Part shown: piece after piece, positions 1 through 56,603 of the stretch
How the letters are laid out: the number at the start of each line of letters is the position of its first letter
Position numbering within the stretch: position 1 is the first letter of the stretch
DNA from: an uncultured Verrucomicrobiota bacterium
GTDB taxonomy: Bacteria > Verrucomicrobiota > Verrucomicrobiia > Chthoniobacterales > JACTMZ01
NCBI GenBank assembly: GCA_903953565.1
Contig: CAJBKE010000021.1
Location: 1-56,603 of the forward strand
Reading direction: 5' to 3'
DNA: 56,603 nucleotides
Translations under genes and position numbers: made by a program
The notes under the pieces: model-generated
Told to the model about the DNA's origin: nothing
Database searches by the model: none
The model's input: only the letters and a program-made list of their open reading frames with translations

Positions 1-1188
1 GGCGTTTACGCGGCCAACGACCTGCTCATGTTTTTCCAGAACCCTGCAGGAACCACCGGCACAGACCAGCTTGCCTATTTCAATCTTGGCAGCACCTACA
101 ACGTGTTCCGCGATGCGGCCACACCCAGCTCAGGAGCTTTTGGTTCCACCATCTCTTTGGGCAATATCAACTCCATTCTCACCTCCACCTACGGCGCGGA
201 CTGGGCAAGTTTGTCCTCCTCGATTTTCTTCGCGGCCAACGGGCAAAATGGCTCGACGTCCATAACCGCGACGAGCACTCAAAATGGCGACTATGCGCGC
301 ACGGTGTATATCACCAAGCCTCGCACGTCGGCCGGTTCCGTCGGCCAAGCCAATTCCTCCTCGCCGCTTTATGCGCCCGCGCAAACAGCCGTGGCCAGCC
401 AAATTGACGGGGCCAACAATATGCGTGGTATCACCCAACCGGGGGCGACCAACGTCAGCGAGACGCTGCTCGACGGCTACAACCCGTTTTTCAACGGCAA
501 CCCTGCAACAGCCTACGGCGCAATCAACGGTGGTCTGATGGGTTCCATCACCAGTTCGTCATACACATTCGGTTCCGTGAGCAACATCGTCGGAGCGCTC
601 GACCTTTATCGTGTTGCCAAGACGAGTGGAACCGGCACGACGAGCGCGAGCATCTGGCAAAACTCCAACAACATTGCCGCGACCTTCTCCAATGACTTCG
701 GATTAGCCGGGGGTGGCTCCGCTGCCGCTTACTACCTGGGAACTATCACGCTCAGCTCGGATGGGTCCGTAAACTTTGTCGCGAGCAGCGACGAACCGCC
801 TCCTCCTGCGAATGATTACTCCCTCTGGGCCTCCGGATACCCGGGTGCAAACCTGACCGACAAGGAGGGTGACTATGACGGTGACGGCTTCAAAAACGTG
901 GCCGAATACTCTTTCGGGACCGACCCGACAAAAGGCAATGCTTCGCTGACTACGACGACGGTCGTTTCGAATAATCTGGTTGTTTCATTCCAGCAGCGCA
1001 CCGGCCCGACCAATCAAATTCCCTCCTACATTGCGGTCCGAGCCGGCGATTTGGCTTCGGCCTTCACCAATAACCAGACGGTTCCCTTTTCGACCAATAC
1101 CAACACCGGCTATTTGCCCGCGTTCGTGACAAATCCGCTTTCCGGCGGGAAGAGTTTCTACCGCATCCGGGCAACACTGCCGCAGTAG
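1..1188 (+). CDS. Secreted protein, 3' part (5' end outside window)
   Basis: The reading frame is open from base 1, so the gene begins upstream; 395 codons are visible. The protein is rich in Ser, Thr, Asn, Gly and Ala with almost no charged runs, as in exported surface or autotransporter-like proteins. Near codons 275-310 there is an acidic 'DKEGDYDGDGFKNVAEYSFGTDPT' type segment, split here as DYDGDGFKN and EYSFGTDPT, which resembles a calcium-binding thrombospondin-type-3/EF-hand repeat often placed before the C-terminus of verrucomicrobial exported proteins. The C-terminus ends in 'SFYRIRATLPQ', a form common to such proteins. No enzymatic motif is visible. The role is unknown; extracellular location is inferred from composition. 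Confidence 0.75.
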   Translation, partial: GVYAANDLLMFFQNPAGTTGTDQLAYFNLGSTYNVFRDAATPSSGAFGSTISLGNINSILTSTYGADWASLSSSIFFAANGQNGSTSITATSTQNGDYARTVYITKPRTSAGSVGQANSSSPLYAPAQTAVASQIDGANNMRGITQPGATNVSETLLDGYNPFFNGNPATAYGAINGGLMGSITSSSYTFGSVSNIVGALDLYRVAKTSGTGTTSASIWQNSNNIAATFSNDFGLAGGGSAAAYYLGTITLSSDGSVNFVASSDEPPPPANDYSLWASGYPGANLTDKEGDYDGDGFKNVAEYSFGTDPTKGNASLTTTTVVSNNLVVSFQQRTGPTNQIPSYIAVRAGDLASAFTNNQTVPFSTNTNTGYLPAFVTNPLSGGKSFYRIRATLPQ

Positions 1189-1219
1189 GCCCGGCCCCCG
1201 CTCTTGTGGCCTTTCCTTC

Positions 1220-2023
1220 GTGGTCGGACGGGTGCGAGCTTGCTATGCTCCCCTTCGCTTGAGTGCCTCCCTCTTACTATCACCCAAGCTGTCGGTCGTC
1301 ATGCCCGTTTTCAACGAGGCAAACACCGCAGCTAATGTTCTGGAGGTTGTTCTCGCTCGCCCCGAAGTGGGCGAATTGGTCGCGGTAGACGATGGATCGT
1401 CCGATGGCACTTGGGAGGAATTGCAGCGGCTGTCTGCTTCGTACTCCGGCCGTGTGCGGGTGATGCGGCATGAGCGCAATCTAGGCAAGGGCGCGGCACT
1501 CAGAACGGGGTTCGCCGCGGCAACCGGAGACATCGTGCTCGTGCAGGATGCGGACCTCGAATACGACCCGGGAGATTATCCGCGATTGCTCGAGCCGATC
1601 CTGCGCGATGCGGCAGACGCGGTCTTCGGTTCGCGTTTCATCGGCGGCTCGAGTCATCGCGTGCTTTATTTTTGGCACTCGTTGGGCAACCGCTTTCTCA
1701 CCCTGCTCTCGAACATGGTGACCGACCTCAACCTCACCGACATGGAATGCGGCTACAAAGTGTTCCGCCGCGACCTGCTGCAAAAAATCACCATTGAAGA
1801 GCCGCGCTTCGGCTTCGAACCGGAGATCGTGGCCAAGGTGGCGCGATCCGGCGCCCGCATCTACGAAGTCAGCGTGGCCTACTACGGTCGCACCTACGCC
1901 GAGGGAAAAAAGATCAACTGGAAGGACGGCGTCAGCGCCTTGCGTTGCATCGTGAAATACGGACTCTTGCGGCGCGGAAAAATCGTGAATCGACCCTCCG
2001 CGGCAGCTAGCTTGAAATCATGA
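1220..2023 (+). CDS. Family 2 glycosyltransferase (polyprenyl-phosphate sugar transferase type)
   Basis: Up to 267 residues. The fold begins at 'LSVVMPVFNEANTA', followed by 'VDDGSSDGT' and the metal/nucleotide-sugar site 'DADLEYDPGDY' near residue 110, then 'GSRFIGG' and 'DMECGYKVFRRD'. These are the marks of GT2 enzymes of the dolichol-phosphate mannosyltransferase branch, which move a sugar from a nucleotide donor to a polyprenyl phosphate at the inner membrane face. No transmembrane tail follows the catalytic domain, so it would be a soluble or peripheral enzyme. The start is uncertain: GTG at 1220 is the longest option, TTG at 1259 leaves about 10 residues before the first beta strand. 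Its stop overlaps the ATG of the small lipoprotein gene. Confidence 0.88.
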   Translation: MVGRVRACYAPLRLSASLLLSPKLSVVMPVFNEANTAANVLEVVLARPEVGELVAVDDGSSDGTWEELQRLSASYSGRVRVMRHERNLGKGAALRTGFAAATGDIVLVQDADLEYDPGDYPRLLEPILRDAADAVFGSRFIGGSSHRVLYFWHSLGNRFLTLLSNMVTDLNLTDMECGYKVFRRDLLQKITIEEPRFGFEPEIVAKVARSGARIYEVSVAYYGRTYAEGKKINWKDGVSALRCIVKYGLLRRGKIVNRPSAAASLKS

Positions 2024-2208
2024 AACAGCTCTTCCGTCTTTCTCTCTCGTGTGTCGCGGTCGTCGCTCTCGCCGGCTGCCAAGCAGCCACGGCCCCGACG
2101 GGCGGCCCCGGCTTCGAGCAAAATCCGACCGACAGCGGTTCGCGCTACTCCGACTTCAACATGCCGGGCAGCCGCATGGGCATGCAGAACACGGATTTGG
2201 AAGACTGA
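2020..2208 (+). CDS. Small lipoprotein, 62 aa
   Basis: The product starts with a short charged end and hydrophobic stretch ending in the lipobox 'LAGC' (Cys20), so the mature form would be a lipid-anchored peptide of about 43 residues. The mature part is polar, with 'PTGGPGFEQNPTDSGSRYSDFN' like composition and two Met-rich turns near the end; no known domain. The ATG overlaps the stop of the glycosyltransferase gene by four bases (ATGA), implying translational coupling. Envelope location is supported by the lipobox; function is not known. Confidence 0.75.
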   Translation: MKQLFRLSLSCVAVVALAGCQAATAPTGGPGFEQNPTDSGSRYSDFNMPGSRMGMQNTDLED

Positions 2209-2323
2209 GTGAGAAACCGTAGTTGAGAGTTGAGGGATGATCGTTGAGGGACTGCGGGTCAGCGCTCCACGCCCTCGGCCTGCTCCATCCTTGAGCTGAC
2301 TGCGCCCAGCTAGCAGTTTCCGA
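2209..2323. other. Convergent intergenic gap with a dispersed 20-mer repeat
   Basis: The gap separates the plus-strand lipoprotein gene from the end of the minus-strand envelope operon. It carries AGTTGAGAGTTGAGGGATGA near 2221, whose reverse complement recurs near 22160 upstream of hflX. I see no strong terminator hairpin and no reading frame worth calling. Confidence 0.5.
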
Positions 2324-3199
2324 TTACTTCAGCGCTTCAAGAGCCAGTTCGTTGACCGAGACCGGTTGACGCTGCAGAAGGGTGGAGACGTGGGTCTCGC
2401 GGTTCAGCGCGGCGCGCTGGTTGCGCAACAAAGCCGCGATCTCGCCTTTGACCTCATCCAACGGCGCGGGTCCGGCCTCGCGCACGTCTTGCAGGAGCAG
2501 AATATGGTATCCGGAGCGTCCGGCCACCGGTGCGGAGATTTGGCCCTTGGAAAGGCCGGCCACCGCAGTGCGGATCTCCGGCGTGATTTCGGCCTCGGCC
2601 AGCCAGCCCAGCTCGCCGCCGCGTGCGGCGGATGCGGTGTCGTTGCTGTTGCGTTTGGCCAATGCGGAGAACTCACCCGGTTCGTCTTTCAAGGTGTCGG
2701 CGATTTCCTGAGCGCGCTTGCGGGCGGCCTCTTTGTCGTCGTCCGCGGCGATGAAGATTTGCGCCACGCGGTAACGTTTGGGCAGCTTCAGCTGCTCTTT
2801 TTCCGCCGCATAGACCTTCGTAATCTCGTCGTCCGACGGATAGTCGTCCGGCACCTGCCCCACCTCGGCGAGATAGCTCTCGACGAGGTATTGGTCGCGC
2901 AGACGGGCCAGTCCGGCCACGGTCTGCGGTTTCTTGTCCCATCCGGCTTCGGTCGCGTCCTGCAGGACGGCGCGATTGACCAGGATGGAGCGGACGAAGC
3001 GGGTGAGGGCGGCCTTGTCCGCGGTGAGGGCGGTGCGGTCGGTAGCGGGCAAGCCCTCGAGGAACGGACGGATTTCCGCGGCGGTGACTTCGCGGTCGCC
3101 GATTTTGGCCACAACGGCATCTTCGGCTTGGAGCGGGGAACCGGGGCCGAAAAAGGCCATGGCGAGGGTGAGGAGGGTGAGCATTTTGGGTGTTTTCAT
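2324..3199 (-). CDS. Periplasmic parvulin-type peptidyl-prolyl isomerase
   Basis: A 291-residue product with a signal peptide (MKTPKMLTLLTLAMAFFGPG..., cleavage probably after 'PLQA'). An N-terminal SurA/PrsA-like helical part runs to about residue 140 ('VVAKIGDREVTAAEIRPFL', 'YLAEVGQVPDDYPSDDEI'). The parvulin domain follows with 'YRVAQIFIAADDD', 'FSALAKRNSND', 'GGELGWL' and 'GRSGYHILLLQDV'. It should help fold outer-membrane barrels or other exported proteins. It is the last gene of the envelope operon and its ATG overlaps the upstream coiled-coil gene by four bases, fitting a chaperone for the barrels encoded upstream. The longer frame running to 3541 was not used because its extra 114 residues lie inside the neighbour in another frame. 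Confidence 0.9.
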   Translation of the reverse strand: MKTPKMLTLLTLAMAFFGPGSPLQAEDAVVAKIGDREVTAAEIRPFLEGLPATDRTALTADKAALTRFVRSILVNRAVLQDATEAGWDKKPQTVAGLARLRDQYLVESYLAEVGQVPDDYPSDDEITKVYAAEKEQLKLPKRYRVAQIFIAADDDKEAARKRAQEIADTLKDEPGEFSALAKRNSNDTASAARGGELGWLAEAEITPEIRTAVAGLSKGQISAPVAGRSGYHILLLQDVREAGPAPLDEVKGEIAALLRNQRAALNRETHVSTLLQRQPVSVNELALEALK

Positions 3200-3870
3200 C
3201 GGTTGGAAGGTGCGGGGGTGGCTGCGGCACTCGCCGGGGCAGGCGCCTGCGGAGCACCGGGTAGATTGGCGGCGCGCAGGCGCGTTTCGAGATCCTGCAT
3301 GATGGTTTGGAGCGAGGCGCGGTTGACGCTGATGAACGGTTCGCGGGCTAACATGGTCCGGCCGAAGCTGTGCGCGGCGTAGCGGTCGAGGATTTCGTCG
3401 GCGATGGTCTTCATCTCGGTCAGCTTGACCTGCTGCTCGGCCACGGTGCGTTCGAGCACGGTGTTGCGGCCCCTGGCCTTGGCCAGTTCGTATTCCGATT
3501 TGCGGGTGCGCTCGGTGAGCGCCCGGTAGTCCTTTTCCCACTTGGCCACTTGCGCGTTGAGGGCAATGGCTTTGTCCTCGACCTGGGCCATGGCGGCGCG
3601 CAGTTCGGTCGTCTGGTTGGCCGCCGTGCTGCGCTCCTCGACCAACTGCGCCTGCACGGCGGCAGTTTCTTTTTTGGATTTTTCGGCGGCCATTTCAGCC
3701 TGCACCGAGGCGGCTTCCATCTCGGCGGTCTTGGCCTGCGCTTCGCGCAGCTGGAGCATGGTGTTGCGCAGGGCGTCGCGCAGCTGGGCTTCGACGGCCC
3801 CAGCCTCTTCGGCCATGGCGGAGGTCAAGCCGGCGATCGACACGACGAGAAGGAAAACAATGGTGCGCAT
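3196..3870 (-). CDS. Secreted coiled-coil protein
   Basis: A 224-residue protein with a signal peptide (MRTIVFLLVVSIAGLTSAMA). From about residue 25 to 160 it is almost uninterrupted heptad-like helix rich in Ala, Glu, Lys and Gln, for example 'LREAQAKTAEMEAASVQAEM'. This is followed by a short globular piece ('FGRTMLAREPFISVNRASL') and a Pro/Ala-rich tail. A periplasmic structural or adaptor role is inferred; no family was recognised. It lies 8 bp after the porin gene and overlaps the isomerase gene, so it is clearly part of the operon. It could bridge outer-membrane components to the cell wall, or act as a chaperone. Confidence 0.8.
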   Translation of the reverse strand: MRTIVFLLVVSIAGLTSAMAEEAGAVEAQLRDALRNTMLQLREAQAKTAEMEAASVQAEMAAEKSKKETAAVQAQLVEERSTAANQTTELRAAMAQVEDKAIALNAQVAKWEKDYRALTERTRKSEYELAKARGRNTVLERTVAEQQVKLTEMKTIADEILDRYAAHSFGRTMLAREPFISVNRASLQTIMQDLETRLRAANLPGAPQAPAPASAAATPAPSNR

Positions 3871-3878
3871 GGTGCAGT

Positions 3879-6224
3879 TCAGAATTTGGCCCCGAGATCG
3901 AGTTGCAGGATGTTCATGTCATACTGCGGCCCGGCGATGCTTTCCGAGCCGAACCAGCGGAAGCCGAGAAATACATGCGGCGACAGGGCGAGTCGCGCCG
4001 CCACGGTGAAACCCTTCATGTTGCTGCCGCCCAGGCCGAAGTCGGAGTCATTGAATCCGTCGACCACCGCGTCGGAGCCGATCCAGCGGTAACCGAAAGA
4101 CATCTGCCACGCGCCGAGTTTGTCGAGTTCGGCATGGCCGGCTTCAAGGTCAACCAACCATGCGTCGGGGCTGCCCTCGAAACTGCCATCGGTCCCGAGG
4201 TTGTTGACCGCAACCTCGTTGATGGCCGAAGAATTGAAGGCGAGGTTGCGGACAAACTCGCTGACCAGCGAGACGCGCACGGGGTCCCACCCGTCGTAGT
4301 TCAGTTTTCCGGTGAAGGCCAAGTTCTGGAATGGTGTGGCCAGACCGAAATATTGGTAGTCCATGAGAAGCGCGGTGGAGCCCGGCGGAGGGATCACGTT
4401 GCGCAAAGTGCGGTAGGTGTTGCCCTTCTGCGCGAAGGAGGGACGGCTGTTGTCGGTGTCGCCGGCGTCATCCTCGGAATACTGCACGTAAGGAGAGGAG
4501 AGTTGGCCCTCGATGTTGTAGAAGCTGTAGTAAGCGGCCGCGAGTTGCGTGCTCCAGTTCTTCGTGATGTTGACCTGCGTGCCGCCCTGGATCGCGAAAA
4601 GATATTTGTCATAGCTGGGAAACTTCTCCGCCTGGTTCGAAGAAAAATTCAGATCCGTGTTGAACACCGGGAAAGCGCCGGCCACAACCGAGGGAATGAC
4701 GATGTCCTCGTGGTTGTAGGTCAAGCGGATGGCCGCGCCGTCAAACCCGAGGTCGTTGTCGAAGATGATCGGCGTGGAGAAGAACGGGTTGTCGAAGCGC
4801 CCGAACCAGAGGGTCATGCCGGCATCACCCAACTCACCGGGCCCCGCCATGGAAGAAGGCGCACCGACCGCGAGCATGCCCGTGTCCGGTCCGCCGCCCC
4901 CGAGGTCGTAGCGGATGTATGCGCGATCCAGCCAGATGGCGTATTTGCTGAACTGGCCGCCCTGACCTTGGTTGGCCAGTCCGAAGGACTGGTTGGCTGT
5001 GACTGGGGAGTTGTTGTCGCCGGTGGCGACGCGCACACCGGCACTGAAATTGTCGCCCAACTCGATGCCCGTGCCGAGGCGGACGAGCATGCGGTAGCGG
5101 TTGCGGTTCTGGTTGGCGTTCCACTGGGGTGGGGGATTGAGGGCCAAGGCGGACGGCAAAATGTTGATCGGTGAACCCGTATTGATGGCGTTGAAGTTCA
5201 CGAAGGCGTTGTCGAGATTGGAGTTGTTGGAGGGATACAAGTCCGCCTCGTAGCGGAAGCGGATCTCGCCTTCCGGCTTGAGGCGGGCCAAAAGCGTCGG
5301 GAGGCCCGGGGGCGTTTTCTGTTCGCCGCCGCCAAGCCGCAGGCCGAGTTCGCGCCGGATGTCCTCCGTGAGTTGCGCGCGCACCGGGGCCGGAACGTAG
5401 GTCACGCGCATGTCCTCCTCCATTTCGCGCCGGGAGGCATCGACCGCGCTCGTGCCCGTCTGCTGCGCGAGGGCTTGGTCGGTCATGGTTTGCACCGCAG
5501 CGATTTGGGCGATGGCGAACATGTCGGATTCGTTCTGCACTTTCTGCGCTTCGGCCTCCGCTTGGGCCTGTGTGACCATGGTCCTGGCGTCGTCTGCCGT
5601 GAGCACGCCGCGCTGAACTAGTTTGTTGATCAGGTTGACCACGATGTTTCCGGTCGGTGTGGAGGCCGCGTTCGAGCCGGCGGCGACATTCGGAGGGGCG
5701 GGAGAAGCGCTCGTTTCGGCGGCGGCATCTCCTCCCGCCGGCGCGGCCAGCGGCGCAGCGTCTGCATCGGCATAGGGTGCCACCGTCCAGTCGGTCTCTC
5801 CGGCTTCGGCGGGCGCCGCAGGGTCAACTTTCACGGCAGCCATCTCCGCGGAGGTTTCCTGCAGAACTTCGGGTGCAGTCGCTGTCTCGGAAGACGGAAC
5901 GGGAGCGGATTCTTCCCCGGAAGCATCCGCCGCGGCGGTCTGGTCTCCTGCCGGCGAAGGGCCGGGTGTGCCAGGATGCAAAGCGTGCCCGTTGGCAAAT
6001 TGCGGGTCGACCACCAAAACCTCCGCTGCCAGTTTTGCGGATCCCTCGGCGGCACCGTTGTTCTGCATCCGGCGCTCCGCCTCCTGCAAGACCAAGCGCT
6101 CGGCCAGAGCGAGCTCTTCCGGCGTCGGGGCGGCCGAAGCAGCGGCGCCCGTTTCGGCGGCAGTTCGCAGGGCGCCGGTCCCGAGCAGAAAAGCTGCCAG
6201 AAATGGAAGGAGGCGGCTGTTCAT
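3879..6224 (-). CDS. Putative porin (Porin_5-like outer-membrane barrel)
   Basis: 781 residues. Signal peptide 'MNSRLLPFLAAFLLGTGALR', then about 230 residues of Ala/Pro/Glu-rich low-complexity sequence. Next comes 'LINKLVQRGVLTADDA', a segment typical of putative porins in Bacteroidetes and Verrucomicrobiota, and a helical stretch to about residue 390. The rest looks like a large barrel with alternating aromatic strands ('GEIRFRYEADLYPSNN', 'NRYRMLVRLGTGIEL', 'FTVAARLALSPHVFLGFRWF') and ends in '...LQLDLGAKF', with the terminal Phe expected for BAM-assembled barrels. ATG overlaps the tonB stop by four bases. The N-terminal linker is unusually long. Substrate unknown; phosphate-linked uptake is inferred only from operon context. 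Confidence 0.85.
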   Translation of the reverse strand: MNSRLLPFLAAFLLGTGALRTAAETGAAASAAPTPEELALAERLVLQEAERRMQNNGAAEGSAKLAAEVLVVDPQFANGHALHPGTPGPSPAGDQTAAADASGEESAPVPSSETATAPEVLQETSAEMAAVKVDPAAPAEAGETDWTVAPYADADAAPLAAPAGGDAAAETSASPAPPNVAAGSNAASTPTGNIVVNLINKLVQRGVLTADDARTMVTQAQAEAEAQKVQNESDMFAIAQIAAVQTMTDQALAQQTGTSAVDASRREMEEDMRVTYVPAPVRAQLTEDIRRELGLRLGGGEQKTPPGLPTLLARLKPEGEIRFRYEADLYPSNNSNLDNAFVNFNAINTGSPINILPSALALNPPPQWNANQNRNRYRMLVRLGTGIELGDNFSAGVRVATGDNNSPVTANQSFGLANQGQGGQFSKYAIWLDRAYIRYDLGGGGPDTGMLAVGAPSSMAGPGELGDAGMTLWFGRFDNPFFSTPIIFDNDLGFDGAAIRLTYNHEDIVIPSVVAGAFPVFNTDLNFSSNQAEKFPSYDKYLFAIQGGTQVNITKNWSTQLAAAYYSFYNIEGQLSSPYVQYSEDDAGDTDNSRPSFAQKGNTYRTLRNVIPPPGSTALLMDYQYFGLATPFQNLAFTGKLNYDGWDPVRVSLVSEFVRNLAFNSSAINEVAVNNLGTDGSFEGSPDAWLVDLEAGHAELDKLGAWQMSFGYRWIGSDAVVDGFNDSDFGLGGSNMKGFTVAARLALSPHVFLGFRWFGSESIAGPQYDMNILQLDLGAKF

Positions 6225-6937
6225 GGTCGGGCGGCACTGATGCGCATGACGATGGGCATGGGCATGCCTTCGGGAGGTGGATCTGGCAGTTGCAGGCCGT
6301 TCAAAATTTCCCGCTGCAGGGCTTGGTCGACCTCGGGGTCGCCGGATGAACCTTCCAGCGAGGCGCGCGTCACGCGTCCGGAGGCATCGACCCAAATGCG
6401 CGCTTTGATGCTGAGCGTGGAGGAGCGGGTGGCGCGGTGACTGCGCACGGCGGTCGAGACCGCATTCTGCACGCGCCCGGCATACCAACCGAACCGCGAA
6501 GCGTTGCCCCCGCCGCCCGTGCCGCGGCCGCCGATCATGCCGCCGCCACCTTTGCCGACCAGGCCGAAGCCGTCGGGAGGACCGTCGCCTTGGATGTTCG
6601 AGCCCATGGGAGCGGGCGCTTCGGGCTCGGGTTCGGGCGGCGAATCGGGGGTGGTTTCCTCGACGAATTCCGGGGCGTCCGGCGGCGGTTCGACCGGGTC
6701 GGGCGGGGCCGGCGGCGGAGTCGGTGGCGGAGTGGGCGGTGGTGGAGGCGGAGGCAACACCGGCATGACGTTAACAATCGTCGACGTCTTTTTCTTCGGT
6801 TTGCTTTCCCCGCCGAGCAAAAAGAAAGCCCCCGCACCCACGGCGACAAGCGCCGCCGCACCGACCGCGATCCAGACAAGGGGCGGTCTTTTGCTTCCGT
6901 TCTCGTTGGAGCCGGAGGATGGCGTCAGAGAGGGCAT
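6221..6937 (-). CDS. TonB-like energy transducer
   Basis: 238 residues with one transmembrane helix at about 21-43 ('WIAVGAAALVAVGAGAFFLL'). A proline-rich spacer of about 50 residues follows ('LPPPPPPPTPPPTPPPAP'), then a Glu/Pro stretch, a Gly-rich linker, and a C-terminal TonB fold with 'IKARIWVDASGRVTRA' and 'QREILNGLQLPDPPPEGMPM'. TonB transmits proton-motive energy from ExbB/ExbD to outer-membrane proteins. It lies 3 bp after exbD and overlaps the porin start. No TonB-dependent receptor with a plug domain is encoded in the window, so its outer-membrane partner is not evident. Called TonB-like rather than TonB because such short forms also work in gliding or secretion systems. Confidence 0.9.
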   Translation of the reverse strand: MPSLTPSSGSNENGSKRPPLVWIAVGAAALVAVGAGAFFLLGGESKPKKKTSTIVNVMPVLPPPPPPPTPPPTPPPAPPDPVEPPPDAPEFVEETTPDSPPEPEPEAPAPMGSNIQGDGPPDGFGLVGKGGGGMIGGRGTGGGGNASRFGWYAGRVQNAVSTAVRSHRATRSSTLSIKARIWVDASGRVTRASLEGSSGDPEVDQALQREILNGLQLPDPPPEGMPMPIVMRISAARP

Positions 6938-6940
6938 CGT

Positions 6941-7345
6941 CTACTTTTCCGGCGCCACGGTGGCGAGGCCGACTTGGGTGATACCGAGGCGCCCGCAGAC
7001 ATCAAGCACGTTCATGATGCCCTCGTATTGCGTCTGGCGGTCGCCGCGGACAACCACGGGGAACTCGGGGATCTTGGCCTTGTGTTCTTTCAACCTTGCC
7101 TCGAGCTCGGCCAATGTGACCGGCACGGTATCCAGAGCGATCTTGCCTTGGGTGTTGACCGTGATGGCCCGGCTCTTCGGGCCGCTCAGATCGGCCGGCT
7201 TGCTCGAGGATTTGGGCAAATCGACCTTCATACCCTGCACCCCGGCTGTGGTCATGATGATAAAAATGAGCAGCAGCACGAGGTAGAGGTCCACCATCGG
7301 CGTAACGTTGATGTCGTCGTAGCTCTTGTCGTCTCCGGCATCCAT
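6941..7345 (-). CDS. exbD: ExbD/TolR family proton-channel subunit
   Basis: 134 residues. The N-terminal cytoplasmic tip 'YDDINVTPMVDLYLVLL' leads into the single membrane helix, and Asp19 is the conserved membrane acid that carries protons in ExbD/TolR/MotB proteins. A periplasmic domain follows, with 'KSRAITVNTQGKIALD' and 'FPVVVRGDRQTQYEGIM'. It should pair with the ExbB homologue encoded just before it (2 bp gap) and feed TonB encoded 3 bp after. The start 'MDAGDDKSYDD' was chosen because the longer frame extends back through the exbB coding region. Confidence 0.93.
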   Translation of the reverse strand: MDAGDDKSYDDINVTPMVDLYLVLLLIFIIMTTAGVQGMKVDLPKSSSKPADLSGPKSRAITVNTQGKIALDTVPVTLAELEARLKEHKAKIPEFPVVVRGDRQTQYEGIMNVLDVCGRLGITQVGLATVAPEK

Positions 7346-7347
7346 GA

Positions 7348-9285
7348 TTAGTTCAGGTTGGCCACGGCGGGGTCGTTGTCGGGCGGCATGAAGCGTGGGG
7401 GCAGCCCCTCGCCCGGAGGCGGATAAGCCTCGGCAATCTTGGTGACAAACTCGTCGATGAAGACCTGCATCGAGGCGATGACATCTTTGATCCGGGAGCT
7501 TAAAACGCTGTACATGAAGAGGGCGGGAATGGCCACAAAGAGGCCCACGGTGGTGGCGAGCAGAGCGCTGGCGATACCCGGGGCGATCGAGTTGACATCG
7601 ACTTCGCCCGACTTGGCGATGATGGCAAAGGTGATCATGACCCCCACGACCGTGCCGAGCAGACCGACGTAGGGGCCGCCCGCGATGCTCGTGGTCAAGA
7701 TAACCAAGCCCTTGTTCAAAGATTGTCGCTCGCGCACCATGCCTGCGTCCAGAGAGGCGCGGATGGCTTGGATGGAGCGCACGGAGAGCCCGCTGTGGCG
7801 TTCCGGGTCGGAGATGCGGTGGCGGATTTCTTTGATTCCGAGGTGATACAAGTGGTAGCAGGGCGAATTGAGCATTCCCCGGATGCGCGCCTGCTGTTTT
7901 GTGGCTCCCTTGGCCTGCATGGCTTCCATCCGTAGGTTGGTCAGCGAGTCCGGGTCGTCGGCATCCAGCACGGCCAGATCGCCCGAGACTTCGCCCCACT
8001 GGCGGAGGAACTCATCGTCGCCTTTCATCAAGGCGCGCAAGCGCACGAATTTGGCCACCGCAACCGACCATCCGAGGATCATCATGATCACGCAGACCGC
8101 CACGGCGATCCAGCCGTCGAACATCATGTTCTTGGCAATGTCGCCGAAGAGCATGACGTGCTCGAGCGCTCCACCGTGTCCGCCCCCGGCGGCGCCGCCA
8201 CCTTCCATTTCGGCGAAGGCCAGGACTTTGCCGGCGGCCTCGGTGCCCGACTGGTTGACGGCAAGGAGGCGGAGGTCCGCGGCGGGAAGCGCCGCCTTGT
8301 AGATTTGGAATTCGTCAAACTCGCCGAGGAAGCGACCCTCCGAGCTTGCGGCGGGGTCCGGGCCGCCGATGAACATGGTGCCATCGCCCGAGGGCAGTGG
8401 GGCGTTCACCGCGCCAACCTCCTTGCCATCGAGGTAAAGCGACATCTTGCCTCCTGACGCGGTCACCGCGATCTGCCGCCACGTCGCATCGGCCACCGTT
8501 TCGGTGGCGATGGCACGAGGTTGTCCCTCGACTTCAAGGAAAGGCGCGCCGCCGGCCGCGAGTCCCAGCCGGAAATTTCCCGCGCCGGGTCGCGCGAAAA
8601 GGATGGCTTCGTTCGCCGTCGAGATCGGCTTGATCCAGAAAACCAGCGTCAACTCGCCGCCCGCGCTCCAGGCATTCCCCGCCGCACCGGGAATAGAAAC
8701 CGGCTCGCGTCCGACCAAGCGCAGACCGTCGGCCACGATGGTCCCTTCGGAGATGTTGCCGGCGCTCCCCGCATGGTTGGTGTTCGGGGTAAGGTCTTGC
8801 GGCGGCGTGCCGCGTTCGTTCAGGTGGTAAACGATGACCGCATTGTCGGGGTAGGTTTTGGCCGGATCGGGCCCGCCTTCGCCCGCGGGAGCCGCGTTGC
8901 CGTAGTAGAGGAAAAATTCCGCTGGGCCGCCTTCGCCCGCGGCAGGGACTTTCACCCAGGCGAAACCCTCGGCCATGAGCGGGTCGAACTTTTCGAGGTG
9001 GAACGGCAGCACCTTGCCGTCCGCCGCGACGAAGCGCAGGTCGCTGCCGTCAGGCTGGACCATTTCGAAGGGGAGATTGCCCGGATGCAGGCGCACGAGG
9101 AGGACGTTTTCGCCCGGTTGCCCCTTGATCTCCGCACCTTCCGCCGCCGGATCGAGGGTGAATTTGGTGCGCCCTGTCCATTCCACTTTCCACCAATCGG
9201 GAGCGGTCTCCGCAGCCTGCGCGGCCACGGCCAGCGCGGCGAGGAGTGTAACGGTCAGGCGTTTGATGAAAGGTTGCGTTTTCAT
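7348..9285 (-). CDS. ExbB/TolQ/MotA channel protein with N-terminal DUF2341/LamG-like periplasmic domains
   Basis: 645 residues, nearly three times the usual ExbB length. A signal peptide (MKTQPFIKRLTVTLLAALAVAAQA) is followed by a DUF2341-like region at about 60-140 ('LRFVAADGKVLPFHLEKFD', 'AEFFLYYGN') and a concanavalin/LamG-like domain at about 160-350 ('ELTLVFWIKP', 'WRQIAVTASGGKMSLYLDGK', 'LGEFDEFQIYKAAL'). The ExbB part has helix 1 near 390-415 ('FDGWIAVAVCVIMMILGW') and helices 2-3 near 530-595 ('GGPYVGLLGTVVGVMITF', 'SALLATTVGLFVAIPAL'). The exported domains would bind a carbohydrate or protein in the periplasm, possibly gating or localising the proton channel. The gap to tpsB is 1 bp and to exbD 2 bp. 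Confidence 0.92.
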   Translation of the reverse strand: MKTQPFIKRLTVTLLAALAVAAQAAETAPDWWKVEWTGRTKFTLDPAAEGAEIKGQPGENVLLVRLHPGNLPFEMVQPDGSDLRFVAADGKVLPFHLEKFDPLMAEGFAWVKVPAAGEGGPAEFFLYYGNAAPAGEGGPDPAKTYPDNAVIVYHLNERGTPPQDLTPNTNHAGSAGNISEGTIVADGLRLVGREPVSIPGAAGNAWSAGGELTLVFWIKPISTANEAILFARPGAGNFRLGLAAGGAPFLEVEGQPRAIATETVADATWRQIAVTASGGKMSLYLDGKEVGAVNAPLPSGDGTMFIGGPDPAASSEGRFLGEFDEFQIYKAALPAADLRLLAVNQSGTEAAGKVLAFAEMEGGGAAGGGHGGALEHVMLFGDIAKNMMFDGWIAVAVCVIMMILGWSVAVAKFVRLRALMKGDDEFLRQWGEVSGDLAVLDADDPDSLTNLRMEAMQAKGATKQQARIRGMLNSPCYHLYHLGIKEIRHRISDPERHSGLSVRSIQAIRASLDAGMVRERQSLNKGLVILTTSIAGGPYVGLLGTVVGVMITFAIIAKSGEVDVNSIAPGIASALLATTVGLFVAIPALFMYSVLSSRIKDVIASMQVFIDEFVTKIAEAYPPPGEGLPPRFMPPDNDPAVANLN

Positions 9286-9286
9286 G

Positions 9287-10957
9287 TCAGAATTCTCCCC
9301 ACGTGCGGAAAACCACCACCGGCGTGCCGGCCGGGCGGTAACTGCCGGCTTCGTTGCTGCCCTGCGCGATCTGCGGGATGCCGACGTAGATCGCGCCGTT
9401 GAGCCAGTCGAAAATCTTGGCTAGCGCCCCGAAGCCGACGCTGAGCAGATTGAAATTGGTTGTCTGCTCGGGCAGCGGATCGTTGATAAAAACCGAGCCG
9501 GCATCGACGAAGCCAAGGAGACGGAGTTCGTTTTTGTCCTCCTTCAGCCACCAGCGGAGGAGCGAGGGCGAGCGCACCTCGAGGCTTCCGGCGATGGCGC
9601 TGTCGCCCACCGCCTGCGATTCGTAATAGCCGCGCACCGTGTTGAGCCCGCCCACCGAAAACTGCTCGCTGTCGACCAGCGCGTTATCCGTGGCTTGGCC
9701 CTGCAACACCGCCTTGAGCTGGAAATCTTCCCACAAGTCGTGTTCGTAGCTGGCCAGGCCGCGGAAATAAAAATAGTTGCCGTTGGCCGCGTAGCGCCGG
9801 TTGTCGAACTCCACCTCGCCGCTGCCCATGCCACGGAAATGCCAGTTGAGCGAACCGTCGAGTTGGAAACGGTAGTCTTTGCCCATCCAAAAACCGCCGT
9901 AACTCAGGATGAACGGGTAGTAGGTGACCGGCGAGGAATCGACCAGCTGGTTGTTGATCTCCAGCGACTGCTCGAAGCTTTTGTAGTCCAACCCGAAGGT
10001 TAAATTATGGAAAAGGCCGGCTTGCCGGGCGGGAAGTTCGGCGATCAGGCGCCCGCCGTAGATCTCGCCATTTCCCGTGGAGGCGCTGCCCCCGAGGGTG
10101 GACACTTCGCTGTTCTGGCGGATGGCCTGTGCCATGACGGTCAGCCAGTCGACCCGCGGCACCGGTGCGAGGTAGTAGCCCGAATAGACCAGGGCGTCAT
10201 TCGCGTCCTGCGGGGCGATCTGGAAAGCCGCCCCAATGGTGTGGCCGAGCTGCCAAAGATTGTCATAGCGCAGGGACGCGTCCAAGCGCAGCGGTGTGGT
10301 GTTCGCGCTGTAACGGTTGTTCAGCTCCACGCTGCCGTGCAGGGGCAGAGAGTCTTCGACCACCAACTCGACGTCGACCGATCCGGGCGCGGCCCCGGGC
10401 TTGAATTCCGGGGTGACGCGCAGGTCGGCCCGCTTGTTCAAGCGGATGACGTCTTTCTCCACATCCCGAAAGTTCGGCAAGGAGCCTTCGGCCAGCGAGG
10501 GCGCCAACCGCTTGATGCGTTCGATGTCGTGGAACTTGGAGCCACGGACGGTGAGGCGACCGACCGGCATTTCCTGGACACTGAGGATGATGACCCCTCT
10601 GGACGGGTCCTGTGGCGGGACATCGACCACCACGGTTTGGAACCCGGCGCGGTGGTATCTCTGCTCCAAAGCCGCGCGGGCCAGTTCCACATCCTCCGCG
10701 GTGCGGTCCGGCCCCAGATAAGCGTAGACCGCGTAGTCGACTTGTTCGCGCGGCAGGTGGCGCGATCCGATGACACGGTATTCACGGATGTAAAAGGATG
10801 GCGGCGGGAGGTTGTCCCCGGCTTGCTCGCTGGCCGGATCGGCTGTCGGAACGGCCATGGCCGTGTGCAGCGCCGCCATGAAGATGGCCCCCGACCAGCA
10901 TGCCCGTAGGCGAGTGGCGGGATGCCTCGTGCGGACGGAAGGGGCGGGCGCGAACAT
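9287..10957 (-). CDS. TpsB/ShlB/FhaC-like Omp85 outer-membrane transporter
   Basis: 556 residues. After a probable export signal (hydrophobic 'ACWSGAIFMAALHTAMA') come two POTRA domains, about 53-130 ('FYIREYRVIGSRHLPREQVD') and 131-205 ('VGRLTVRGSKFHDIERI'). A 16-strand-type barrel follows, with the Omp85 signature 'VRGYYESQAVGD' near residue 440 that tips the L6 loop, ending in aromatic Phe. Family members secrete a partner TpsA protein across the outer membrane. No TpsA gene is adjacent, and here it heads an operon with exbB-exbD-tonB and a porin. The ATG is 91 bp downstream of the pstB stop on the same strand, and a motif shared with the pstS promoter lies in that gap. Confidence 0.9.
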   Translation of the reverse strand: MFAPAPSVRTRHPATRLRACWSGAIFMAALHTAMAVPTADPASEQAGDNLPPPSFYIREYRVIGSRHLPREQVDYAVYAYLGPDRTAEDVELARAALEQRYHRAGFQTVVVDVPPQDPSRGVIILSVQEMPVGRLTVRGSKFHDIERIKRLAPSLAEGSLPNFRDVEKDVIRLNKRADLRVTPEFKPGAAPGSVDVELVVEDSLPLHGSVELNNRYSANTTPLRLDASLRYDNLWQLGHTIGAAFQIAPQDANDALVYSGYYLAPVPRVDWLTVMAQAIRQNSEVSTLGGSASTGNGEIYGGRLIAELPARQAGLFHNLTFGLDYKSFEQSLEINNQLVDSSPVTYYPFILSYGGFWMGKDYRFQLDGSLNWHFRGMGSGEVEFDNRRYAANGNYFYFRGLASYEHDLWEDFQLKAVLQGQATDNALVDSEQFSVGGLNTVRGYYESQAVGDSAIAGSLEVRSPSLLRWWLKEDKNELRLLGFVDAGSVFINDPLPEQTTNFNLLSVGFGALAKIFDWLNGAIYVGIPQIAQGSNEAGSYRPAGTPVVVFRTWGEF

Positions 10958-11016
10958 CAGCCCTCCAGACTACATCCCAGCCGGGCTCAGGGACAATCCG
11001 GAGATGTAAACTTTTC

Positions 11017-11039
11017 GTCACAACTGCCGCTTTCGACAG
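11017..11039 (-). promoter_or_regulatory. Putative PhoB-type operator before the tpsB-exbB-tonB-porin operon
   Basis: On the plus strand this reads GTCACAAC, ten bases, CGACAG; on the minus strand CTGTCG, ten bases, GTTGTGAC. The same arrangement with the same spacing lies upstream of pstS. The site ends 59 bases before the tpsB ATG, and a possible -10 TACATC follows it by about 9 bases, which is where activator-dependent Pho promoters carry their -10. Regulation by the PhoB encoded at 17228 is inferred; CTGTC is one half of the classical Pho box, but the second half differs from the enterobacterial form. Confidence 0.45.
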
Positions 11040-11048
11040 TGTTGTGGC

Positions 11049-11855
11049 CTAACCAAAGCGACCCGTGACGTAATCTTCGGTGCGCTTTTCTGTGGGGCTG
11101 GTGAAGATCTTGGCTGTTGGCCCCGTCTCGACCATTTGGCCGAGGTAGAAGAACGCGGTGCGATCCGAACAGCGTGTGGCCTGCTGCATGTTGTGTGTGA
11201 CGATGACGATGGTGTATTCGTTCTTCAACTCGCTGATCAATTGCTCGACCCGTGCGGTGGCAATCGGATCAAGGGCGGAACAAGGCTCGTCCATGAGGAG
11301 GACTTTCGGTCGGTTGGCAATGGCCCGGGCGATGCAAAGACGCTGCATTTGCCCGCCGGAGAGACCCAGGGCACTTTCGTGGAGGCGGTCCTTCACTTCG
11401 TCCCACAGGGCGGCACCGCGAAGGCTGCGCTCGGCGGCCTCTTCGAGCGTGGCGCGGTCGCGAACCCCGGAAATGCGCAGGCTGTAGATGACATTTTCGT
11501 AGATCGACTTGGCGAAAGGATTGGATTTTTGGAAAACCATTCCGACGAGGCGGCGCAGGGCGATGACCTCGAGGGACGAATCCCACAGGCTGCGCCCGGC
11601 CAGCGTGATGTTGCCGGTATGATGCACACCTTCGATCAGTTCGTTCATCCGGTTGAAATTGCGCAGCAAGGTGGTTTTGCCGCAACCGGACGGACCGATG
11701 AACGCCGTGACCTGCTTCTCGGGAACATCGAGATTGATGTCCTGCAGCGCCTGTTTCTTCCCGTAGAAAAAATTGAAGTCGCGCACCGAAATGATCGCAC
11801 GTGCCGCCGGTATCTCGGCGGCTGTCGTCGGTTCGGTGGAGGTCAGTTCGGTCAT
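11049..11855 (-). CDS. pstB: Phosphate ABC transporter ATPase PstB
   Basis: 268 residues with Walker A 'GPSGCGKTT', the Q-loop 'VFQKSNPF', signature '[15 protein letters not shown]' and Walker B '[13 protein letters not shown]'. '[10 protein letters not shown]' and '[17 protein letters not shown]' are typical PstB segments, and the C-terminal '[10 protein letters not shown]' closes the family. It hydrolyses ATP to drive phosphate import through PstA/PstC. It is the last gene of pstSCAB, 7 bp after pstA. The start at 'MTELTSTEP' was preferred over a longer frame that overlaps pstA. Confidence 0.97.
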
Positions 11856-11862
11856 CGGGGAA

Positions 11863-12753
11863 TCAGTGCTTTTTGCTGAAGACGAGTTGCGCCGTGATGT
11901 TCGTCGCGGTGACAAGGAGAACCAGCACGAGCGAGGCGGTCCAAGCCATTTTCACCTGATATTCGAACGGCATGGTGGAAAAATTGTAGATCAGGACGGA
12001 AAGCGAGGCCGTCGGCTCCATGAGCGAGGACATCCAAAACTGGCTGAAAAGGGCGGTGAAAACGAGCGGCGCGGTCTCTCCGGCGGCGCGGGCCACGGCG
12101 AGCATGACGCCGGTCATGATGGCTGGCATGGCTTCGGGCAGGACGATCCGGCCGATCGTCTGGAAGCGTGTGGCGCCGAGACCGTAGGAGGCTTCGCGGT
12201 AGGCGCGCTGCACGCCGAGCAGGGCCTGTTCGGAAGTGAGCAAAATCGTCGGCAGCATGAGCACGGCCAAGGCGAGGGCGCCGGCAAAGGCGGAAAATTT
12301 TCCCGTGGCCAGCACCACGGCGGCAAAAGCAAAGACCCCGCAGATGATCGAGGGGATGCCGGTGAGCAGTTTCGCCGTGAAGCGGGTGACCGCGGCCAGT
12401 CGTCCGTCCGGTTGGTACTCGCAGATGTAGATCGCGGCGAGGATGGCCGGCGGTGCGGACAGGGCCAGCCCGAGCCCGACCATGATCAGCGTGCCGACCA
12501 CCGCGTTGCCGAAGCCGCCGCCGGTCATGCCCGCGGCCGGAGGTAGTTGCGTGAAGATCGACCAATCGAGCAAAGGCAGTCCGTTCTTGGCCACGAGGTA
12601 AAGGATCGAGGCGAGAGGGATCAAGGCAGCGAAGGACAGCGCGATGCACAGGCCGGTCAGCAGGCGGTTGCCGAGCGATCGCCCGAGCAACTTCGTCGAT
12701 TCGACTCCGTTGTCTCCGAAGAATTCCGACGCGTGTGTGACCGGATTGTCCAT
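11863..12753 (-). CDS. pstA: Phosphate ABC transporter permease PstA
   Basis: 296 residues with about six membrane helices, for example '[20 protein letters not shown]' and '[20 protein letters not shown]'. The ATPase-docking EAA loop is '[14 protein letters not shown]' followed by '[14 protein letters not shown]'. '[14 protein letters not shown]' is the conserved PstA membrane motif. It forms the inner-membrane phosphate channel with PstC. The start '[12 protein letters not shown]' lies 5 bp after the pstC stop; the much longer frame upstream overlaps pstC and was rejected. Confidence 0.96.
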
Positions 12754-12758
12754 GCGCC

Positions 12759-13715
12759 TCAGCGGATGCCCGCCGTTCTCCTTTCCGTGTAACGCAGCAC
12801 GAGCTCTCCGGCAAAATTGACCGCGAGGGTCAGCGCGACGAGGACCAGCGCGGCATACATGAGCGCGGCGACTTGCATCCCCGCAGCCTCGCCGAATTGG
12901 TTGGCCAGCAGGCTGGCCAACGTGCCGGAAGGCGCGAAGAGCGACCATGAGAGGCGTGAACTGTTGCCGATGAGCATGGCCACGGCCATCGTCTCGCCCA
13001 TGGCGCGTCCGAGCGCGAGGATCGTGGCGGCCACGACGCCGGGTGCGGCTGTCGGAAGAATCACGCCGAAGATCGCTTCCCAACGCGTGGCGCCCAGCGC
13101 GTAGGCGCCTTCGCGCAAGGTGTGCGGAACGGCGACCAGCGAACTGCGCGAGATGGCTGTGATGGTTGGCAGCACCATGAGGGCGAGCACGATGCCTGCG
13201 GTGAGCAGCGAGTTTCCGTAGGCCGGTCCGGCGAGGAGAGGGATGTGACCGAAGCGCTCGGAGGTCCATGTGCCGAGGGATTGCACGATCGGGATGACCA
13301 CGAAAATACCCCACAGCCCGTAGACCACGCTGGGGATGGCGGCGAGAAGTTCGACCACGAAGCGCACCAACTGGCGCGCGGGCAAAGGGAGGAAATCTTC
13401 GCTGAGAAAAATCGCGATGGCCAGTCCAGGCGGGAACGCGAGGATCAGCGCGATCAGCGCGGTCGCACCGGTGCCGACGAGAAAGGGCAACACGCCGTAG
13501 CGGTCGCGGTTGGGTTGCCATTGCGCGTTGGTCAGGAAACCGAGCCCGAATTTATCCAAGGCAGGTTTCGCTTCCTGGAAGACCTCCCAGAAAATCCAGC
13601 CGAGCACGAAGGCCACAGCCGCCGCCGCCACCGCGCAGACCCAGAGGAAAAGATCCGGTCCGCGTCGTCCGTGCACTCCGGGGATACCGGTCGCGCTGGC
13701 TGTGTTGAGCGCCAT
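12759..13715 (-). CDS. pstC: Phosphate ABC transporter permease PstC
   Basis: 318 residues. The first helix is at about 22-45 ('LFLWVCAVAAAAVAFVLGWI'), followed by the periplasmic loop 'FGLGFLTNAQWQPNRDRYGV' that marks PstC, and further helices including 'ELLAAIPSVVYGLWGIF'. The EAA loop 'REGAYALGATRWEAIFG' contacts PstB. It forms the phosphate-translocating pore together with PstA. It is located 21 bp after pstS in the same operon. Confidence 0.96.
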   Translation of the reverse strand: MALNTASATGIPGVHGRRGPDLFLWVCAVAAAAVAFVLGWIFWEVFQEAKPALDKFGLGFLTNAQWQPNRDRYGVLPFLVGTGATALIALILAFPPGLAIAIFLSEDFLPLPARQLVRFVVELLAAIPSVVYGLWGIFVVIPIVQSLGTWTSERFGHIPLLAGPAYGNSLLTAGIVLALMVLPTITAISRSSLVAVPHTLREGAYALGATRWEAIFGVILPTAAPGVVAATILALGRAMGETMAVAMLIGNSSRLSWSLFAPSGTLASLLANQFGEAAGMQVAALMYAALVLVALTLAVNFAGELVLRYTERRTAGIR

Positions 13716-13736
13716 GGAAATCGGCGGGGGCTTGCC

Positions 13737-14738
13737 TTACTCGATCGAGGACAAAGCCGCGTTGGCCTTGGCCACAACCGACTCGGGCAGGGGGATGTAG
13801 CCGAGTTCGGTGGCAAAGGACTGCCCTTCGGTCAGCCCGTAGGTCACGAAATCTTTCAGCGCTTTGAGCTTCGCCGCATCGCTATACTTCTTGTAGAGCA
13901 GCAGCCACGAAAATGTCGTGATGGGATACGCTTCGGGTGTCGCGGGATCGACCGGCCAGATGCGGAGATTTTCCGGCAACTCGACCGAGGCCAGCGCGGC
14001 CGCGCCGCTCTCCGGCGTGGGCGCGACGAAGTTGCCGGATTTGTTTTCGATCGAAGCCACGGAAAGTTTGTTCTGCTCGGCGTAGCCGAATTCCACGTAG
14101 CCGATCGTGCCCGGGGATTGTTTGATCAGTGCGGTGACACCTTCGTTGCCCTTGCCGCCGACCCCGACGGGAAAGGTTACCGACTTGTCGAAGCCGACTT
14201 CTTCGTCGAATTCCGGGCTGATCGCCGCCAGGTGCTGCGTGAAGACGAACGTCGTGCCGCTGCCGTCGGAACGGTAGGCGACATTGATGGCCTGTGCGGG
14301 CAGGGGAATGTCGGGGTTGGCCGAGACGATGGCCGGATCATTCCACTTGGTGATCTTGCCGAGAAAAATTCCAGCCAAGGCGGCACGGGTCAGTTTCAGA
14401 TTAGGCACGCCTTCCAGATTGTAGGCAAGGACCACACTGCCCGCGGTGGCGGGGACAAGCACGGCGCCGCGCGGGGATTTGGCCATGTCTTCGTCGGTCA
14501 TGGCGGCATCACTCGCGCCGAAGTCGACCACTCCCTGCAGGAAATTTTTCACCCCGGCACCACTGCCAACCGACTGGTAGTTCACTTTGATCGACGGGAC
14601 CTGCTTGTTGTATTCGACCGCCCAGCGTTGATAGATCGGGGCGGGGAAGGTTGCGCCGGCGCCGGAAAGTGGTTGGGCCTGCGCTGCTCCGGCAAGGGCG
14701 GCGAGGAAAAGGACAGGAGTGAGGAAAACGTTTTTCAT
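13737..14738 (-). CDS. pstS: Periplasmic phosphate-binding protein PstS
   Basis: 333 residues with signal peptide 'MKNVFLTPVLFLAALAGAAQA'. Mature start 'QPLSGAGATFPAPIYQRW', then 'QSVGSGAGVKNFLQGVVDFG' and 'ASDAAMTDEDM', the family's phosphate-contact regions; 'YRSDGSGTTFVFTQHL' supplies the second contact set with its Arg-Ser-Asp-Gly-Ser-Gly. 'PITTFSWLLLYKKYSD' is typical near the C-terminus. It captures phosphate and delivers it to PstCA. It is the first gene of the operon and is preceded by the putative PhoB site at 14814. The long upstream extension of the frame overlaps phoU on the other strand and was rejected. Confidence 0.97.
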   Translation of the reverse strand: MKNVFLTPVLFLAALAGAAQAQPLSGAGATFPAPIYQRWAVEYNKQVPSIKVNYQSVGSGAGVKNFLQGVVDFGASDAAMTDEDMAKSPRGAVLVPATAGSVVLAYNLEGVPNLKLTRAALAGIFLGKITKWNDPAIVSANPDIPLPAQAINVAYRSDGSGTTFVFTQHLAAISPEFDEEVGFDKSVTFPVGVGGKGNEGVTALIKQSPGTIGYVEFGYAEQNKLSVASIENKSGNFVAPTPESGAAALASVELPENLRIWPVDPATPEAYPITTFSWLLLYKKYSDAAKLKALKDFVTYGLTEGQSFATELGYIPLPESVVAKANAALSSIE

Positions 14739-14813
14739 AGCACGATCGGCAAGGGTGGATTTTCGCCCTTTCCCCGGCGCGAAAGAAGCGAAAAGAAAAT
14801 TCGTGGCGTTTTT

Positions 14814-14836
14814 GTCACAACCGGGTGCCGCGACAG
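14814..14836 (-). promoter_or_regulatory. Putative PhoB-type operator between pstS and phoU
   Basis: Reads GTCACAAC, ten bases, CGACAG on the plus strand, the same as the site before tpsB. It lies 75 bases upstream of the pstS ATG and 55 bases upstream of the phoU ATG, so it could serve either divergent gene. The ten central bases differ entirely between the two sites while both ends are identical, as expected for protein contacts. No clear -10 could be assigned for pstS. PhoB binding is inferred from location and from the CTGTC half-site. Confidence 0.5.
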
Positions 14837-14891
14837 AGAGGAATACCATGGCTTGCCTGCCGGGCGAGCGGCCCATAAGTTGCCTCTCATT

Positions 14892-15581
14892 ATGGATCTG
14901 GCCACCGCACGGCATACTCTGGGTGACTTCGACGACGCACTGCGCTCGCTGCGCGACAGTGTCCTCATGATGGCCTCGCTGACCGAGCGCATCATCTCCG
15001 CAGCGGCCGAAGGATTGTTTTCCCGCAATTTCGAGGCCTGCGAACGGGTCATTGCCGATGACTCGGAAATCGACTCCTTGGAGAAATCCGTCGACGAAGC
15101 CGGGGTCGCCATTTTGGTGCGCTTCCAACCTCTGGCCAACGATCTCCGCGAGGTTGTCGCGGCCATGAAGGTCAGTGGCAATCTCGAGCGTGTGGCCGAC
15201 CAAGCCGTGAGCATCGCGCGGCGCGCCCGCCGGCTCAACGAGTCGTCCGCTTTGCCCGAGACGGCCGGCCTGCGCGAAATGTTCGACCAATGCACGGGAA
15301 TCTTCCGCGATGGCATCCGCAGCTTCGCCGACCGCGATGAAGTCCTGGCCCGCGCCCTCAAAGAGCGCGACCGCCAACTCGACGCGCTGCAGCACCGTGT
15401 CATCGACGGACTGACTGCGCGCATGGCGGCGGATACCCCGCGAATCCGCGATTACCTCGACCTCGTGCTCGTCGCGCGCAATATCGAACGCATCGGCGAC
15501 CACGCGACCAATATCGCCGAGGATGCCGTCTTCGCCGCTTCGGCCGAGGACATCCGCCACACCGCGCCGCCCGCGGCTTGA
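14892..15581 (+). CDS. phoU: Phosphate signalling protein PhoU
   Basis: 229 residues forming two three-helix PhoU repeats. The metal-binding E/DxxxD-type motifs show as 'EIDSLEKSVDEAGVAIL' and 'VAAMKVSGNLERVADQAV' in the first half and 'LVLVARNIERIGDHATNI' in the second. PhoU links the Pst transporter to the PhoR sensor and keeps the Pho response off when phosphate is plentiful. It is transcribed divergently from pstS, unlike the common pstSCAB-phoU order. The start 'MDLATARHTLGDFD' matches the family N-terminus; the very long frame upstream is antisense to pst genes. Its stop is 4 bp from the end of the convergent DUF429 gene. Confidence 0.95.
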   Translation: MDLATARHTLGDFDDALRSLRDSVLMMASLTERIISAAAEGLFSRNFEACERVIADDSEIDSLEKSVDEAGVAILVRFQPLANDLREVVAAMKVSGNLERVADQAVSIARRARRLNESSALPETAGLREMFDQCTGIFRDGIRSFADRDEVLARALKERDRQLDALQHRVIDGLTARMAADTPRIRDYLDLVLVARNIERIGDHATNIAEDAVFAASAEDIRHTAPPAA

Positions 15582-15585
15582 GCGG

Positions 15586-16302
15586 TCAGCGCGGCACCAC
15601 GATAAATCCGCTGCGGCGGTCGCCGAGGATCTCGAGCGAACGCCGTCCCCGCACCGCCCACTGCCATCCGATCATGGCGCAAAGCAACGCGTCGGTCATG
15701 TCCTCGCGGTCTTTCGTCCACCGCGACCGCAAGAGCGCCGCGGTCGGACCATGCCGTGCGATTTCCGGAGCACAGTTTTCCAACCAGCGGCGCATCAGTC
15801 CCCGCAACCTGGCGAAGGCGCGGCGGCGCGCCGCGACGGGTCCCCGCTTGTATTTGATGGTGCGGTCCAGGCCGAACCACCGCACCGTCGCAGGGTGGGG
15901 ATAGACCTCGATGAGGGCGCGCGGCGTGGCCGGCCAATCGGTGGCAATGTCATAACCGGCCCGCTGCAAGCGGCGCACCACGCGGAGCGGACGCGCGGCC
16001 AGAACACGGTTGGCTGGATGGGCGGCGGCCTGCACTCGGTGGAATATCCGGTGGGTCAGGCGGTCGACCGGTCGCGCTCCGCGCAGGTTCGGGCAAACCA
16101 CCGGTGCGTCGATGCAGAGGAGAGTCCTGACACCGGGAGCGAGGTGGGTTTGCAGGTGATCCAACAACGCATCGTCACCGTGCGTGAGCGCATGCGACAC
16201 GCCGACCACGCGCTTCGCCTCGCCTTGCAGCAAACAGATTCCGTCGGGTCGGCGCTCGCCCCAAGCGAGGTCGATCCCGGCAACCGCCCAGCGGCGCGGC
16301 AT
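15586..16302 (-). CDS. DUF429 family protein (predicted RNase H-like nuclease)
   Basis: 238 residues. The N-terminal strand 'WAVAGIDLAWGERRPDG' carries the acidic residue expected of an RNase H-like fold, 'LLCIDAPVVCPNLRGARPVD' supplies the second acid, and 'RALIEVYPHPATVRWFG' and 'DMTDALLCAMIGW' the others. The family is widespread but poorly characterised; nuclease activity is a fold-based prediction. It begins 5 bp after the L,D-transpeptidase gene on the same strand, and the two are probably cotranscribed. Arg content is high. Confidence 0.8.
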   Translation of the reverse strand: MPRRWAVAGIDLAWGERRPDGICLLQGEAKRVVGVSHALTHGDDALLDHLQTHLAPGVRTLLCIDAPVVCPNLRGARPVDRLTHRIFHRVQAAAHPANRVLAARPLRVVRRLQRAGYDIATDWPATPRALIEVYPHPATVRWFGLDRTIKYKRGPVAARRRAFARLRGLMRRWLENCAPEIARHGPTAALLRSRWTKDREDMTDALLCAMIGWQWAVRGRRSLEILGDRRSGFIVVPR

Positions 16303-16307
16303 GCGGA

Positions 16308-16952
16308 TCAGAGTTCGCGCGGCGCGCGCGGCAGTTCGCCGGCCAGCACGGTCGGTGGAGTTGTGTCGGACGCGGGTTGCGCCACAGCGGGTGCTGCGGC
16401 TGGGACGAGCTTCGGCAAACGCTGGGCCAGCGACTCGCGGAAGATATCCACACGCGCACCGATGCCCACGCGGTCGAAGAGCGAGACCACATCGCGCGAG
16501 CGCATGCGGATGCATCCGTAGCTGACCGGCTGGCCGATGTTGCGTTCTTCCGGCGTTCCGTGAATGTAGATGAACCGTCCGAAACTGTTGCGATTATGAC
16601 TTTCTTTCCCGTCGAGCCAGAGGATGCGCGTCACGATGGGGTCGCGTCCGGGCGCGTCGACCGGCAGCACCTCGCCGGTGAAACGTCGCGATTTGAAGAC
16701 GGCCCCGTGCGGCAGGCCATAGCCGATTTTTCTGGTCACGCGGTGCTTGCCCAGCGGGGTGCCGTAGCTGCCGGGCCTCGAACTGAGGCCGAACTTCGAG
16801 GTCGAGACGGGGTAGGTCGCCACAACCTCGCCTTGGTCGGTGAGGAGCATTTTCTGGTCGGACACACTGATGTGCATGACGTGGCGGTTGTCGAGCTGAG
16901 CGCATCCGGCCAGCACGACCGGCAAGATCAGGGCCAAAAGGCATTTTTTCAT
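16308..16952 (-). CDS. L,D-transpeptidase (YkuD domain) lipoprotein
   Basis: 214 residues. The start 'MKKCLLALILPVVLAGCAQ' gives a lipoprotein signal with the Cys in the lipobox 'LAGC'. The YkuD domain shows 'SVSDQKMLLTDQGEVVATYP', 'YGTPLGKHRV', 'IYIHGTPEE' and the catalytic 'SYGCIRMRSRDVVSLFDRV'. It would make 3-3 crosslinks in peptidoglycan or attach proteins to it. A Pro/Ala-rich tail of about 35 residues follows. The longer frame to 17027 adds residues before the lipoprotein signal and was not used. Confidence 0.9.
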   Translation of the reverse strand: MKKCLLALILPVVLAGCAQLDNRHVMHISVSDQKMLLTDQGEVVATYPVSTSKFGLSSRPGSYGTPLGKHRVTRKIGYGLPHGAVFKSRRFTGEVLPVDAPGRDPIVTRILWLDGKESHNRNSFGRFIYIHGTPEERNIGQPVSYGCIRMRSRDVVSLFDRVGIGARVDIFRESLAQRLPKLVPAAAPAVAQPASDTTPPTVLAGELPRAPREL

Positions 16953-17227
16953 CCGGGCGGACGGTAGCACAGAAGGCCCACAGGGTCGAGCCGCGCCCTC
17001 CCGGACGATATGCAATCCTATTCCCATATGGCACTTGCGCCACCCGCCAGCCGGATTTTCGGGCCCGGAAAATTTTTTGAACGCCCACCAACCTGCAGGG
17101 TCAAAGTAATCGGTTTGGTTTGCGCCAAGAGCCGCCGGGCCGGTCAGTTTTCTTGTTTTCTGACTGGAATCACCGGCGGCTCACTTTTTGTCTTGAGCAA
17201 GCTGGACTCCTTCCTAGCGTCCACCCC
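16953..17227. other. Divergent gap between the transpeptidase gene and phoB
   Basis: These 275 bases should hold both divergent promoters. A possible -35 TTGAAC lies near 17077 but I cannot place a convincing -10. The notable element is the terminator-like hairpin at 17129-17190, listed separately. No reading frame here has coding features. Confidence 0.5.
17129..17190 (+). terminator. Terminator-like nested hairpin in the phoB leader
   Basis: A 10-bp outer stem GAGCCGCCGG (17129-17138) pairs perfectly with CCGGCGGCTC (17173-17182). An inner stem GTCAG (17143-17147) pairs with CTGAC (17160-17164). The outer stem is followed by ACTTTTTGTCTT. The form is that of an intrinsic terminator, but it sits 38 bases before the phoB GTG with no plus-strand gene upstream, so it may be an attenuator in the phoB transcript or a processing or structural element. 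Confidence 0.45.
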
Positions 17228-17938
17228 GTGAAGTCCACCAAGGCAACCTCGGGCACCGTGTTGGTTATCGAAGACGAGGCGGATGTCCTCGATCTCGTTC
17301 GCTACCACCTCGAGAAGGCGGGCTTCCGCGTCATCGTGGCCCATGACGGCGCTGCCGGCCTGATCAAAGCGCGCGACGAGAAGCCCGATGCCATTGTGCT
17401 CGATCTCATGTTGCCCGGCATATGCGGCGAGGATGTTTGTCGCGAGTTGAAGGGGACCGACGACACCGCGTCCATTCCGGTCATCATGCTCACGGCCAAG
17501 GCCCAAGCGGAGGAACGCGTGGCCGGCCTCGAGTTGGGCGCCGACGATTACGTGGCCAAGCCATTCAGCCCGCGCGAACTCGTGCTCCGCGTCGAGGGCG
17601 TTCTGCGTCGTCTGCGCACGCCCGCCCACAGCGAGAAACTTTCCCTCGGACCCTTCGAACTCGACCGCGGAACTTTCGAAGTCCGCCTCGAGGGCGATAA
17701 ACTCGACCTCACCGCCATCGAATTCAAACTTATCGCTGCCTTGATGGATCGTCGCGGCGCGCCGATTTCGCGCACCGACCTCCTGCGCGATGTCTGGGGG
17801 TATCGCAACCCGATCGACAGCCGCACGGTCGATACCCACATGCGCCGCCTGCGAGCCAAGCTCGGCTCCTATGCCGACTGCCTGCAGACGCTGCGCGGGG
17901 AGGGTTACTGCTTCAAGACGGGGGAGGCGGCGGGTTGA
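17228..17938 (+). CDS. phoB: Phosphate response regulator PhoB (OmpR/PhoB family)
   Basis: 236 residues. Receiver domain 1-120: 'TVLVIEDEADVLDLVRYHL' acidic pocket, phospho-acceptor Asp in 'PDAIVLDLMLPGICGED', 'IPVIMLTAKAQAEE' and 'GADDYVAKPFSPRELVLRV'. Winged-helix DNA-binding domain about 135-236: 'LDLTAIEFKLIAALMDR', 'LLRDVWGYRNPIDSRTVDTH' and 'LRGEGYCFKTG'. PhoB activates pst and other phosphate genes when phosphorylated. The GTG start gives the family N-terminus; there is no clear ribosome binding site. Overlaps phoR by four bases. Assigned as PhoB rather than another OmpR-type regulator because of the pst/phoU context and PhoR next door. Confidence 0.92.
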   Translation: MKSTKATSGTVLVIEDEADVLDLVRYHLEKAGFRVIVAHDGAAGLIKARDEKPDAIVLDLMLPGICGEDVCRELKGTDDTASIPVIMLTAKAQAEERVAGLELGADDYVAKPFSPRELVLRVEGVLRRLRTPAHSEKLSLGPFELDRGTFEVRLEGDKLDLTAIEFKLIAALMDRRGAPISRTDLLRDVWGYRNPIDSRTVDTHMRRLRAKLGSYADCLQTLRGEGYCFKTGEAAG

Positions 17939-19266
17939 ACTGGTGGTGGATCGCCGCAGCGCTCGCCGCCGCAGCGCTGGCCTTTGTCATAATCCGCTAC
18001 GTCCGTGGTATCCGGCGCCTGCGGGCCGGCCTGCGGCGCGTGGCCAATGGCGATGTCGGACGCCCGCTCGCCCTCGACCTGCCGCGCGGACTGCGCGCCG
18101 CGCAGCGCGACCTGGAGGCCATCGCCCGCCAGGCCCGAGACCTCGACCGCGCCGCGCACCGCGAGCGTTCCGAGCTCAACGCCATCGTGGCCAGCATCCC
18201 CGAAGGTATTTTTACCATCGATCGCCGCCTCTGCGTGCTGCACGCCAACCGCGGCGTAGAAACGATGTTCCAACTGGCTGCCTCTCCCGTCGGCCGCACC
18301 GTTGTCGAGGCATTCGGTCATGCCACCATGCACCGCCTCGTGCAGGAGGGAGTGGCCGAGAAAAAACCGCACCGTGGCGAAATTGTCGTCGAGCACGGAG
18401 AAACCCGGCGGGTTTACGAATTGAGCATCTCGCCGCTCGAGCAGGTGGGCCCGGAGCCGTCCGGCGCCGTTGTCGTCGTCCACAACATCACGCGCATCAA
18501 AAGCCTCGAGCAAGTGCGGCGCGAATTCGTGGCCAATGTCTCGCACGAGCTGCGCACCCCGCTGACCATCATCAGCGGTTATCTCGAGACACTGATCGAC
18601 GGCGGACTCGATGATCGTTCCATGGCGGAGAACGCTCTCGGCGTGATGTTCAAACATGCCGACCGTCTCGGGCGCTTGGTCGACGACCTGCTCACCATCT
18701 CGCGGGCCGAATCACGCTCCGTGCCGCTCGAGACGCAACGCCTTGATTTGCGCGATTTGCTGCGGCGCGTGGTCGAGCAGTTCGATGGTCCCATCCGCGC
18801 CCAAGCCGCCACCGTGCGCATCACCTCGGCGGGCGGGGATCTTTCGCTCGAAGCCGATGCCGCTCGTCTCGAGCAGGTTTTCCTCAATCTCCTCGAGAAC
18901 GCGCTCAAATACGGCAACCGCCCCGGACTCACCGTGGACTTTTATATCGAGCGCGCCGGATCGAATCTTCACGTGCAGGTCACCGACAACGGCCCGGGTA
19001 TTCCGCGCGAGGATCAGGAGCATATTTTCGAGCGTTTTTACCGCGTGCACAAAGATCGCTCGCGCGAGACGGGCGGCACCGGCCTCGGGCTTTCCATCGT
19101 CAAAAATGTCGTCCAAGCCCACGGCGGCAGTGTTTCCGTGCAAAGTATTCCCGGCGAAGGCTCCGTCTTCACCGTTGCCCTGCCTGCGCAACAACCCGCA
19201 CCGGTCGCTCCGCCTCCGTGGTCGGCCGCGAAAAAAACCGCAACCGCCGTGGATGACTGGGGTTGA
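17935..19266 (+). CDS. phoR: Phosphate sensor histidine kinase PhoR
   Basis: 443 residues. One N-terminal membrane helix ('WWWIAAALAAAALAFVIIRYV') and no periplasmic sensor domain, as in other PhoR proteins that read PhoU/Pst rather than phosphate itself. PAS domain about 80-185 ('IVASIPEGIFTIDRRLCVLH'). HisKA with phospho-His in 'FVANVSHELRTPLTIISGY', HATPase with 'NLLENALKYGN', 'VTDNGPGIP' and 'GGTGLGLSIVKNVVQAHGG'. The TTG start overlaps the phoB stop (TTGA), implying translational coupling. A short Pro/Ala tail ends the protein. Confidence 0.93.
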   Translation: MNWWWIAAALAAAALAFVIIRYVRGIRRLRAGLRRVANGDVGRPLALDLPRGLRAAQRDLEAIARQARDLDRAAHRERSELNAIVASIPEGIFTIDRRLCVLHANRGVETMFQLAASPVGRTVVEAFGHATMHRLVQEGVAEKKPHRGEIVVEHGETRRVYELSISPLEQVGPEPSGAVVVVHNITRIKSLEQVRREFVANVSHELRTPLTIISGYLETLIDGGLDDRSMAENALGVMFKHADRLGRLVDDLLTISRAESRSVPLETQRLDLRDLLRRVVEQFDGPIRAQAATVRITSAGGDLSLEADAARLEQVFLNLLENALKYGNRPGLTVDFYIERAGSNLHVQVTDNGPGIPREDQEHIFERFYRVHKDRSRETGGTGLGLSIVKNVVQAHGGSVSVQSIPGEGSVFTVALPAQQPAPVAPPPWSAAKKTATAVDDWG

Positions 19267-19276
19267 ACCCGTTGTC

Positions 19277-19885
19277 ATGAATCCGAAAGTCCTTCTCGGC
19301 GCCCTCTGCGCCGCAATCGTTGTCTGTGACGCTCCCTGCGCGCAGGCTCAAGCCAACCAACCGGACACTGCCGAGCCATCCGGCAAACCGAATTGGAAAA
19401 AGCACGGCAAGCATGGCGGTCCGGACAGCCCCATGGGTGGCCTGCCCCCGGAGGAAGCCCGTCGTCTCGGCGCCGCCCGCGAAAAAGCGAAGGAAGATCC
19501 GACCGTCCGCTCGCTCAAAGAGGCCCGCAATGCGCTCGACCAGCAACTCGAGAAGGCGATGGATGCCGCCCTCCTCACCGCAGATCCCGGCCTCGCGCCG
19601 GTTCTGGAAAAAGTGAAGCAGTCCCGCGACCGCGCCAAAGGTATGCGCGATCGGTTCGAATCGCTCGCCCCCGAGCAGCGCGAGCAGCTGAAAGCCGCGC
19701 GGCAAAAAGCCCAAGACGATCCCGAAGTTGTTGCCGCCCGCGAAAAAATGAAATCCGCCAACTCCCCCGAGGAGCGCCGGGAGGCCGGCAAATCCATGCA
19801 CCAGGTCATGAAGGCTGCCATCCTCAAACAGAACCCGGACCTCGGCCCGCTGCTCCAACAACTCGGCCCCCCGGCCGGGGAATAG
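19277..19885 (+). CDS. Secreted helical protein with an internal repeat
   Basis: 202 residues with a signal peptide (MNPKVLLGALCAAIVVCDAPCAQA). The mature part is charged and helical. Two related segments, 'LGAAREKAKEDPTVRSLKEA' and 'LKAARQKAQDDPEVVAAREK', sit about 75 residues apart, and each is followed by Asp/Pro-containing turns ('TADPGLAPVLEK', 'KQNPDLGPLLQQL'), suggesting an internal duplication. It starts 10 bp after phoR, so it is probably cotranscribed with phoBR. No family was recognised; a periplasmic CpxP/Spy-like chaperone is one possibility by general character only. A palindromic repeat begins directly at its stop codon. Confidence 0.75.
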   Translation: MNPKVLLGALCAAIVVCDAPCAQAQANQPDTAEPSGKPNWKKHGKHGGPDSPMGGLPPEEARRLGAAREKAKEDPTVRSLKEARNALDQQLEKAMDAALLTADPGLAPVLEKVKQSRDRAKGMRDRFESLAPEQREQLKAARQKAQDDPEVVAAREKMKSANSPEERREAGKSMHQVMKAAILKQNPDLGPLLQQLGPPAGE

Positions 19886-19951
19886 GTGGATCGCGCTGTC
19901 CCCAGCGCGATCTCTCTCTGCCAAAATCGCGCCGGGATGGTGCGCTCCACC
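19886..19951 (+). repeat. 65-bp palindromic repeat, copy A
   Basis: Starts GTGGATCGCG and ends with GCTCCAC. Left hairpin arms ATCGCGCT and AGCGCGAT around GTCCCC; right hairpin ATCGCGCC, loop GGGAT, GGTGCGCT. The left stem differs from copies B and D at paired positions that still match. The right stem is decayed by two changes. It abuts the stop codon of the secreted helical protein gene and may act as its transcript end. Confidence 0.85.
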
Positions 19952-20311
19952 CCGGCATCCCCGATTTCTTCATTGCAAAGCACCAGCCGCAGACTAGATT
20001 GTGGGAGTCTTTTTCGGACACGACAGTCATGATTGTTGTTACGTCTTGTCTGCGGGCAACTTATGCAACCGGGCGAATTGCTCCCGGCCTGCTGGCCATC
20101 CTGCTGAACCTGCCGGTTTTCCGCCGGCTGGGGCGCGGCATAGCGGTTGTCACCGAAAAATACACGGAAACGCCATCCGGCCGCGGACCCTGTTCCGCCC
20201 GGGCAGCTGGCGCCATGTTGGCGCCGCTTCCGTTCCATCTCCGCGGGAAGCATCCCCGGCGCGATGAGCGCGCCCCGCGGTCCACACCAACATACCATAT
20301 CGATTGTTCCA
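19952..20311 (+). other. Long leader region before the RRM gene
   Basis: 360 bases without a convincing gene. Reading frames crossing it are short or run into the RRM gene out of its natural start. The region is expected to hold the promoter and a long 5' untranslated leader; I could not identify a riboswitch or a clear -35/-10 pair. A GGTTGTCACCG stretch near 20144 resembles half of the putative PhoB motif but lacks the other half. Confidence 0.4.
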
Positions 20312-20950
20312 ATGAACTCACGTCACTCCAATTCGGATCCCCGTCGCCGCCGTCGCGGTGGCCGTTCCCGCAGCTCGTCCTCGCGTCCGCCGCGTTCGGC
20401 CGACCACTTCAAAGTCACCCGCGAGCCGCGCAAACCGGCCGGCCTTTGGGATAAAATCAAAGCGTTCTTCGGCCTCGCGCCGCAGCCCGCCAAACCGTCG
20501 TCGAGCGGCTACGAGCGCCGCGAGCGCACCCGCGACGAATCCCGCGAAGCCCGTCCTCCGCGTGAACCGCGTGAACCACGCGAACAGCGTGCGCCCCGCG
20601 AGTCGCGCAAACCCGAAGCCATAGAGGTCACCACTCCGCGTCTTTACATCGGCAACCTGTCCTATGACGCCGCCGAGAGCGACCTCTTCGAGTTGTTCTC
20701 CGGCGTCGGCACCGTGGCCAACGTGGAAATCATCTCCAACAAGCACACCCAGCGCTCCAAAGGCTTCGGATTCGTGCAGATGAACAGCGTCAGCGAAGCC
20801 AAGCGCGCCGTCGACGAACTCCACGACAAGGACTACATGGGTCGCAAGCTCGTGGTCAGCGGAGCCAAACTCCCGCCCGACCGCGCCATCGGCCGCGAGG
20901 AATCCGCCCCGTCGGACGACCACTCCGAGGAACCCGCTTCGCAGGTCTGA
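20312..20950 (+). CDS. RRM-domain RNA-binding protein
   Basis: 212 residues. The first 110 are disordered and very rich in Arg, Ser, Pro and Glu, with 'RRRRRGGRSRSSSSRPPRS' at the start and several 'PREPREP' type repeats around residue 90. The RRM follows at about 110-190 with RNP2 'LYIGNLSYDA' and RNP1 'KGFGFVQM', both with the aromatic residues that stack on RNA. Bacterial RRM proteins of this size are thought to act on mRNA, often in cold adaptation. A hydrophobic spot 'GLWDKIKAFFGLAP' sits mid-tail and may be an interaction motif. Followed by a strong terminator. Confidence 0.9.
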   Translation: MNSRHSNSDPRRRRRGGRSRSSSSRPPRSADHFKVTREPRKPAGLWDKIKAFFGLAPQPAKPSSSGYERRERTRDESREARPPREPREPREQRAPRESRKPEAIEVTTPRLYIGNLSYDAAESDLFELFSGVGTVANVEIISNKHTQRSKGFGFVQMNSVSEAKRAVDELHDKDYMGRKLVVSGAKLPPDRAIGREESAPSDDHSEEPASQV

Positions 20951-20972
20951 CCGCACCGGTTGTTTTGAATAC

Positions 20973-21006
20973 CACGGGCCGGCTCACGCCGGCCCGTGCT
21001 GTTTTA
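20973..21006 (+). terminator. Intrinsic terminator after the RRM gene
   Basis: A perfect 11-bp stem CACGGGCCGGC / GCCGGCCCGTG with a TCAC loop, followed by CTGTTTTA. It lies 22 bases after the RRM stop codon. This is the clearest intrinsic terminator in the window. Confidence 0.85.
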
Positions 21007-21035
21007 TGCCAAGCCCTCGAAGGCATGGGCCTTTG

Positions 21036-21100
21036 GTGGATCGCGATGTCCCCATCGCGATTACTTCAGTGAAATATCGCGCCGGGACGGCGCGATCCAC
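21036..21100 (+). repeat. 65-bp palindromic repeat, copy B
   Basis: GTGGATCGCG to GCGATCCAC. Left hairpin ATCGCGAT, GTCCCC, ATCGCGAT; right hairpin ATCGCGCC, GGGAC, GGCGCGAT; centre TACTTCAGTGAAAT with its own TTC/GAA symmetry. Located between the RRM terminator and miaA. The frame of miaA stays open through it, but it is not counted as coding. Confidence 0.9.
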
Positions 21101-21166
21101 CTCACTCACGCTGCACTGAACGTAAAGTTTCGCGGCACTGATTGCAGCGGCTACAATCCGCTCACC

Positions 21167-22075
21167 GTGTCCGACCGCTCCATCCTCCGCCACGCCATCT
21201 TCCTCGCCGGCCCGACCTCCGTCGGCAAATCCGATGTCGCCCTCGCTCTCGCCGGAAAACACCGCGGCGAAATCGTCTGCGCCGACGCCTTTCAACTTTA
21301 TCGCGAGTTCCCCGTGCTCAGTGCGCAGCCCTCCGCCCGCGAACAGTCCCTCGTCCCGCATCATCTTTTCGGCACTGTGCCCTGCACCGAGGAAATGGAC
21401 GCCGCACGATTTGCCACCCGCGCCTTGGAGGTAATCGGCGAGATCATTGCGCGAAAAAAAATCCCCTTCGTTGTCGGCGGCAGCGGACTTTATCTCGACG
21501 CGCTGATCCGCGGACTCCCGCAACTTCCTCCCATCGACCCCGCCATCCGCGAAGAAGTGCGCGCCATGACGCTCAAAGACATGCTCGCACGCATGCAGTT
21601 CCTCGATCCCGCCAGCCTTGCCGTGATCGACATCCACAATCCCCGACGCGTCGCCCGCCGTTTGGAACTCTGCCTGCAAACCGGCCAACCCGCCTCGCAA
21701 CTCCTTGTCGAGTCGCCCGTTCCCGAGGGGTTGCGCGGAGTCATCCTCACCCGTGACCGCGGCGATCTGAACGCCCGTATCACCGCCTCCGTCGAGGCCC
21801 GTCTCGGCGGCGGGGCCTTGGACGAAGTCCGCGCCGCCCGCGACCTCGCCGGCGGCACCGCCCGGCAGATCCTCGGTTGGCGCGAAATCACCGCGTTCCT
21901 CGACCGAGCGATCGACCGTGCCACCTGTGCCGAACTTGTCACCACCGCCACCCGCCAATATGCCAAAAGGCAGTTGACGTGGTTCCGCTCCAAGTCCACG
22001 TTCCCCGCAGAAGATTTGACCGACGTGACATCCGCCCACTTGGACCGCATCGCCCGCCAGTTGGGCCTTTCATGA
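21167..22075 (+). CDS. miaA: tRNA dimethylallyltransferase MiaA
   Basis: 302 residues. P-loop 'LAGPTSVGKSDVALAL'; the DSMQVY-type motif appears as 'ADAFQLYREFPVLSAQPS' with the catalytic Asp kept and Ser replaced by Ala; 'PHHLFGTV', 'FVVGGSGLYLDALIRGLP', 'NPRRVARRLE', 'ILGWREITAFLD' and 'TRQYAKRQLTWFR' follow the family order. It adds a dimethylallyl group to A37 of tRNAs reading U-starting codons. The GTG start is chosen because the upstream extension of the frame runs through palindromic repeat B. It is followed by hflX, as in many bacteria. Confidence 0.95.
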   Translation: MSDRSILRHAIFLAGPTSVGKSDVALALAGKHRGEIVCADAFQLYREFPVLSAQPSAREQSLVPHHLFGTVPCTEEMDAARFATRALEVIGEIIARKKIPFVVGGSGLYLDALIRGLPQLPPIDPAIREEVRAMTLKDMLARMQFLDPASLAVIDIHNPRRVARRLELCLQTGQPASQLLVESPVPEGLRGVILTRDRGDLNARITASVEARLGGGALDEVRAARDLAGGTARQILGWREITAFLDRAIDRATCAELVTTATRQYAKRQLTWFRSKSTFPAEDLTDVTSAHLDRIARQLGLS

Positions 22076-22183
22076 TGAGCGGTCAACTTAGGGGCGCCCC
22101 CGTTTTGCCGCCCTCTTTCGTCCTTGGCTCGCCGGGTTCCGCGCCGTCCCTCATCCCTCATCCCTCAACTCTCAACTCCTAGG
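22076..22183 (+). repeat. Short tandem CCTCATC / CTCAACT repeats before hflX
   Basis: Near 22150 a run of CCCTCATCC units is followed by CTCAACTCTCAACTCC. The reverse complement of part of it, AGTTGAGAGTTGAGGGATGA, occurs near 2221, so this is a dispersed element rather than local slippage only. It ends immediately before the hflX ATG. No coding potential. Confidence 0.55.
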
Positions 22184-23458
22184 ATGCTCCTAACCACCCC
22201 GCCGCCTACCGCCACGGAAAAAACCGTCCTCGTCGGTCTCGAACACGACGGCGTGACCCGCTGGGACCTCGAGGAATCGCTCAGCGAATTGCGCGAGCTG
22301 GCCGCCACCGCCGGCGCCAACGTGGTCGACACCGTAACGCAAAAACTCCAGCACCCGACCGCCCCGTATTACATCGGCAAAGGCAAAGCCGAGGAAGTCG
22401 CCGCGATCTGCACAGAGCACGGCGCGGGCTCCATCATTTTCGACGACGAGTTGTCTCCCGCGCAGGGCCGCAACCTCGAGAGCGTCACCTCGAAGAAAAT
22501 CCTCGATCGCACCCAGCTCATCTTGGATATCTTCGCCCGCCGCGCGCGCAGCCGCGAAGGACGCCTGCAGATCGAACTCGCGCAGCTGCAATACCTCCTG
22601 CCGCGTCTCACCCGCATGTGGACGCACCTTTCTCGCCAGACCGGCGGCATCGGCACGCGGGGCCCGGGCGAAACCCAGCTCGAAGTCGACCGACGTCGCG
22701 TGCAGGAACGTATCTCGCGTTTGCAGAAGGATTTGGAAGAAGTCCGCAAACACCGCGCTATCCAGCGCGAAGGGCGCGCCCGCCATCAATGGCCGGTCGT
22801 CGCCATCGTCGGCTACACCAATGCCGGCAAATCTTCGCTGCTCAACCGACTGACCAAAGCCGGCGTCCTCGCCGAAGACAAACTCTTCGCCACGCTCGAT
22901 CCGACCACGCGCCAGTTCGTCCTGCCCAACAAATTGAAGGTCCTCTTCACCGACACCGTCGGCTTCATCCGCAAACTGCCCACGACCGTCATCGAATCCT
23001 TCAAAGCCACCCTCGAGGAATTGAAATCTGCCGATCTCCTTGTCCATGTGGTCGACGTCAGTCATCCGCAGTGGGAAGAACACATCGCGGCCACGGAAAG
23101 TGTCATCAGCGAACTCGACGCCGCCGGCAAACACACCCTCATCGTCTTCAACAAAATCGACCGTGTCTCCAATCCCGAAGCGATCGAAGCCGCGCTGGCC
23201 CGCTATCCCCACAGCGTGGCCGTCTCCGTGAAGACCGGGGAAAACCTCGAGCAGTTCGTCGACGAGCTGCAAAACCAACTTTCCGCCTGGCGCCTCCGCC
23301 AGAAATTCCGCATCCCGCAAAGCGACAGCGTTGCCCTGGCCGAACTGCACCGCGCCGGCCACGTCGTCGAAATCACCTACGAAGGCGACGATGCCCTCGT
23401 CACGGCACACATCCCCCCCGCGCTCGAACCCAAGTTCGCCCGCTACGCGGTGTCTTGA
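22184..23458 (+). CDS. hflX: Ribosome-associated GTPase HflX
   Basis: 424 residues. N-terminal HflX domain with '[15 protein letters not shown]' and '[16 protein letters not shown]', then the helical linker '[20 protein letters not shown]' and the glycine-rich '[19 protein letters not shown]'. The G domain has G1 '[13 protein letters not shown]', G3 '[10 protein letters not shown]' and G4 'NKID'. HflX splits stalled or hibernating 70S ribosomes, notably after heat stress. The start '[13 protein letters not shown]' was chosen since the upstream part of the frame is made of the tandem repeat. Confidence 0.95.
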
Positions 23459-23464
23459 TTTTTT

Positions 23465-23539
23465 AACAGAAGGTAACGAAGGCAACGAAGATGGTTGCTT
23501 CCGCGAGTTTCCCCTTTGTTACCTTCGTTATCTTCTGTT
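23465..23539. repeat. Imperfect inverted repeat between hflX and yjbQ
   Basis: Arms of 26 bases, 23465-23490 and 23514-23539, match at 23 of 26 positions in inverted sense (AACAGAAGGTAACGAAGGC / its partner ending CTTCTGTT) around a 23-base centre. The repeated GAAGGTAACGAAGG character is periodic. It fills nearly the whole gap between the two genes and could be a MITE-like or REP-like unit; it could also act as a transcription end for hflX. Confidence 0.7.
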
Positions 23540-23552
23540 CAAGTTCTGTCCG

Positions 23553-23969
23553 ATGAAATCCTTCCGCGAAGAACTCTGGTTCGAAGTCCCCGCGCGCCGC
23601 GGACTCCTCAACATCACCCCGCAAATCGAAAAGTGCCTCGGTGCCAGCGGCATCAAGGAAGGTCTTTGCTTGGTCAATGCCATGCACATCACGGCCAGCG
23701 TCTTCATCAACGACGACGAAAGCGGACTCCACGCCGATTTTGAAAAGTGGCTCGAGAAGCTCGCCCCGGAAAAACCACACAGCCAATACCGCCACAATGG
23801 CGCGGAAGACAACGCCGACGCCCACCTCAAACGCAGCATCATGGGCCGCGAAGTCGTTGTCGCCGTGACCGACGGCCACCTCGACTTCGGACCGTGGGAG
23901 CAAATCTTCTACGGGGAATTCGACGGTCTGCGCCGCAAGCGCGTGCTGGTCAAAATCATCGGGGAATAG
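23553..23969 (+). CDS. yjbQ: YjbQ/UPF0047 family protein
   Basis: 138 residues, the usual length. '[20 protein letters not shown]' opens the fold, '[20 protein letters not shown]' follows, and the metal-site motif appears as '[20 protein letters not shown]', ending with '[20 protein letters not shown]'. The family has weak thiamine-phosphate synthase activity in vitro and an unclear cellular role. It is the last gene of the miaA-hflX-yjbQ row, converging on the binding-protein gene. Confidence 0.9.
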
Positions 23970-24006
23970 GAAGCGGGTCCCTGCGCCGCCGATCACTCCG
24001 ATAAGC

Positions 24007-25113
24007 TCAAGGCACGCGGGAGGGCGTGATCTGACGCAGCACCTGCCGCGGGCGCTGCGCGTCAATGATCGCCACCGGCTTGGCCGGGATGCGTCGCCCT
24101 CCGCTGTATTTGATCGCGCCGGTCACTCCGGCAACGTCGGTCTGACCTTGGATCTGCCTGGCCAGATCCTTTCCGCCGCGGGCCAGACCATCCATCACCA
24201 CGCGCGCGGCATCGAAACCGAGACCACCGAACGCATCCGGTGTCCCGCCGCGGTAATTCGCGCGGAAGGCCGAGAGCATGGTGGCGTCGGCCGCATCCGC
24301 GCCGCGGGCAGGGTAGGCATGCGTCGTGTAAAAGACATTCTTGGCCAGCGCATTCCCGCTCCAGACGGAAGGATTGTCATAGCCGTCGCCGCCGACCACC
24401 GGTCCGTGGAACCCCGCACCGCGCAATTTGGCGATGACCTTCCCGGCATCCCCCGCGGATTCGGCCGAGACGAAGACCGCATCGCATGACTTCAAGTCGG
24501 CAGGCAAGCCTACCGTCTCGCCGGCTTGAAAAGCGATCTGGTCGGTCACCGTTCCGCCGGCCGCGGCGAAGGCTTCGGCAAAATAGCGGCGCAGCAATCG
24601 CGTGTAGGTGTTTTCCCGGTCGTAGATGACGGCCACCTTCTTTGCTCCCTTGGCCCGCAACCACTCGGCGGCGGCCGCCGCCTGCACATTGTCGCCGAAA
24701 CAGGCGAGGAAGAAGCGTCCGCCCAGCTGGCTCGGCAGCAGTGGCGAGGTGGCGCCGGAGGTAACAAACACCTTCCCGGCTTTGCGCGCCTCGCGACCTG
24801 CGGCCAGGGCGAGATCGGTATCCGAGAGACCGATGAACGCGGCAATGTCGGGATTGGTCTGCAGTGCGGAGCGGACGCCCGCAGCAACCGATGCGGGCGA
24901 GCTGTCGGCGGGAATGCGGATCAATTCTACCTGTCGGCCGTTGATGCCCCCGGACTTGTTGCGCAAGGAAACGGCAGCCTGCGCCCCGCGCCAAGAAGGT
25001 TCATCGAGTGCTTTCTGCGGACCGGTATGGCAATAGACAGCGCCGATTTTCAGCGGTGCGGCGGAGGCGGCGGAAACAAGGACGCTGCAAAGAAGAAAAG
25101 GGAGGATTTTCAT
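24007..25113 (-). CDS. Orphan periplasmic ligand-binding protein (type I, LivJ-like)
   Basis: 368 residues with signal peptide 'MKILPFLLCSVLVSAASA'. 'LKIGAVYCHTGPQKALDEPS', 'GGINGRQVELIRIPADS' and 'FVTSGATSPLLPSQLGGRF' follow the branched-chain amino-acid binding protein pattern, as do 'VAVIYDRENTYTRLL' and 'VFVSAESAGDAGKVIAKLRG'. No permease or ATPase gene is next to it, so it either serves a transporter elsewhere or acts as a sensor. Located 92 bp after ppk2 on the same strand. Ligand not predictable from sequence. Confidence 0.88.
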   Translation of the reverse strand: MKILPFLLCSVLVSAASAAPLKIGAVYCHTGPQKALDEPSWRGAQAAVSLRNKSGGINGRQVELIRIPADSSPASVAAGVRSALQTNPDIAAFIGLSDTDLALAAGREARKAGKVFVTSGATSPLLPSQLGGRFFLACFGDNVQAAAAAEWLRAKGAKKVAVIYDRENTYTRLLRRYFAEAFAAAGGTVTDQIAFQAGETVGLPADLKSCDAVFVSAESAGDAGKVIAKLRGAGFHGPVVGGDGYDNPSVWSGNALAKNVFYTTHAYPARGADAADATMLSAFRANYRGGTPDAFGGLGFDAARVVMDGLARGGKDLARQIQGQTDVAGVTGAIKYSGGRRIPAKPVAIIDAQRPRQVLRQITPSRVP

Positions 25114-25205
25114 GTCTTCCGCATGCAAGCACTCCGCACGGAAAAAACCCAGCCTCCGTTTCGATGCAGTTGCCTTGCGAGGGAGAACGTGCGGCACGCT
25201 CGCTG

Positions 25206-26111
25206 CTACTTCTCGGCGAGCAGTTCCTTCTTTGCTGCGGCGAGTTCCTCGCGTTGGGTTTTGCCTACTTTGGGGTATTCCAGCTTGAGCGAGTCGAGGG
25301 CGTCGATCACGGCGGCAGCGACGACCACGCGGGAGAACCATTTGTTGTCGGCCGGCACGATATACCACGGGGATTCCTTCGTTGCGGTGTGGCGGATGGT
25401 TTCCTCGTAGGCCTTCTGGTAGTCGTTCCAGAATTGCCGTTCGTGCGAATCGGCGGTGGAGAACTTCCAGTTTTTGTCCGGCTGGTCGATGCGTTCGAGG
25501 AAACGCTTCTTTTGTTCCTCTTTGGAAACATTGAGGAAGAACTTTCGGACGAGCACGCCGTTGCGCGAGAGGTAGCGTTCGAAGGCGCGGATGTCCTCGA
25601 AGCGCTGGTTCCAGAGATCTTTGCCCAGCAACCCGCGCGGGATTTTCTGCTTGGCCAGGATTTGCGGATGCACGCGGACGACGAGCGTTTCTTCGTAGTA
25701 GCTGCGGTTGAAAATGCCGATGCGTCCGCGCTCGGGCACACGCTTCGAGCAACGCCAGAGGAAATCATGGTCGAGCTCCTCGCTCGTCGGGGCCTTGAAC
25801 GAGTGGACTTCGCAACCCTGCGGATTGACCCCGGACATGACGTGCTTGATCGCGCCGTCTTTGCCCGCGGCGTCCATCGCCTGGAAGATGAGAAGCACAG
25901 CCCATTGGTCCTGCGCGTAAAGTTTGTCCTGCAGCAAGGAAAGCGCCTGCACGCCCTGGGCGAGCGCTTTCTTGGCGCGGTCCTTGTCTTTGTGGTCGAA
26001 CTGGAGCGTGTCACCCGGATCGTAATCCCTGAGGCGGAAGTTTTTTCCGGAGGTCACCCGGAACGGGTTGGCCAGTTCGTGGGCTTTTTTGACGAGCTTG
26101 TCGGCTTTCAT
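25206..26111 (-). CDS. Polyphosphate kinase 2 family protein (polyP-dependent nucleotide kinase)
   Basis: 301 residues. Walker A in 'LIFQAMDAAGKDGAIKHVMS', lid and Walker B regions 'GRIGIFNRSYYEETLVVRVH' and 'FEDIRAFERYLSRNGVLVRK', plus 'FFLNVSKEEQKKRFLERID' and 'SPWYIVPADNKWFSR'. These are single-domain PPK2 features; such enzymes use polyphosphate to phosphorylate nucleoside mono- or diphosphates. The exact class (AMP or ADP preference) is not settled by sight. Its ATG overlaps the crcB stop by four bases. Polyphosphate use fits the phosphate theme of the window and its place behind the purine genes. Confidence 0.92.
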   Translation of the reverse strand: MKADKLVKKAHELANPFRVTSGKNFRLRDYDPGDTLQFDHKDKDRAKKALAQGVQALSLLQDKLYAQDQWAVLLIFQAMDAAGKDGAIKHVMSGVNPQGCEVHSFKAPTSEELDHDFLWRCSKRVPERGRIGIFNRSYYEETLVVRVHPQILAKQKIPRGLLGKDLWNQRFEDIRAFERYLSRNGVLVRKFFLNVSKEEQKKRFLERIDQPDKNWKFSTADSHERQFWNDYQKAYEETIRHTATKESPWYIVPADNKWFSRVVVAAAVIDALDSLKLEYPKVGKTQREELAAAKKELLAEK

Positions 26112-26509
26112 GGGGTCGGGCGCGAGAGGATCTCGACGGCTTTGAGGCCTATCCAAACAGCGAGGGTGCAAGCGAGCAAGCTGGACAGCGCGTAGGAGAT
26201 CGCGATCCACGGCTCGCCGCGACGGAGAAGATGCACTGTCTCAAGTCCGAAGGCGGAGAAGGTGGTGAATCCTCCGAGCAAGCCGGTGAGGAGCAGCAAG
26301 CGCATCGATGGTGTGAACCAATCGAGCCGCTCGGCCAACCCCGAGAGCAGGCCGATGAGCAGGCATCCGAGCACGTTGACCGCGAAGGTGCTCCACGGAA
26401 ACCTGGCGTTCAACGAGTGGTGCAGCACCCATCCGCCGAGCAGGTAACGGCTCACCGCACCGGCGAAGCCGCCGAGACCGACGAGTAGAATATTGGACGC
26501 GCTGCTCAA
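26108..26509 (-). CDS. crcB: Fluoride channel CrcB/Fluc
   Basis: 133 residues, four membrane helices. 'GLGGFAGAVSRYLLGGW' is the family opening with the conserved Arg, 'FPWSTFAVNVLGCLLIGLL' holds the pore Asn, and 'LLLTGLLGGFTTFSAFGLE' carries the Phe box and Thr/Ser track. Works as a dual-topology dimer that exports fluoride. Lies 48 bp after purDM, same strand, and overlaps ppk2. No fluoride riboswitch pattern was seen in the short gap before it. Confidence 0.95.
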   Translation of the reverse strand: MSSASNILLVGLGGFAGAVSRYLLGGWVLHHSLNARFPWSTFAVNVLGCLLIGLLSGLAERLDWFTPSMRLLLLTGLLGGFTTFSAFGLETVHLLRRGEPWIAISYALSSLLACTLAVWIGLKAVEILSRPTP

Positions 26510-26557
26510 CTTGGCCGCATGGTAAAGCGGCGCGGCACTTTGCCAAGCCGTCGCGCG

Positions 26558-28813
26558 TCAGACCAGACGCACGTTGCGCGGCCCGGAAACGAGGCGTCCC
26601 AAGAGAAAGACCGGCTCGCCGATCGCCTCGCGCACCGCCTGCTCGTCTCCCGGCGCACAAACCAGCACCATGCCGATTCCCATGTTGAAGGTGCGGAAGA
26701 GTTCGTCATCGGGCAGTCCGCTCGCCTCGGCAAGGAGGGAGAAAAGCGCGGACACCGGCCACGCCGCGCGGTCGATCTCCGCCGCGCAATTGTCCGGCAG
26801 CACGCGCGGCAGATTGTCGAAAATGCCGCCGCCGGTCAGGTGGGCGAGGGCTTTGACCAGACCGCGCTCCAGCGCCGGACGCAGCACGTGCAGATACGAG
26901 CGGTGCGGGGCGAGCAGCGCCGAGCCGATGGTGGTGTCCCATCCCGCGGGCGTGGCAGCGAGCGGCAGGCCGCGAAAAATTTTGCGGGCCAGCGAATAGC
27001 CGTTGGTGTGCAGACCGGATGAAGCGAGTCCGAGGAGGAGGTCACCAGGTCGGATGTCGGCCCGCGGCAGGAGGTCTTTCTTCTCGGCCACCCCGACCAT
27101 CGTGCCGGCCACGTCGAACTCCCCCGGACAATAAACGCCGGGCATTTCCGCCGTTTCGCCCCCGAGCAAGACGCACCCGGCGGCTGCGCAGGCTTCGGCC
27201 ATACCGCCGACAATCTCCGCGATGCGCGCGGCCGAGATGGAGGAGGATGCGATGTAATCGAGGAAAAACAGGGGCGATGCACCCTGCACAAGGAGGTCGT
27301 TGATGCAGTGGTTGACGATGTCGTGCCCGATGGTGTCATAAACACCGGCGGCCGAGGCGAGCATGACCTTGGTTCCCACCCCGTCGGTTGTGCCGAGAAG
27401 CACGGGGTGGTCGAATTTCTTCAGAGCGGAAGCGTCGAGCGCGCCACCGAACGAGCCGATGCCACCGAGCACGCCGGCGGAGTGTGTGGCCTCGACTTTC
27501 TTTTTGAGCAACGCGACGGCACGGTTGCCCTCGTCGATGTCGACGCCGCTGGCCGCGTAGCCGCCGGCCGTGCGGGCCAGCTCGCGCCAGCCGATGTCGC
27601 GGCGGAACTGGCATCCGTTGAAATGGATATCACGCGCGGCATCATAAGCGCGGGTCCGGGCTTCCTCGAGATCCGCGCCGGTGGAGGTGATGCTGAGCAC
27701 GCGGCCACCCGAGGTGACGGTTTCTCCGTGCGCCGCAGTTGTTCCGGCATGGCAGATGGTCACCTGCGGGTGCGTGGTCGCTTTTTCCAGACCTTCGATC
27801 TTTTCGCCCGTCCGGGGTTTTTCCGGATACCCGGCCGCGGCGAGAACCACAGTGCAAGCGGTCGCCCCGTTCCAACGCACGCTTTCTTTGTCCAAGCGGC
27901 CCTCGACACAAGCGAGTGCGACATCGCGCAAAGGCGTGGCGAGCAGGGGCAGCAAGGTCTGCGCCTCGGGGTCGCCGAAACGGCAATTGTATTCGATCAG
28001 TTTCGGACCCTCTGCGGTCATCATCAACCCTGCATAAAGCACGCCGACATACGGAGTGCCCTCGGCGGACAGACCGGCGATGGTCGGGCCGATGATGGTG
28101 TTGAGGATGCGGCGGACCATTTCCGGCGGACAAATCGTGGTCGGTGCATACGCCCCCATGCCGCCGGTGTTTGCTCCGCGGTCGCCTTCAAAAATCCTTT
28201 TGTGATCCTGCGCCGGAGGCATGGCGGCGACGGTCTTGCCGTCGGTGAAGACAAGCAGCGAGACCTCGGGTCCGGTCAGTCGTTCCTCGAGGAGGATGGG
28301 GCCGGTTGCGGCGAGGCGGACGATCGCTTCGTCGCGCTCCGCATCGGTTTCCGGAACGACCACGCCTTTGCCGGAAGCGAGTCCATCGGCTTTGACCACC
28401 ACGGGAAAATCCTGCGCACCGGCCCATGCCTTGGCTTCTTCCGCGGCCTGCGGACCGGAGAACGTGGCATTGCGCGGCGAGGGGAGTCCGTGGCGCGCGG
28501 CGAAGGCGCGGCAATGACTTTTGCTCGTCTCGAGCAACGCGGCTTGGCGCGATGGTCCGAACACTTTGGTCCCCGCAGCGCGTAGGGCGTCCGAAACGCC
28601 CGCGGCCAGTGCGCTTTCCGGGCCGATGAGAACGAGGTCGATTTTCTCATCGCGGCAGAGGGCCGCGACTTGTTCGGGGTTGCACGGATCGATGTCGCGC
28701 CGTTCGGGTGTGCCACCGTTGCCGGGCGCTACGAGGACCGTGTCGCCGTTGCTTTGCAAGGCGCGGGCCATGGCGTGTTCGCGTCCGCCCGATCCGAGCA
28801 CGAGGATCCTCAT
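26558..28813 (-). CDS. Fused PurD-PurM (GAR synthetase / AIR synthetase)
   Basis: 751 residues carrying two purine-pathway enzymes in one chain. PurD part 1-416: 'MRILVLGSGGREHAMARAL', ATP-grasp 'PVVVKADGLASGKGVVVP', 'FEGDRGANTGGMGAY' and 'EYNCRFGDPEAQTLLPLL'. PurM part from about 419: 'YAASGVDIDEGNRAV', 'TTDGVGTKVMLA', 'GHDIVNHCINDLLVQGASPL', 'LLGGETAEMPGVY', 'GLASSGLHTNGYSLAR' and 'HLTGGGIFDNLPRVLP'. It makes GAR from phosphoribosylamine and glycine (step 2) and AIR from FGAM (step 5). There is no stop or shift at the junction and both halves look complete. Overlaps purF by four bases. The fusion is common in eukaryotes and rare in bacteria. Confidence 0.95.
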   Translation of the reverse strand: MRILVLGSGGREHAMARALQSNGDTVLVAPGNGGTPERRDIDPCNPEQVAALCRDEKIDLVLIGPESALAAGVSDALRAAGTKVFGPSRQAALLETSKSHCRAFAARHGLPSPRNATFSGPQAAEEAKAWAGAQDFPVVVKADGLASGKGVVVPETDAERDEAIVRLAATGPILLEERLTGPEVSLLVFTDGKTVAAMPPAQDHKRIFEGDRGANTGGMGAYAPTTICPPEMVRRILNTIIGPTIAGLSAEGTPYVGVLYAGLMMTAEGPKLIEYNCRFGDPEAQTLLPLLATPLRDVALACVEGRLDKESVRWNGATACTVVLAAAGYPEKPRTGEKIEGLEKATTHPQVTICHAGTTAAHGETVTSGGRVLSITSTGADLEEARTRAYDAARDIHFNGCQFRRDIGWRELARTAGGYAASGVDIDEGNRAVALLKKKVEATHSAGVLGGIGSFGGALDASALKKFDHPVLLGTTDGVGTKVMLASAAGVYDTIGHDIVNHCINDLLVQGASPLFFLDYIASSSISAARIAEIVGGMAEACAAAGCVLLGGETAEMPGVYCPGEFDVAGTMVGVAEKKDLLPRADIRPGDLLLGLASSGLHTNGYSLARKIFRGLPLAATPAGWDTTIGSALLAPHRSYLHVLRPALERGLVKALAHLTGGGIFDNLPRVLPDNCAAEIDRAAWPVSALFSLLAEASGLPDDELFRTFNMGIGMVLVCAPGDEQAVREAIGEPVFLLGRLVSGPRNVRLV

Positions 28814-30252
28814 GCCAGGGAGAATTCGAAAGTTTCCTTCGGCGCCACGCCGGAGATGTCCACGGGATACTTCCCGGTGAAGCAGGCTGTGCAGTAGCCG
28901 GATTTCTTGCCGATGGCAGCCATCATTCCTTCGACCGAAAGAAAAGCGAGGGAGTCGGCGCCGACATGCTGACGCAAACGCTCGGGATCGAAGCGCGCGG
29001 CGATGAGTTCGTCATAGGTTCCCATATCCACGCCCATGTGACAGGGATGGAGGACGCGCGGGGAAGTGATGCGCAGGTGGACCTCCTTGGCGCCGGCATC
29101 GCGGACCAATTTGATCAGCTGCGCGGATGTCGTCCCGCGCACGAGCGAGTCGTCGATGATGACTACCCGCTGTCCGGCAAGGTTCGCCGGGAGCACGTTG
29201 AATTTCATGGCCACGCGCCGCTCGCGCAGGACTTGAGTCGGCTCGATGAAGGTGCGTCCGATGTAGCGGTTCTTGATGAATCCGTCATTGAACGGGATGC
29301 CCGATTGGCGCGAATAGCCGATAGCCGCCGGGATGGAGGAATCCGGCACGGGCACGACCACGTCGGCTTCGACCGGCCATTCGATGGCGAGTTGTTCACC
29401 CAATTTTTGCCGCACCTCGTGGACGCTGCGTCCGTCCCATTCGCTGTCCGGACGCGAGAAGTAGACGAATTCGAACGAGCAGCGGGCCGGGCCACCCGGG
29501 GCTCCGGTCGTGCGCCGGCGGGTGATTTCCTTGCCGCGGACCACGATGATTTCGCCGTTTTTGACCTCGGTGATATCGGTGCAACCGAGGGTGTTAAGCG
29601 CGCAGGTTTCCGAGGCCGCGGCCCAACCGCCTTCGGGGGTGCGTCCGATGGAAAGCGGACGGAATCCCCACGGATCGCGCGCGGCGATGAAGCAATCGAT
29701 ACCGAGGAGGACAAGCGAGTATGCGCCTGTCCAGGACGGCATGGTGCGTTCGAGCCGTTCTTCCCACGTGCGTCCGCTGGCCGCCGCCAGCATGAGGGCC
29801 ATCACTTCGCTGTCGCTCGCCGCGGTCAGGGCGAAGCCGCGTTGCAGAAGTTGGCCGCGCAGTTCGGCCGCATTGACCAAAGATCCGTTGTGCGCGAGGG
29901 CGAGGGGGCCGTGCATCGTCTCGACCAGAAACGGCTGCGCATTGCGCGCGGTGGATGCACCCATCGTCGAGTAACGCGTGTGCCCGATGGCTTGGTAACC
30001 GGTCAGCGGGGCCAAGGTTTCGGGAGTGAAAATCTGCGAGAGCAACCCGACGTCTTTGTGCAAGCGGGCCCGTTGTCCGTCGGACACCGCAATGCCCGCC
30101 GCTTCTTGTCCGCGGTGCTGCAGGGCGAAGAGCGCGAAGAAGGCGAGTTGTGCGGTCTCTTCGCCGCCCGGCGAGGAGACGGCGACGACACCGCATTCTT
30201 CGCGCGGGCGATCGTCGCGGAACGGAGCAGTGAGTGCGGTGCTGTGTTTCAT
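28810..30252 (-). CDS. purF: Amidophosphoribosyltransferase PurF (Fe-S type)
   Basis: 480 residues. A 19-residue propeptide precedes Cys20 in 'PREECGVVAV', the glutaminase nucleophile. The glutaminase domain has 'IGHTRYSTMG' and 'LAHNGSLVNAAELRGQL'; the PRPP site is 'VVIIDDSLVRGTTSAQLI'. Four cysteines match the cluster ligands of the Bacillus-type enzyme: one in 'ARCSFEFVYFSRPDS', one in 'LHPCHMGVDMG', two in 'GYCTACFTGKYPV'. It catalyses the committing step of purine synthesis. Start 'MKHSTALTAPFRDD' lies 2 bp after the purQ stop. Confidence 0.96.
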   Translation of the reverse strand: MKHSTALTAPFRDDRPREECGVVAVSSPGGEETAQLAFFALFALQHRGQEAAGIAVSDGQRARLHKDVGLLSQIFTPETLAPLTGYQAIGHTRYSTMGASTARNAQPFLVETMHGPLALAHNGSLVNAAELRGQLLQRGFALTAASDSEVMALMLAAASGRTWEERLERTMPSWTGAYSLVLLGIDCFIAARDPWGFRPLSIGRTPEGGWAAASETCALNTLGCTDITEVKNGEIIVVRGKEITRRRTTGAPGGPARCSFEFVYFSRPDSEWDGRSVHEVRQKLGEQLAIEWPVEADVVVPVPDSSIPAAIGYSRQSGIPFNDGFIKNRYIGRTFIEPTQVLRERRVAMKFNVLPANLAGQRVVIIDDSLVRGTTSAQLIKLVRDAGAKEVHLRITSPRVLHPCHMGVDMGTYDELIAARFDPERLRQHVGADSLAFLSVEGMMAAIGKKSGYCTACFTGKYPVDISGVAPKETFEFSLA

Positions 30253-30254
30253 TA

Positions 30255-30977
30255 TCAACGGACGGCGTTCACGCCGTTGCGGAAAAGCGGCAGGGCGGAT
30301 CCCAAGCCAGATTTCGTCACGATAGCCCGTCCTTGGCGCGGTGTCACATGGTTCTCCGGGTGCGGCATCATGCCGAGGACGAGTCCGGTAGCATCGCACA
30401 CGCCGGCAATGGCGTCCACCGACCCGTTGGGATTCGCCGGGTAGGACTTTGTCTCATAACGGAAGGCGACACGGTCCTCCGCGCGCAACGTCGCAAGTTC
30501 GGAGGGTGTGCATGTGTAACGTCCTTCGCCGTGGGCCACCGGGCAGCGGATCGGGTCGGTCAAATCGCGGGTCCAGACGCAGTGCCGGGATGAAGGCTGC
30601 AAAACGACCCAGCGGCATTCGAAGTGTCCGCGCTCGTTGTGTTGCAAGGAGCCGGGCAGCAATCCCGAGCGCACGAGCATCTGGAAACCGTTGCACACCC
30701 CAAGCACCGGTGTCCCCGCGGAGATTTTTTCGGCCAGCAGATCGCCGAGGAGGCGTTCTGCTTCGAGCGCGAAGACCCGTCCGGAGCCGAGCGCATCCCC
30801 GTAGGAAAAGCCGCCGGCGATCACGATCAACTTGGCGCGATCGATCTCCGCCCGGCGTTCCGGCAAGTCGAGAAGATCGACGCAAACCGCGGACGCGCCA
30901 GCCTGCTCGAGGGCGAACGCGGCATCGGCCTGACGGTTGGTGCCGGGGGCGGTGAGGACAACAGCGGGAGGTTTCAT
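30255..30977 (-). CDS. purQ: FGAM synthase glutaminase subunit PurQ
   Basis: 240 residues of class I glutaminase type. 'VVLTAPGTNRQADAAFALEQ' opens, the catalytic Cys is in 'TPVLGVCNGFQMLVRSGLLPG', and the His/Glu pair lies in 'GMMPHPENHV'. 'IVIAGGFSYGDALGSGR' is diagnostic for PurQ. It supplies ammonia to PurL. Its ATG overlaps the purL stop by four bases. Confidence 0.96.
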   Translation of the reverse strand: MKPPAVVLTAPGTNRQADAAFALEQAGASAVCVDLLDLPERRAEIDRAKLIVIAGGFSYGDALGSGRVFALEAERLLGDLLAEKISAGTPVLGVCNGFQMLVRSGLLPGSLQHNERGHFECRWVVLQPSSRHCVWTRDLTDPIRCPVAHGEGRYTCTPSELATLRAEDRVAFRYETKSYPANPNGSVDAIAGVCDATGLVLGMMPHPENHVTPRQGRAIVTKSGLGSALPLFRNGVNAVR

Positions 30978-33793
30978 GAGAGAGCGCCCCTCCAAGCTTT
31001 TTCCAGATCGTGGCCGGACCAGGTGTGCGTGCCGGCGGGTGTGGTGATGCGGAGAGCGTATTCCGAAATGGTCGTGCCGATGGTCTTTGCCTCGTCCCCC
31101 ATGGCTTCGAGCAGGGCCGGGAGGTTGGCCTCGCCGACCTCGAGCACGATGCGTCCGAGCGACTCGGAAAAAAGAGCAGTGCATTCATCCGCATCGTCCA
31201 GCTTCGCGTCGATCCCGAGGTTTCCGCCCATGGCCATCTCGGCCAGCGTCACGGCGAGACCGCCCTCACTCACATCGTGCGCCGAGGCCACGAGGCCCTC
31301 GTGCATCAATTGGTGGATACTTCGGTAGCGCGCCGGCGCGGTCAGGTCCGGCGCAGGCACCGTGCCGCTCTCCTCGCCGGTCACAAGATTGAAATGACTG
31401 CCGCCGAATTCGCGTGTCGTGCGGCCGGTGAGAACAAGGAGGTTCCCCGGCTGACGCAAGGCGGTGCCGATGGCACGGTCGGCCTGCGGCAGATGGGCCA
31501 GGGCAGTGATGACCAAAGTCGGCGGGATGGAGCGGCGTTTGCCGTCCGAGGCCGCGTATTCGTTGTTCAGCGAGTCCTTGCCGGAGACGAAGGGCGCACC
31601 GTAGTGCCGCGCTGCATCGCAGCAACCGCGCACCGTGGCGACAAGGTCGCCGAGGGTTTCCGGTCGGCGCGGATCGCCCCAAGAAAAGTTGTCGAGCAGT
31701 GCGGCTTGCGCGGGGTCGGCACCGGCGGCCGTGATGTTGCGCATGGCTTCGTCGACCACCGCATGGGCCATGCGTTCGGGATCGTAGAGTCCGTAGCGTG
31801 CGTTCACACCGATGCCGAGAGCGAAACCGGAGGAGCGTTGCGGCGGGGCGACCACCGTGCCGTCCGAGGGACCCGATTGGCGCGGGCCGGCCATCGGACG
31901 CACCACCGTGGCGCCGAGCACCTCATGATCGTAGCGATGAATGATCGATTCCTTCGAGGCGATGTTCGGATGAGACAGCAGGGCAAGAAGGGTCTTGTGT
32001 ACATCCGTGCGGCGCACTTGCGTGTCGGGTGTGCGGTCGGGCGAGGGGAGAACCGCATGCAGTTGACGCACGGGACGCCCCTTGTGCAAAAAGGGCATGG
32101 GCAGATCGACGACTTTCTTCTCGCCGTGCCGAACGAGCAGGCGCTGGTCGCCGGTGAATTCGCCGATGTCGCAGGCGGAAAGCCCGAGATGCCGGGCCCG
32201 AGCGAGAACGTTCGCCACGCGGTCCGGCGCAACGGCCAGCACCATGCGTTCCTGCGCTTCGGACAACCAAACTTCCCATGGTTGCAGCCCGGCGTATTTG
32301 CGTTCCACCGCGGTGAGATCGACCGACACGCCGGTGGTCTCGCCAAGTTCGCCGACCGCGGAGGATAATCCGCCGGCGCCGCAATCGGTCAGCGCGCGGA
32401 CGAGCGGATCCGGACGGTCGAGCAATTCGATGAGCAAATCGGTGACGAGGCGCTCGATGATGGGATCGCCGATCTGCACCGAGGCGCCAGCCACCTCGCC
32501 GGTCGTCGCATCCATGGTCATGGAAGAAAACGTCGCCCCGCGGATGCCGTCCCGTCCCGTTGCCCCGCCAACCACGACAATGCGGTCACCGGGCTGAGGT
32601 GCGGTCAGTTTGTCATAGCCTTGCAGGACCTCGCCGACGCAGCCGCAGAAAACAAGCGGGTTGGCCGTGTAGCCGGGATCATAGAGCACGGCACCGGCCA
32701 CCGTCGGGATGCCCATCTTGTTGCCGTAGTCGGCCACGCCTTCGACGACGCCTTCCTCGATAATGGCCGGATGTAGCACGCCCGCGGGAAGCTCGTGGTG
32801 GTCGAGGTAGCGCGGGCCGAAGCAAAGAATATCGGTCAGCGCGACGGGACGCGCGGGTGCGGCGATGACATCGCGGATGACACCACCCACGCCGGTGTTG
32901 GCGCCGCCGAAGGGTTCGATCGCGCTGGGGTGGTTGTGGGTTTCGGCTTTGATGGCGAGACGTATGCCGTCGGCGAAGGACACGATGCCGGCATTGCCGT
33001 CGAAGGCGGAAACAACGAATGGCGCGGCCATTTCTTTGGTCGTCTCGCGCAATTGCCGCAGGAGCGGAGTGACTTCGCCTTCGGACGTTTCGATGCGGGC
33101 ACCGAAACTCTTGTGCGAGCAGTGATCGCTCCACGTTTGCGCGATGGTTTCCAATTCCGCATCGGTCGGATCGCGTCCGGCTTCCTCGAACCATTTCGCC
33201 ACCACGGTCATTTCCTCCGGGTCGAGGGCGAGGGCGCGGTCCGCATTGACGCGCGCCAGCGCATCGGGGCCGAGTCCGCGCACCGGAATGATCGCCACCT
33301 CGGCGGATTCCGTTCCATCCCCGCGGGCGAAACCGGGAGCGACGGGGCCGAACGACCATGTTTCGATCACCGGATTGCACAGGAGGTTGTGCACGAGGAA
33401 ATGCAGATCTTTTTCCGGCAAGCCGCCGGCGCCGGTGACTTCGAAACGCGATCCGGTGGCGGCTTCGATTGGCATGCCGCCGCGCGCCGCGCTCTCGGTC
33501 AACTGCACGGCCACGCGGTCGGTCACCCCGGCGCGTCGCGCCACTTCGATGGTCAGACGATCCGGGTGAGACGCATTTTGCCCGCTATCGAGTCGCGCCG
33601 AGCCGGCGGGTGCATCGTCGATCAGTCGCGCCATGAGATCGTGAAGTTTGGCGAGGTCCGTGTTGCCGCGCAGGAAATAAATCTCCGATGCGGTGATGGA
33701 TACATCCGGAAAACCCAACTGATGCGCCTGCCGGGTGAGGGCGCGGTTGCGATGCGTTCCGGCCGGTTTGATAACTTTGGCGATATCACTCAT
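30974..33793 (-). CDS. purL: FGAM synthase PurL, intermediate-length form with N-terminal PurS-like region
   Basis: 939 residues, between the small PurL (about 740) and the large eukaryote/proteobacterial enzyme (about 1300). The core starts with 'TWSDHCSHKSFGA' near residue 218, with 'KAETHNHPSAIEPFGGANTG', 'DCGAGGLSSAVGELGE' and 'FSESLGRIVLEV' following. The first about 175 residues ('LGFPDVSITASEIYFLRG', 'FLVHNLLCNPVIETWSFG') occupy the place of the PurS-like and linker domains. There is no separate purS gene, while purQ is separate. ATG at 33793 overlaps purN by 8 bases; a second ATG lies three codons earlier. Confidence 0.95.
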   Translation of the reverse strand: MSDIAKVIKPAGTHRNRALTRQAHQLGFPDVSITASEIYFLRGNTDLAKLHDLMARLIDDAPAGSARLDSGQNASHPDRLTIEVARRAGVTDRVAVQLTESAARGGMPIEAATGSRFEVTGAGGLPEKDLHFLVHNLLCNPVIETWSFGPVAPGFARGDGTESAEVAIIPVRGLGPDALARVNADRALALDPEEMTVVAKWFEEAGRDPTDAELETIAQTWSDHCSHKSFGARIETSEGEVTPLLRQLRETTKEMAAPFVVSAFDGNAGIVSFADGIRLAIKAETHNHPSAIEPFGGANTGVGGVIRDVIAAPARPVALTDILCFGPRYLDHHELPAGVLHPAIIEEGVVEGVADYGNKMGIPTVAGAVLYDPGYTANPLVFCGCVGEVLQGYDKLTAPQPGDRIVVVGGATGRDGIRGATFSSMTMDATTGEVAGASVQIGDPIIERLVTDLLIELLDRPDPLVRALTDCGAGGLSSAVGELGETTGVSVDLTAVERKYAGLQPWEVWLSEAQERMVLAVAPDRVANVLARARHLGLSACDIGEFTGDQRLLVRHGEKKVVDLPMPFLHKGRPVRQLHAVLPSPDRTPDTQVRRTDVHKTLLALLSHPNIASKESIIHRYDHEVLGATVVRPMAGPRQSGPSDGTVVAPPQRSSGFALGIGVNARYGLYDPERMAHAVVDEAMRNITAAGADPAQAALLDNFSWGDPRRPETLGDLVATVRGCCDAARHYGAPFVSGKDSLNNEYAASDGKRRSIPPTLVITALAHLPQADRAIGTALRQPGNLLVLTGRTTREFGGSHFNLVTGEESGTVPAPDLTAPARYRSIHQLMHEGLVASAHDVSEGGLAVTLAEMAMGGNLGIDAKLDDADECTALFSESLGRIVLEVGEANLPALLEAMGDEAKTIGTTISEYALRITTPAGTHTWSGHDLEKAWRGALS

Positions 33794-34376
33794 GGGCGGC
33801 AAAAGAGGCGATGACCGATGGCAGAAGTTCGTGTTCGGCCGCTCGGATGCGCGCCTGCAGGGTATCGGCCGTGTCGCCGGGGTCCACCGGAACTTCGCGC
33901 TGCGCGATGATTTTCCCCGTATCCACCCCCGCGTCGACGTAGTGCACGGTGCAGCCGGTCATTTTGTCCCCCGCCGCCAGGGCTTGCGCCGCGGCGTTGG
34001 CTCCGCGGTATTTCGGGAGGAGTGACGGGTGGACGTTGATGATGCGTCGCGGGTAGGCGGCGAGAAGGACGGGGCCGACAATGCGCATGAATCCGGCGAG
34101 CACCACCAGGTTGACGTTTTCCTCGCGCAGGATGCCGACATATTTTTCCTCGGTCTCCGCATCGAGGCGCCCGCGCGGCGTGGAGGGCACGATGCACTCG
34201 GTGCGCGCGCTGCATTGGCGTCCGAGTTCGAGAATACGCGCTCCGGATTGATCGGAAAGGACCGCGCCTATTTCCGCATCGAGAGTGCGCCGGTCGATCG
34301 CGCGGCAAATGGCCTCGAAGTTGGAGCCGTGGCCGGAACCGAGCACGCCCAAGCGTAGAGCACCGTGCTCGCTCAT
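33786..34376 (-). CDS. purN: Phosphoribosylglycinamide formyltransferase PurN
   Basis: 196 residues. 'RLGVLGSGHGSNFEAICRAI' nucleotide-binding loop, 'NVNLVVLAGFMRIVGPVLL' and the catalytic Asn-His-Asp set in 'RIINVHPSLLPKYRGANAA' and 'VDAGVDTGKIIAQREVPV'. It transfers a formyl group from 10-formyl-THF to GAR. It heads the minus-strand purine operon purN-purL-purQ-purF-purDM, which holds the enzymes for the first five steps in a contiguous block with overlaps of 4-8 bases. Confidence 0.95.
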   Translation of the reverse strand: MSEHGALRLGVLGSGHGSNFEAICRAIDRRTLDAEIGAVLSDQSGARILELGRQCSARTECIVPSTPRGRLDAETEEKYVGILREENVNLVVLAGFMRIVGPVLLAAYPRRIINVHPSLLPKYRGANAAAQALAAGDKMTGCTVHYVDAGVDTGKIIAQREVPVDPGDTADTLQARIRAAEHELLPSVIASFAAHE

Positions 34377-34715
34377 TGCTTTTGGCTTTTGCCCGGCAGG
34401 GAGTCCATGAGCCGATATTCTTCCGTAAACCGGGCGGGTGTTTCAATCCATGTCTTGCCGCGAAGGCGTGTTTTGCCCGATTTGAGTGCTACGAAATTGT
34501 AACATGAGTCCGCGCAGCACCGAGCACCGCGCGACCGGCGCAAGGCCAGCCAGAGAATACGCCGACAATCCGAAGATTTCCCATGGAACGATACCGCGGA
34601 CTCTGCGTTGTCTGACACCGCTGCCGCGACCGAATGGCTTCCGGGGCGCCGCCCGTCGTGATTTGTGGCGACAAAACATTTTCGGCCCCCTAAATGGAGG
34701 GCTGCGTCCGCCGCC
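34377..34715. other. Divergent regulatory gap between purN and the ABC operon
   Basis: 339 bases that should hold both promoters. On the minus strand TACAAT at 34496-34501 is a good -10 candidate for purN, about 120 bases before the ATG, with a poor -35. No purine riboswitch (no conserved pairing loops) and no recognisable PurR-type palindrome were seen. On the plus strand AAATGGAGGG near 34692 may act as the ribosome binding site region of the binding-protein gene. No credible coding frame. Confidence 0.45.
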
Positions 34716-36707
34716 ATGCTCGAAACTTTCAAGCGACTCGCCCTCGGATTCATTTTGATCATCCTGGCGTCCGCGATCCTTCTCTACACCGACCGCGGAT
34801 CACGCGAATCGACGAAGGATTCGGGAGGTCCGATCCGGGTGGCGTTGGTGGGGCACGCGTCCACGCGGGTGCTCGAGGACGGCGCCGACGGCGCGATCGA
34901 AGCCTTGGCCGCGCGCGGCTATGCCGATGGAGGCCGCATACAGCTGACCCGCTTTTGCGCGGAAAACGACATCGCCACGGCCAACACCATTGCGCGCGAG
35001 GTGACCAGCGGCGGCTACGATTTCATTCTCAGCATGAGCACCATCACGCTGCAGACCGTGGCGGGGGCCAACAAAACGGGAGCCGGAACCAAGCACGTGT
35101 TCGGCTTGGTGACGGATCCCTATGGTGCGGGTATCGGGATCAGTCGCGAGAACCATCTCGACCATCCGCCCTACATGACCGGCTATGGCTGCCTGCAACC
35201 GGTCGAATCGATCTTCCGCATGGCCCGCGTGATGCGTCCCGAATTGCAGCGCGTGGGACTTGTCTGGAACGCGGCCGAGGCGAACTCGGTGGCCCAGACA
35301 ACCATCGCGCGCAAGGTCTGCTCGGATCTCGGCATCGAACTGATCGAAGCCAATGCGGACAACTCTACCGGCGCCATCGAGGCGGCGGGCTCGGTGCTGG
35401 CCCGTGGCGCGGAGGCAATCTGGATCAGCGGCGACATCACCGTTTCCACGGCGTCCGAGCCGATCATCGCGGCGGCGAAGAAAGAGGGTATTCCCGTGTT
35501 CAGTTCGCTGCCGCTCACCATCAAATCGGGCGGATTGTTCGATCTGGGCGCGAACTACGTGGAGGTCGGGCGCGCCGTCGGCGAACTGGCGGCCGATGTC
35601 CTCGACGGAAAAAATCCGGCGACGATCCCCGTGGAGAACTTTGTGCCCGAGGCGTTCCTCTACAACGAAACGGCACTGGAGGGATTGCGCGACCGCTGGA
35701 CCATACCAGATGCCGTCCGAGCCAAAGCCGACGGATACATCACGGCCACCGAGACAAATCTTTCCCGCTTCGCCGCCGCCCCCACCCTGCCCAAACCGCG
35801 GCCCGGCACCGTCTACAAAATTGGCGTGGCCTACTTCTCTTCCGAGGAGAACCAGGAAAATTGTCTGGCCGGTTTTCTCGAAGGGTTGCGCGCCGCCGGT
35901 TTCGAGGAAGGAAAAAATCTCGATGTGACGCGCACGCACGCGCAGGGCGAGATCGCCAATATTCCCTCCATGCTCAAAAATCTCGAATCTTCCGACCGTG
36001 ATCTGATTTTTGTCATGACCACACCCGTGCTCGGCGGCGCGTGCAGTCTGGTCAAAAACAAGCCCGTTGTCTTCAGCGCCGTGACCGATCCGGTGGCGGC
36101 GGGCGCGGGCAAGTCGTTGGACGACCATTTACCCGGCGTGACCGGCACCGGATCTTTTCCTCCGGTGCAGGACATGGTCGATGCCATCCGCAAGATCCTT
36201 CCAAGCGCCAAAAAAATCGGGACGATTTACAACGCCTCCGAGGCGAATTCGGTCAAGGTGATCGGCGTGGCGCGCGATATTTTCCGCGCCGCGGGATTCA
36301 CGCTCGAGGAAGTGACCGTGGCGAGTTCGTCGGAACTGGGCACGGCCGCGCAGGCCCTTGTCGCGCGGGGCGTGGATGCCATCTATACGCAGACTGACAA
36401 TACGGTCATGCAGGGTTTCGATGCGGTGATCCAAGTCTCGCGTGACGCCCAGCTCCCGCTTTTCACCGACGATCCGCTGGCCGCGCGGCGCGGCGCGCTG
36501 GCCTGTGTCGGTCTCGGCTTTCGCCAACCCGGCGTGGTGGCCGGCGGGATGGCCGCGCGGATTTTGTGCGGCGAAAGCCCGGGCTCGATCCCCATGCTCA
36601 ACGTGGCCGAGAATGTTATCTGGCTGAACGACGATGCCGCGGGCAAGTTCGGCGTGACATTTCCGCCGGAACTGGTCGAGCGGGCCGCCAAAGAGGAGAA
36701 ACCGTAG
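34716..36707 (+). CDS. Tandem ABC-type substrate-binding protein (two PF04392-like domains in one chain)
   Basis: 663 residues. An N-terminal membrane anchor or uncleaved signal ('LALGFILIILASAILLYT') precedes two complete ABC_sub_bind (TrpX-like) domains, about 38-350 and 368-655. Each has a matching hinge motif, 'NAAEANSV' near residue 185 and 'NASEANSV' near 506, and matching ends ('GRAVGELAADVLDGKNPATI', 'VVAGGMAARILCGESPGSI'). Such proteins capture ligands, often amino acids or tryptophan-like compounds, for an ABC importer. Having both lobesets in one anchored protein is unusual and suggests a dimer-like or two-ligand receptor. First gene of a four-gene operon, 2 bp before the STAS gene. 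Confidence 0.9.
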   Translation: MLETFKRLALGFILIILASAILLYTDRGSRESTKDSGGPIRVALVGHASTRVLEDGADGAIEALAARGYADGGRIQLTRFCAENDIATANTIAREVTSGGYDFILSMSTITLQTVAGANKTGAGTKHVFGLVTDPYGAGIGISRENHLDHPPYMTGYGCLQPVESIFRMARVMRPELQRVGLVWNAAEANSVAQTTIARKVCSDLGIELIEANADNSTGAIEAAGSVLARGAEAIWISGDITVSTASEPIIAAAKKEGIPVFSSLPLTIKSGGLFDLGANYVEVGRAVGELAADVLDGKNPATIPVENFVPEAFLYNETALEGLRDRWTIPDAVRAKADGYITATETNLSRFAAAPTLPKPRPGTVYKIGVAYFSSEENQENCLAGFLEGLRAAGFEEGKNLDVTRTHAQGEIANIPSMLKNLESSDRDLIFVMTTPVLGGACSLVKNKPVVFSAVTDPVAAGAGKSLDDHLPGVTGTGSFPPVQDMVDAIRKILPSAKKIGTIYNASEANSVKVIGVARDIFRAAGFTLEEVTVASSSELGTAAQALVARGVDAIYTQTDNTVMQGFDAVIQVSRDAQLPLFTDDPLAARRGALACVGLGFRQPGVVAGGMAARILCGESPGSIPMLNVAENVIWLNDDAAGKFGVTFPPELVERAAKEEKP

Positions 36708-36709
36708 GC

Positions 36710-37936
36710 ATGGAGATCACTTCGAACCGCGGCGAAGATTTTCTCGGCCTCAAGCTGGCCGGGCGTTTCGACGGGAACTGGGCGCCTCATGTCGGTTCGG
36801 CCATCGAGGAAGCGATCCGAGGCGGCCACCGTGAGATCGAGCTCGATCTCTCCGCGGTGAACTACATCAGCTCGGCCGGTGTGCGGATTCTTTTCAAATA
36901 CCACCGCACTCTGAGCACCGCCCGCGGCAATCTGCGCATCGTCGGGGCGGACGAGAACGTGATGTCGGTGCTCGAACTTTCCGGCTTGGTCGCCGTGCTT
37001 CTCGAACAAGTTTCCGCGCCGGAACCGGCGGCCGAAGCTTGGGAATCGGAAGGCACCGGTTTCGATGAGCACGTTCTTTCGCCCGTTTCTGTGCTGCGCG
37101 GACTAATGCATGGTGATCCGGGAAAATTCGCCGCGGGGGCATGCGCCGACGAGGGGACGAAAGCGCGGTTGGGTCTGGATGATGTTGTCGTCGGGCTCGG
37201 CGCCTTCGGCCCCGCCGGGACCACGGGCACGCGTTTCGGGGAGTTGCTTTGCGCAGGCGGCGCATCGCTGGCTATGCCGACTGATGGCAGCAGTGTTCCC
37301 GACTTCCAACTGGCCGAGGCGCGCATGGTTCCCGAGGCTTCGCTGCTCTACGGTCTGTCGGCCCGCGGTGCGTTTTCGCGCCAACTGCGCTTCGAAGCAT
37401 CGCAGAGTGTGCGCGGCACGGTCGGTCTTTCCCCGCTGGTCGCTGTGGCGATGAAGCGCGGCGGATACGCGGCCGGCGCCTTCGTTGTCGTCGCGGAGAG
37501 TGCGGGGGTGATCGGCGCCACTTTGCTCCGCTCTCCCGTCGCGGCCGCCGGCGTTTCTCCGTTCTCTTTCCCCGGGGTGAGAGATTGGCTCAATTTCACC
37601 GGCGAACGCGACGAGCAACGCACCGTGGTCATCATTGCCGGATTCGCCGCGCGGCAACCCGATGCGGATCTTTCGCCGTTTTTGCGGCCGCTTGATCCGC
37701 GAGGCGATCTGGCCGGACACTTCCACGCGGCCGTCTTTCCCTACCGCCCGCTTCCTTCCGGAAAACTCGAACTGGTGTCCACTGCGGAGGGCCTCGCTTC
37801 CAGCGGCATGGCCAGGACAGTGCTGCACCTGCTGCGCGACGATCGCGAGATCGAGGGCGTCGGCGAGACGGAGTTGATGCGCGGTGCAGTTTGGATGGCG
37901 CCGGTGGAATTTTCCGGCGGGGAGGAACCGTCATGA
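36710..37936 (+). CDS. STAS-domain protein with a C-terminal domain of unknown function
   Basis: 408 residues. Residues 1-105 form a STAS domain: 'LAGRFDGNWAPHVGSAIEE', 'IELDLSAVNYISSAGVRILF' (the Ser-Ser before Ala-Gly is the phosphorylatable spot of SpoIIAA-type antagonists), 'LRIVGADENVMSVLELSGL'. The remaining 300 residues are Ala/Gly-rich and alternately hydrophobic ('VVVGLGAFGPAGTTGTRFGE', 'AAGAFVVVAESAGVIGATLL') and match no family I recognise. It sits between the binding protein and the permease of an ABC importer and overlaps the permease ATG by four bases, so it probably regulates that importer or couples it to a kinase/phosphatase switch. Confidence 0.85.
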   Translation: MEITSNRGEDFLGLKLAGRFDGNWAPHVGSAIEEAIRGGHREIELDLSAVNYISSAGVRILFKYHRTLSTARGNLRIVGADENVMSVLELSGLVAVLLEQVSAPEPAAEAWESEGTGFDEHVLSPVSVLRGLMHGDPGKFAAGACADEGTKARLGLDDVVVGLGAFGPAGTTGTRFGELLCAGGASLAMPTDGSSVPDFQLAEARMVPEASLLYGLSARGAFSRQLRFEASQSVRGTVGLSPLVAVAMKRGGYAAGAFVVVAESAGVIGATLLRSPVAAAGVSPFSFPGVRDWLNFTGERDEQRTVVIIAGFAARQPDADLSPFLRPLDPRGDLAGHFHAAVFPYRPLPSGKLELVSTAEGLASSGMARTVLHLLRDDREIEGVGETELMRGAVWMAPVEFSGGEEPS

Positions 37937-38862
37937 CCCTGCTGCTCGGAGCTTCCACGGTCGGGTTGATCCTCGCGCTGCTCGCCCTCGGGGTTTACCT
38001 GAGCTTTCGCATTTTCAATTTCCCCGACATCACGGCCGACGGATCCATCACTCTCGGTGCCGCAGTGACTGCCTCGTTGCTCGTCATGAACTGGCCTCCG
38101 GCCCTCGCCACCTTGGCGGGATTTTTCGCCGGAGCGCTCGCCGGAGCGGCGACGGGCTTGCTCAATGCCAAATTCCGCATCAATGGACTGCTCAGCGGCA
38201 TTCTCGTCATGACCGCGCTTTATTCCATCAACCTGCACGTCATGGGCAAAAGCAACCTGCCGCTGCTCGAAGAGACGACGCTCGTCACGCAGTCCGAATC
38301 CTTCTTCGGCATGCTTTTCGGTCCGGGTGATGTGCAGGTCTTCGGATGGGAAGTGGACCAACGGGACGCTGCGGCGCTTTGCCTGGCTGCCGCCATGGTG
38401 GCCGGCGTGGGGATGATCCTTTACCTTTTCTTCCGCACCGAATTCGGGACGGCCATGCGCGCCGCGGGCGACAACCCGCAGATGATCCGCGCGCTGGGTG
38501 GCAGCGTGGACTTCATCCTGATCTTCGGCCTGGCCGTTTCCAACGGACTGATCGCGCTCTCCGGTTCCCTTCTGGCGCAATACCAGGGTTTCGCCGATGT
38601 GCAGATGGGCATCGGCATGGTCGTGTGGGGATTGGCCAGCGTGATCATCGGCGAGGCGCTGGTCGGGAGCAAAAGCACGGGCATCGTCATCACCGGCGCG
38701 ATCATGGGTTCGCTGCTTTTCCGCCTGATTGTCGCCATCGCCTTGCGCTGGGGGCTCGATCCGAACGATCTCAAACTCATCACCGCGGTCTTTGTCTTTC
38801 TGGCGCTTGTCGTGCCGGGCGCACTGACCGCTCTGCGTTCGCGGGCAGGAAGGGCCCGCTGA
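37933..38862 (+). CDS. ABC importer permease (TrpY-like, BPD_transp_2 type)
   Basis: 309 residues with about eight to nine membrane helices. 'GVYLSFRIFNFPDITADGSI' near the N-terminus and 'LLNAKFRINGLLSGILVMTA' are characteristic of the permeases paired with ABC_sub_bind receptors; 'FGTAMRAAGDNPQMIRALGG' is the cytoplasmic ATPase-contact loop. 'VVWGLASVIIGEALVGSKS' and the last helix 'LITAVFVFLALVVPGAL' complete it. It transports the ligand bound by the tandem receptor. Overlaps the STAS gene and ends 1 bp before the ATPase gene. Confidence 0.93.
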   Translation: MTLLLGASTVGLILALLALGVYLSFRIFNFPDITADGSITLGAAVTASLLVMNWPPALATLAGFFAGALAGAATGLLNAKFRINGLLSGILVMTALYSINLHVMGKSNLPLLEETTLVTQSESFFGMLFGPGDVQVFGWEVDQRDAAALCLAAAMVAGVGMILYLFFRTEFGTAMRAAGDNPQMIRALGGSVDFILIFGLAVSNGLIALSGSLLAQYQGFADVQMGIGMVVWGLASVIIGEALVGSKSTGIVITGAIMGSLLFRLIVAIALRWGLDPNDLKLITAVFVFLALVVPGALTALRSRAGRAR

Positions 38863-38863
38863 T

Positions 38864-39676
38864 ATGCTCGAAGTCTCCGCCATCGGAAAAACATTCCACG
38901 CGGGAACGCCCAACGAGGTGTCCGCCTTGCGCGATGTCTCTTTCAACCTTTCGGAGGGAAGCTTCCTCATCATCATCGGCACGAACGGCTCGGGAAAATC
39001 CACGCTGCTCAATGCCGTAGCCGGAACGTTTCCCCTCGACCGGGGAAGCGTGACTTTGTCCGGTCATGACATCACCAAATGGCCGGAACACCGGCGCGCG
39101 AAACTCATCGGCCGCGTTTTCCAGAATCCCTACAGCGGCACCGCGCCGAACATGACCATTGCCGAGAATCTCTCCATGGCCGCGCGCCGCGGACTGCGCC
39201 GCGGACTGGCCTGGGCCATACCGCGCGCCTTGCGCTCCGAACTTCGCGACCGCGTGAGGACTTTGAACATGGGCCTCGAGGACCGGCTGGACAACGACAT
39301 TGGCACGCTTTCCGGCGGACAGCGGCAGGCGCTCACCTTGCTGATGGCATCGTGGCTCAAGCCCGATCTCCTGCTGCTCGACGAGCACACGGCGGCTCTC
39401 GATCCGAAAAGCGCAGACCAGGTGATCCGGCTGACCAACGAGATCATCAAGCGCGACAAACTCACCACGCTGATGGTCACGCATTCCATGCAGCAAGCCG
39501 TCCGCCTCGGCGATCGTCTCATCATGATGAACCGCGGGAGCATCCTCCACGATATCCAGGGAGCGGAAAAGGCGCGCGCCCGGCCCGAGGACCTCCTGCA
39601 GCGGTTCGAGGACGTGAGACGGCGCGAACAACTCGATGCCCCGGTCGCGGAGATGTTGCGCAAAGCTTACGTTTAA
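38864..39676 (+). CDS. ABC importer ATPase (TrpZ-like)
   Basis: 270 residues. Walker A 'IIGTNGSGKSTLLNAVAG', Q-loop 'GRVFQNPYSGTAPNMTIAEN', signature 'IGTLSGGQRQALTLLMASW', Walker B 'DLLLLDEHTAALDP' and H-loop 'TTLMVTHSMQQAV'. The Q-loop with 'NPYSGTAP' and the 'DEHTAALDP' form are typical of the ATPase of TrpXYZ-like systems. Final gene of the operon; the gene after it is convergent. There is no separate second ATPase, so a homodimer is expected. Confidence 0.94.
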   Translation: MLEVSAIGKTFHAGTPNEVSALRDVSFNLSEGSFLIIIGTNGSGKSTLLNAVAGTFPLDRGSVTLSGHDITKWPEHRRAKLIGRVFQNPYSGTAPNMTIAENLSMAARRGLRRGLAWAIPRALRSELRDRVRTLNMGLEDRLDNDIGTLSGGQRQALTLLMASWLKPDLLLLDEHTAALDPKSADQVIRLTNEIIKRDKLTTLMVTHSMQQAVRLGDRLIMMNRGSILHDIQGAEKARARPEDLLQRFEDVRRREQLDAPVAEMLRKAYV

Positions 39677-39706
39677 AAGTGCGCGCGCTCGATCATCGCC
39701 GCCGCC

Positions 39707-40987
39707 TCAGCGGCGTGTCATTCGCAGGCAGAACCAAAGGATGATGCCGCAACCGAGAAAGGTTGCAGGCAACCAAGGCAGCGCCATCCCGAAGATGCTG
39801 GTCTCGTCCGCTCCGGGGTGTGCGCCGCGGAAGTGCGCGGTGAGTTGGGCGAAGAGGATGCCGGCCACGGCATAGCCGAGATTGAAAGCCACGCCGCGGA
39901 AGCTGAGCACGGTGGCGCGGACATTCGATTCGGTCCACTCGTTGAGGTAGTTCGAAGTGAAAAATTGTAGGGCGGACATGGCCACGCCGAGCGGCACGAC
40001 CACCCACGCGCCCCAATACGGCCACGCCATGGCGGTGCCGGTCAGTCCGATGAGCACAAGTCCCGCCACGACGAAGTAGTTCGCAACCACACCGCGGCGC
40101 GCGACCATGCGCTTGGCCAGTGGCGCCACGGCGAAGCCGAGCAAAGCGAGGGCGGAACCGAGTATACCGTTGACGAAGGGCGGCAGTTCGATCAGCCGGT
40201 AATAGTTGCTGGCAAAAGTGAGAAAAATCCGCACGAAGCTGTCGATGACCAGCGCAGCAACCATGAGAAAGAGGATGCGGCGCGAAGTGAAGACGTGGAT
40301 GGCCCCTTCCATCACGTTCTGCCAAGCACGCCCGACGGCGTGGCGTCCGACGGATGCATGAGCCGGAGGCTCGCGGAAATTGAGCGCGACGAGGAGGCAA
40401 AGGACCGCGGTGACCAGCGTGGCGTAGACCGGCCAGCGCACCGTGCTGTCGGCCGACGGTTGCCAACCGGTCCAACCGAGGAGCGAGGACATCAGGGCTT
40501 GGTCGAAAAGCGCGGCCCCGCTGACCATGGCGACGAAGAAGCCGCCCGACTTCCAGCGCATGAGGGATTCGAGGACGCGCGGCCAAGCGGTTTTGCGGTC
40601 TGCTTCCGGCAGCGAGTCGTAAGCCAAAGCCTCGTCGGCCCCGCTGGCGCAGGCCTCGGCTGCGCCGCTCAGGACGCGGTTCAAGACGAGGAGCCAGAAC
40701 ATCCACACTCCGCGGGGCGCGAAGGCCAGCACAGCCATCTCGGCGACCATGAGCGCGGCGGCCACAACCACAACACGCTTGCGGCCTATGACATCGGCCA
40801 GTGCGCCCGAGGGGATTTCCAGCACGATGATGACCACCGCCCAGACGACATTGAGCAATGCGTATTGCTCGAGGGTAAGCCCGAGATCGAGGAAGAGGAC
40901 GCCGATGACCGGGTAGTAGAACCGCGCGTGGAAAAGGACGCGAAAGGCGACAAAGAGCGGGAGGTTGCGGTGGAGGGAGGTGGACAC
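39707..40987 (-). CDS. Major facilitator superfamily transporter
   Basis: 426 residues, about twelve membrane helices. Motif A appears as 'PSGALADVIGRKRVVVVAA' between helices 2 and 3. Helix pairs include 'YYPVIGVLFLDLGLTLEQYA' and 'VMSA'-like turns; 'SFRGVAFNLGYAVAGILFAQL' lies near the C-terminus. Substrate cannot be told; general drug or sugar/peptide efflux is possible. Monocistronic, convergent with the ABC operon; a palindrome-rich gap separates its start from the HAD gene. Confidence 0.88.
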   Translation of the reverse strand: MSTSLHRNLPLFVAFRVLFHARFYYPVIGVLFLDLGLTLEQYALLNVVWAVVIIVLEIPSGALADVIGRKRVVVVAAALMVAEMAVLAFAPRGVWMFWLLVLNRVLSGAAEACASGADEALAYDSLPEADRKTAWPRVLESLMRWKSGGFFVAMVSGAALFDQALMSSLLGWTGWQPSADSTVRWPVYATLVTAVLCLLVALNFREPPAHASVGRHAVGRAWQNVMEGAIHVFTSRRILFLMVAALVIDSFVRIFLTFASNYYRLIELPPFVNGILGSALALLGFAVAPLAKRMVARRGVVANYFVVAGLVLIGLTGTAMAWPYWGAWVVVPLGVAMSALQFFTSNYLNEWTESNVRATVLSFRGVAFNLGYAVAGILFAQLTAHFRGAHPGADETSIFGMALPWLPATFLGCGIILWFCLRMTRR

Positions 40988-41000
40988 GGGAACCTATTTA

Positions 41001-41098
41001 GCCACCGATGAAAGAGGATAAACAACCGGATAAGAACGGCATTGTTTTGCCGGTGCACCGGCAAAAGATATCTTCCTCAATCTTCTTTAATCTGTGGC
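41001..41098. repeat. Inverted repeat with a perfect 22-bp central palindrome
   Basis: The outer arms begin GCCACCGATGAAAGAGGAT at 41001 and end, inverted, in CTTTAATCTGTGGC at 41098, with most positions matching. Within them TTTTGCCGGTG/CACCGGCAAAA at 41045-41066 is a perfect palindrome. Since the T run is on the 5' and the A run on the 3' side in both directions, it is not a standard intrinsic terminator. The nested structure suggests a small mobile repeat that received a second palindrome. Confidence 0.65.
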
Positions 41099-41104
41099 CT
41101 GCCT

Positions 41105-42001
41105 TTAATGCTTCGGCGCGCGGACGGTGGCTGCTTCGAGATCGGTGCGGCGGCGCTCGATGATGTTGTCGGCGATTTCGGTCACCATTTCCTCAAGGAG
41201 GAGACGCAAGTGGCTGCCCGGACGGTAATCGGCCGGCGCGATGTGGCGCACGCGGTCGGCGTGGGCCGTGAGTTGGTAGCACTTTTGGAAACTGACGCGG
41301 GTTTCGTCCTCCGGGTTGTAGACCGCGATGGCGCGTCCTCCGGTTTGCTTCATCACCGTGAAGCAGGGTACATCGGTCGGTCCGTCGCCGACATAGATCA
41401 TGTTCTGGAACGGCACCGGCCGCATCTCGGGCGGCACGTGATCGTTGACGTCCTGCGAGAGGTCGAGCATTCCCTTGTTGATGCGGAAGAGGAACTGGGT
41501 CTTTTGCGTGTGGCTGATGACGCGTTTCGGAAAGGTGATGCGTCCTTCTTCATCCTCGGCGTATTCGCAGCCGAAAATTTTCCGGACGTGCGGGGCGATG
41601 CGGCTGCCGCTGATGAGTTCCTTGAGGCCGGAGCTGACGATGTAATGCTCGAGCTTGATTCCGTGCGCCGCACTCCATCCCATGGCGTCGGCGACATCGT
41701 TCAGCTTTCCCTCGAATTCGGTAAACATTTCCGGGATTCCCGGGAAAAAGCTGAGCTTGGCCCCGAGTTCCCGCAGCTTGGCGTTCGTCGGGCGGTCCAT
41801 TTCGAGGTAGTCGAGCAGCGCCTTCATGTAGGCCAACTCGTGCTCGTAACCGTGCTTCTGCACCAGTTCGCCGCAGCGCTTCCAGAACTGCTTCCCGTCG
41901 ATCCCGAAGTGCGTAAAAATCGCCTCTTCCTGCATGTAATTCGGGCTCAGGGTCTGGTCATAGTCGTAAATTATGGCGATGGTGCTTTGCGGAACGGACA
42001 T
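41105..42001 (-). CDS. HAD-superfamily phosphatase (PSP-like)
   Basis: 298 residues. HAD motif I 'IIYDYDQTLSPNYMQEE' with the nucleophile Asp13 and acid Asp15; motif II Ser in 'HYIVSSGLKELISGS'; motif III Lys in the 'FPKRVISHTQKTQ' region; motif IV 'IYVGDGPTDVPCFTVMK'. The large helical cap between motifs I and II ('KRCGELVQKHGYEHELAYMK') resembles phosphoserine phosphatase relatives. Substrate not known. Divergent from the exonuclease-ligase gene, with a 95-bp gap. Confidence 0.87.
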   Translation of the reverse strand: MSVPQSTIAIIYDYDQTLSPNYMQEEAIFTHFGIDGKQFWKRCGELVQKHGYEHELAYMKALLDYLEMDRPTNAKLRELGAKLSFFPGIPEMFTEFEGKLNDVADAMGWSAAHGIKLEHYIVSSGLKELISGSRIAPHVRKIFGCEYAEDEEGRITFPKRVISHTQKTQFLFRINKGMLDLSQDVNDHVPPEMRPVPFQNMIYVGDGPTDVPCFTVMKQTGGRAIAVYNPEDETRVSFQKCYQLTAHADRVRHIAPADYRPGSHLRLLLEEMVTEIADNIIERRRTDLEAATVRAPKH

Positions 42002-42096
42002 GGGATGGAGTGCGCTTGGGACGCGGTTCGTCCACAATACGCCCATGGGTAGGGGTTGCCAGAATGTTTATCCGGGCTACAGGGGAGATTTGGCGC

Positions 42097-44751
42097 ATGA
42101 TTGAGGTGACCTATCGCGGCGGGGTGCTTGTGCCATCGATCGATCTGTGGATGGATCCGCGGGCGCCGCGGGGGTTCGCTTTTGTTTCGCACGCGCACAG
42201 CGATCATATCGGCAAGCATCGCGAGACGGTGCTCACACCGGGGACATCGCGGCTGATGCGCGCGCGGCAGGGGGCGGCGGGGGTGGAACATGTGCTCGAG
42301 TTCGGGGAGACGCGGCTGATGCGCGGGGCGGAGTTCACTTTGCTCCCGGCGGGTCATGTCCACGGGTCGGCGCAGTTGCATTTGCAAATGGACGACGGAT
42401 CGCTGCTCTACACCGGGGATTTCAAATTGCGTCCGGGTCTTTCCAGCGAGCGCACCGAGTGGCGGCAGGCCGGGACGCTCATCATGGAAACCACCTTCGG
42501 CAAACCGGAGTTCGTTTTCCCGCCGACCGAGGAGGTGCTGTCCGACGTGGTGAAATTCTGTCGCGAGGCCTTGGAGGATGACGAGGTGCCGGTCCTGCTC
42601 GGTTACTCGCTGGGCAAAGCGCAGGAAATCATTTGCGCCGTGGCGGCGGCCGGGCTCCAACCGATGCTTCACGGCGCGGTGGCCAAACTGACGCGTATCT
42701 ACCGTGATCTGGTGCCGGGATTTCCCGACTTCGTCCCGTATAATGCCTCCGAGGTTCCGGGTCATGTGCTCATCGCCCCGCCCAGCGTGAAAGGATCGCG
42801 CATGTTGGCCGCAATCAAGAAGAAGCGGGTCGCCATGTTGACCGGATGGGCTATAACACCGGGTGCGGTGCATCGTTACCAAGTGGACGCCGCATTCCCG
42901 CTCAGCGACCACGCGGGCTATGACGACCTGCTCAAATATGTGGAACTAGTGCGACCGCAGCGTGTGCTGACCCTTCATGGGTATGCGTCCGAGTTCGCGC
43001 GCGACTTGCGCGAGCGCGGGGTGGAAGCGTGGTCGCTGGTCAGTCCCGACCAGCTCGAGTTTACCGGATTCACCCCACCGGCGGCTCCCCGGGTGCGCGA
43101 GCAAACGGCGGGTGGGGAAATGCCCACGTCGCCCTTCGGCCGATTTTGCGCCATGGCCGAGGCGGTCGGTTCGGCAACCGGGCGTCTGGCCAAGACGAGG
43201 ATCCTGGCGGACTACCTGCGCGGATTGGGTGACGACGATTTGCGGCGCGCGGCGACTTGGTTGACCGGACAGCCGTTCGGTCCGACCGAGGAACGCGGCG
43301 CGCAGACCGGTTGGGCCGTGCTGCGCCGCGCCTTGGGAGCGGCGGCGGGAATGGGCGAGGAGGAAGTGCGCGCCGTATCACGCCGCTGCAATGACGCCGG
43401 ATTGGCCGCGCGTGAGATCATGGCGGGACGTGCGCCGGGCACCGCGTTTGATTTGGCCGCGGTGGCCGGGTTGTTCGACGGCTTGGCAGCCGCCCGCGGC
43501 CCGGTGAAGAAGCAGGCTTTGCTCGAAGCTTTCTACCGCGCCTGCAGTGCATCGGAGGCAGCCTGCGTGGTGCGCATCCTCACCGGGGATTTGCGCATCG
43601 GCTTGAAGGAAGGATTGCTCGAAGAGGCGATCATCGCGGCCTTTGCTGCCGATCCGCAGCAATTGCGCGAGGCCGGCATGTTGCTCGGCGATGCGGGTGC
43701 GCTGGCCGTGGCGGCGAAACGGCGGGAACTCGGCCGGGCCGAGCTGCGCGCTTTTCATCCGGTGAAATGCATGCTGGCCGGATCCGAACCGGACGGAGCC
43801 GCGTTGTGGCAAAGGTTGTCCGGCGAAGTGCATGCGGTGTGGGTGGAAGACAAATACGACGGCATCCGCGCGCAGGTCCATGTGGCGGATGGCCGCTGCG
43901 AAATCTTTTCGCGTGATCTGCGACGCATCACCGCACAGTTTCCGGAAATTGCCGGCGCGGCGGCCAAGCTGGGTGGCCCGCTCGTCTTGGACGGGGAAAT
44001 TCTCGCTTCTGTGGCCGGACGGCGACTGACCTTTTTTGATCTGCAAAAGCGTCTGAACCGGCGCGAGGCGGATTTATTTTTGACCGAGGACGTTCCGGTG
44101 GAATTCGTCGCCTTCGATCTCTTGATGTGCGACGGCGCGACTTTGCTGCATCGCCCGTGGCACGAGCGGCGCGCGGTGCTGGACAAATTGACTCTGGGCA
44201 AACCGCTGGCCGTCGCGCCGGTCACGCGTTTGGAAAGTGCGGATGCGGTGGAAGAGGAATTCCGCGCCGCGCGGGCCAGAGGCAACGAGGGGCTGGTCGG
44301 CAAAGATCCGTCGAGCGCCTACACACCGGGCCGGCGCGGATTGGCTTGGATCAAGTTGAAGAAAGAATTCGCCACGCTGGATGTCGTGGTGACCGGTGTC
44401 GAATACGGCCATGGTCGGCGCCGCGAGGTGTTGAGCGATTACACCTTCGCGGTGCGCGACGAGCAGAGCGGTGCGTTGCTGACTATCGGCAAAGCGTATT
44501 CGGGACTGACCGACAAAGAGATCGCCGAGCTGACGCCATGGTTTCTCGAACGTGTACGTTCGGTGAAGGGACGGCGCCATGAAGTCGAGCCGGAGTTGGT
44601 CCTCGAAGTCGCCTTCGATTCGATCCAACCGAGCGCGCGTCATCCGAGCGGCTTGGCCCTGCGCTTTCCGCGCATCAAGGCCCTGCGGCGGGATAAGACG
44701 GTTGCGGAGATCGATACGCTGCAGGGGGCGCGGAAGTTGGCGGGGGTTTGA
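42097..44751 (+). CDS. Fused metallo-beta-lactamase exonuclease and ATP-dependent DNA ligase
   Basis: 884 residues. Residues 1-325 are an MBL-fold nuclease of the SNM1/ligase-associated type: 'FVSHAHSDHIGKH' (His32, His34, Asp36, His37), 'PAGHVHGSAQLHL', 'LLYTGDFKLRPG', 'FPLSDHAGYDDLL'. Residues about 345-884 are a LigB-type ATP-dependent DNA ligase: helical N-domain, 'EDKYDGIRAQVH' with AMP-accepting Lys586, 'LVLDGEIL', 'EFVAFDLL', 'EGLVGKDP' and 'WIKLKKEF', then an OB domain ending 'LRFPRIKALRRDKT'. In many bacteria these are two neighbouring genes of a repair cluster; here they are one chain. No helicase or phosphoesterase partner lies next to it. Confidence 0.93.
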   Translation: MIEVTYRGGVLVPSIDLWMDPRAPRGFAFVSHAHSDHIGKHRETVLTPGTSRLMRARQGAAGVEHVLEFGETRLMRGAEFTLLPAGHVHGSAQLHLQMDDGSLLYTGDFKLRPGLSSERTEWRQAGTLIMETTFGKPEFVFPPTEEVLSDVVKFCREALEDDEVPVLLGYSLGKAQEIICAVAAAGLQPMLHGAVAKLTRIYRDLVPGFPDFVPYNASEVPGHVLIAPPSVKGSRMLAAIKKKRVAMLTGWAITPGAVHRYQVDAAFPLSDHAGYDDLLKYVELVRPQRVLTLHGYASEFARDLRERGVEAWSLVSPDQLEFTGFTPPAAPRVREQTAGGEMPTSPFGRFCAMAEAVGSATGRLAKTRILADYLRGLGDDDLRRAATWLTGQPFGPTEERGAQTGWAVLRRALGAAAGMGEEEVRAVSRRCNDAGLAAREIMAGRAPGTAFDLAAVAGLFDGLAAARGPVKKQALLEAFYRACSASEAACVVRILTGDLRIGLKEGLLEEAIIAAFAADPQQLREAGMLLGDAGALAVAAKRRELGRAELRAFHPVKCMLAGSEPDGAALWQRLSGEVHAVWVEDKYDGIRAQVHVADGRCEIFSRDLRRITAQFPEIAGAAAKLGGPLVLDGEILASVAGRRLTFFDLQKRLNRREADLFLTEDVPVEFVAFDLLMCDGATLLHRPWHERRAVLDKLTLGKPLAVAPVTRLESADAVEEEFRAARARGNEGLVGKDPSSAYTPGRRGLAWIKLKKEFATLDVVVTGVEYGHGRRREVLSDYTFAVRDEQSGALLTIGKAYSGLTDKEIAELTPWFLERVRSVKGRRHEVEPELVLEVAFDSIQPSARHPSGLALRFPRIKALRRDKTVAEIDTLQGARKLAGV

Positions 44752-44825
44752 AGTGTAGCAACGGCGTCCTTGCCGTCGGTCGTTGGGCGAAAAGTTGCCG
44801 GCGGTCACAGAGCGCCGCTACAAAG
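44752..44825 (+). repeat. Dispersed-type inverted repeat after the ligase gene
   Basis: Reads GTGTAGCAACGGCG at the left and CGCCGCTACAAAG at the right, with an internal hairpin ACGGC-GTCCTT-GCCGT and the segment GGCGGTCACAGAGCGCC. The outer ends TGTAGC/GCTACA are inverted. It directly abuts palindromic repeat copy C. No coding role. Confidence 0.5.
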
Positions 44826-44889
44826 GTGGATCGCGCCGTCCCGGCGCGATATTCCCTTCAAGAAATCGCGAGGGGACATCGCGATCCAC
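44826..44889 (-). repeat. 65-bp palindromic repeat, copy C
   Basis: Opposite orientation to A, B and D. GCC-type hairpin ATCGCGCC/GGCGCGAT on the left, AT-type hairpin on the right with one base lost in its first arm (ATCGCGA). Centre ATTCCCTTCAAGAA. Lies between the converging ligase and ftsH genes. Confidence 0.85.
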
Positions 44890-44901
44890 CCAATGACGCG
44901 G

Positions 44902-46953
<2,052 letters not shown>

Positions 46954-47003
46954 GGATACGGGTTAGAGAGAATGAACTTAAGCATGCCACGGGGGAAGAT
47001 CAA

Positions 47004-47744
47004 ATGAATGGGCGCCGTTCGCTCGCTGTCTCGGTTCACGATGTAAGCCCGCTGACCCGGGAGGCATCCGATCTTATGCTCGCCGATCTGGCCGAGGCCG
47101 GGGTGCCGGTGACCTCGTTGCTGGTCGTGCCCGACCACCACCGAAAAGCCGACATCGACAAGGATCCCGGTTTTCTCGCGTGGTTGCGCGAAAAACAGGC
47201 GGCCGGACACGAGGTTATCCTGCACGGATTCTTTCATCTGCGCGAACCGCAGGAAGGGGCGGATTGGCGGCACAAGCTGGTCACCGAGCACTACACTGCC
47301 GGCGAGGGGGAGTTCTACGATCTGGACTACGAGACGGCGCGGGAGCGGATGGAAGACGGACGCGAAATGCTGACCGCCGCAGGTCTCGAGGTGGTCGGCT
47401 TCATTGCTCCGGCTTGGCTACTGGGCGACGAAGCGGAACAAGCGGCCCGCAGTCTCGGCTTTGCCTACACCACGCGGCTCGGCGGTGTGCTCGATCTGCG
47501 GTCCGGCGAATGGACCGCCTCACAATCCCTCGTCTACAGCCCGCGTAGCGCGTGGCGGCGGAATGTCAGTCTGGCCTGGAATGCCTGGCTCGCGGCGCGC
47601 CTGCGCAAGAACCCGCTCGCGCGACTCGGATTGCATCCGCCGGATTGGCGCTATGACAAAATTCGCACGCAGGCTTTGCGCTTGGCGCGCGAGGCCGCGG
47701 CGGACCGTGAAGTGATTCGTTACCGCGATTGGGTCGGGGCGTAG
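47004..47744 (+). CDS. DUF2334 polysaccharide deacetylase-like protein
   Basis: 246 residues without signal peptide. 'LAVSVHDVSPLTREA' supplies the His-Asp of the NodB-like fold, 'GVPVTSLLVVPDHH' and 'GHEVILHGFFHLREP' the second His site, 'VGFIAPAWLLGDEA' the Pro-Ala-Trp loop common to DUF2334. The family is predicted to remove acetyl groups from sugars, with no substrate shown. The C-terminal 'LHPPDWRYDKIRTQALRLA' carries a last conserved His. Followed by repeat-rich sequence. Confidence 0.85.
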   Translation: MNGRRSLAVSVHDVSPLTREASDLMLADLAEAGVPVTSLLVVPDHHRKADIDKDPGFLAWLREKQAAGHEVILHGFFHLREPQEGADWRHKLVTEHYTAGEGEFYDLDYETARERMEDGREMLTAAGLEVVGFIAPAWLLGDEAEQAARSLGFAYTTRLGGVLDLRSGEWTASQSLVYSPRSAWRRNVSLAWNAWLAARLRKNPLARLGLHPPDWRYDKIRTQALRLAREAAADREVIRYRDWVGA

Positions 47745-47787
47745 AGGCGAAGGCTGAAGGCTGAGTGTGAAGCCTGAGTGAAAGGCG
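47745..47787 (+). repeat. Short GAAGGCTGA tandem repeats
   Basis: After the DUF2334 stop the sequence GAAGGCTGAAGGCTGAG and a related GAAGCCTGAGTG copy occur, followed at once by palindromic repeat copy D. It resembles in style the repeats near 2221 and 22150 but is a different unit. Confidence 0.45.
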
Positions 47788-47851
47788 GTGGCTCGCGATG
47801 TCCCCATCGCGATTCCCAAGTGCGTTATCGCGCCGGGACGGCGCGATCCAC
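47788..47851 (+). repeat. 65-bp palindromic repeat, copy D
   Basis: GTGGCTCGCG (one change from GTGGATCGCG) to GCGATCCAC. Left hairpin ATG/CAT type, right hairpin ATCGCGCC/GGCGCGAT. Centre TCCCAAGTGCGTT lacks the TTC/GAA symmetry of other copies. Lies between the converging DUF2334 and folP genes. Confidence 0.88.
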
Positions 47852-47904
47852 CTTGCCAGACGTCCCAAAGCTCTTCGTGAATGGTCGGGGACGCCGCGCG
47901 CGCC

Positions 47905-48741
47905 CTACCGGTAGGCTAATGCTTCCGCCAGGCGCAGCGCCTGCATGTTCGGTTGCACCGCGTGCACGCGGAAGATACGCGCACCGAGACGGTAGCCCTC
48001 GGCGGTGAGGACTGCGGTGGGCACGTCGCGATCCTCGACGTTCGGACACTGCGCCGCGGTGGCGAGGAATGACTTGCGCGAAACCCCGAGCAGCACCGGA
48101 TGACCTAACGCGGCAAAACGTCCGAGCCCCGCAATGAGCTGCAAGTTGTGCTCCACGGTCTTGCCGAAGCCGATGCCCGGATCGATGGCGATGCGGTCGG
48201 CTACGATGCCGGCCGCGCGTGCGGCGTCGACGCGCTGCGCAAGATGCGCGGACACTTCGGCGACGACATCATCATAGTGCGGATCCTGCTGCATGGTGCG
48301 CGGTGTGCCTCGCATGTGCATGAGGACAACGGCGCATGCGCTCTCCGCCGCGACGCGCGCCATATCATCATCGCCCTGCAACGCGGTGACATCGTTGATG
48401 ATCTCCGCGCCGGCCGCGACGGCGGCGCGCGCCACCGATGCCTTCGAGGTGTCGATGCTCAGCGCGGCTCCGGTTTTCGCGGCGAGTCCTTCGATGACCG
48501 GAAGCACTCTCCTCAATTCGTCCTCCGCGGAAACGGGGGCCGCGCCGGGGCGCGTCGACTCGCCGCCGATATCGAGGATCTCCGCGCCTTCGTCGACAAG
48601 GCGCAGCCCGTGGTCCACCGCAGCGCTGGCGGCCGTGAAATTCCCTCCGTCGGAAAACGAGTCGGGAGTGACATTGATCACTCCCATGATCACGCCGCGG
48701 TTCGCGAGCTCGAACGTCCGGCGGCCGGTGCTCCAGATCAT
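47905..48741 (-). CDS. folP: Dihydropteroate synthase
   Basis: 278 residues, TIM barrel. 'IMGVINVTPDSFSDGGNF', 'ILDIGGESTRPGAAPVSAED', 'LSIDTSKASVARAAVAAGA' and 'IINDVTAL' carry the pterin and phosphate contacts; 'VLMHMRGTPRTMQQDPHYDD', 'IAIDPGIGFGKTVEHN' and 'PVLLGVSRKSFLA' complete the set. It condenses p-aminobenzoate with the pterin pyrophosphate in folate synthesis. ATG overlaps the hisD stop by four bases. Confidence 0.96.
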   Translation of the reverse strand: MIWSTGRRTFELANRGVIMGVINVTPDSFSDGGNFTAASAAVDHGLRLVDEGAEILDIGGESTRPGAAPVSAEDELRRVLPVIEGLAAKTGAALSIDTSKASVARAAVAAGAEIINDVTALQGDDDMARVAAESACAVVLMHMRGTPRTMQQDPHYDDVVAEVSAHLAQRVDAARAAGIVADRIAIDPGIGFGKTVEHNLQLIAGLGRFAALGHPVLLGVSRKSFLATAAQCPNVEDRDVPTAVLTAEGYRLGARIFRVHAVQPNMQALRLAEALAYR

Positions 48742-50021
48742 TCGAGCCGGATGCGCGCCGAGCGTCCGTGGGCCTCGAGTCCCTCGACCCGGGCAAACGC
48801 GTCGACGATGGGGACCGATTTGGCCAGTGAACGACGGTCGAGTTCGACCAGGCTTGTGCGGCGCTGGAATTGGTCGGCGGTGAGGCCGGCAAACGATTTG
48901 CCCGCGCCGCCGGTCGGTAATTCATGGCTTGGTCCGGCCAAGAAATCCCCGACCGCCACGGGCGAGTATCCACCGAGAAAGATGGCGCCGGAGGTGGTCA
49001 GCTTCGGCGCGAGGGCGCGCGGATTTTTCACCTGCAGCGAGACGTGTTCCGAGGCGTAAGCGTTGGCCAGACGCACCGCTTCGTCGAGCGAGGCAACGAG
49101 CACTAGTGCGGCGTTTTTCAGCGAGGCTTTGAGAATTTCTCCGCGCGGCAGAATGCGCGCCTGTCGGTCCACTTCACGCGCTGTGGCCGTCAGGATCTCG
49201 CGGGAATTGGTGAGGAGGATCGCCGCGCTGTCGGCCCCGTGCTCGGCTTGCGCGAGCAGATCGGCCGCGACCCACGCGGGATTGGCTGTGCGGTCGGCAA
49301 TGACCAGCACCTCGCTCGGGCCGGGCAGGAGATCGATGGCCACGCGTCCGAAAAGCTGGCGTTTGGCCTCGACCACGTAGCTGTTGCCGGGGCCGAAAAT
49401 TTTGTCTACCGGGGCGATGGTCTTCGTGCCGAGGGCGAGCGCGGCCACGGCTTGCGCGCCACCCACGCGGTAAACCTCCGTCGCGCCGGCCAGATGCAAG
49501 GCGGCGAGCAAAGCGGGGCTCACTTCGCCGTCGGGGCCGGCGGGGGTAACCGCGACAATTTCCCTCACCCCTGCAGCGGCGGCGAAGGTGCAGGTCATCA
49601 ACGCGGTGGAGACCAGCGGTGCCGTCCCGCCGGGAACATAAAGACCGACCCGCCGGAAAGGATCGAAACGCTCGCCGGTGCGCGCGCCCTGCGCGTTGCG
49701 TGTGCTCCATGGACGGCGCAAACTTTTCGCGGCGAATTTGCCGATGTTGCCATGCGCAGCGACGAGCGCGCGTCGCGTCGGCGCATCGAGTCCGCGCCAC
49801 GCGGCGGAAAGTTCTTTGGCCGGCACGCGGATCTGTCCGGCCGACAATTTGGGTCCGCCGAATTTTTTGGTCAGACGAAGTAAGGCCGTATCGCCGTCCT
49901 TGGCCACCGAGGCCACGATGTCGCGGACCGTTTTCTCCGTGGCCGGCGAGGGGACCGCGCGGCGGTCGAGCGTGCGGAGAAACCGGTCGTAGTTTTTGTC
50001 GCGTGGGCGGACGAGGCGCAT
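48738..50021 (-). CDS. hisD: Histidinol dehydrogenase
   Basis: 427 residues. 'VGLYVPGGTAPLVSTALMT' NAD region, 'GAQAVAALALGTKTIAPVDK', 'GPGNSYVVEAKRQLFG', 'PGPSEVLVIADRTANP', zinc/catalytic 'LLAQAEHGADSAAILLT' and 'SEHVSLQVKNP', and 'FLAGPSHELPTGGAGKSFA'. It oxidises histidinol to histidine in the last two steps of the pathway. No other his gene is in the window. Start 'MRLVRPRDKNYDRF'; the longer frame overlaps the phosphatase gene. Confidence 0.96.
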   Translation of the reverse strand: MRLVRPRDKNYDRFLRTLDRRAVPSPATEKTVRDIVASVAKDGDTALLRLTKKFGGPKLSAGQIRVPAKELSAAWRGLDAPTRRALVAAHGNIGKFAAKSLRRPWSTRNAQGARTGERFDPFRRVGLYVPGGTAPLVSTALMTCTFAAAAGVREIVAVTPAGPDGEVSPALLAALHLAGATEVYRVGGAQAVAALALGTKTIAPVDKIFGPGNSYVVEAKRQLFGRVAIDLLPGPSEVLVIADRTANPAWVAADLLAQAEHGADSAAILLTNSREILTATAREVDRQARILPRGEILKASLKNAALVLVASLDEAVRLANAYASEHVSLQVKNPRALAPKLTTSGAIFLGGYSPVAVGDFLAGPSHELPTGGAGKSFAGLTADQFQRRTSLVELDRRSLAKSVPIVDAFARVEGLEAHGRSARIRLE

Positions 50022-50094
50022 GGCCGGATGATGGATGATACGCCAAAAAACGACAAGGCGGGTATGGATCGTCCGCGCCCGGTCCCCGAAACCC

Positions 50095-50736
50095 TCAGAG
50101 CGGCCACTCCCGCACCTGGCCATCCAAGTGGAAGGTTGAATTGACCACGAGGAAGCGCCACTGGTCCTCGGCGTAAGAGGCCATGCTGATCGCCGCGTTG
50201 TGGAAACGGAAGGCGCGCGGAATGTGCTCGCGCGGCGTGGGATTCCCGTGCTCGAGCATGTGCGTATGCAAGGCATTGAGTGTGCCGCCGTGGCTGAAAA
50301 GCGCGATGTGCGCGTGCGGACCGGCCTTGATCTCCTCGAGCACGGCGCGTGTCCGTGCCATGAGCGAACGCCGCGACTCGCCGCCGGGCAGGGTGGCATC
50401 GAAGTCGCCGCTGCGCCAACGGGCCACGGACTCCGGATCGAGCACCTCGCATTCCGCCACGGTCTTGCCCTCGAGGATGCCGAAGCTCAATTCGCGCAGG
50501 CGGGGTTCGGGTTGCACGACCAGCCCGAGCGCCTCGGCCAGCGGTTGCGCGGTGGACATGGCTCGTCCTAGATCGCTGCTCACGATGTTTTCGATCGGAT
50601 AGCGCCGGAGGAAATCGGCGGTCTGCCGCGCTTGGTGCAGTCCGCGTTTGTTCAGCGGGATGTCCATTTGTCCCATGGCGCGTCCGTCCGCGTTGTGGTC
50701 GGTTTCGCCGTGGCGGACAAGGTAGAGGGTTTTCAT
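50095..50736 (-). CDS. Histidine phosphatase family protein (GpmB/CobC-like)
   Basis: 213 residues. '[19 protein letters not shown]' with the phospho-His, '[19 protein letters not shown]' with Arg, '[14 protein letters not shown]' with Glu, and '[19 protein letters not shown]' with the second His. Substrate specificity in this family cannot be read from motifs; small sugar phosphates or alpha-ribazole phosphate are options. Upstream of hisD on the same strand (73-bp gap), divergent from gpmA, another phospho-His enzyme. Confidence 0.9.
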
Positions 50737-50831
50737 CGGTGCGGTCGCGCGGTCTTGCCTGCGACGGAGCGTTTCCCTATAGACGGCGTCCGGCCAATTG
50801 CAACCCGCGCCGGGTGCGGCCGCTCAATTTT

Positions 50832-51578
50832 ATGCACAAACTCGTATTGCTCAGGCACGGCGAAAGCACGTGGAACAAGGAAAACCGGTTCACCGGATGG
50901 ACCGATGTGGATTTGACCGAACAGGGACGCCAGGAAGCCAAAGCGGCGGGCGAAGTCCTCAAGAAAGACGGATTTTCCTTCGATCTGGCCTATTGCTCGG
51001 TGTTGAAGCGCGCGCTGCGCACGCTCTGGATCGTTCTCGACGAACTCGACGAACTCTGGATCCCGGTGGAAAAAACCTGGCGCCTCAACGAGCGCCATTA
51101 CGGCGGACTGCAGGGCCTGAATAAATCCGAGACCGCCGCGAAATACGGCGAGGACCAAGTGCTTGTCTGGCGCCGCAGCTACGATGTGCCGCCGCCGCCG
51201 TTGGAAAAATCCGACGAACGTTATCCCGGTCACGACCCGCGCTACAAAAACGTTCCCGGCTCCGAGTTGCCCCTCACCGAATGTCTCAAGGACACGGTCG
51301 ATCGTTTCCTGCCTTACTGGCACGAAGTGATTGCGCCGCAGGTCAAGGCCGGCAAAAAAGTGGTCATCGCCGCACACGGCAACTCCCTGCGCGCCCTGGT
51401 CAAATACCTCGACAACCTCAGCGAGGAAGAGGTCCTCAAGCTCAACATCCCGACCGGTGTGCCGCTGGTTTACGAGTTGGACGAAGACCTCAAGCCGGTG
51501 AAGCACTACTACCTCGGCGATCAGGAAGCGATCGCCGCCGCCATGGCCGCCGTCGCCTCGCAGGGCAAAGCGAAGTAG
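50832..51578 (+). CDS. gpmA: 2,3-bisphosphoglycerate-dependent phosphoglycerate mutase
   Basis: 248 residues, standard length. '[20 protein letters not shown]' phospho-His region, '[20 protein letters not shown]', '[20 protein letters not shown]', '[20 protein letters not shown]', '[19 protein letters not shown]' and '[18 protein letters not shown]'. It interconverts 3- and 2-phosphoglycerate in glycolysis. The ATG at 50832 gives the family N-terminus. The NSS transporter gene follows after 4 bp. Confidence 0.96.
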
Positions 51579-51582
51579 ACCG

Positions 51583-53148
51583 ATGAGCAAACCGGCGCCC
51601 GAGAATTGGTCGAGCAAGATCGGCGTCATTCTCGCGGTGACCGGCAGCGCGGTCGGGCTCGGCAATTTCCTCCGTTTTCCGGGCCTCGCCGCCCAATACG
51701 AAGGCGGGGTCTTCATGATCCCGTATTTCGTCGCGCTCTTGCTCCTCGGTCTCCCCTTGGCCTGGGCCGAGTGGTCGATGGGTCGCTACGGCGGCACGCG
51801 CGGGTTCCATTCCTCGCCCGGAATTTTCCGCGTCCTCTGGAAAAACAATCCGGCCGCGCCCTACCTCGGTGTGCTCGGGCTCATCGTTCCCGTGGGTATC
51901 TACATGTATTACGTCTTCGTCGAGTCGTGGTGCCTCGGTTACGCGTGGCACTACCTGACCGGCGCGCTCGACCTCGGAGCCGACCCCGCAGCTTATAAAA
52001 GCTTTTTCGGCAACTATGTGGGCATCGGTGCGGACGCCTCCATTTTTTCCCGCCTGCTCGGCGCGCCCCTCGTTTTTCTCGTCATCTGCATTGCCCTGAA
52101 TTTCATCCTGATCAACCGCGGCTTGACCCGCGGCATCGAGCAATTCTGCCTGTGGGCCATGCCGGCGCTCGCCGTCTGCGCGATCCTCGTGCTCCTCCGC
52201 GTCCTCACCCTCGGCACCCCCGATCCGTCCAGGCCGGAACTCAATGTCCTCAACGGCCTCGGCGAAATGTGGAACCCGGGTGCCGCGGACAAATCGATCT
52301 GGGAGGCGCTGGCCAACGGCAAGATGTGGATGGAAGCCGCCGGTCAGATCTTCTTTTCGCTCTCCGTCGGCTTCGGTGTGATCATCACTTACGCCAGTTA
52401 CATGCGGCGCAACGACGACATCGCGCTCAGTTCGACCACCGCGGTGGCGGGGAACGAATTTTTCGAAGTCTCCCTCGGCGGCATGATCACCATTCCCGCC
52501 GCGTTCGTCTTCCTCGGTGCGGCCGGCGCGGTCGGAGGCACCTTCGCCCTCGGCTTCAACACCCTGCCGCTCGTTTTCGAACAGATGCCGCTCGGGCGAT
52601 TCTTCGGCTTCCTTTGGTTCTTTCTCCTCTTCCTCGCCGCCATCACGAGTTCGATTTCCATGCTCCAGCCGGCCATCGCGTTCTTGCAGGAAGGTCTCGG
52701 GCTCAACCGCGGTCGCGCCGTCGCCCTGCTCTGCGGCGTGGGCACGGCGGGGACACTGCTCGTTGTCTGGTTCAGCAAGGACCTTGTCGCGATGGACACC
52801 CTCGACTTCTGGGTCGGAACGTTCTGCATTTACCTCCTGGCCTGCCTGCAAACTTTCATCTTTGGTTGGATCTTCGGCACCAAGCGCGGACTCGAGGAAC
52901 TCGATCGCGGTGCCGACCTCCGCGTGCCGCGCCTGTTCACCTTTGTTATAAAATACATCTCTCCCGTTTACCTTCTCATCGTCTTCGTTGCCTGGGCCTG
53001 GCAGGACGTCGGTGCGCGCCTCGATGATTTCGCCGAAAGCGCGGCCGTGCGCTGGTCGTTGCTCTTCCTGCTCGCCCTCCTCGTCCTTTTCCTCTGGTGG
53101 ATCCGGCTGGCGGTCAGACGTTGGAACATGGAGGATCGCGCATCATGA
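51583..53148 (+). CDS. Neurotransmitter:sodium symporter family transporter
   Basis: 521 residues, about twelve membrane helices of LeuT fold. 'WSSKIGVILAVTGSAVGLGN' then 'FLRFPGLAAQYEGGVFMIPY' form the helix 1-2 unit with the unwound Gly-Asn sodium site; 'FFSLSVGFGVIITYASYM' is the helix 6-7 region, and 'LFLAAITSSISMLQPAIAF' the helix 8 Ser/Thr sodium site. Bacterial members take up amino acids with sodium. The last gene base overlaps a small membrane-protein ORF, as in MetPS-type systems. Confidence 0.93.
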   Translation: MSKPAPENWSSKIGVILAVTGSAVGLGNFLRFPGLAAQYEGGVFMIPYFVALLLLGLPLAWAEWSMGRYGGTRGFHSSPGIFRVLWKNNPAAPYLGVLGLIVPVGIYMYYVFVESWCLGYAWHYLTGALDLGADPAAYKSFFGNYVGIGADASIFSRLLGAPLVFLVICIALNFILINRGLTRGIEQFCLWAMPALAVCAILVLLRVLTLGTPDPSRPELNVLNGLGEMWNPGAADKSIWEALANGKMWMEAAGQIFFSLSVGFGVIITYASYMRRNDDIALSSTTAVAGNEFFEVSLGGMITIPAAFVFLGAAGAVGGTFALGFNTLPLVFEQMPLGRFFGFLWFFLLFLAAITSSISMLQPAIAFLQEGLGLNRGRAVALLCGVGTAGTLLVVWFSKDLVAMDTLDFWVGTFCIYLLACLQTFIFGWIFGTKRGLEELDRGADLRVPRLFTFVIKYISPVYLLIVFVAWAWQDVGARLDDFAESAAVRWSLLFLLALLVLFLWWIRLAVRRWNMEDRAS

Positions 53149-53318
53149 CCACGGGCGGTTGGATCATCATGCTCCTCTCCGTCGGCGGCACCACCGGCTT
53201 CTTTGTCTGGTGCATTGCCCGTGTGCTCGGACCGCCGGACCGCACCGGCAAAGTGCGCGGCGTGCTCGATACCGAACTCGAGATCGAGGAAGAAGAACGC
53301 CGCCGCAGGCGCGAGTAG
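53145..53318 (+). CDS. Small membrane subunit of the NSS transporter (MetS-like)
   Basis: 57 residues: one membrane helix ('GWIIMLLSVGGTTGFFVWCI') and an acidic/basic cytoplasmic tail 'ELEIEEEERRRRRE'. The start 'MTTGGWIIML' is like that of the small subunit of methionine/alanine importers (MetS family). ATG overlaps the transporter stop by four bases. A modest hairpin CGTGTC-TTAT-GACACG follows 6 bases after its stop. Confidence 0.8.
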   Translation: MTTGGWIIMLLSVGGTTGFFVWCIARVLGPPDRTGKVRGVLDTELEIEEEERRRRRE

Positions 53319-53390
53319 CGCGCTCGTGTCTTATGACACGGAAATGTCTTTCTCGCGGGAGTCGGAAGACTGATTTTGGCGGCTGAAGTT

Positions 53391-53738
53391 ATGGGCGAAT
53401 TTCATCCCGGACAACGCATTCTCTGCATCGACGGCAAGTTTCATCCGACGGTATGGGAGTGGGTCAACGAAGTGCCGCTCGAGGGCGAGGTCTACACGGT
53501 CGCGTGGATCCGTCCGCGGGGCCGCGACAATGTTACCGGGAAAATCGGCCCGGCTCTGGCGCTCGACGAGATTCCCGGCTCGCTGCCCGGAATTTCCACC
53601 GTGGTTTGCTGGTGCGCCTGGCGATTTGCTCCGCTCGATATTCGGGAAACCTCCACAGCCTCGCGCCAAAAGAAAGCGCACCCGACAAAGACGAAAGCGG
53701 CGACTAAGCCGCGCCGCCTCGAGCCGGTTCCGGCCTGA
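53391..53738 (+). CDS. Small conserved-looking protein of unknown function
   Basis: 115 residues. A compact N-terminal part 'MGEFHPGQRILCIDGKF' and 'PLEGEVYTVAWIRPRGRD' suggests a small beta-barrel-like domain, of a kind seen in phage or mobile-element associated small proteins; the last 30 residues are Lys/Arg/Thr-rich. ATG at 53391 is preferred over a TTG 15 bases earlier. The function is not known. Confidence 0.6.
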   Translation: MGEFHPGQRILCIDGKFHPTVWEWVNEVPLEGEVYTVAWIRPRGRDNVTGKIGPALALDEIPGSLPGISTVVCWCAWRFAPLDIRETSTASRQKKAHPTKTKAATKPRRLEPVPA

Positions 53739-53773
53739 TAGCAAACACCAAAAGGTTTTCGACATCTGGTCAG

Positions 53774-53837
53774 GTGGATCGCGCCGTCCCGGCGCGATAA
53801 ATCCTTCAGGAAATCGCGATGGGACATCGCGATCCAC
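53774..53837 (-). repeat. 65-bp palindromic repeat, copy E
   Basis: GCC-type hairpin first, then AT-type hairpin ATCGCGAT/ATCGCGAT, centre AAATCCTTCAGGAA. Both stems are perfect, making it with B the best preserved copy. It lies between the two small unknown genes. Confidence 0.9.
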
Positions 53838-53885
53838 CCTGAGTCCTGCAGCTGCACGCGAAAAATCTTGGGCCTGGGACAGCGG

Positions 53886-54179
53886 ATGTCCCACCCCATG
53901 AGTTCCAATGGGCTCGTGAAAAACAGAACACCCAACCCCGACCACAACATCTGGAACAACAACGGCACCTGGTGGTGTCACTACACCGTGCACCATGACG
54001 ACTACACCAAGCAAAGGGTGCGCGTCTCCTTGGGTACGAACGACGTCGAAATCGCCCGCGCCCTGCGGGACTTCGTCATGGAGGCGACCCCGAAGATTGC
54101 CACGAATGTTCCCCGGGCACGCGGCCAGGCCATGCCGGACATCGTTTCGGAACCATGTTGCGCGGCGACCTCCTACTGA
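53886..54179 (+). CDS. Small protein resembling an integrase arm-binding domain
   Basis: 97 residues. 'NIWNNNGTWWCHYTVHHDDY' and 'RVRVSLGTNDVEIARALRDF' follow the pattern of the N-terminal arm-type DNA-binding domain of tyrosine recombinases (aromatic strand, basic strand, then 'SLGT' and a helix). No catalytic domain follows; the frame stops after 97 codons. It may be a remnant of an integrase or a stand-alone DNA-binding protein. Start could also be the ATG at 53898. Confidence 0.5.
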   Translation: MSHPMSSNGLVKNRTPNPDHNIWNNNGTWWCHYTVHHDDYTKQRVRVSLGTNDVEIARALRDFVMEATPKIATNVPRARGQAMPDIVSEPCCAATSY

Positions 54180-54193
54180 CTCCTCCGCTCCGC

Positions 54194-56020
54194 TTATTTT
54201 TCCTCAAAGGCACACCGCTTTGCTTCCAACTCCTCCCATCGGGCGTAGGCTGCGCGGATTTTCACCTCGAGCGCGATCGACTCGGCTTCGATCTTTGGCA
54301 GGGACCCGGGATTGGTTCGATAAAGCTCCGGGTCCTGCAACTGCGCGGCCAATCGCACTTGCTCCGCCTCCCATTGCTCGATCTGCCCGGGTAGTTCTTC
54401 CAACTCCCAGCGCTCGCGGTTGAGGAATTTTTCCGCGCGTTCCTTGCGCTCCCTTTTCGGCACGTCTGCCTTCGCGGGTGCGGGTGCGGGCGCGGCGGCG
54501 GAAGGCACCGCGGCACCACGGGCCGACCAACGCTGCCAATCGCTATAGCCGCCGTTGACCTCGCTGATCGTTCCGCCGCCTTCGAAGACCAGCAGGCTGG
54601 TCACCACCGCATCGAGGAAGGCGCGGTCGTGCGAGACCAAGATCAGCGTTTGATCCCAGCTGACCAACAATTCCTCGAGCAACTCCAGTGTCTCGGCATC
54701 GAGGTCATTAGTCGGTTCGTCGAGCACCAGCACATTGGCCGGTTGCAGAAACAGGCGGGCGAGGAGCAGGCGGTTGCGTTCGCCTCCGGAGAGCAACCGC
54801 GCCGGCATACGCACGCGGTCGGAGCGGAACAAGAAGTCCGCCAGGTAGCTGTGGATGTTGCGGTCGCGTCCCTGGAAGCGCACCGACTCCGAGACACCGG
54901 CCACGTTTTCCGCCACTGTCTTGTCCAAGTCGATCTGATCCCGCAGCTGATCCAAATACACCACCTGCAAATTGGTGCCCGTGGTCACCTGGCCGGCATG
55001 CGGTTCAAGCCGGCCGAGCAACAATTTGAGCAGCGTGGTCTTGCCGCACCCGTTCGGACCCAGAATCCCGATCTTGTCCCCGCGGAAAATCTCGGTGGAA
55101 AAATCCTGCACCAGCGGCTCGGGCATGTCCGGGTGCGCAAAGGTGATCCCCTCGGCCCGCAAAACGCGCTGACCCGACAACGCACCCGACTGAATCTCCA
55201 TCTTCGCCGTCCCCGAACGCTCGCGGCGGCGGGCCCGTTCGCGCCGCAGGTCGAGCAGGGCCCGCACCCGGCCCTCGTTGCGCGTGCGGCGGGCTTTGAC
55301 GCCCTGACGCAACCACGCTTCCTCTTGCGCCAGCTTCTTGTCGAAAGCTTTCCATTGCACGGCCTCAGCTTCGAGTAGATCAGATTTGCGTTGCAGAAAT
55401 GTGTCATAGTCACAGGCCCAACCAAAAAGCCGGCCGCGATCCAGCTCCACGATCCGGTTGGCCAGGCGCCGGAGAAAAGTCCGGTCGTGCGTGACAAAAA
55501 GCAGGCTCATCGGATGCTTGAGCAGAAAATCCTCCAGCCAGAGGATGGAATTCAGGTCCAGATGGTTGGTCGGCTCATCGAGCAGGAGCAGATCCGGTTG
55601 TCCGGCCAGCGCCCGGGCCAGCAAGACGCGGCGTTTCAGTCCCCCGGAAAGCGAGCCGAACTCGGCCTCGGACGGCAATTCCATTTCGGCCAGCAGATCC
55701 TCCAGCCGCACATCGATCTCCCAATCCTCCTCGTGCCGGGTCGGCGAGATCCCGCCCCGCACCAACGAAAACACCGTGCCCTCCAGACCTTGCGGAACTT
55801 CCTGATCTAAGCGGGTCATCACCGCACCGGGCGCACGAATGATCTCACCCGCGCTCACGCCCTCCTCCCCGGCGATGAGCCGCATGAGGCTGGTTTTGCC
55901 GCAGCCATTGCGCCCCAGCAGCGCCACCCGCTCACCCGGTTCGATCGAAAGGTCCGCCCCGTCGAGCAGGTAATCCCGCCCGTAATGGAGCGAGACGGAT
56001 TTCAACTGCAACAAAGCCAT
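54194..56020 (-). CDS. ABC-F family ATPase (Uup-like)
   Basis: 608 residues with two ABC domains and no membrane part. First: 'VALLGRNGCGKTSLMRLIAG', 'LSGGLKRRVLLARALAGQ', 'LLLLDEPTNHLDL'. Second: '[20 protein letters not shown]', 'LSGGERNRLLLARLFLQ', 'VLVLDEPTNDLDA'. The linker 'KLAQEEAWLRQGVKARRTRN' and a C-terminal coiled coil ('RWELEELPGQIEQWEAEQ') match Uup. Such proteins act on the ribosome or, for Uup, also on branched DNA intermediates. Start 'MALLQLKSVSLHYG' was chosen over a longer frame lacking homology. Confidence 0.94.
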   Translation of the reverse strand: MALLQLKSVSLHYGRDYLLDGADLSIEPGERVALLGRNGCGKTSLMRLIAGEEGVSAGEIIRAPGAVMTRLDQEVPQGLEGTVFSLVRGGISPTRHEEDWEIDVRLEDLLAEMELPSEAEFGSLSGGLKRRVLLARALAGQPDLLLLDEPTNHLDLNSILWLEDFLLKHPMSLLFVTHDRTFLRRLANRIVELDRGRLFGWACDYDTFLQRKSDLLEAEAVQWKAFDKKLAQEEAWLRQGVKARRTRNEGRVRALLDLRRERARRRERSGTAKMEIQSGALSGQRVLRAEGITFAHPDMPEPLVQDFSTEIFRGDKIGILGPNGCGKTTLLKLLLGRLEPHAGQVTTGTNLQVVYLDQLRDQIDLDKTVAENVAGVSESVRFQGRDRNIHSYLADFLFRSDRVRMPARLLSGGERNRLLLARLFLQPANVLVLDEPTNDLDAETLELLEELLVSWDQTLILVSHDRAFLDAVVTSLLVFEGGGTISEVNGGYSDWQRWSARGAAVPSAAAPAPAPAKADVPKRERKERAEKFLNRERWELEELPGQIEQWEAEQVRLAAQLQDPELYRTNPGSLPKIEAESIALEVKIRAAYARWEELEAKRCAFEEK

Positions 56021-56348
56021 GGGCGCGACACCCTGCCGCAAACAAACCCGGGCGCAACCCCAAAGTCGGCCGGAGAGGCCTGCGAGCCACTCACGACCGC
56101 TCGACATCTGCCCAATCTTCAGAGGGACTCATGCACTGCCTCCCAGGCAAAAAGCAGAAACTGCTCCTACAGGCCTTCCATCAAAGTAGGCAGCTAGCTC
56201 CAAAAAGTTGCCGACAGCGCCAGCGGGTGGATCGCGATGCCCACGTGGCGACTAAACTGGCCCCCGCAGTTGCGGCGCAAGGCTAGACTGCCACGGGTTG
56301 CGCGGGCGTTTTCGCCAATGCAGATCATCGGGCCGAGGTGAAAAATCC
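56021..56348. other. Repeat-containing gap before the edge gene
   Basis: About 330 bases without a credible gene. At 56128-56171 a segment with two small hairpins, TGCCT-CCC-AGGCA and AGCAG-AAA-CTGCT, ends in CCTACAGG and looks like another dispersed repeat. At 56227 a diverged half of the 65-bp palindromic repeat begins (GTGGATCGCGATG). A minus-strand frame crossing the region has Arg/His/Ser-rich random-looking content and was not called. Confidence 0.45.
56227..56251 (+). repeat. Degraded half-copy of the 65-bp palindromic repeat
   Basis: GTGGATCGCGATG matches the AT-type half exactly, then CCCACGTGGCGA diverges from the expected stem partner. The second half is missing. Confidence 0.5.
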
Positions 56349-56603
56349 TCACTGCGCTTTTTGATTCCGTGGGTCGGGCGGAGCAACGGCGGCCATAAGA
56401 GGACTGCGCAAGCCGAACCGCATGACCAGCAGACGGGTGGCCAAAGCGCCTAAAATGGTAGCCACCACCCCCAACCAAACCTCGGTGAGGTTGAGACGGC
56501 CGGCTTCCCAGATGAGAAAGAGCGAAAAAAGAAAACCCCAGAGCAGTGCAACCTCGGGGTAAAAACTTCCTTTGAGGTTGGAATTGTTGGAATCGGCGCG
56601 GAC
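56349..56603 (-). CDS. Integral membrane protein, C-terminal 84 residues (5' end outside window)
   Basis: The frame is open from the window edge to the TGA at 56351-56349. Two membrane helices are visible, 'PEVALLWGFLFSLFLIWEAG' and 'WLGVVATILGALATRLLVMR', followed by 'FGLRSPLMA' and a short polar tail. The layout of a last helix ending in an Arg/Phe-rich turn resembles the end of TRIC/UPF0126 (YicG) proteins, but this is a weak match. It is transcribed toward the ABC-F gene. Confidence 0.65.
   Translation of the reverse strand, partial: VRADSNNSNLKGSFYPEVALLWGFLFSLFLIWEAGRLNLTEVWLGVVATILGALATRLLVMRFGLRSPLMAAVAPPDPRNQKAQ

What the first reader, a model, noticed from the sequence alone, without database searches (positions are those of the whole stretch)
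2324..10957. TonB-ExbB-ExbD operon built around an Omp85 barrel and a porin, without a TonB receptor or TpsA
Seen: seven minus-strand genes with gaps of -4 to 8 bp encode a TpsB-like POTRA barrel, an enlarged ExbB, ExbD, TonB, a putative porin, a periplasmic coiled-coil protein and a parvulin. Known: TpsB proteins normally sit next to a TpsA substrate, and TonB systems normally energise plug-bearing receptors; neither is encoded here. Inference: TonB may energise the TpsB-like or porin barrel, with the coiled-coil protein and isomerase as assembly partners, forming a proton-driven outer-membrane transport complex. Its place directly behind pstB suggests phosphate or phospho-compound traffic.
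Basis: partly seen in the sequence, partly recalled or inferred. Interest (0 to 1): 0.72.

Follow-up and report, generated by a model that had tools for sequence, protein, structure and literature searches.

The report
Phosphate-controlled secretion operon with its own TonB
A gene cluster that looked like an outer-membrane pump with missing parts is a bacterial system for exporting one giant surface protein (encoded elsewhere in this genome), apparently switched on by phosphate shortage and regularly tied to an unusual TonB energy unit whose job nobody has tested.

Summary
In detail: seven minus-strand genes (2324-10957, gaps -4 to +8) encode TpsB, LamG-ExbB, ExbD, TonB, Porin_5, a coiled-coil protein and a parvulin. 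'Without TpsA' holds only locally. The genome has one TPS-domain protein, a 3,875-aa TPS+DUF3739 TpsA on another contig, and one TpsB, this one. Across 785 genomes of two phyla, full-length Porin_5 and DUF3739-TpsA occupy the same genomes: 12 of 12 (plus one weak TpsA hit elsewhere) and 19 of 19. The order recurs in the 80 best database loci, with TpsA directly downstream in 49 of 58. It matches the published Pseudomonas aeruginosa pdtB-exbB2-exbD2-tonB4-PA0696-PA0699 operon, which PhoB and sigma-VreI control and whose TonB and porin remain uncharacterised.

The pst neighbourhood is rare, but a Pho-box-like element, trained on pstS and tpsA promoters, lies upstream of tpsB in 24 of 48 other loci (random windows 1.5%). 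No Plug-domain receptor was found in the genome, so TonB probably serves a plugless target. Best reading: a phosphate-regulated two-partner secretion system with a dedicated TonB-ExbBD unit. What TonB energises is unproven.

The parts
9287..10957 (-). TpsB (ShlB/FhaC/CdiB-type Omp85 transporter, two POTRA domains plus barrel), the only ShlB-family protein found in the genome
   Evidence: ShlB 3e-17, POTRA_2 4.6e-13; AlphaFold model mean pLDDT 89.5; best PDB matches CdiB 6wim E 1.8e-26 and FhaC 4ql0 3e-24; single ShlB in genome
7348..9285 (-). ExbB with large N-terminal periplasmic DUF2341 + LamG/ConA-like region, then MotA/TolQ/ExbB channel domain
   Evidence: N-terminal region conserved across phyla; position of E. 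coli ExbB Glu176 is Ser here and Ser, Ala or Gly in the aligned members; channel threonines kept
6941..7345 (-). ExbD, proton-carrying Asp of the transmembrane helix kept (NVTPMVD)
6221..6937 (-). TonB-like protein (one TM, Pro-rich linker, TonB_2 C-terminal domain)
3879..6224 (-). Porin_5-family outer-membrane porin with an N-terminal low-complexity and helical extension, no plug
   Evidence: PF16930 7e-158; AlphaFold model, mean pLDDT 71.9 with the N-terminus disordered, resembles OmpM1/MOMP/OprB/OprO porins
3196..3870 (-). periplasmic coiled-coil protein (counterpart by position of PA0697)
   Evidence: conserved position in relatives
2324..3199 (-). SurA/PpiC-type parvulin peptidyl-prolyl isomerase (counterpart by position of PA0699)
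   Evidence: Rotamase 1.6e-22; frequent but not universal in relatives
11006..11023 (-). Pho-box-like element TTGTGAC-GAAA-AGTTTAC, 48 bp upstream of the tpsB ATG
   Evidence: counterpart in 24 of 48 other tpsB upstream regions, 1.5% in random windows of the same loci
14803..14820 (-). Pho-box-like element TTGTGAC-AAAA-ACGCCAC upstream of pstS (pstS ATG at 14738)
11049..14738 (-). pstS-pstC-pstA-pstB operon directly upstream (context; same arrangement seen only in the close relative L060)
28..1188 (+). secreted protein (open at the window start), distantly similar to the 'GDVLLGFYA' proteins found upstream of tpsB in relatives; possible accessory
   Evidence: membership weak (about 26% identity)

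Best explanation
This is the transporter half of a phosphate-controlled two-partner secretion (type Vb) system that comes with its own TonB-ExbB-ExbD unit. It is the verrucomicrobial form of the P. aeruginosa pdtB-exbB2-exbD2-tonB4-PA0696-PA0697-PA0699 operon. Steps. (1) Low phosphate activates a PhoB-type regulator that binds Pho-box-like sites upstream of pstS, tpsB and tpsA (inferred). (2) The 3,875-aa TpsA, encoded on another contig, is exported by Sec and kept unfolded in the periplasm by the coiled-coil protein and the parvulin (inferred from family and position). (3) TpsB, the only TpsB found in the genome, recognises the TPS domain of TpsA, the only TPS-domain protein found, and moves it to the cell surface (pairing strongly supported, secretion inferred). 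(4) The LamG-ExbB/ExbD/TonB unit uses the proton gradient to act on an outer-membrane partner that is not a plug receptor, most likely the co-inherited Porin_5 barrel, less likely TpsB. It either imports something that TpsA captures at the surface or drives and resets TpsA export (inferred, not shown).
For: Own genome: one TPS-domain protein, with DUF3739 at its C-terminus, and one TpsB; no Plug-domain receptor. Co-occurrence of full-length Porin_5 and DUF3739-TpsA: 12 genomes each in 388 Verrucomicrobiota, plus one weak DUF3739-only genome (Fisher 6e-22), and the same 19 of 397 Pseudomonadota (8e-33). Gene order conserved in the 80 best loci, TpsA directly downstream on the same strand in 49 of 58, and in Alpha-, Beta- and Gammaproteobacteria. 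The P. aeruginosa cluster has the same order and is PhoB/VreI-controlled and Pi-starvation induced. TpsB fold confirmed. Pho-box-like element upstream of pstS, tpsB and tpsA in this genome and of tpsB in 24 of 48 other loci. ExbD keeps its proton-carrying Asp.
Against: TpsA is not in this operon, so pairing in this genome rests on uniqueness and on relatives. No experiment shows that TonB takes part in TpsA secretion or porin function in any member; published insertion mutants in PA0690, PA0692, PA0695 and PA0696 showed no effect on VreI-induced virulence. TpsB secretion is held to need no external energy (PMC5422565). Some proteobacterial members lack a TpsB beside ExbB-ExbD-TonB-porin (L193, L199, L202, L203), and one (L204) shows no ExbBD-TonB hit in the stretch fetched. 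A plug helix before the POTRA domains is not predicted in the TpsB model. Half of the tpsB upstream regions lack a clear Pho-box-like site, and the site is untested. No P. aeruginosa sequence was compared directly.
Confidence: 0.85

Rival explanations
1. The TonB unit energises the Porin_5 barrel for uptake of a nutrient (for example a phosphorus compound) that the secreted TpsA captures at the surface, as HxuA and HxuC do for haem. TpsB only delivers TpsA.
For: Porin_5 and TpsA are co-inherited without exception in the samples; in some Pseudomonadota ExbB-ExbD-TonB-Porin_5 sits beside TpsA with no TpsB in between; HxuCBA precedent (PMC5422565); secreted PstS-like or DING-like phosphate-binding proteins sit nearby in several loci; Pho control.
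Against: The porin model is an ordinary porin-like barrel with no plug and no recognised TonB box; no substrate known.
Confidence: 0.4
2. The TonB unit drives secretion itself: TonB pulls on or resets TpsB, or frees TpsA from the periplasmic face, making a proton-motive-force-assisted type Vb system.
For: ExbB, ExbD and TonB are encoded directly after TpsB in nearly all loci; no plug receptor found in this genome; TonB-dependent protein secretion has a precedent in Myxococcus Oar/PopC (PMC6434023); the substrates are very large (frames of about 3,300-5,100 aa).
Against: Ordinary TpsB systems work without energy; TpsB shows no conserved N-terminal extension that could serve as a TonB contact.
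Confidence: 0.3
3. The TonB-like protein works as a TolA/GltJ-like envelope tether, with the LamG domain of ExbB sensing or binding envelope glycans, rather than as a transporter energiser.
For: ExbB scores best against TolQ and ExbD against TolR in NCBIfam, all below cut-off; LamG/ConA-like region in the periplasm; no plug receptor.
Against: Tight linkage to TpsA, TpsB and porin in two phyla points to outer-membrane traffic.
Confidence: 0.15
4. One reading: a TpsA-less TonB-driven complex carrying phosphate or phospho-compounds across the outer membrane.
For: pst neighbours in the window and L060, Pho-box-like element.
Against: A DUF3739-TpsA is present in every sampled genome that holds the module.
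Confidence: 0.05

Closest known systems
P. aeruginosa PUMA3/Pdt locus: pdtA-phdA-pdtB-exbB2-exbD2-tonB4-PA0696-PA0697-PA0698-PA0699-PA0700-PA0701 (PMC2729926, PMC4971064, PMC7035377)
   Same: Same order TpsB-ExbB-ExbD-TonB-porin-small protein-PpiC isomerase; TpsA transcribed apart from the TpsB operon; Pho-linked expression
   Different: No VreA/VreI/VreR, PhdA, YbjN or LysR genes beside the window operon; the window operon follows pstSCAB; TpsA lies on a different contig; relationship inferred through gene order and plasmid relatives, not through direct comparison with PAO1 sequence
Plasmid-borne copies in Methylosinus (L053), Klebsiella quasipneumoniae (L054) and Cupriavidus (L055)
   Same: Same genes and order, putative porin annotated, 30-40% identity; TpsA ('filamentous haemagglutinin family protein') beside the operon in L053 and L054
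   Different: Carry YbjN; L053 and L054 carry VreAIR-like regulators
Classical two-partner secretion (FhaB/FhaC, CdiA/CdiB)
   Same: TpsB fold, TPS domain with the NxNG motif, giant cysteine-poor substrate
   Different: No TonB, ExbBD or porin in the classical systems; TpsA here has a conserved helical N-terminal extension before the TPS domain and a DUF3739 C-terminal domain
HxuCBA of Haemophilus influenzae
   Same: TPS system linked to TonB-energised uptake
   Different: HxuC is a plug receptor; here there is a plugless porin and a dedicated TonB-ExbBD
Myxococcus Oar/PopC TonB-dependent secretion
   Same: TonB system linked to protein export
   Different: Oar is a TonB-dependent transporter; none found here

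Membership tests
PdtAB-ExbB2D2-TonB4-PA0696 kind (TonB-linked TPS cluster) | TpsB-ExbB-ExbD-TonB-porin-small protein-PpiC in one operon | tested here: met
   order of PA genes from PMC7035377
PdtAB-ExbB2D2-TonB4-PA0696 kind (TonB-linked TPS cluster) | partner TpsA in the genome | tested here: met
   one TPS+DUF3739 protein at C26:72766-84393
PdtAB-ExbB2D2-TonB4-PA0696 kind (TonB-linked TPS cluster) | Pho control | tested here: inconclusive
   Pho-box-like element; no binding or expression data
PdtAB-ExbB2D2-TonB4-PA0696 kind (TonB-linked TPS cluster) | VreAIR cell-surface signalling genes beside it (regulatory neighbour, not part of the core) | tested here: not met
   none seen in the window; present in proteobacterial relatives
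PdtAB-ExbB2D2-TonB4-PA0696 kind (TonB-linked TPS cluster) | direct sequence homology to the PAO1 proteins | not tested
   no PAO1 sequence was obtained; plasmid relatives with the same order were compared
Type Vb two-partner secretion | TpsB with two POTRA domains and Omp85 barrel | tested here: met
Type Vb two-partner secretion | TpsA with N-terminal TPS domain | tested here: met
   PF05860 4.9e-21; NxNG motif
Type Vb two-partner secretion | secretion of TpsA through this TpsB | not testable with these tools
   needs deletion and surface assay
Canonical TonB-dependent receptor system | plug-bearing receptor (PF07715) in operon or genome | tested here: not met
   no Plug domain found in the 95.7%-complete genome
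Phosphate-selective porin OprP/OprO | sequence membership of that porin family | tested here: not met
   the only Pfam match above cut-off is Porin_5; fold resembles many porins incl. OprO at low identity

The most novel reading that the evidence does not exclude
A two-partner secretion system whose export or function is powered by a dedicated TonB-ExbB-ExbD motor acting on a barrel without a plug. It would be a proton-motive-force-energised type Vb pathway, or a TonB-driven plugless porin, under phosphate control in at least two phyla.
Probability: 0.35. Interest if true: 0.85.

Novelty: new variant of a known kind. Interest (0 to 1): 0.6.

Why it matters
TPS export is held to need no energy, and TonB to serve plug receptors. 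Here a TonB-ExbBD unit goes with one TpsA class and one porin in two phyla, and sits in a genome in which no Plug-domain receptor was found. Such a genome is a clean setting to find out what TonB does when it has no classical receptor. It also ties a recurrent giant-protein class (DUF3739) to phosphate starvation well beyond Pseudomonas.

Tried and rejected
Rejected: absence of TpsA (found in trans); pst adjacency as the conserved feature (rare). The classical Pho-box consensus CTGTCAT-N4-CTGTCAT found nothing above chance in the window; an element shared by the pstS and tpsA promoters was used instead. A first split motif (CTGTCG-N11-TGTGAC) had only two exact copies in the genome, both in this window, but was dropped because it did not carry over to the L060 pstS promoter or to tpsA. 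A TonB box could not be assigned: the NVTxNLI motif near the porin N-terminus is conserved but may simply belong to its helical domain. Partial Porin_5 matches next to pst in other Verrucomicrobiota (among L041-L049) are a different, shorter porin without the module.
Full report
Observation. The seven genes are real and lie head to tail on the minus strand: tpsB 9287-10957, exbB 7348-9285, exbD 6941-7345, tonB 6221-6937, porin 3879-6224, coiled-coil 3196-3870, parvulin 2324-3199. Gaps are -4 to +8 bp. Family searches confirm each name: ShlB and POTRA_2, MotA_ExbB with DUF2341 and Laminin_G_3, ExbD, TonB_2, Porin_5, PpiC rotamase. The pstSCAB operon ends 91 bp upstream.

Conservation. In a sample of 388 Verrucomicrobiota, 12 genomes hold a full-length Porin_5 protein. 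The neighbourhoods fetched for these show the same order, cut only by contig ends or by a missing parvulin. The 80 best loci of a scan of 84,980 species genomes, nearly all Verrucomicrobiota, repeat it. On plasmids, Methylosinus, Klebsiella and Cupriavidus carry the same genes in the same order, with the isomerase placed differently in Cupriavidus. Twenty regions from 19 Pseudomonadota genomes show the module with local variation: some have no TpsB hit beside it, and one shows no ExbB, ExbD or TonB hit in the stretch fetched.

The missing TpsA. Directly downstream of the operon in relatives lies a giant frame (at least 2,400 aa within the stretch fetched) with a signal peptide and a TPS-type N-terminus. 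Of 58 loci with room downstream, 49 have it there on the same strand. The window genome has one TPS-domain protein, on contig C26: 3,875 aa, TPS domain 4.9e-21, DUF3739 1.1e-29. It has one ShlB-family TpsB, this one. DUF3739-TpsA and full-length Porin_5 mark the same genomes: 12 shared of 388 Verrucomicrobiota, with one extra weak DUF3739 hit, and the same 19 of 397 Pseudomonadota. Fisher tests give 6e-22 and 8e-33; relatedness of the genomes makes these nominal. So the operon serves a two-partner secretion system whose substrate is encoded in trans here. The close relative L060 also lacks TpsA beside the operon.

TpsB, porin and TpsA. The TpsB model (mean pLDDT 89.5) matches CdiB and FhaC best, with two POTRA domains and a barrel; a plug helix before the POTRA domains is not predicted. 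The porin model (mean pLDDT 71.9, long disordered N-terminus) resembles porins such as OmpM1, MOMP, OprB and OprO and has no plug. TpsA carries a conserved helical extension between signal peptide and TPS domain in both phyla (helix judged from sequence).

The energy unit. ExbD keeps the transmembrane Asp. ExbB keeps the two channel threonines, but the position of E. coli Glu176 is Ser here and Ser, Ala or Gly in the aligned members of this class, which share the large DUF2341-LamG region. Seven MotA_ExbB proteins exist in the genome, yet no Plug-domain receptor was found (the Plug model rings in the E. coli, Caulobacter and Bacteroides controls). PF00593 was not searched and the genome is 95.7% complete, so absence is probable rather than proven.

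Phosphate. pst or phoU genes lie within about 5 kb upstream of tpsB in 3 of 45 other loci (L060, L087, L094). That is more than an assumed 0.5% background would give (0.0015) but rare. A better link is an element WTGTGAC-N4-NNGTCAC (7-bp half sites, 11-bp period, as in Pho boxes). It occurs upstream of pstS (14803-14820), of tpsB (11006-11023, a weaker second half site) and 77 bp upstream of tpsA (C26:72671-72688). A matrix trained on two pstS sites and the tpsA site, not on any tpsB site, scores above the 99% level of dinucleotide shuffles upstream of tpsB in 24 of 48 other loci, mostly 60-125 bp before the approximate start. Random windows of the same loci pass in 6 of 402 (1.5%). The loci are related, so this is strong but not independent evidence. 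In P. aeruginosa the promoters of phdA-pdtB-exbB2D2-tonB4-PA0696-PA0701 and of pdtA bind PhoB; [quoted passage not shown] PdtA, PA0696 and PA0698 rise under phosphate limitation (PMC9769906).

Accessories. Upstream of tpsB, 16 other loci carry a secreted protein, also found elsewhere in the window genome, whose profile matches PstS (4exl 1.4e-6). About as many carry a second secreted family, several with PEP-CTERM-like ends. In Methylosinus the gene after TpsA is DING/PstS-like. This parallels the secreted alkaline phosphatases LapA and LapB beside PdtA in P. aeruginosa.

Interpretation. Shown by computation: a conserved, co-inherited module of TpsA, TpsB, ExbB, ExbD, TonB, porin and helpers in two phyla, with uniquely paired TpsA and TpsB in this genome. 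Inferred: phosphate control here, secretion of TpsA by this TpsB, and any role of TonB. TonB roles considered are action on the porin (0.4), on TpsB or TpsA export (0.3), and an envelope tether (0.15). The kind was first seen in P. aeruginosa; authors there call exbB2-exbD2-tonB4 a still uncharacterised putative TonB system and the function of PA0696-PA0700 unknown (PMC7035377). Literature searches found no description in Verrucomicrobiota, within an open-access library only.

Noticed in passing
window 7348-9285; alignment A5 around E. coli ExbB E176: In this ExbB class the glutamate of the channel helix (E. coli E176) is replaced by a small residue while the threonines and the ExbD Asp remain, which may mean an altered proton path.
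   Followed up: partly
L035, L037, L032, L034 and other loci, upstream of tpsB; own genome L168:919-2262: A secreted PstS-like protein family with no Pfam match recurs upstream of tpsB (profile hit to PstS 1.4e-6).
   Followed up: partly
own genome C26:68130, C26:71546, C26:87980, C22:2331, C22:4188, C22:4313: Further copies of the Pho-box-like element, near a response-regulator gene, a protein of the 'GVYAANDLLMFFQNP' family and a SEL1-like repeat protein; a candidate regulon.
   Followed up: partly
TpsA N-termini, e.g. L052:3-600, L035:12250-12900: A conserved Gln/Ala-rich stretch of about 25 residues, probably a helix, precedes the TPS domain in TpsA of both phyla; canonical TPS domains start soon after the signal peptide.
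   Followed up: partly
L193, L199, L202, L203: In some Pseudomonadota ExbB-ExbD-TonB-Porin_5 stand without a TpsB hit beside them, in three of them next to TpsA.
   Followed up: no
L041-L049: Several Verrucomicrobiota have a shorter Porin_5-like protein directly beside pstSCAB-phoU, perhaps a phosphate-related porin.
   Followed up: no
window 13737-19266: pstS, phoU, a PhoB-type regulator and a PhoR-type kinase lie together in the window, so the operon sits at the end of a Pho island.
   Followed up: no
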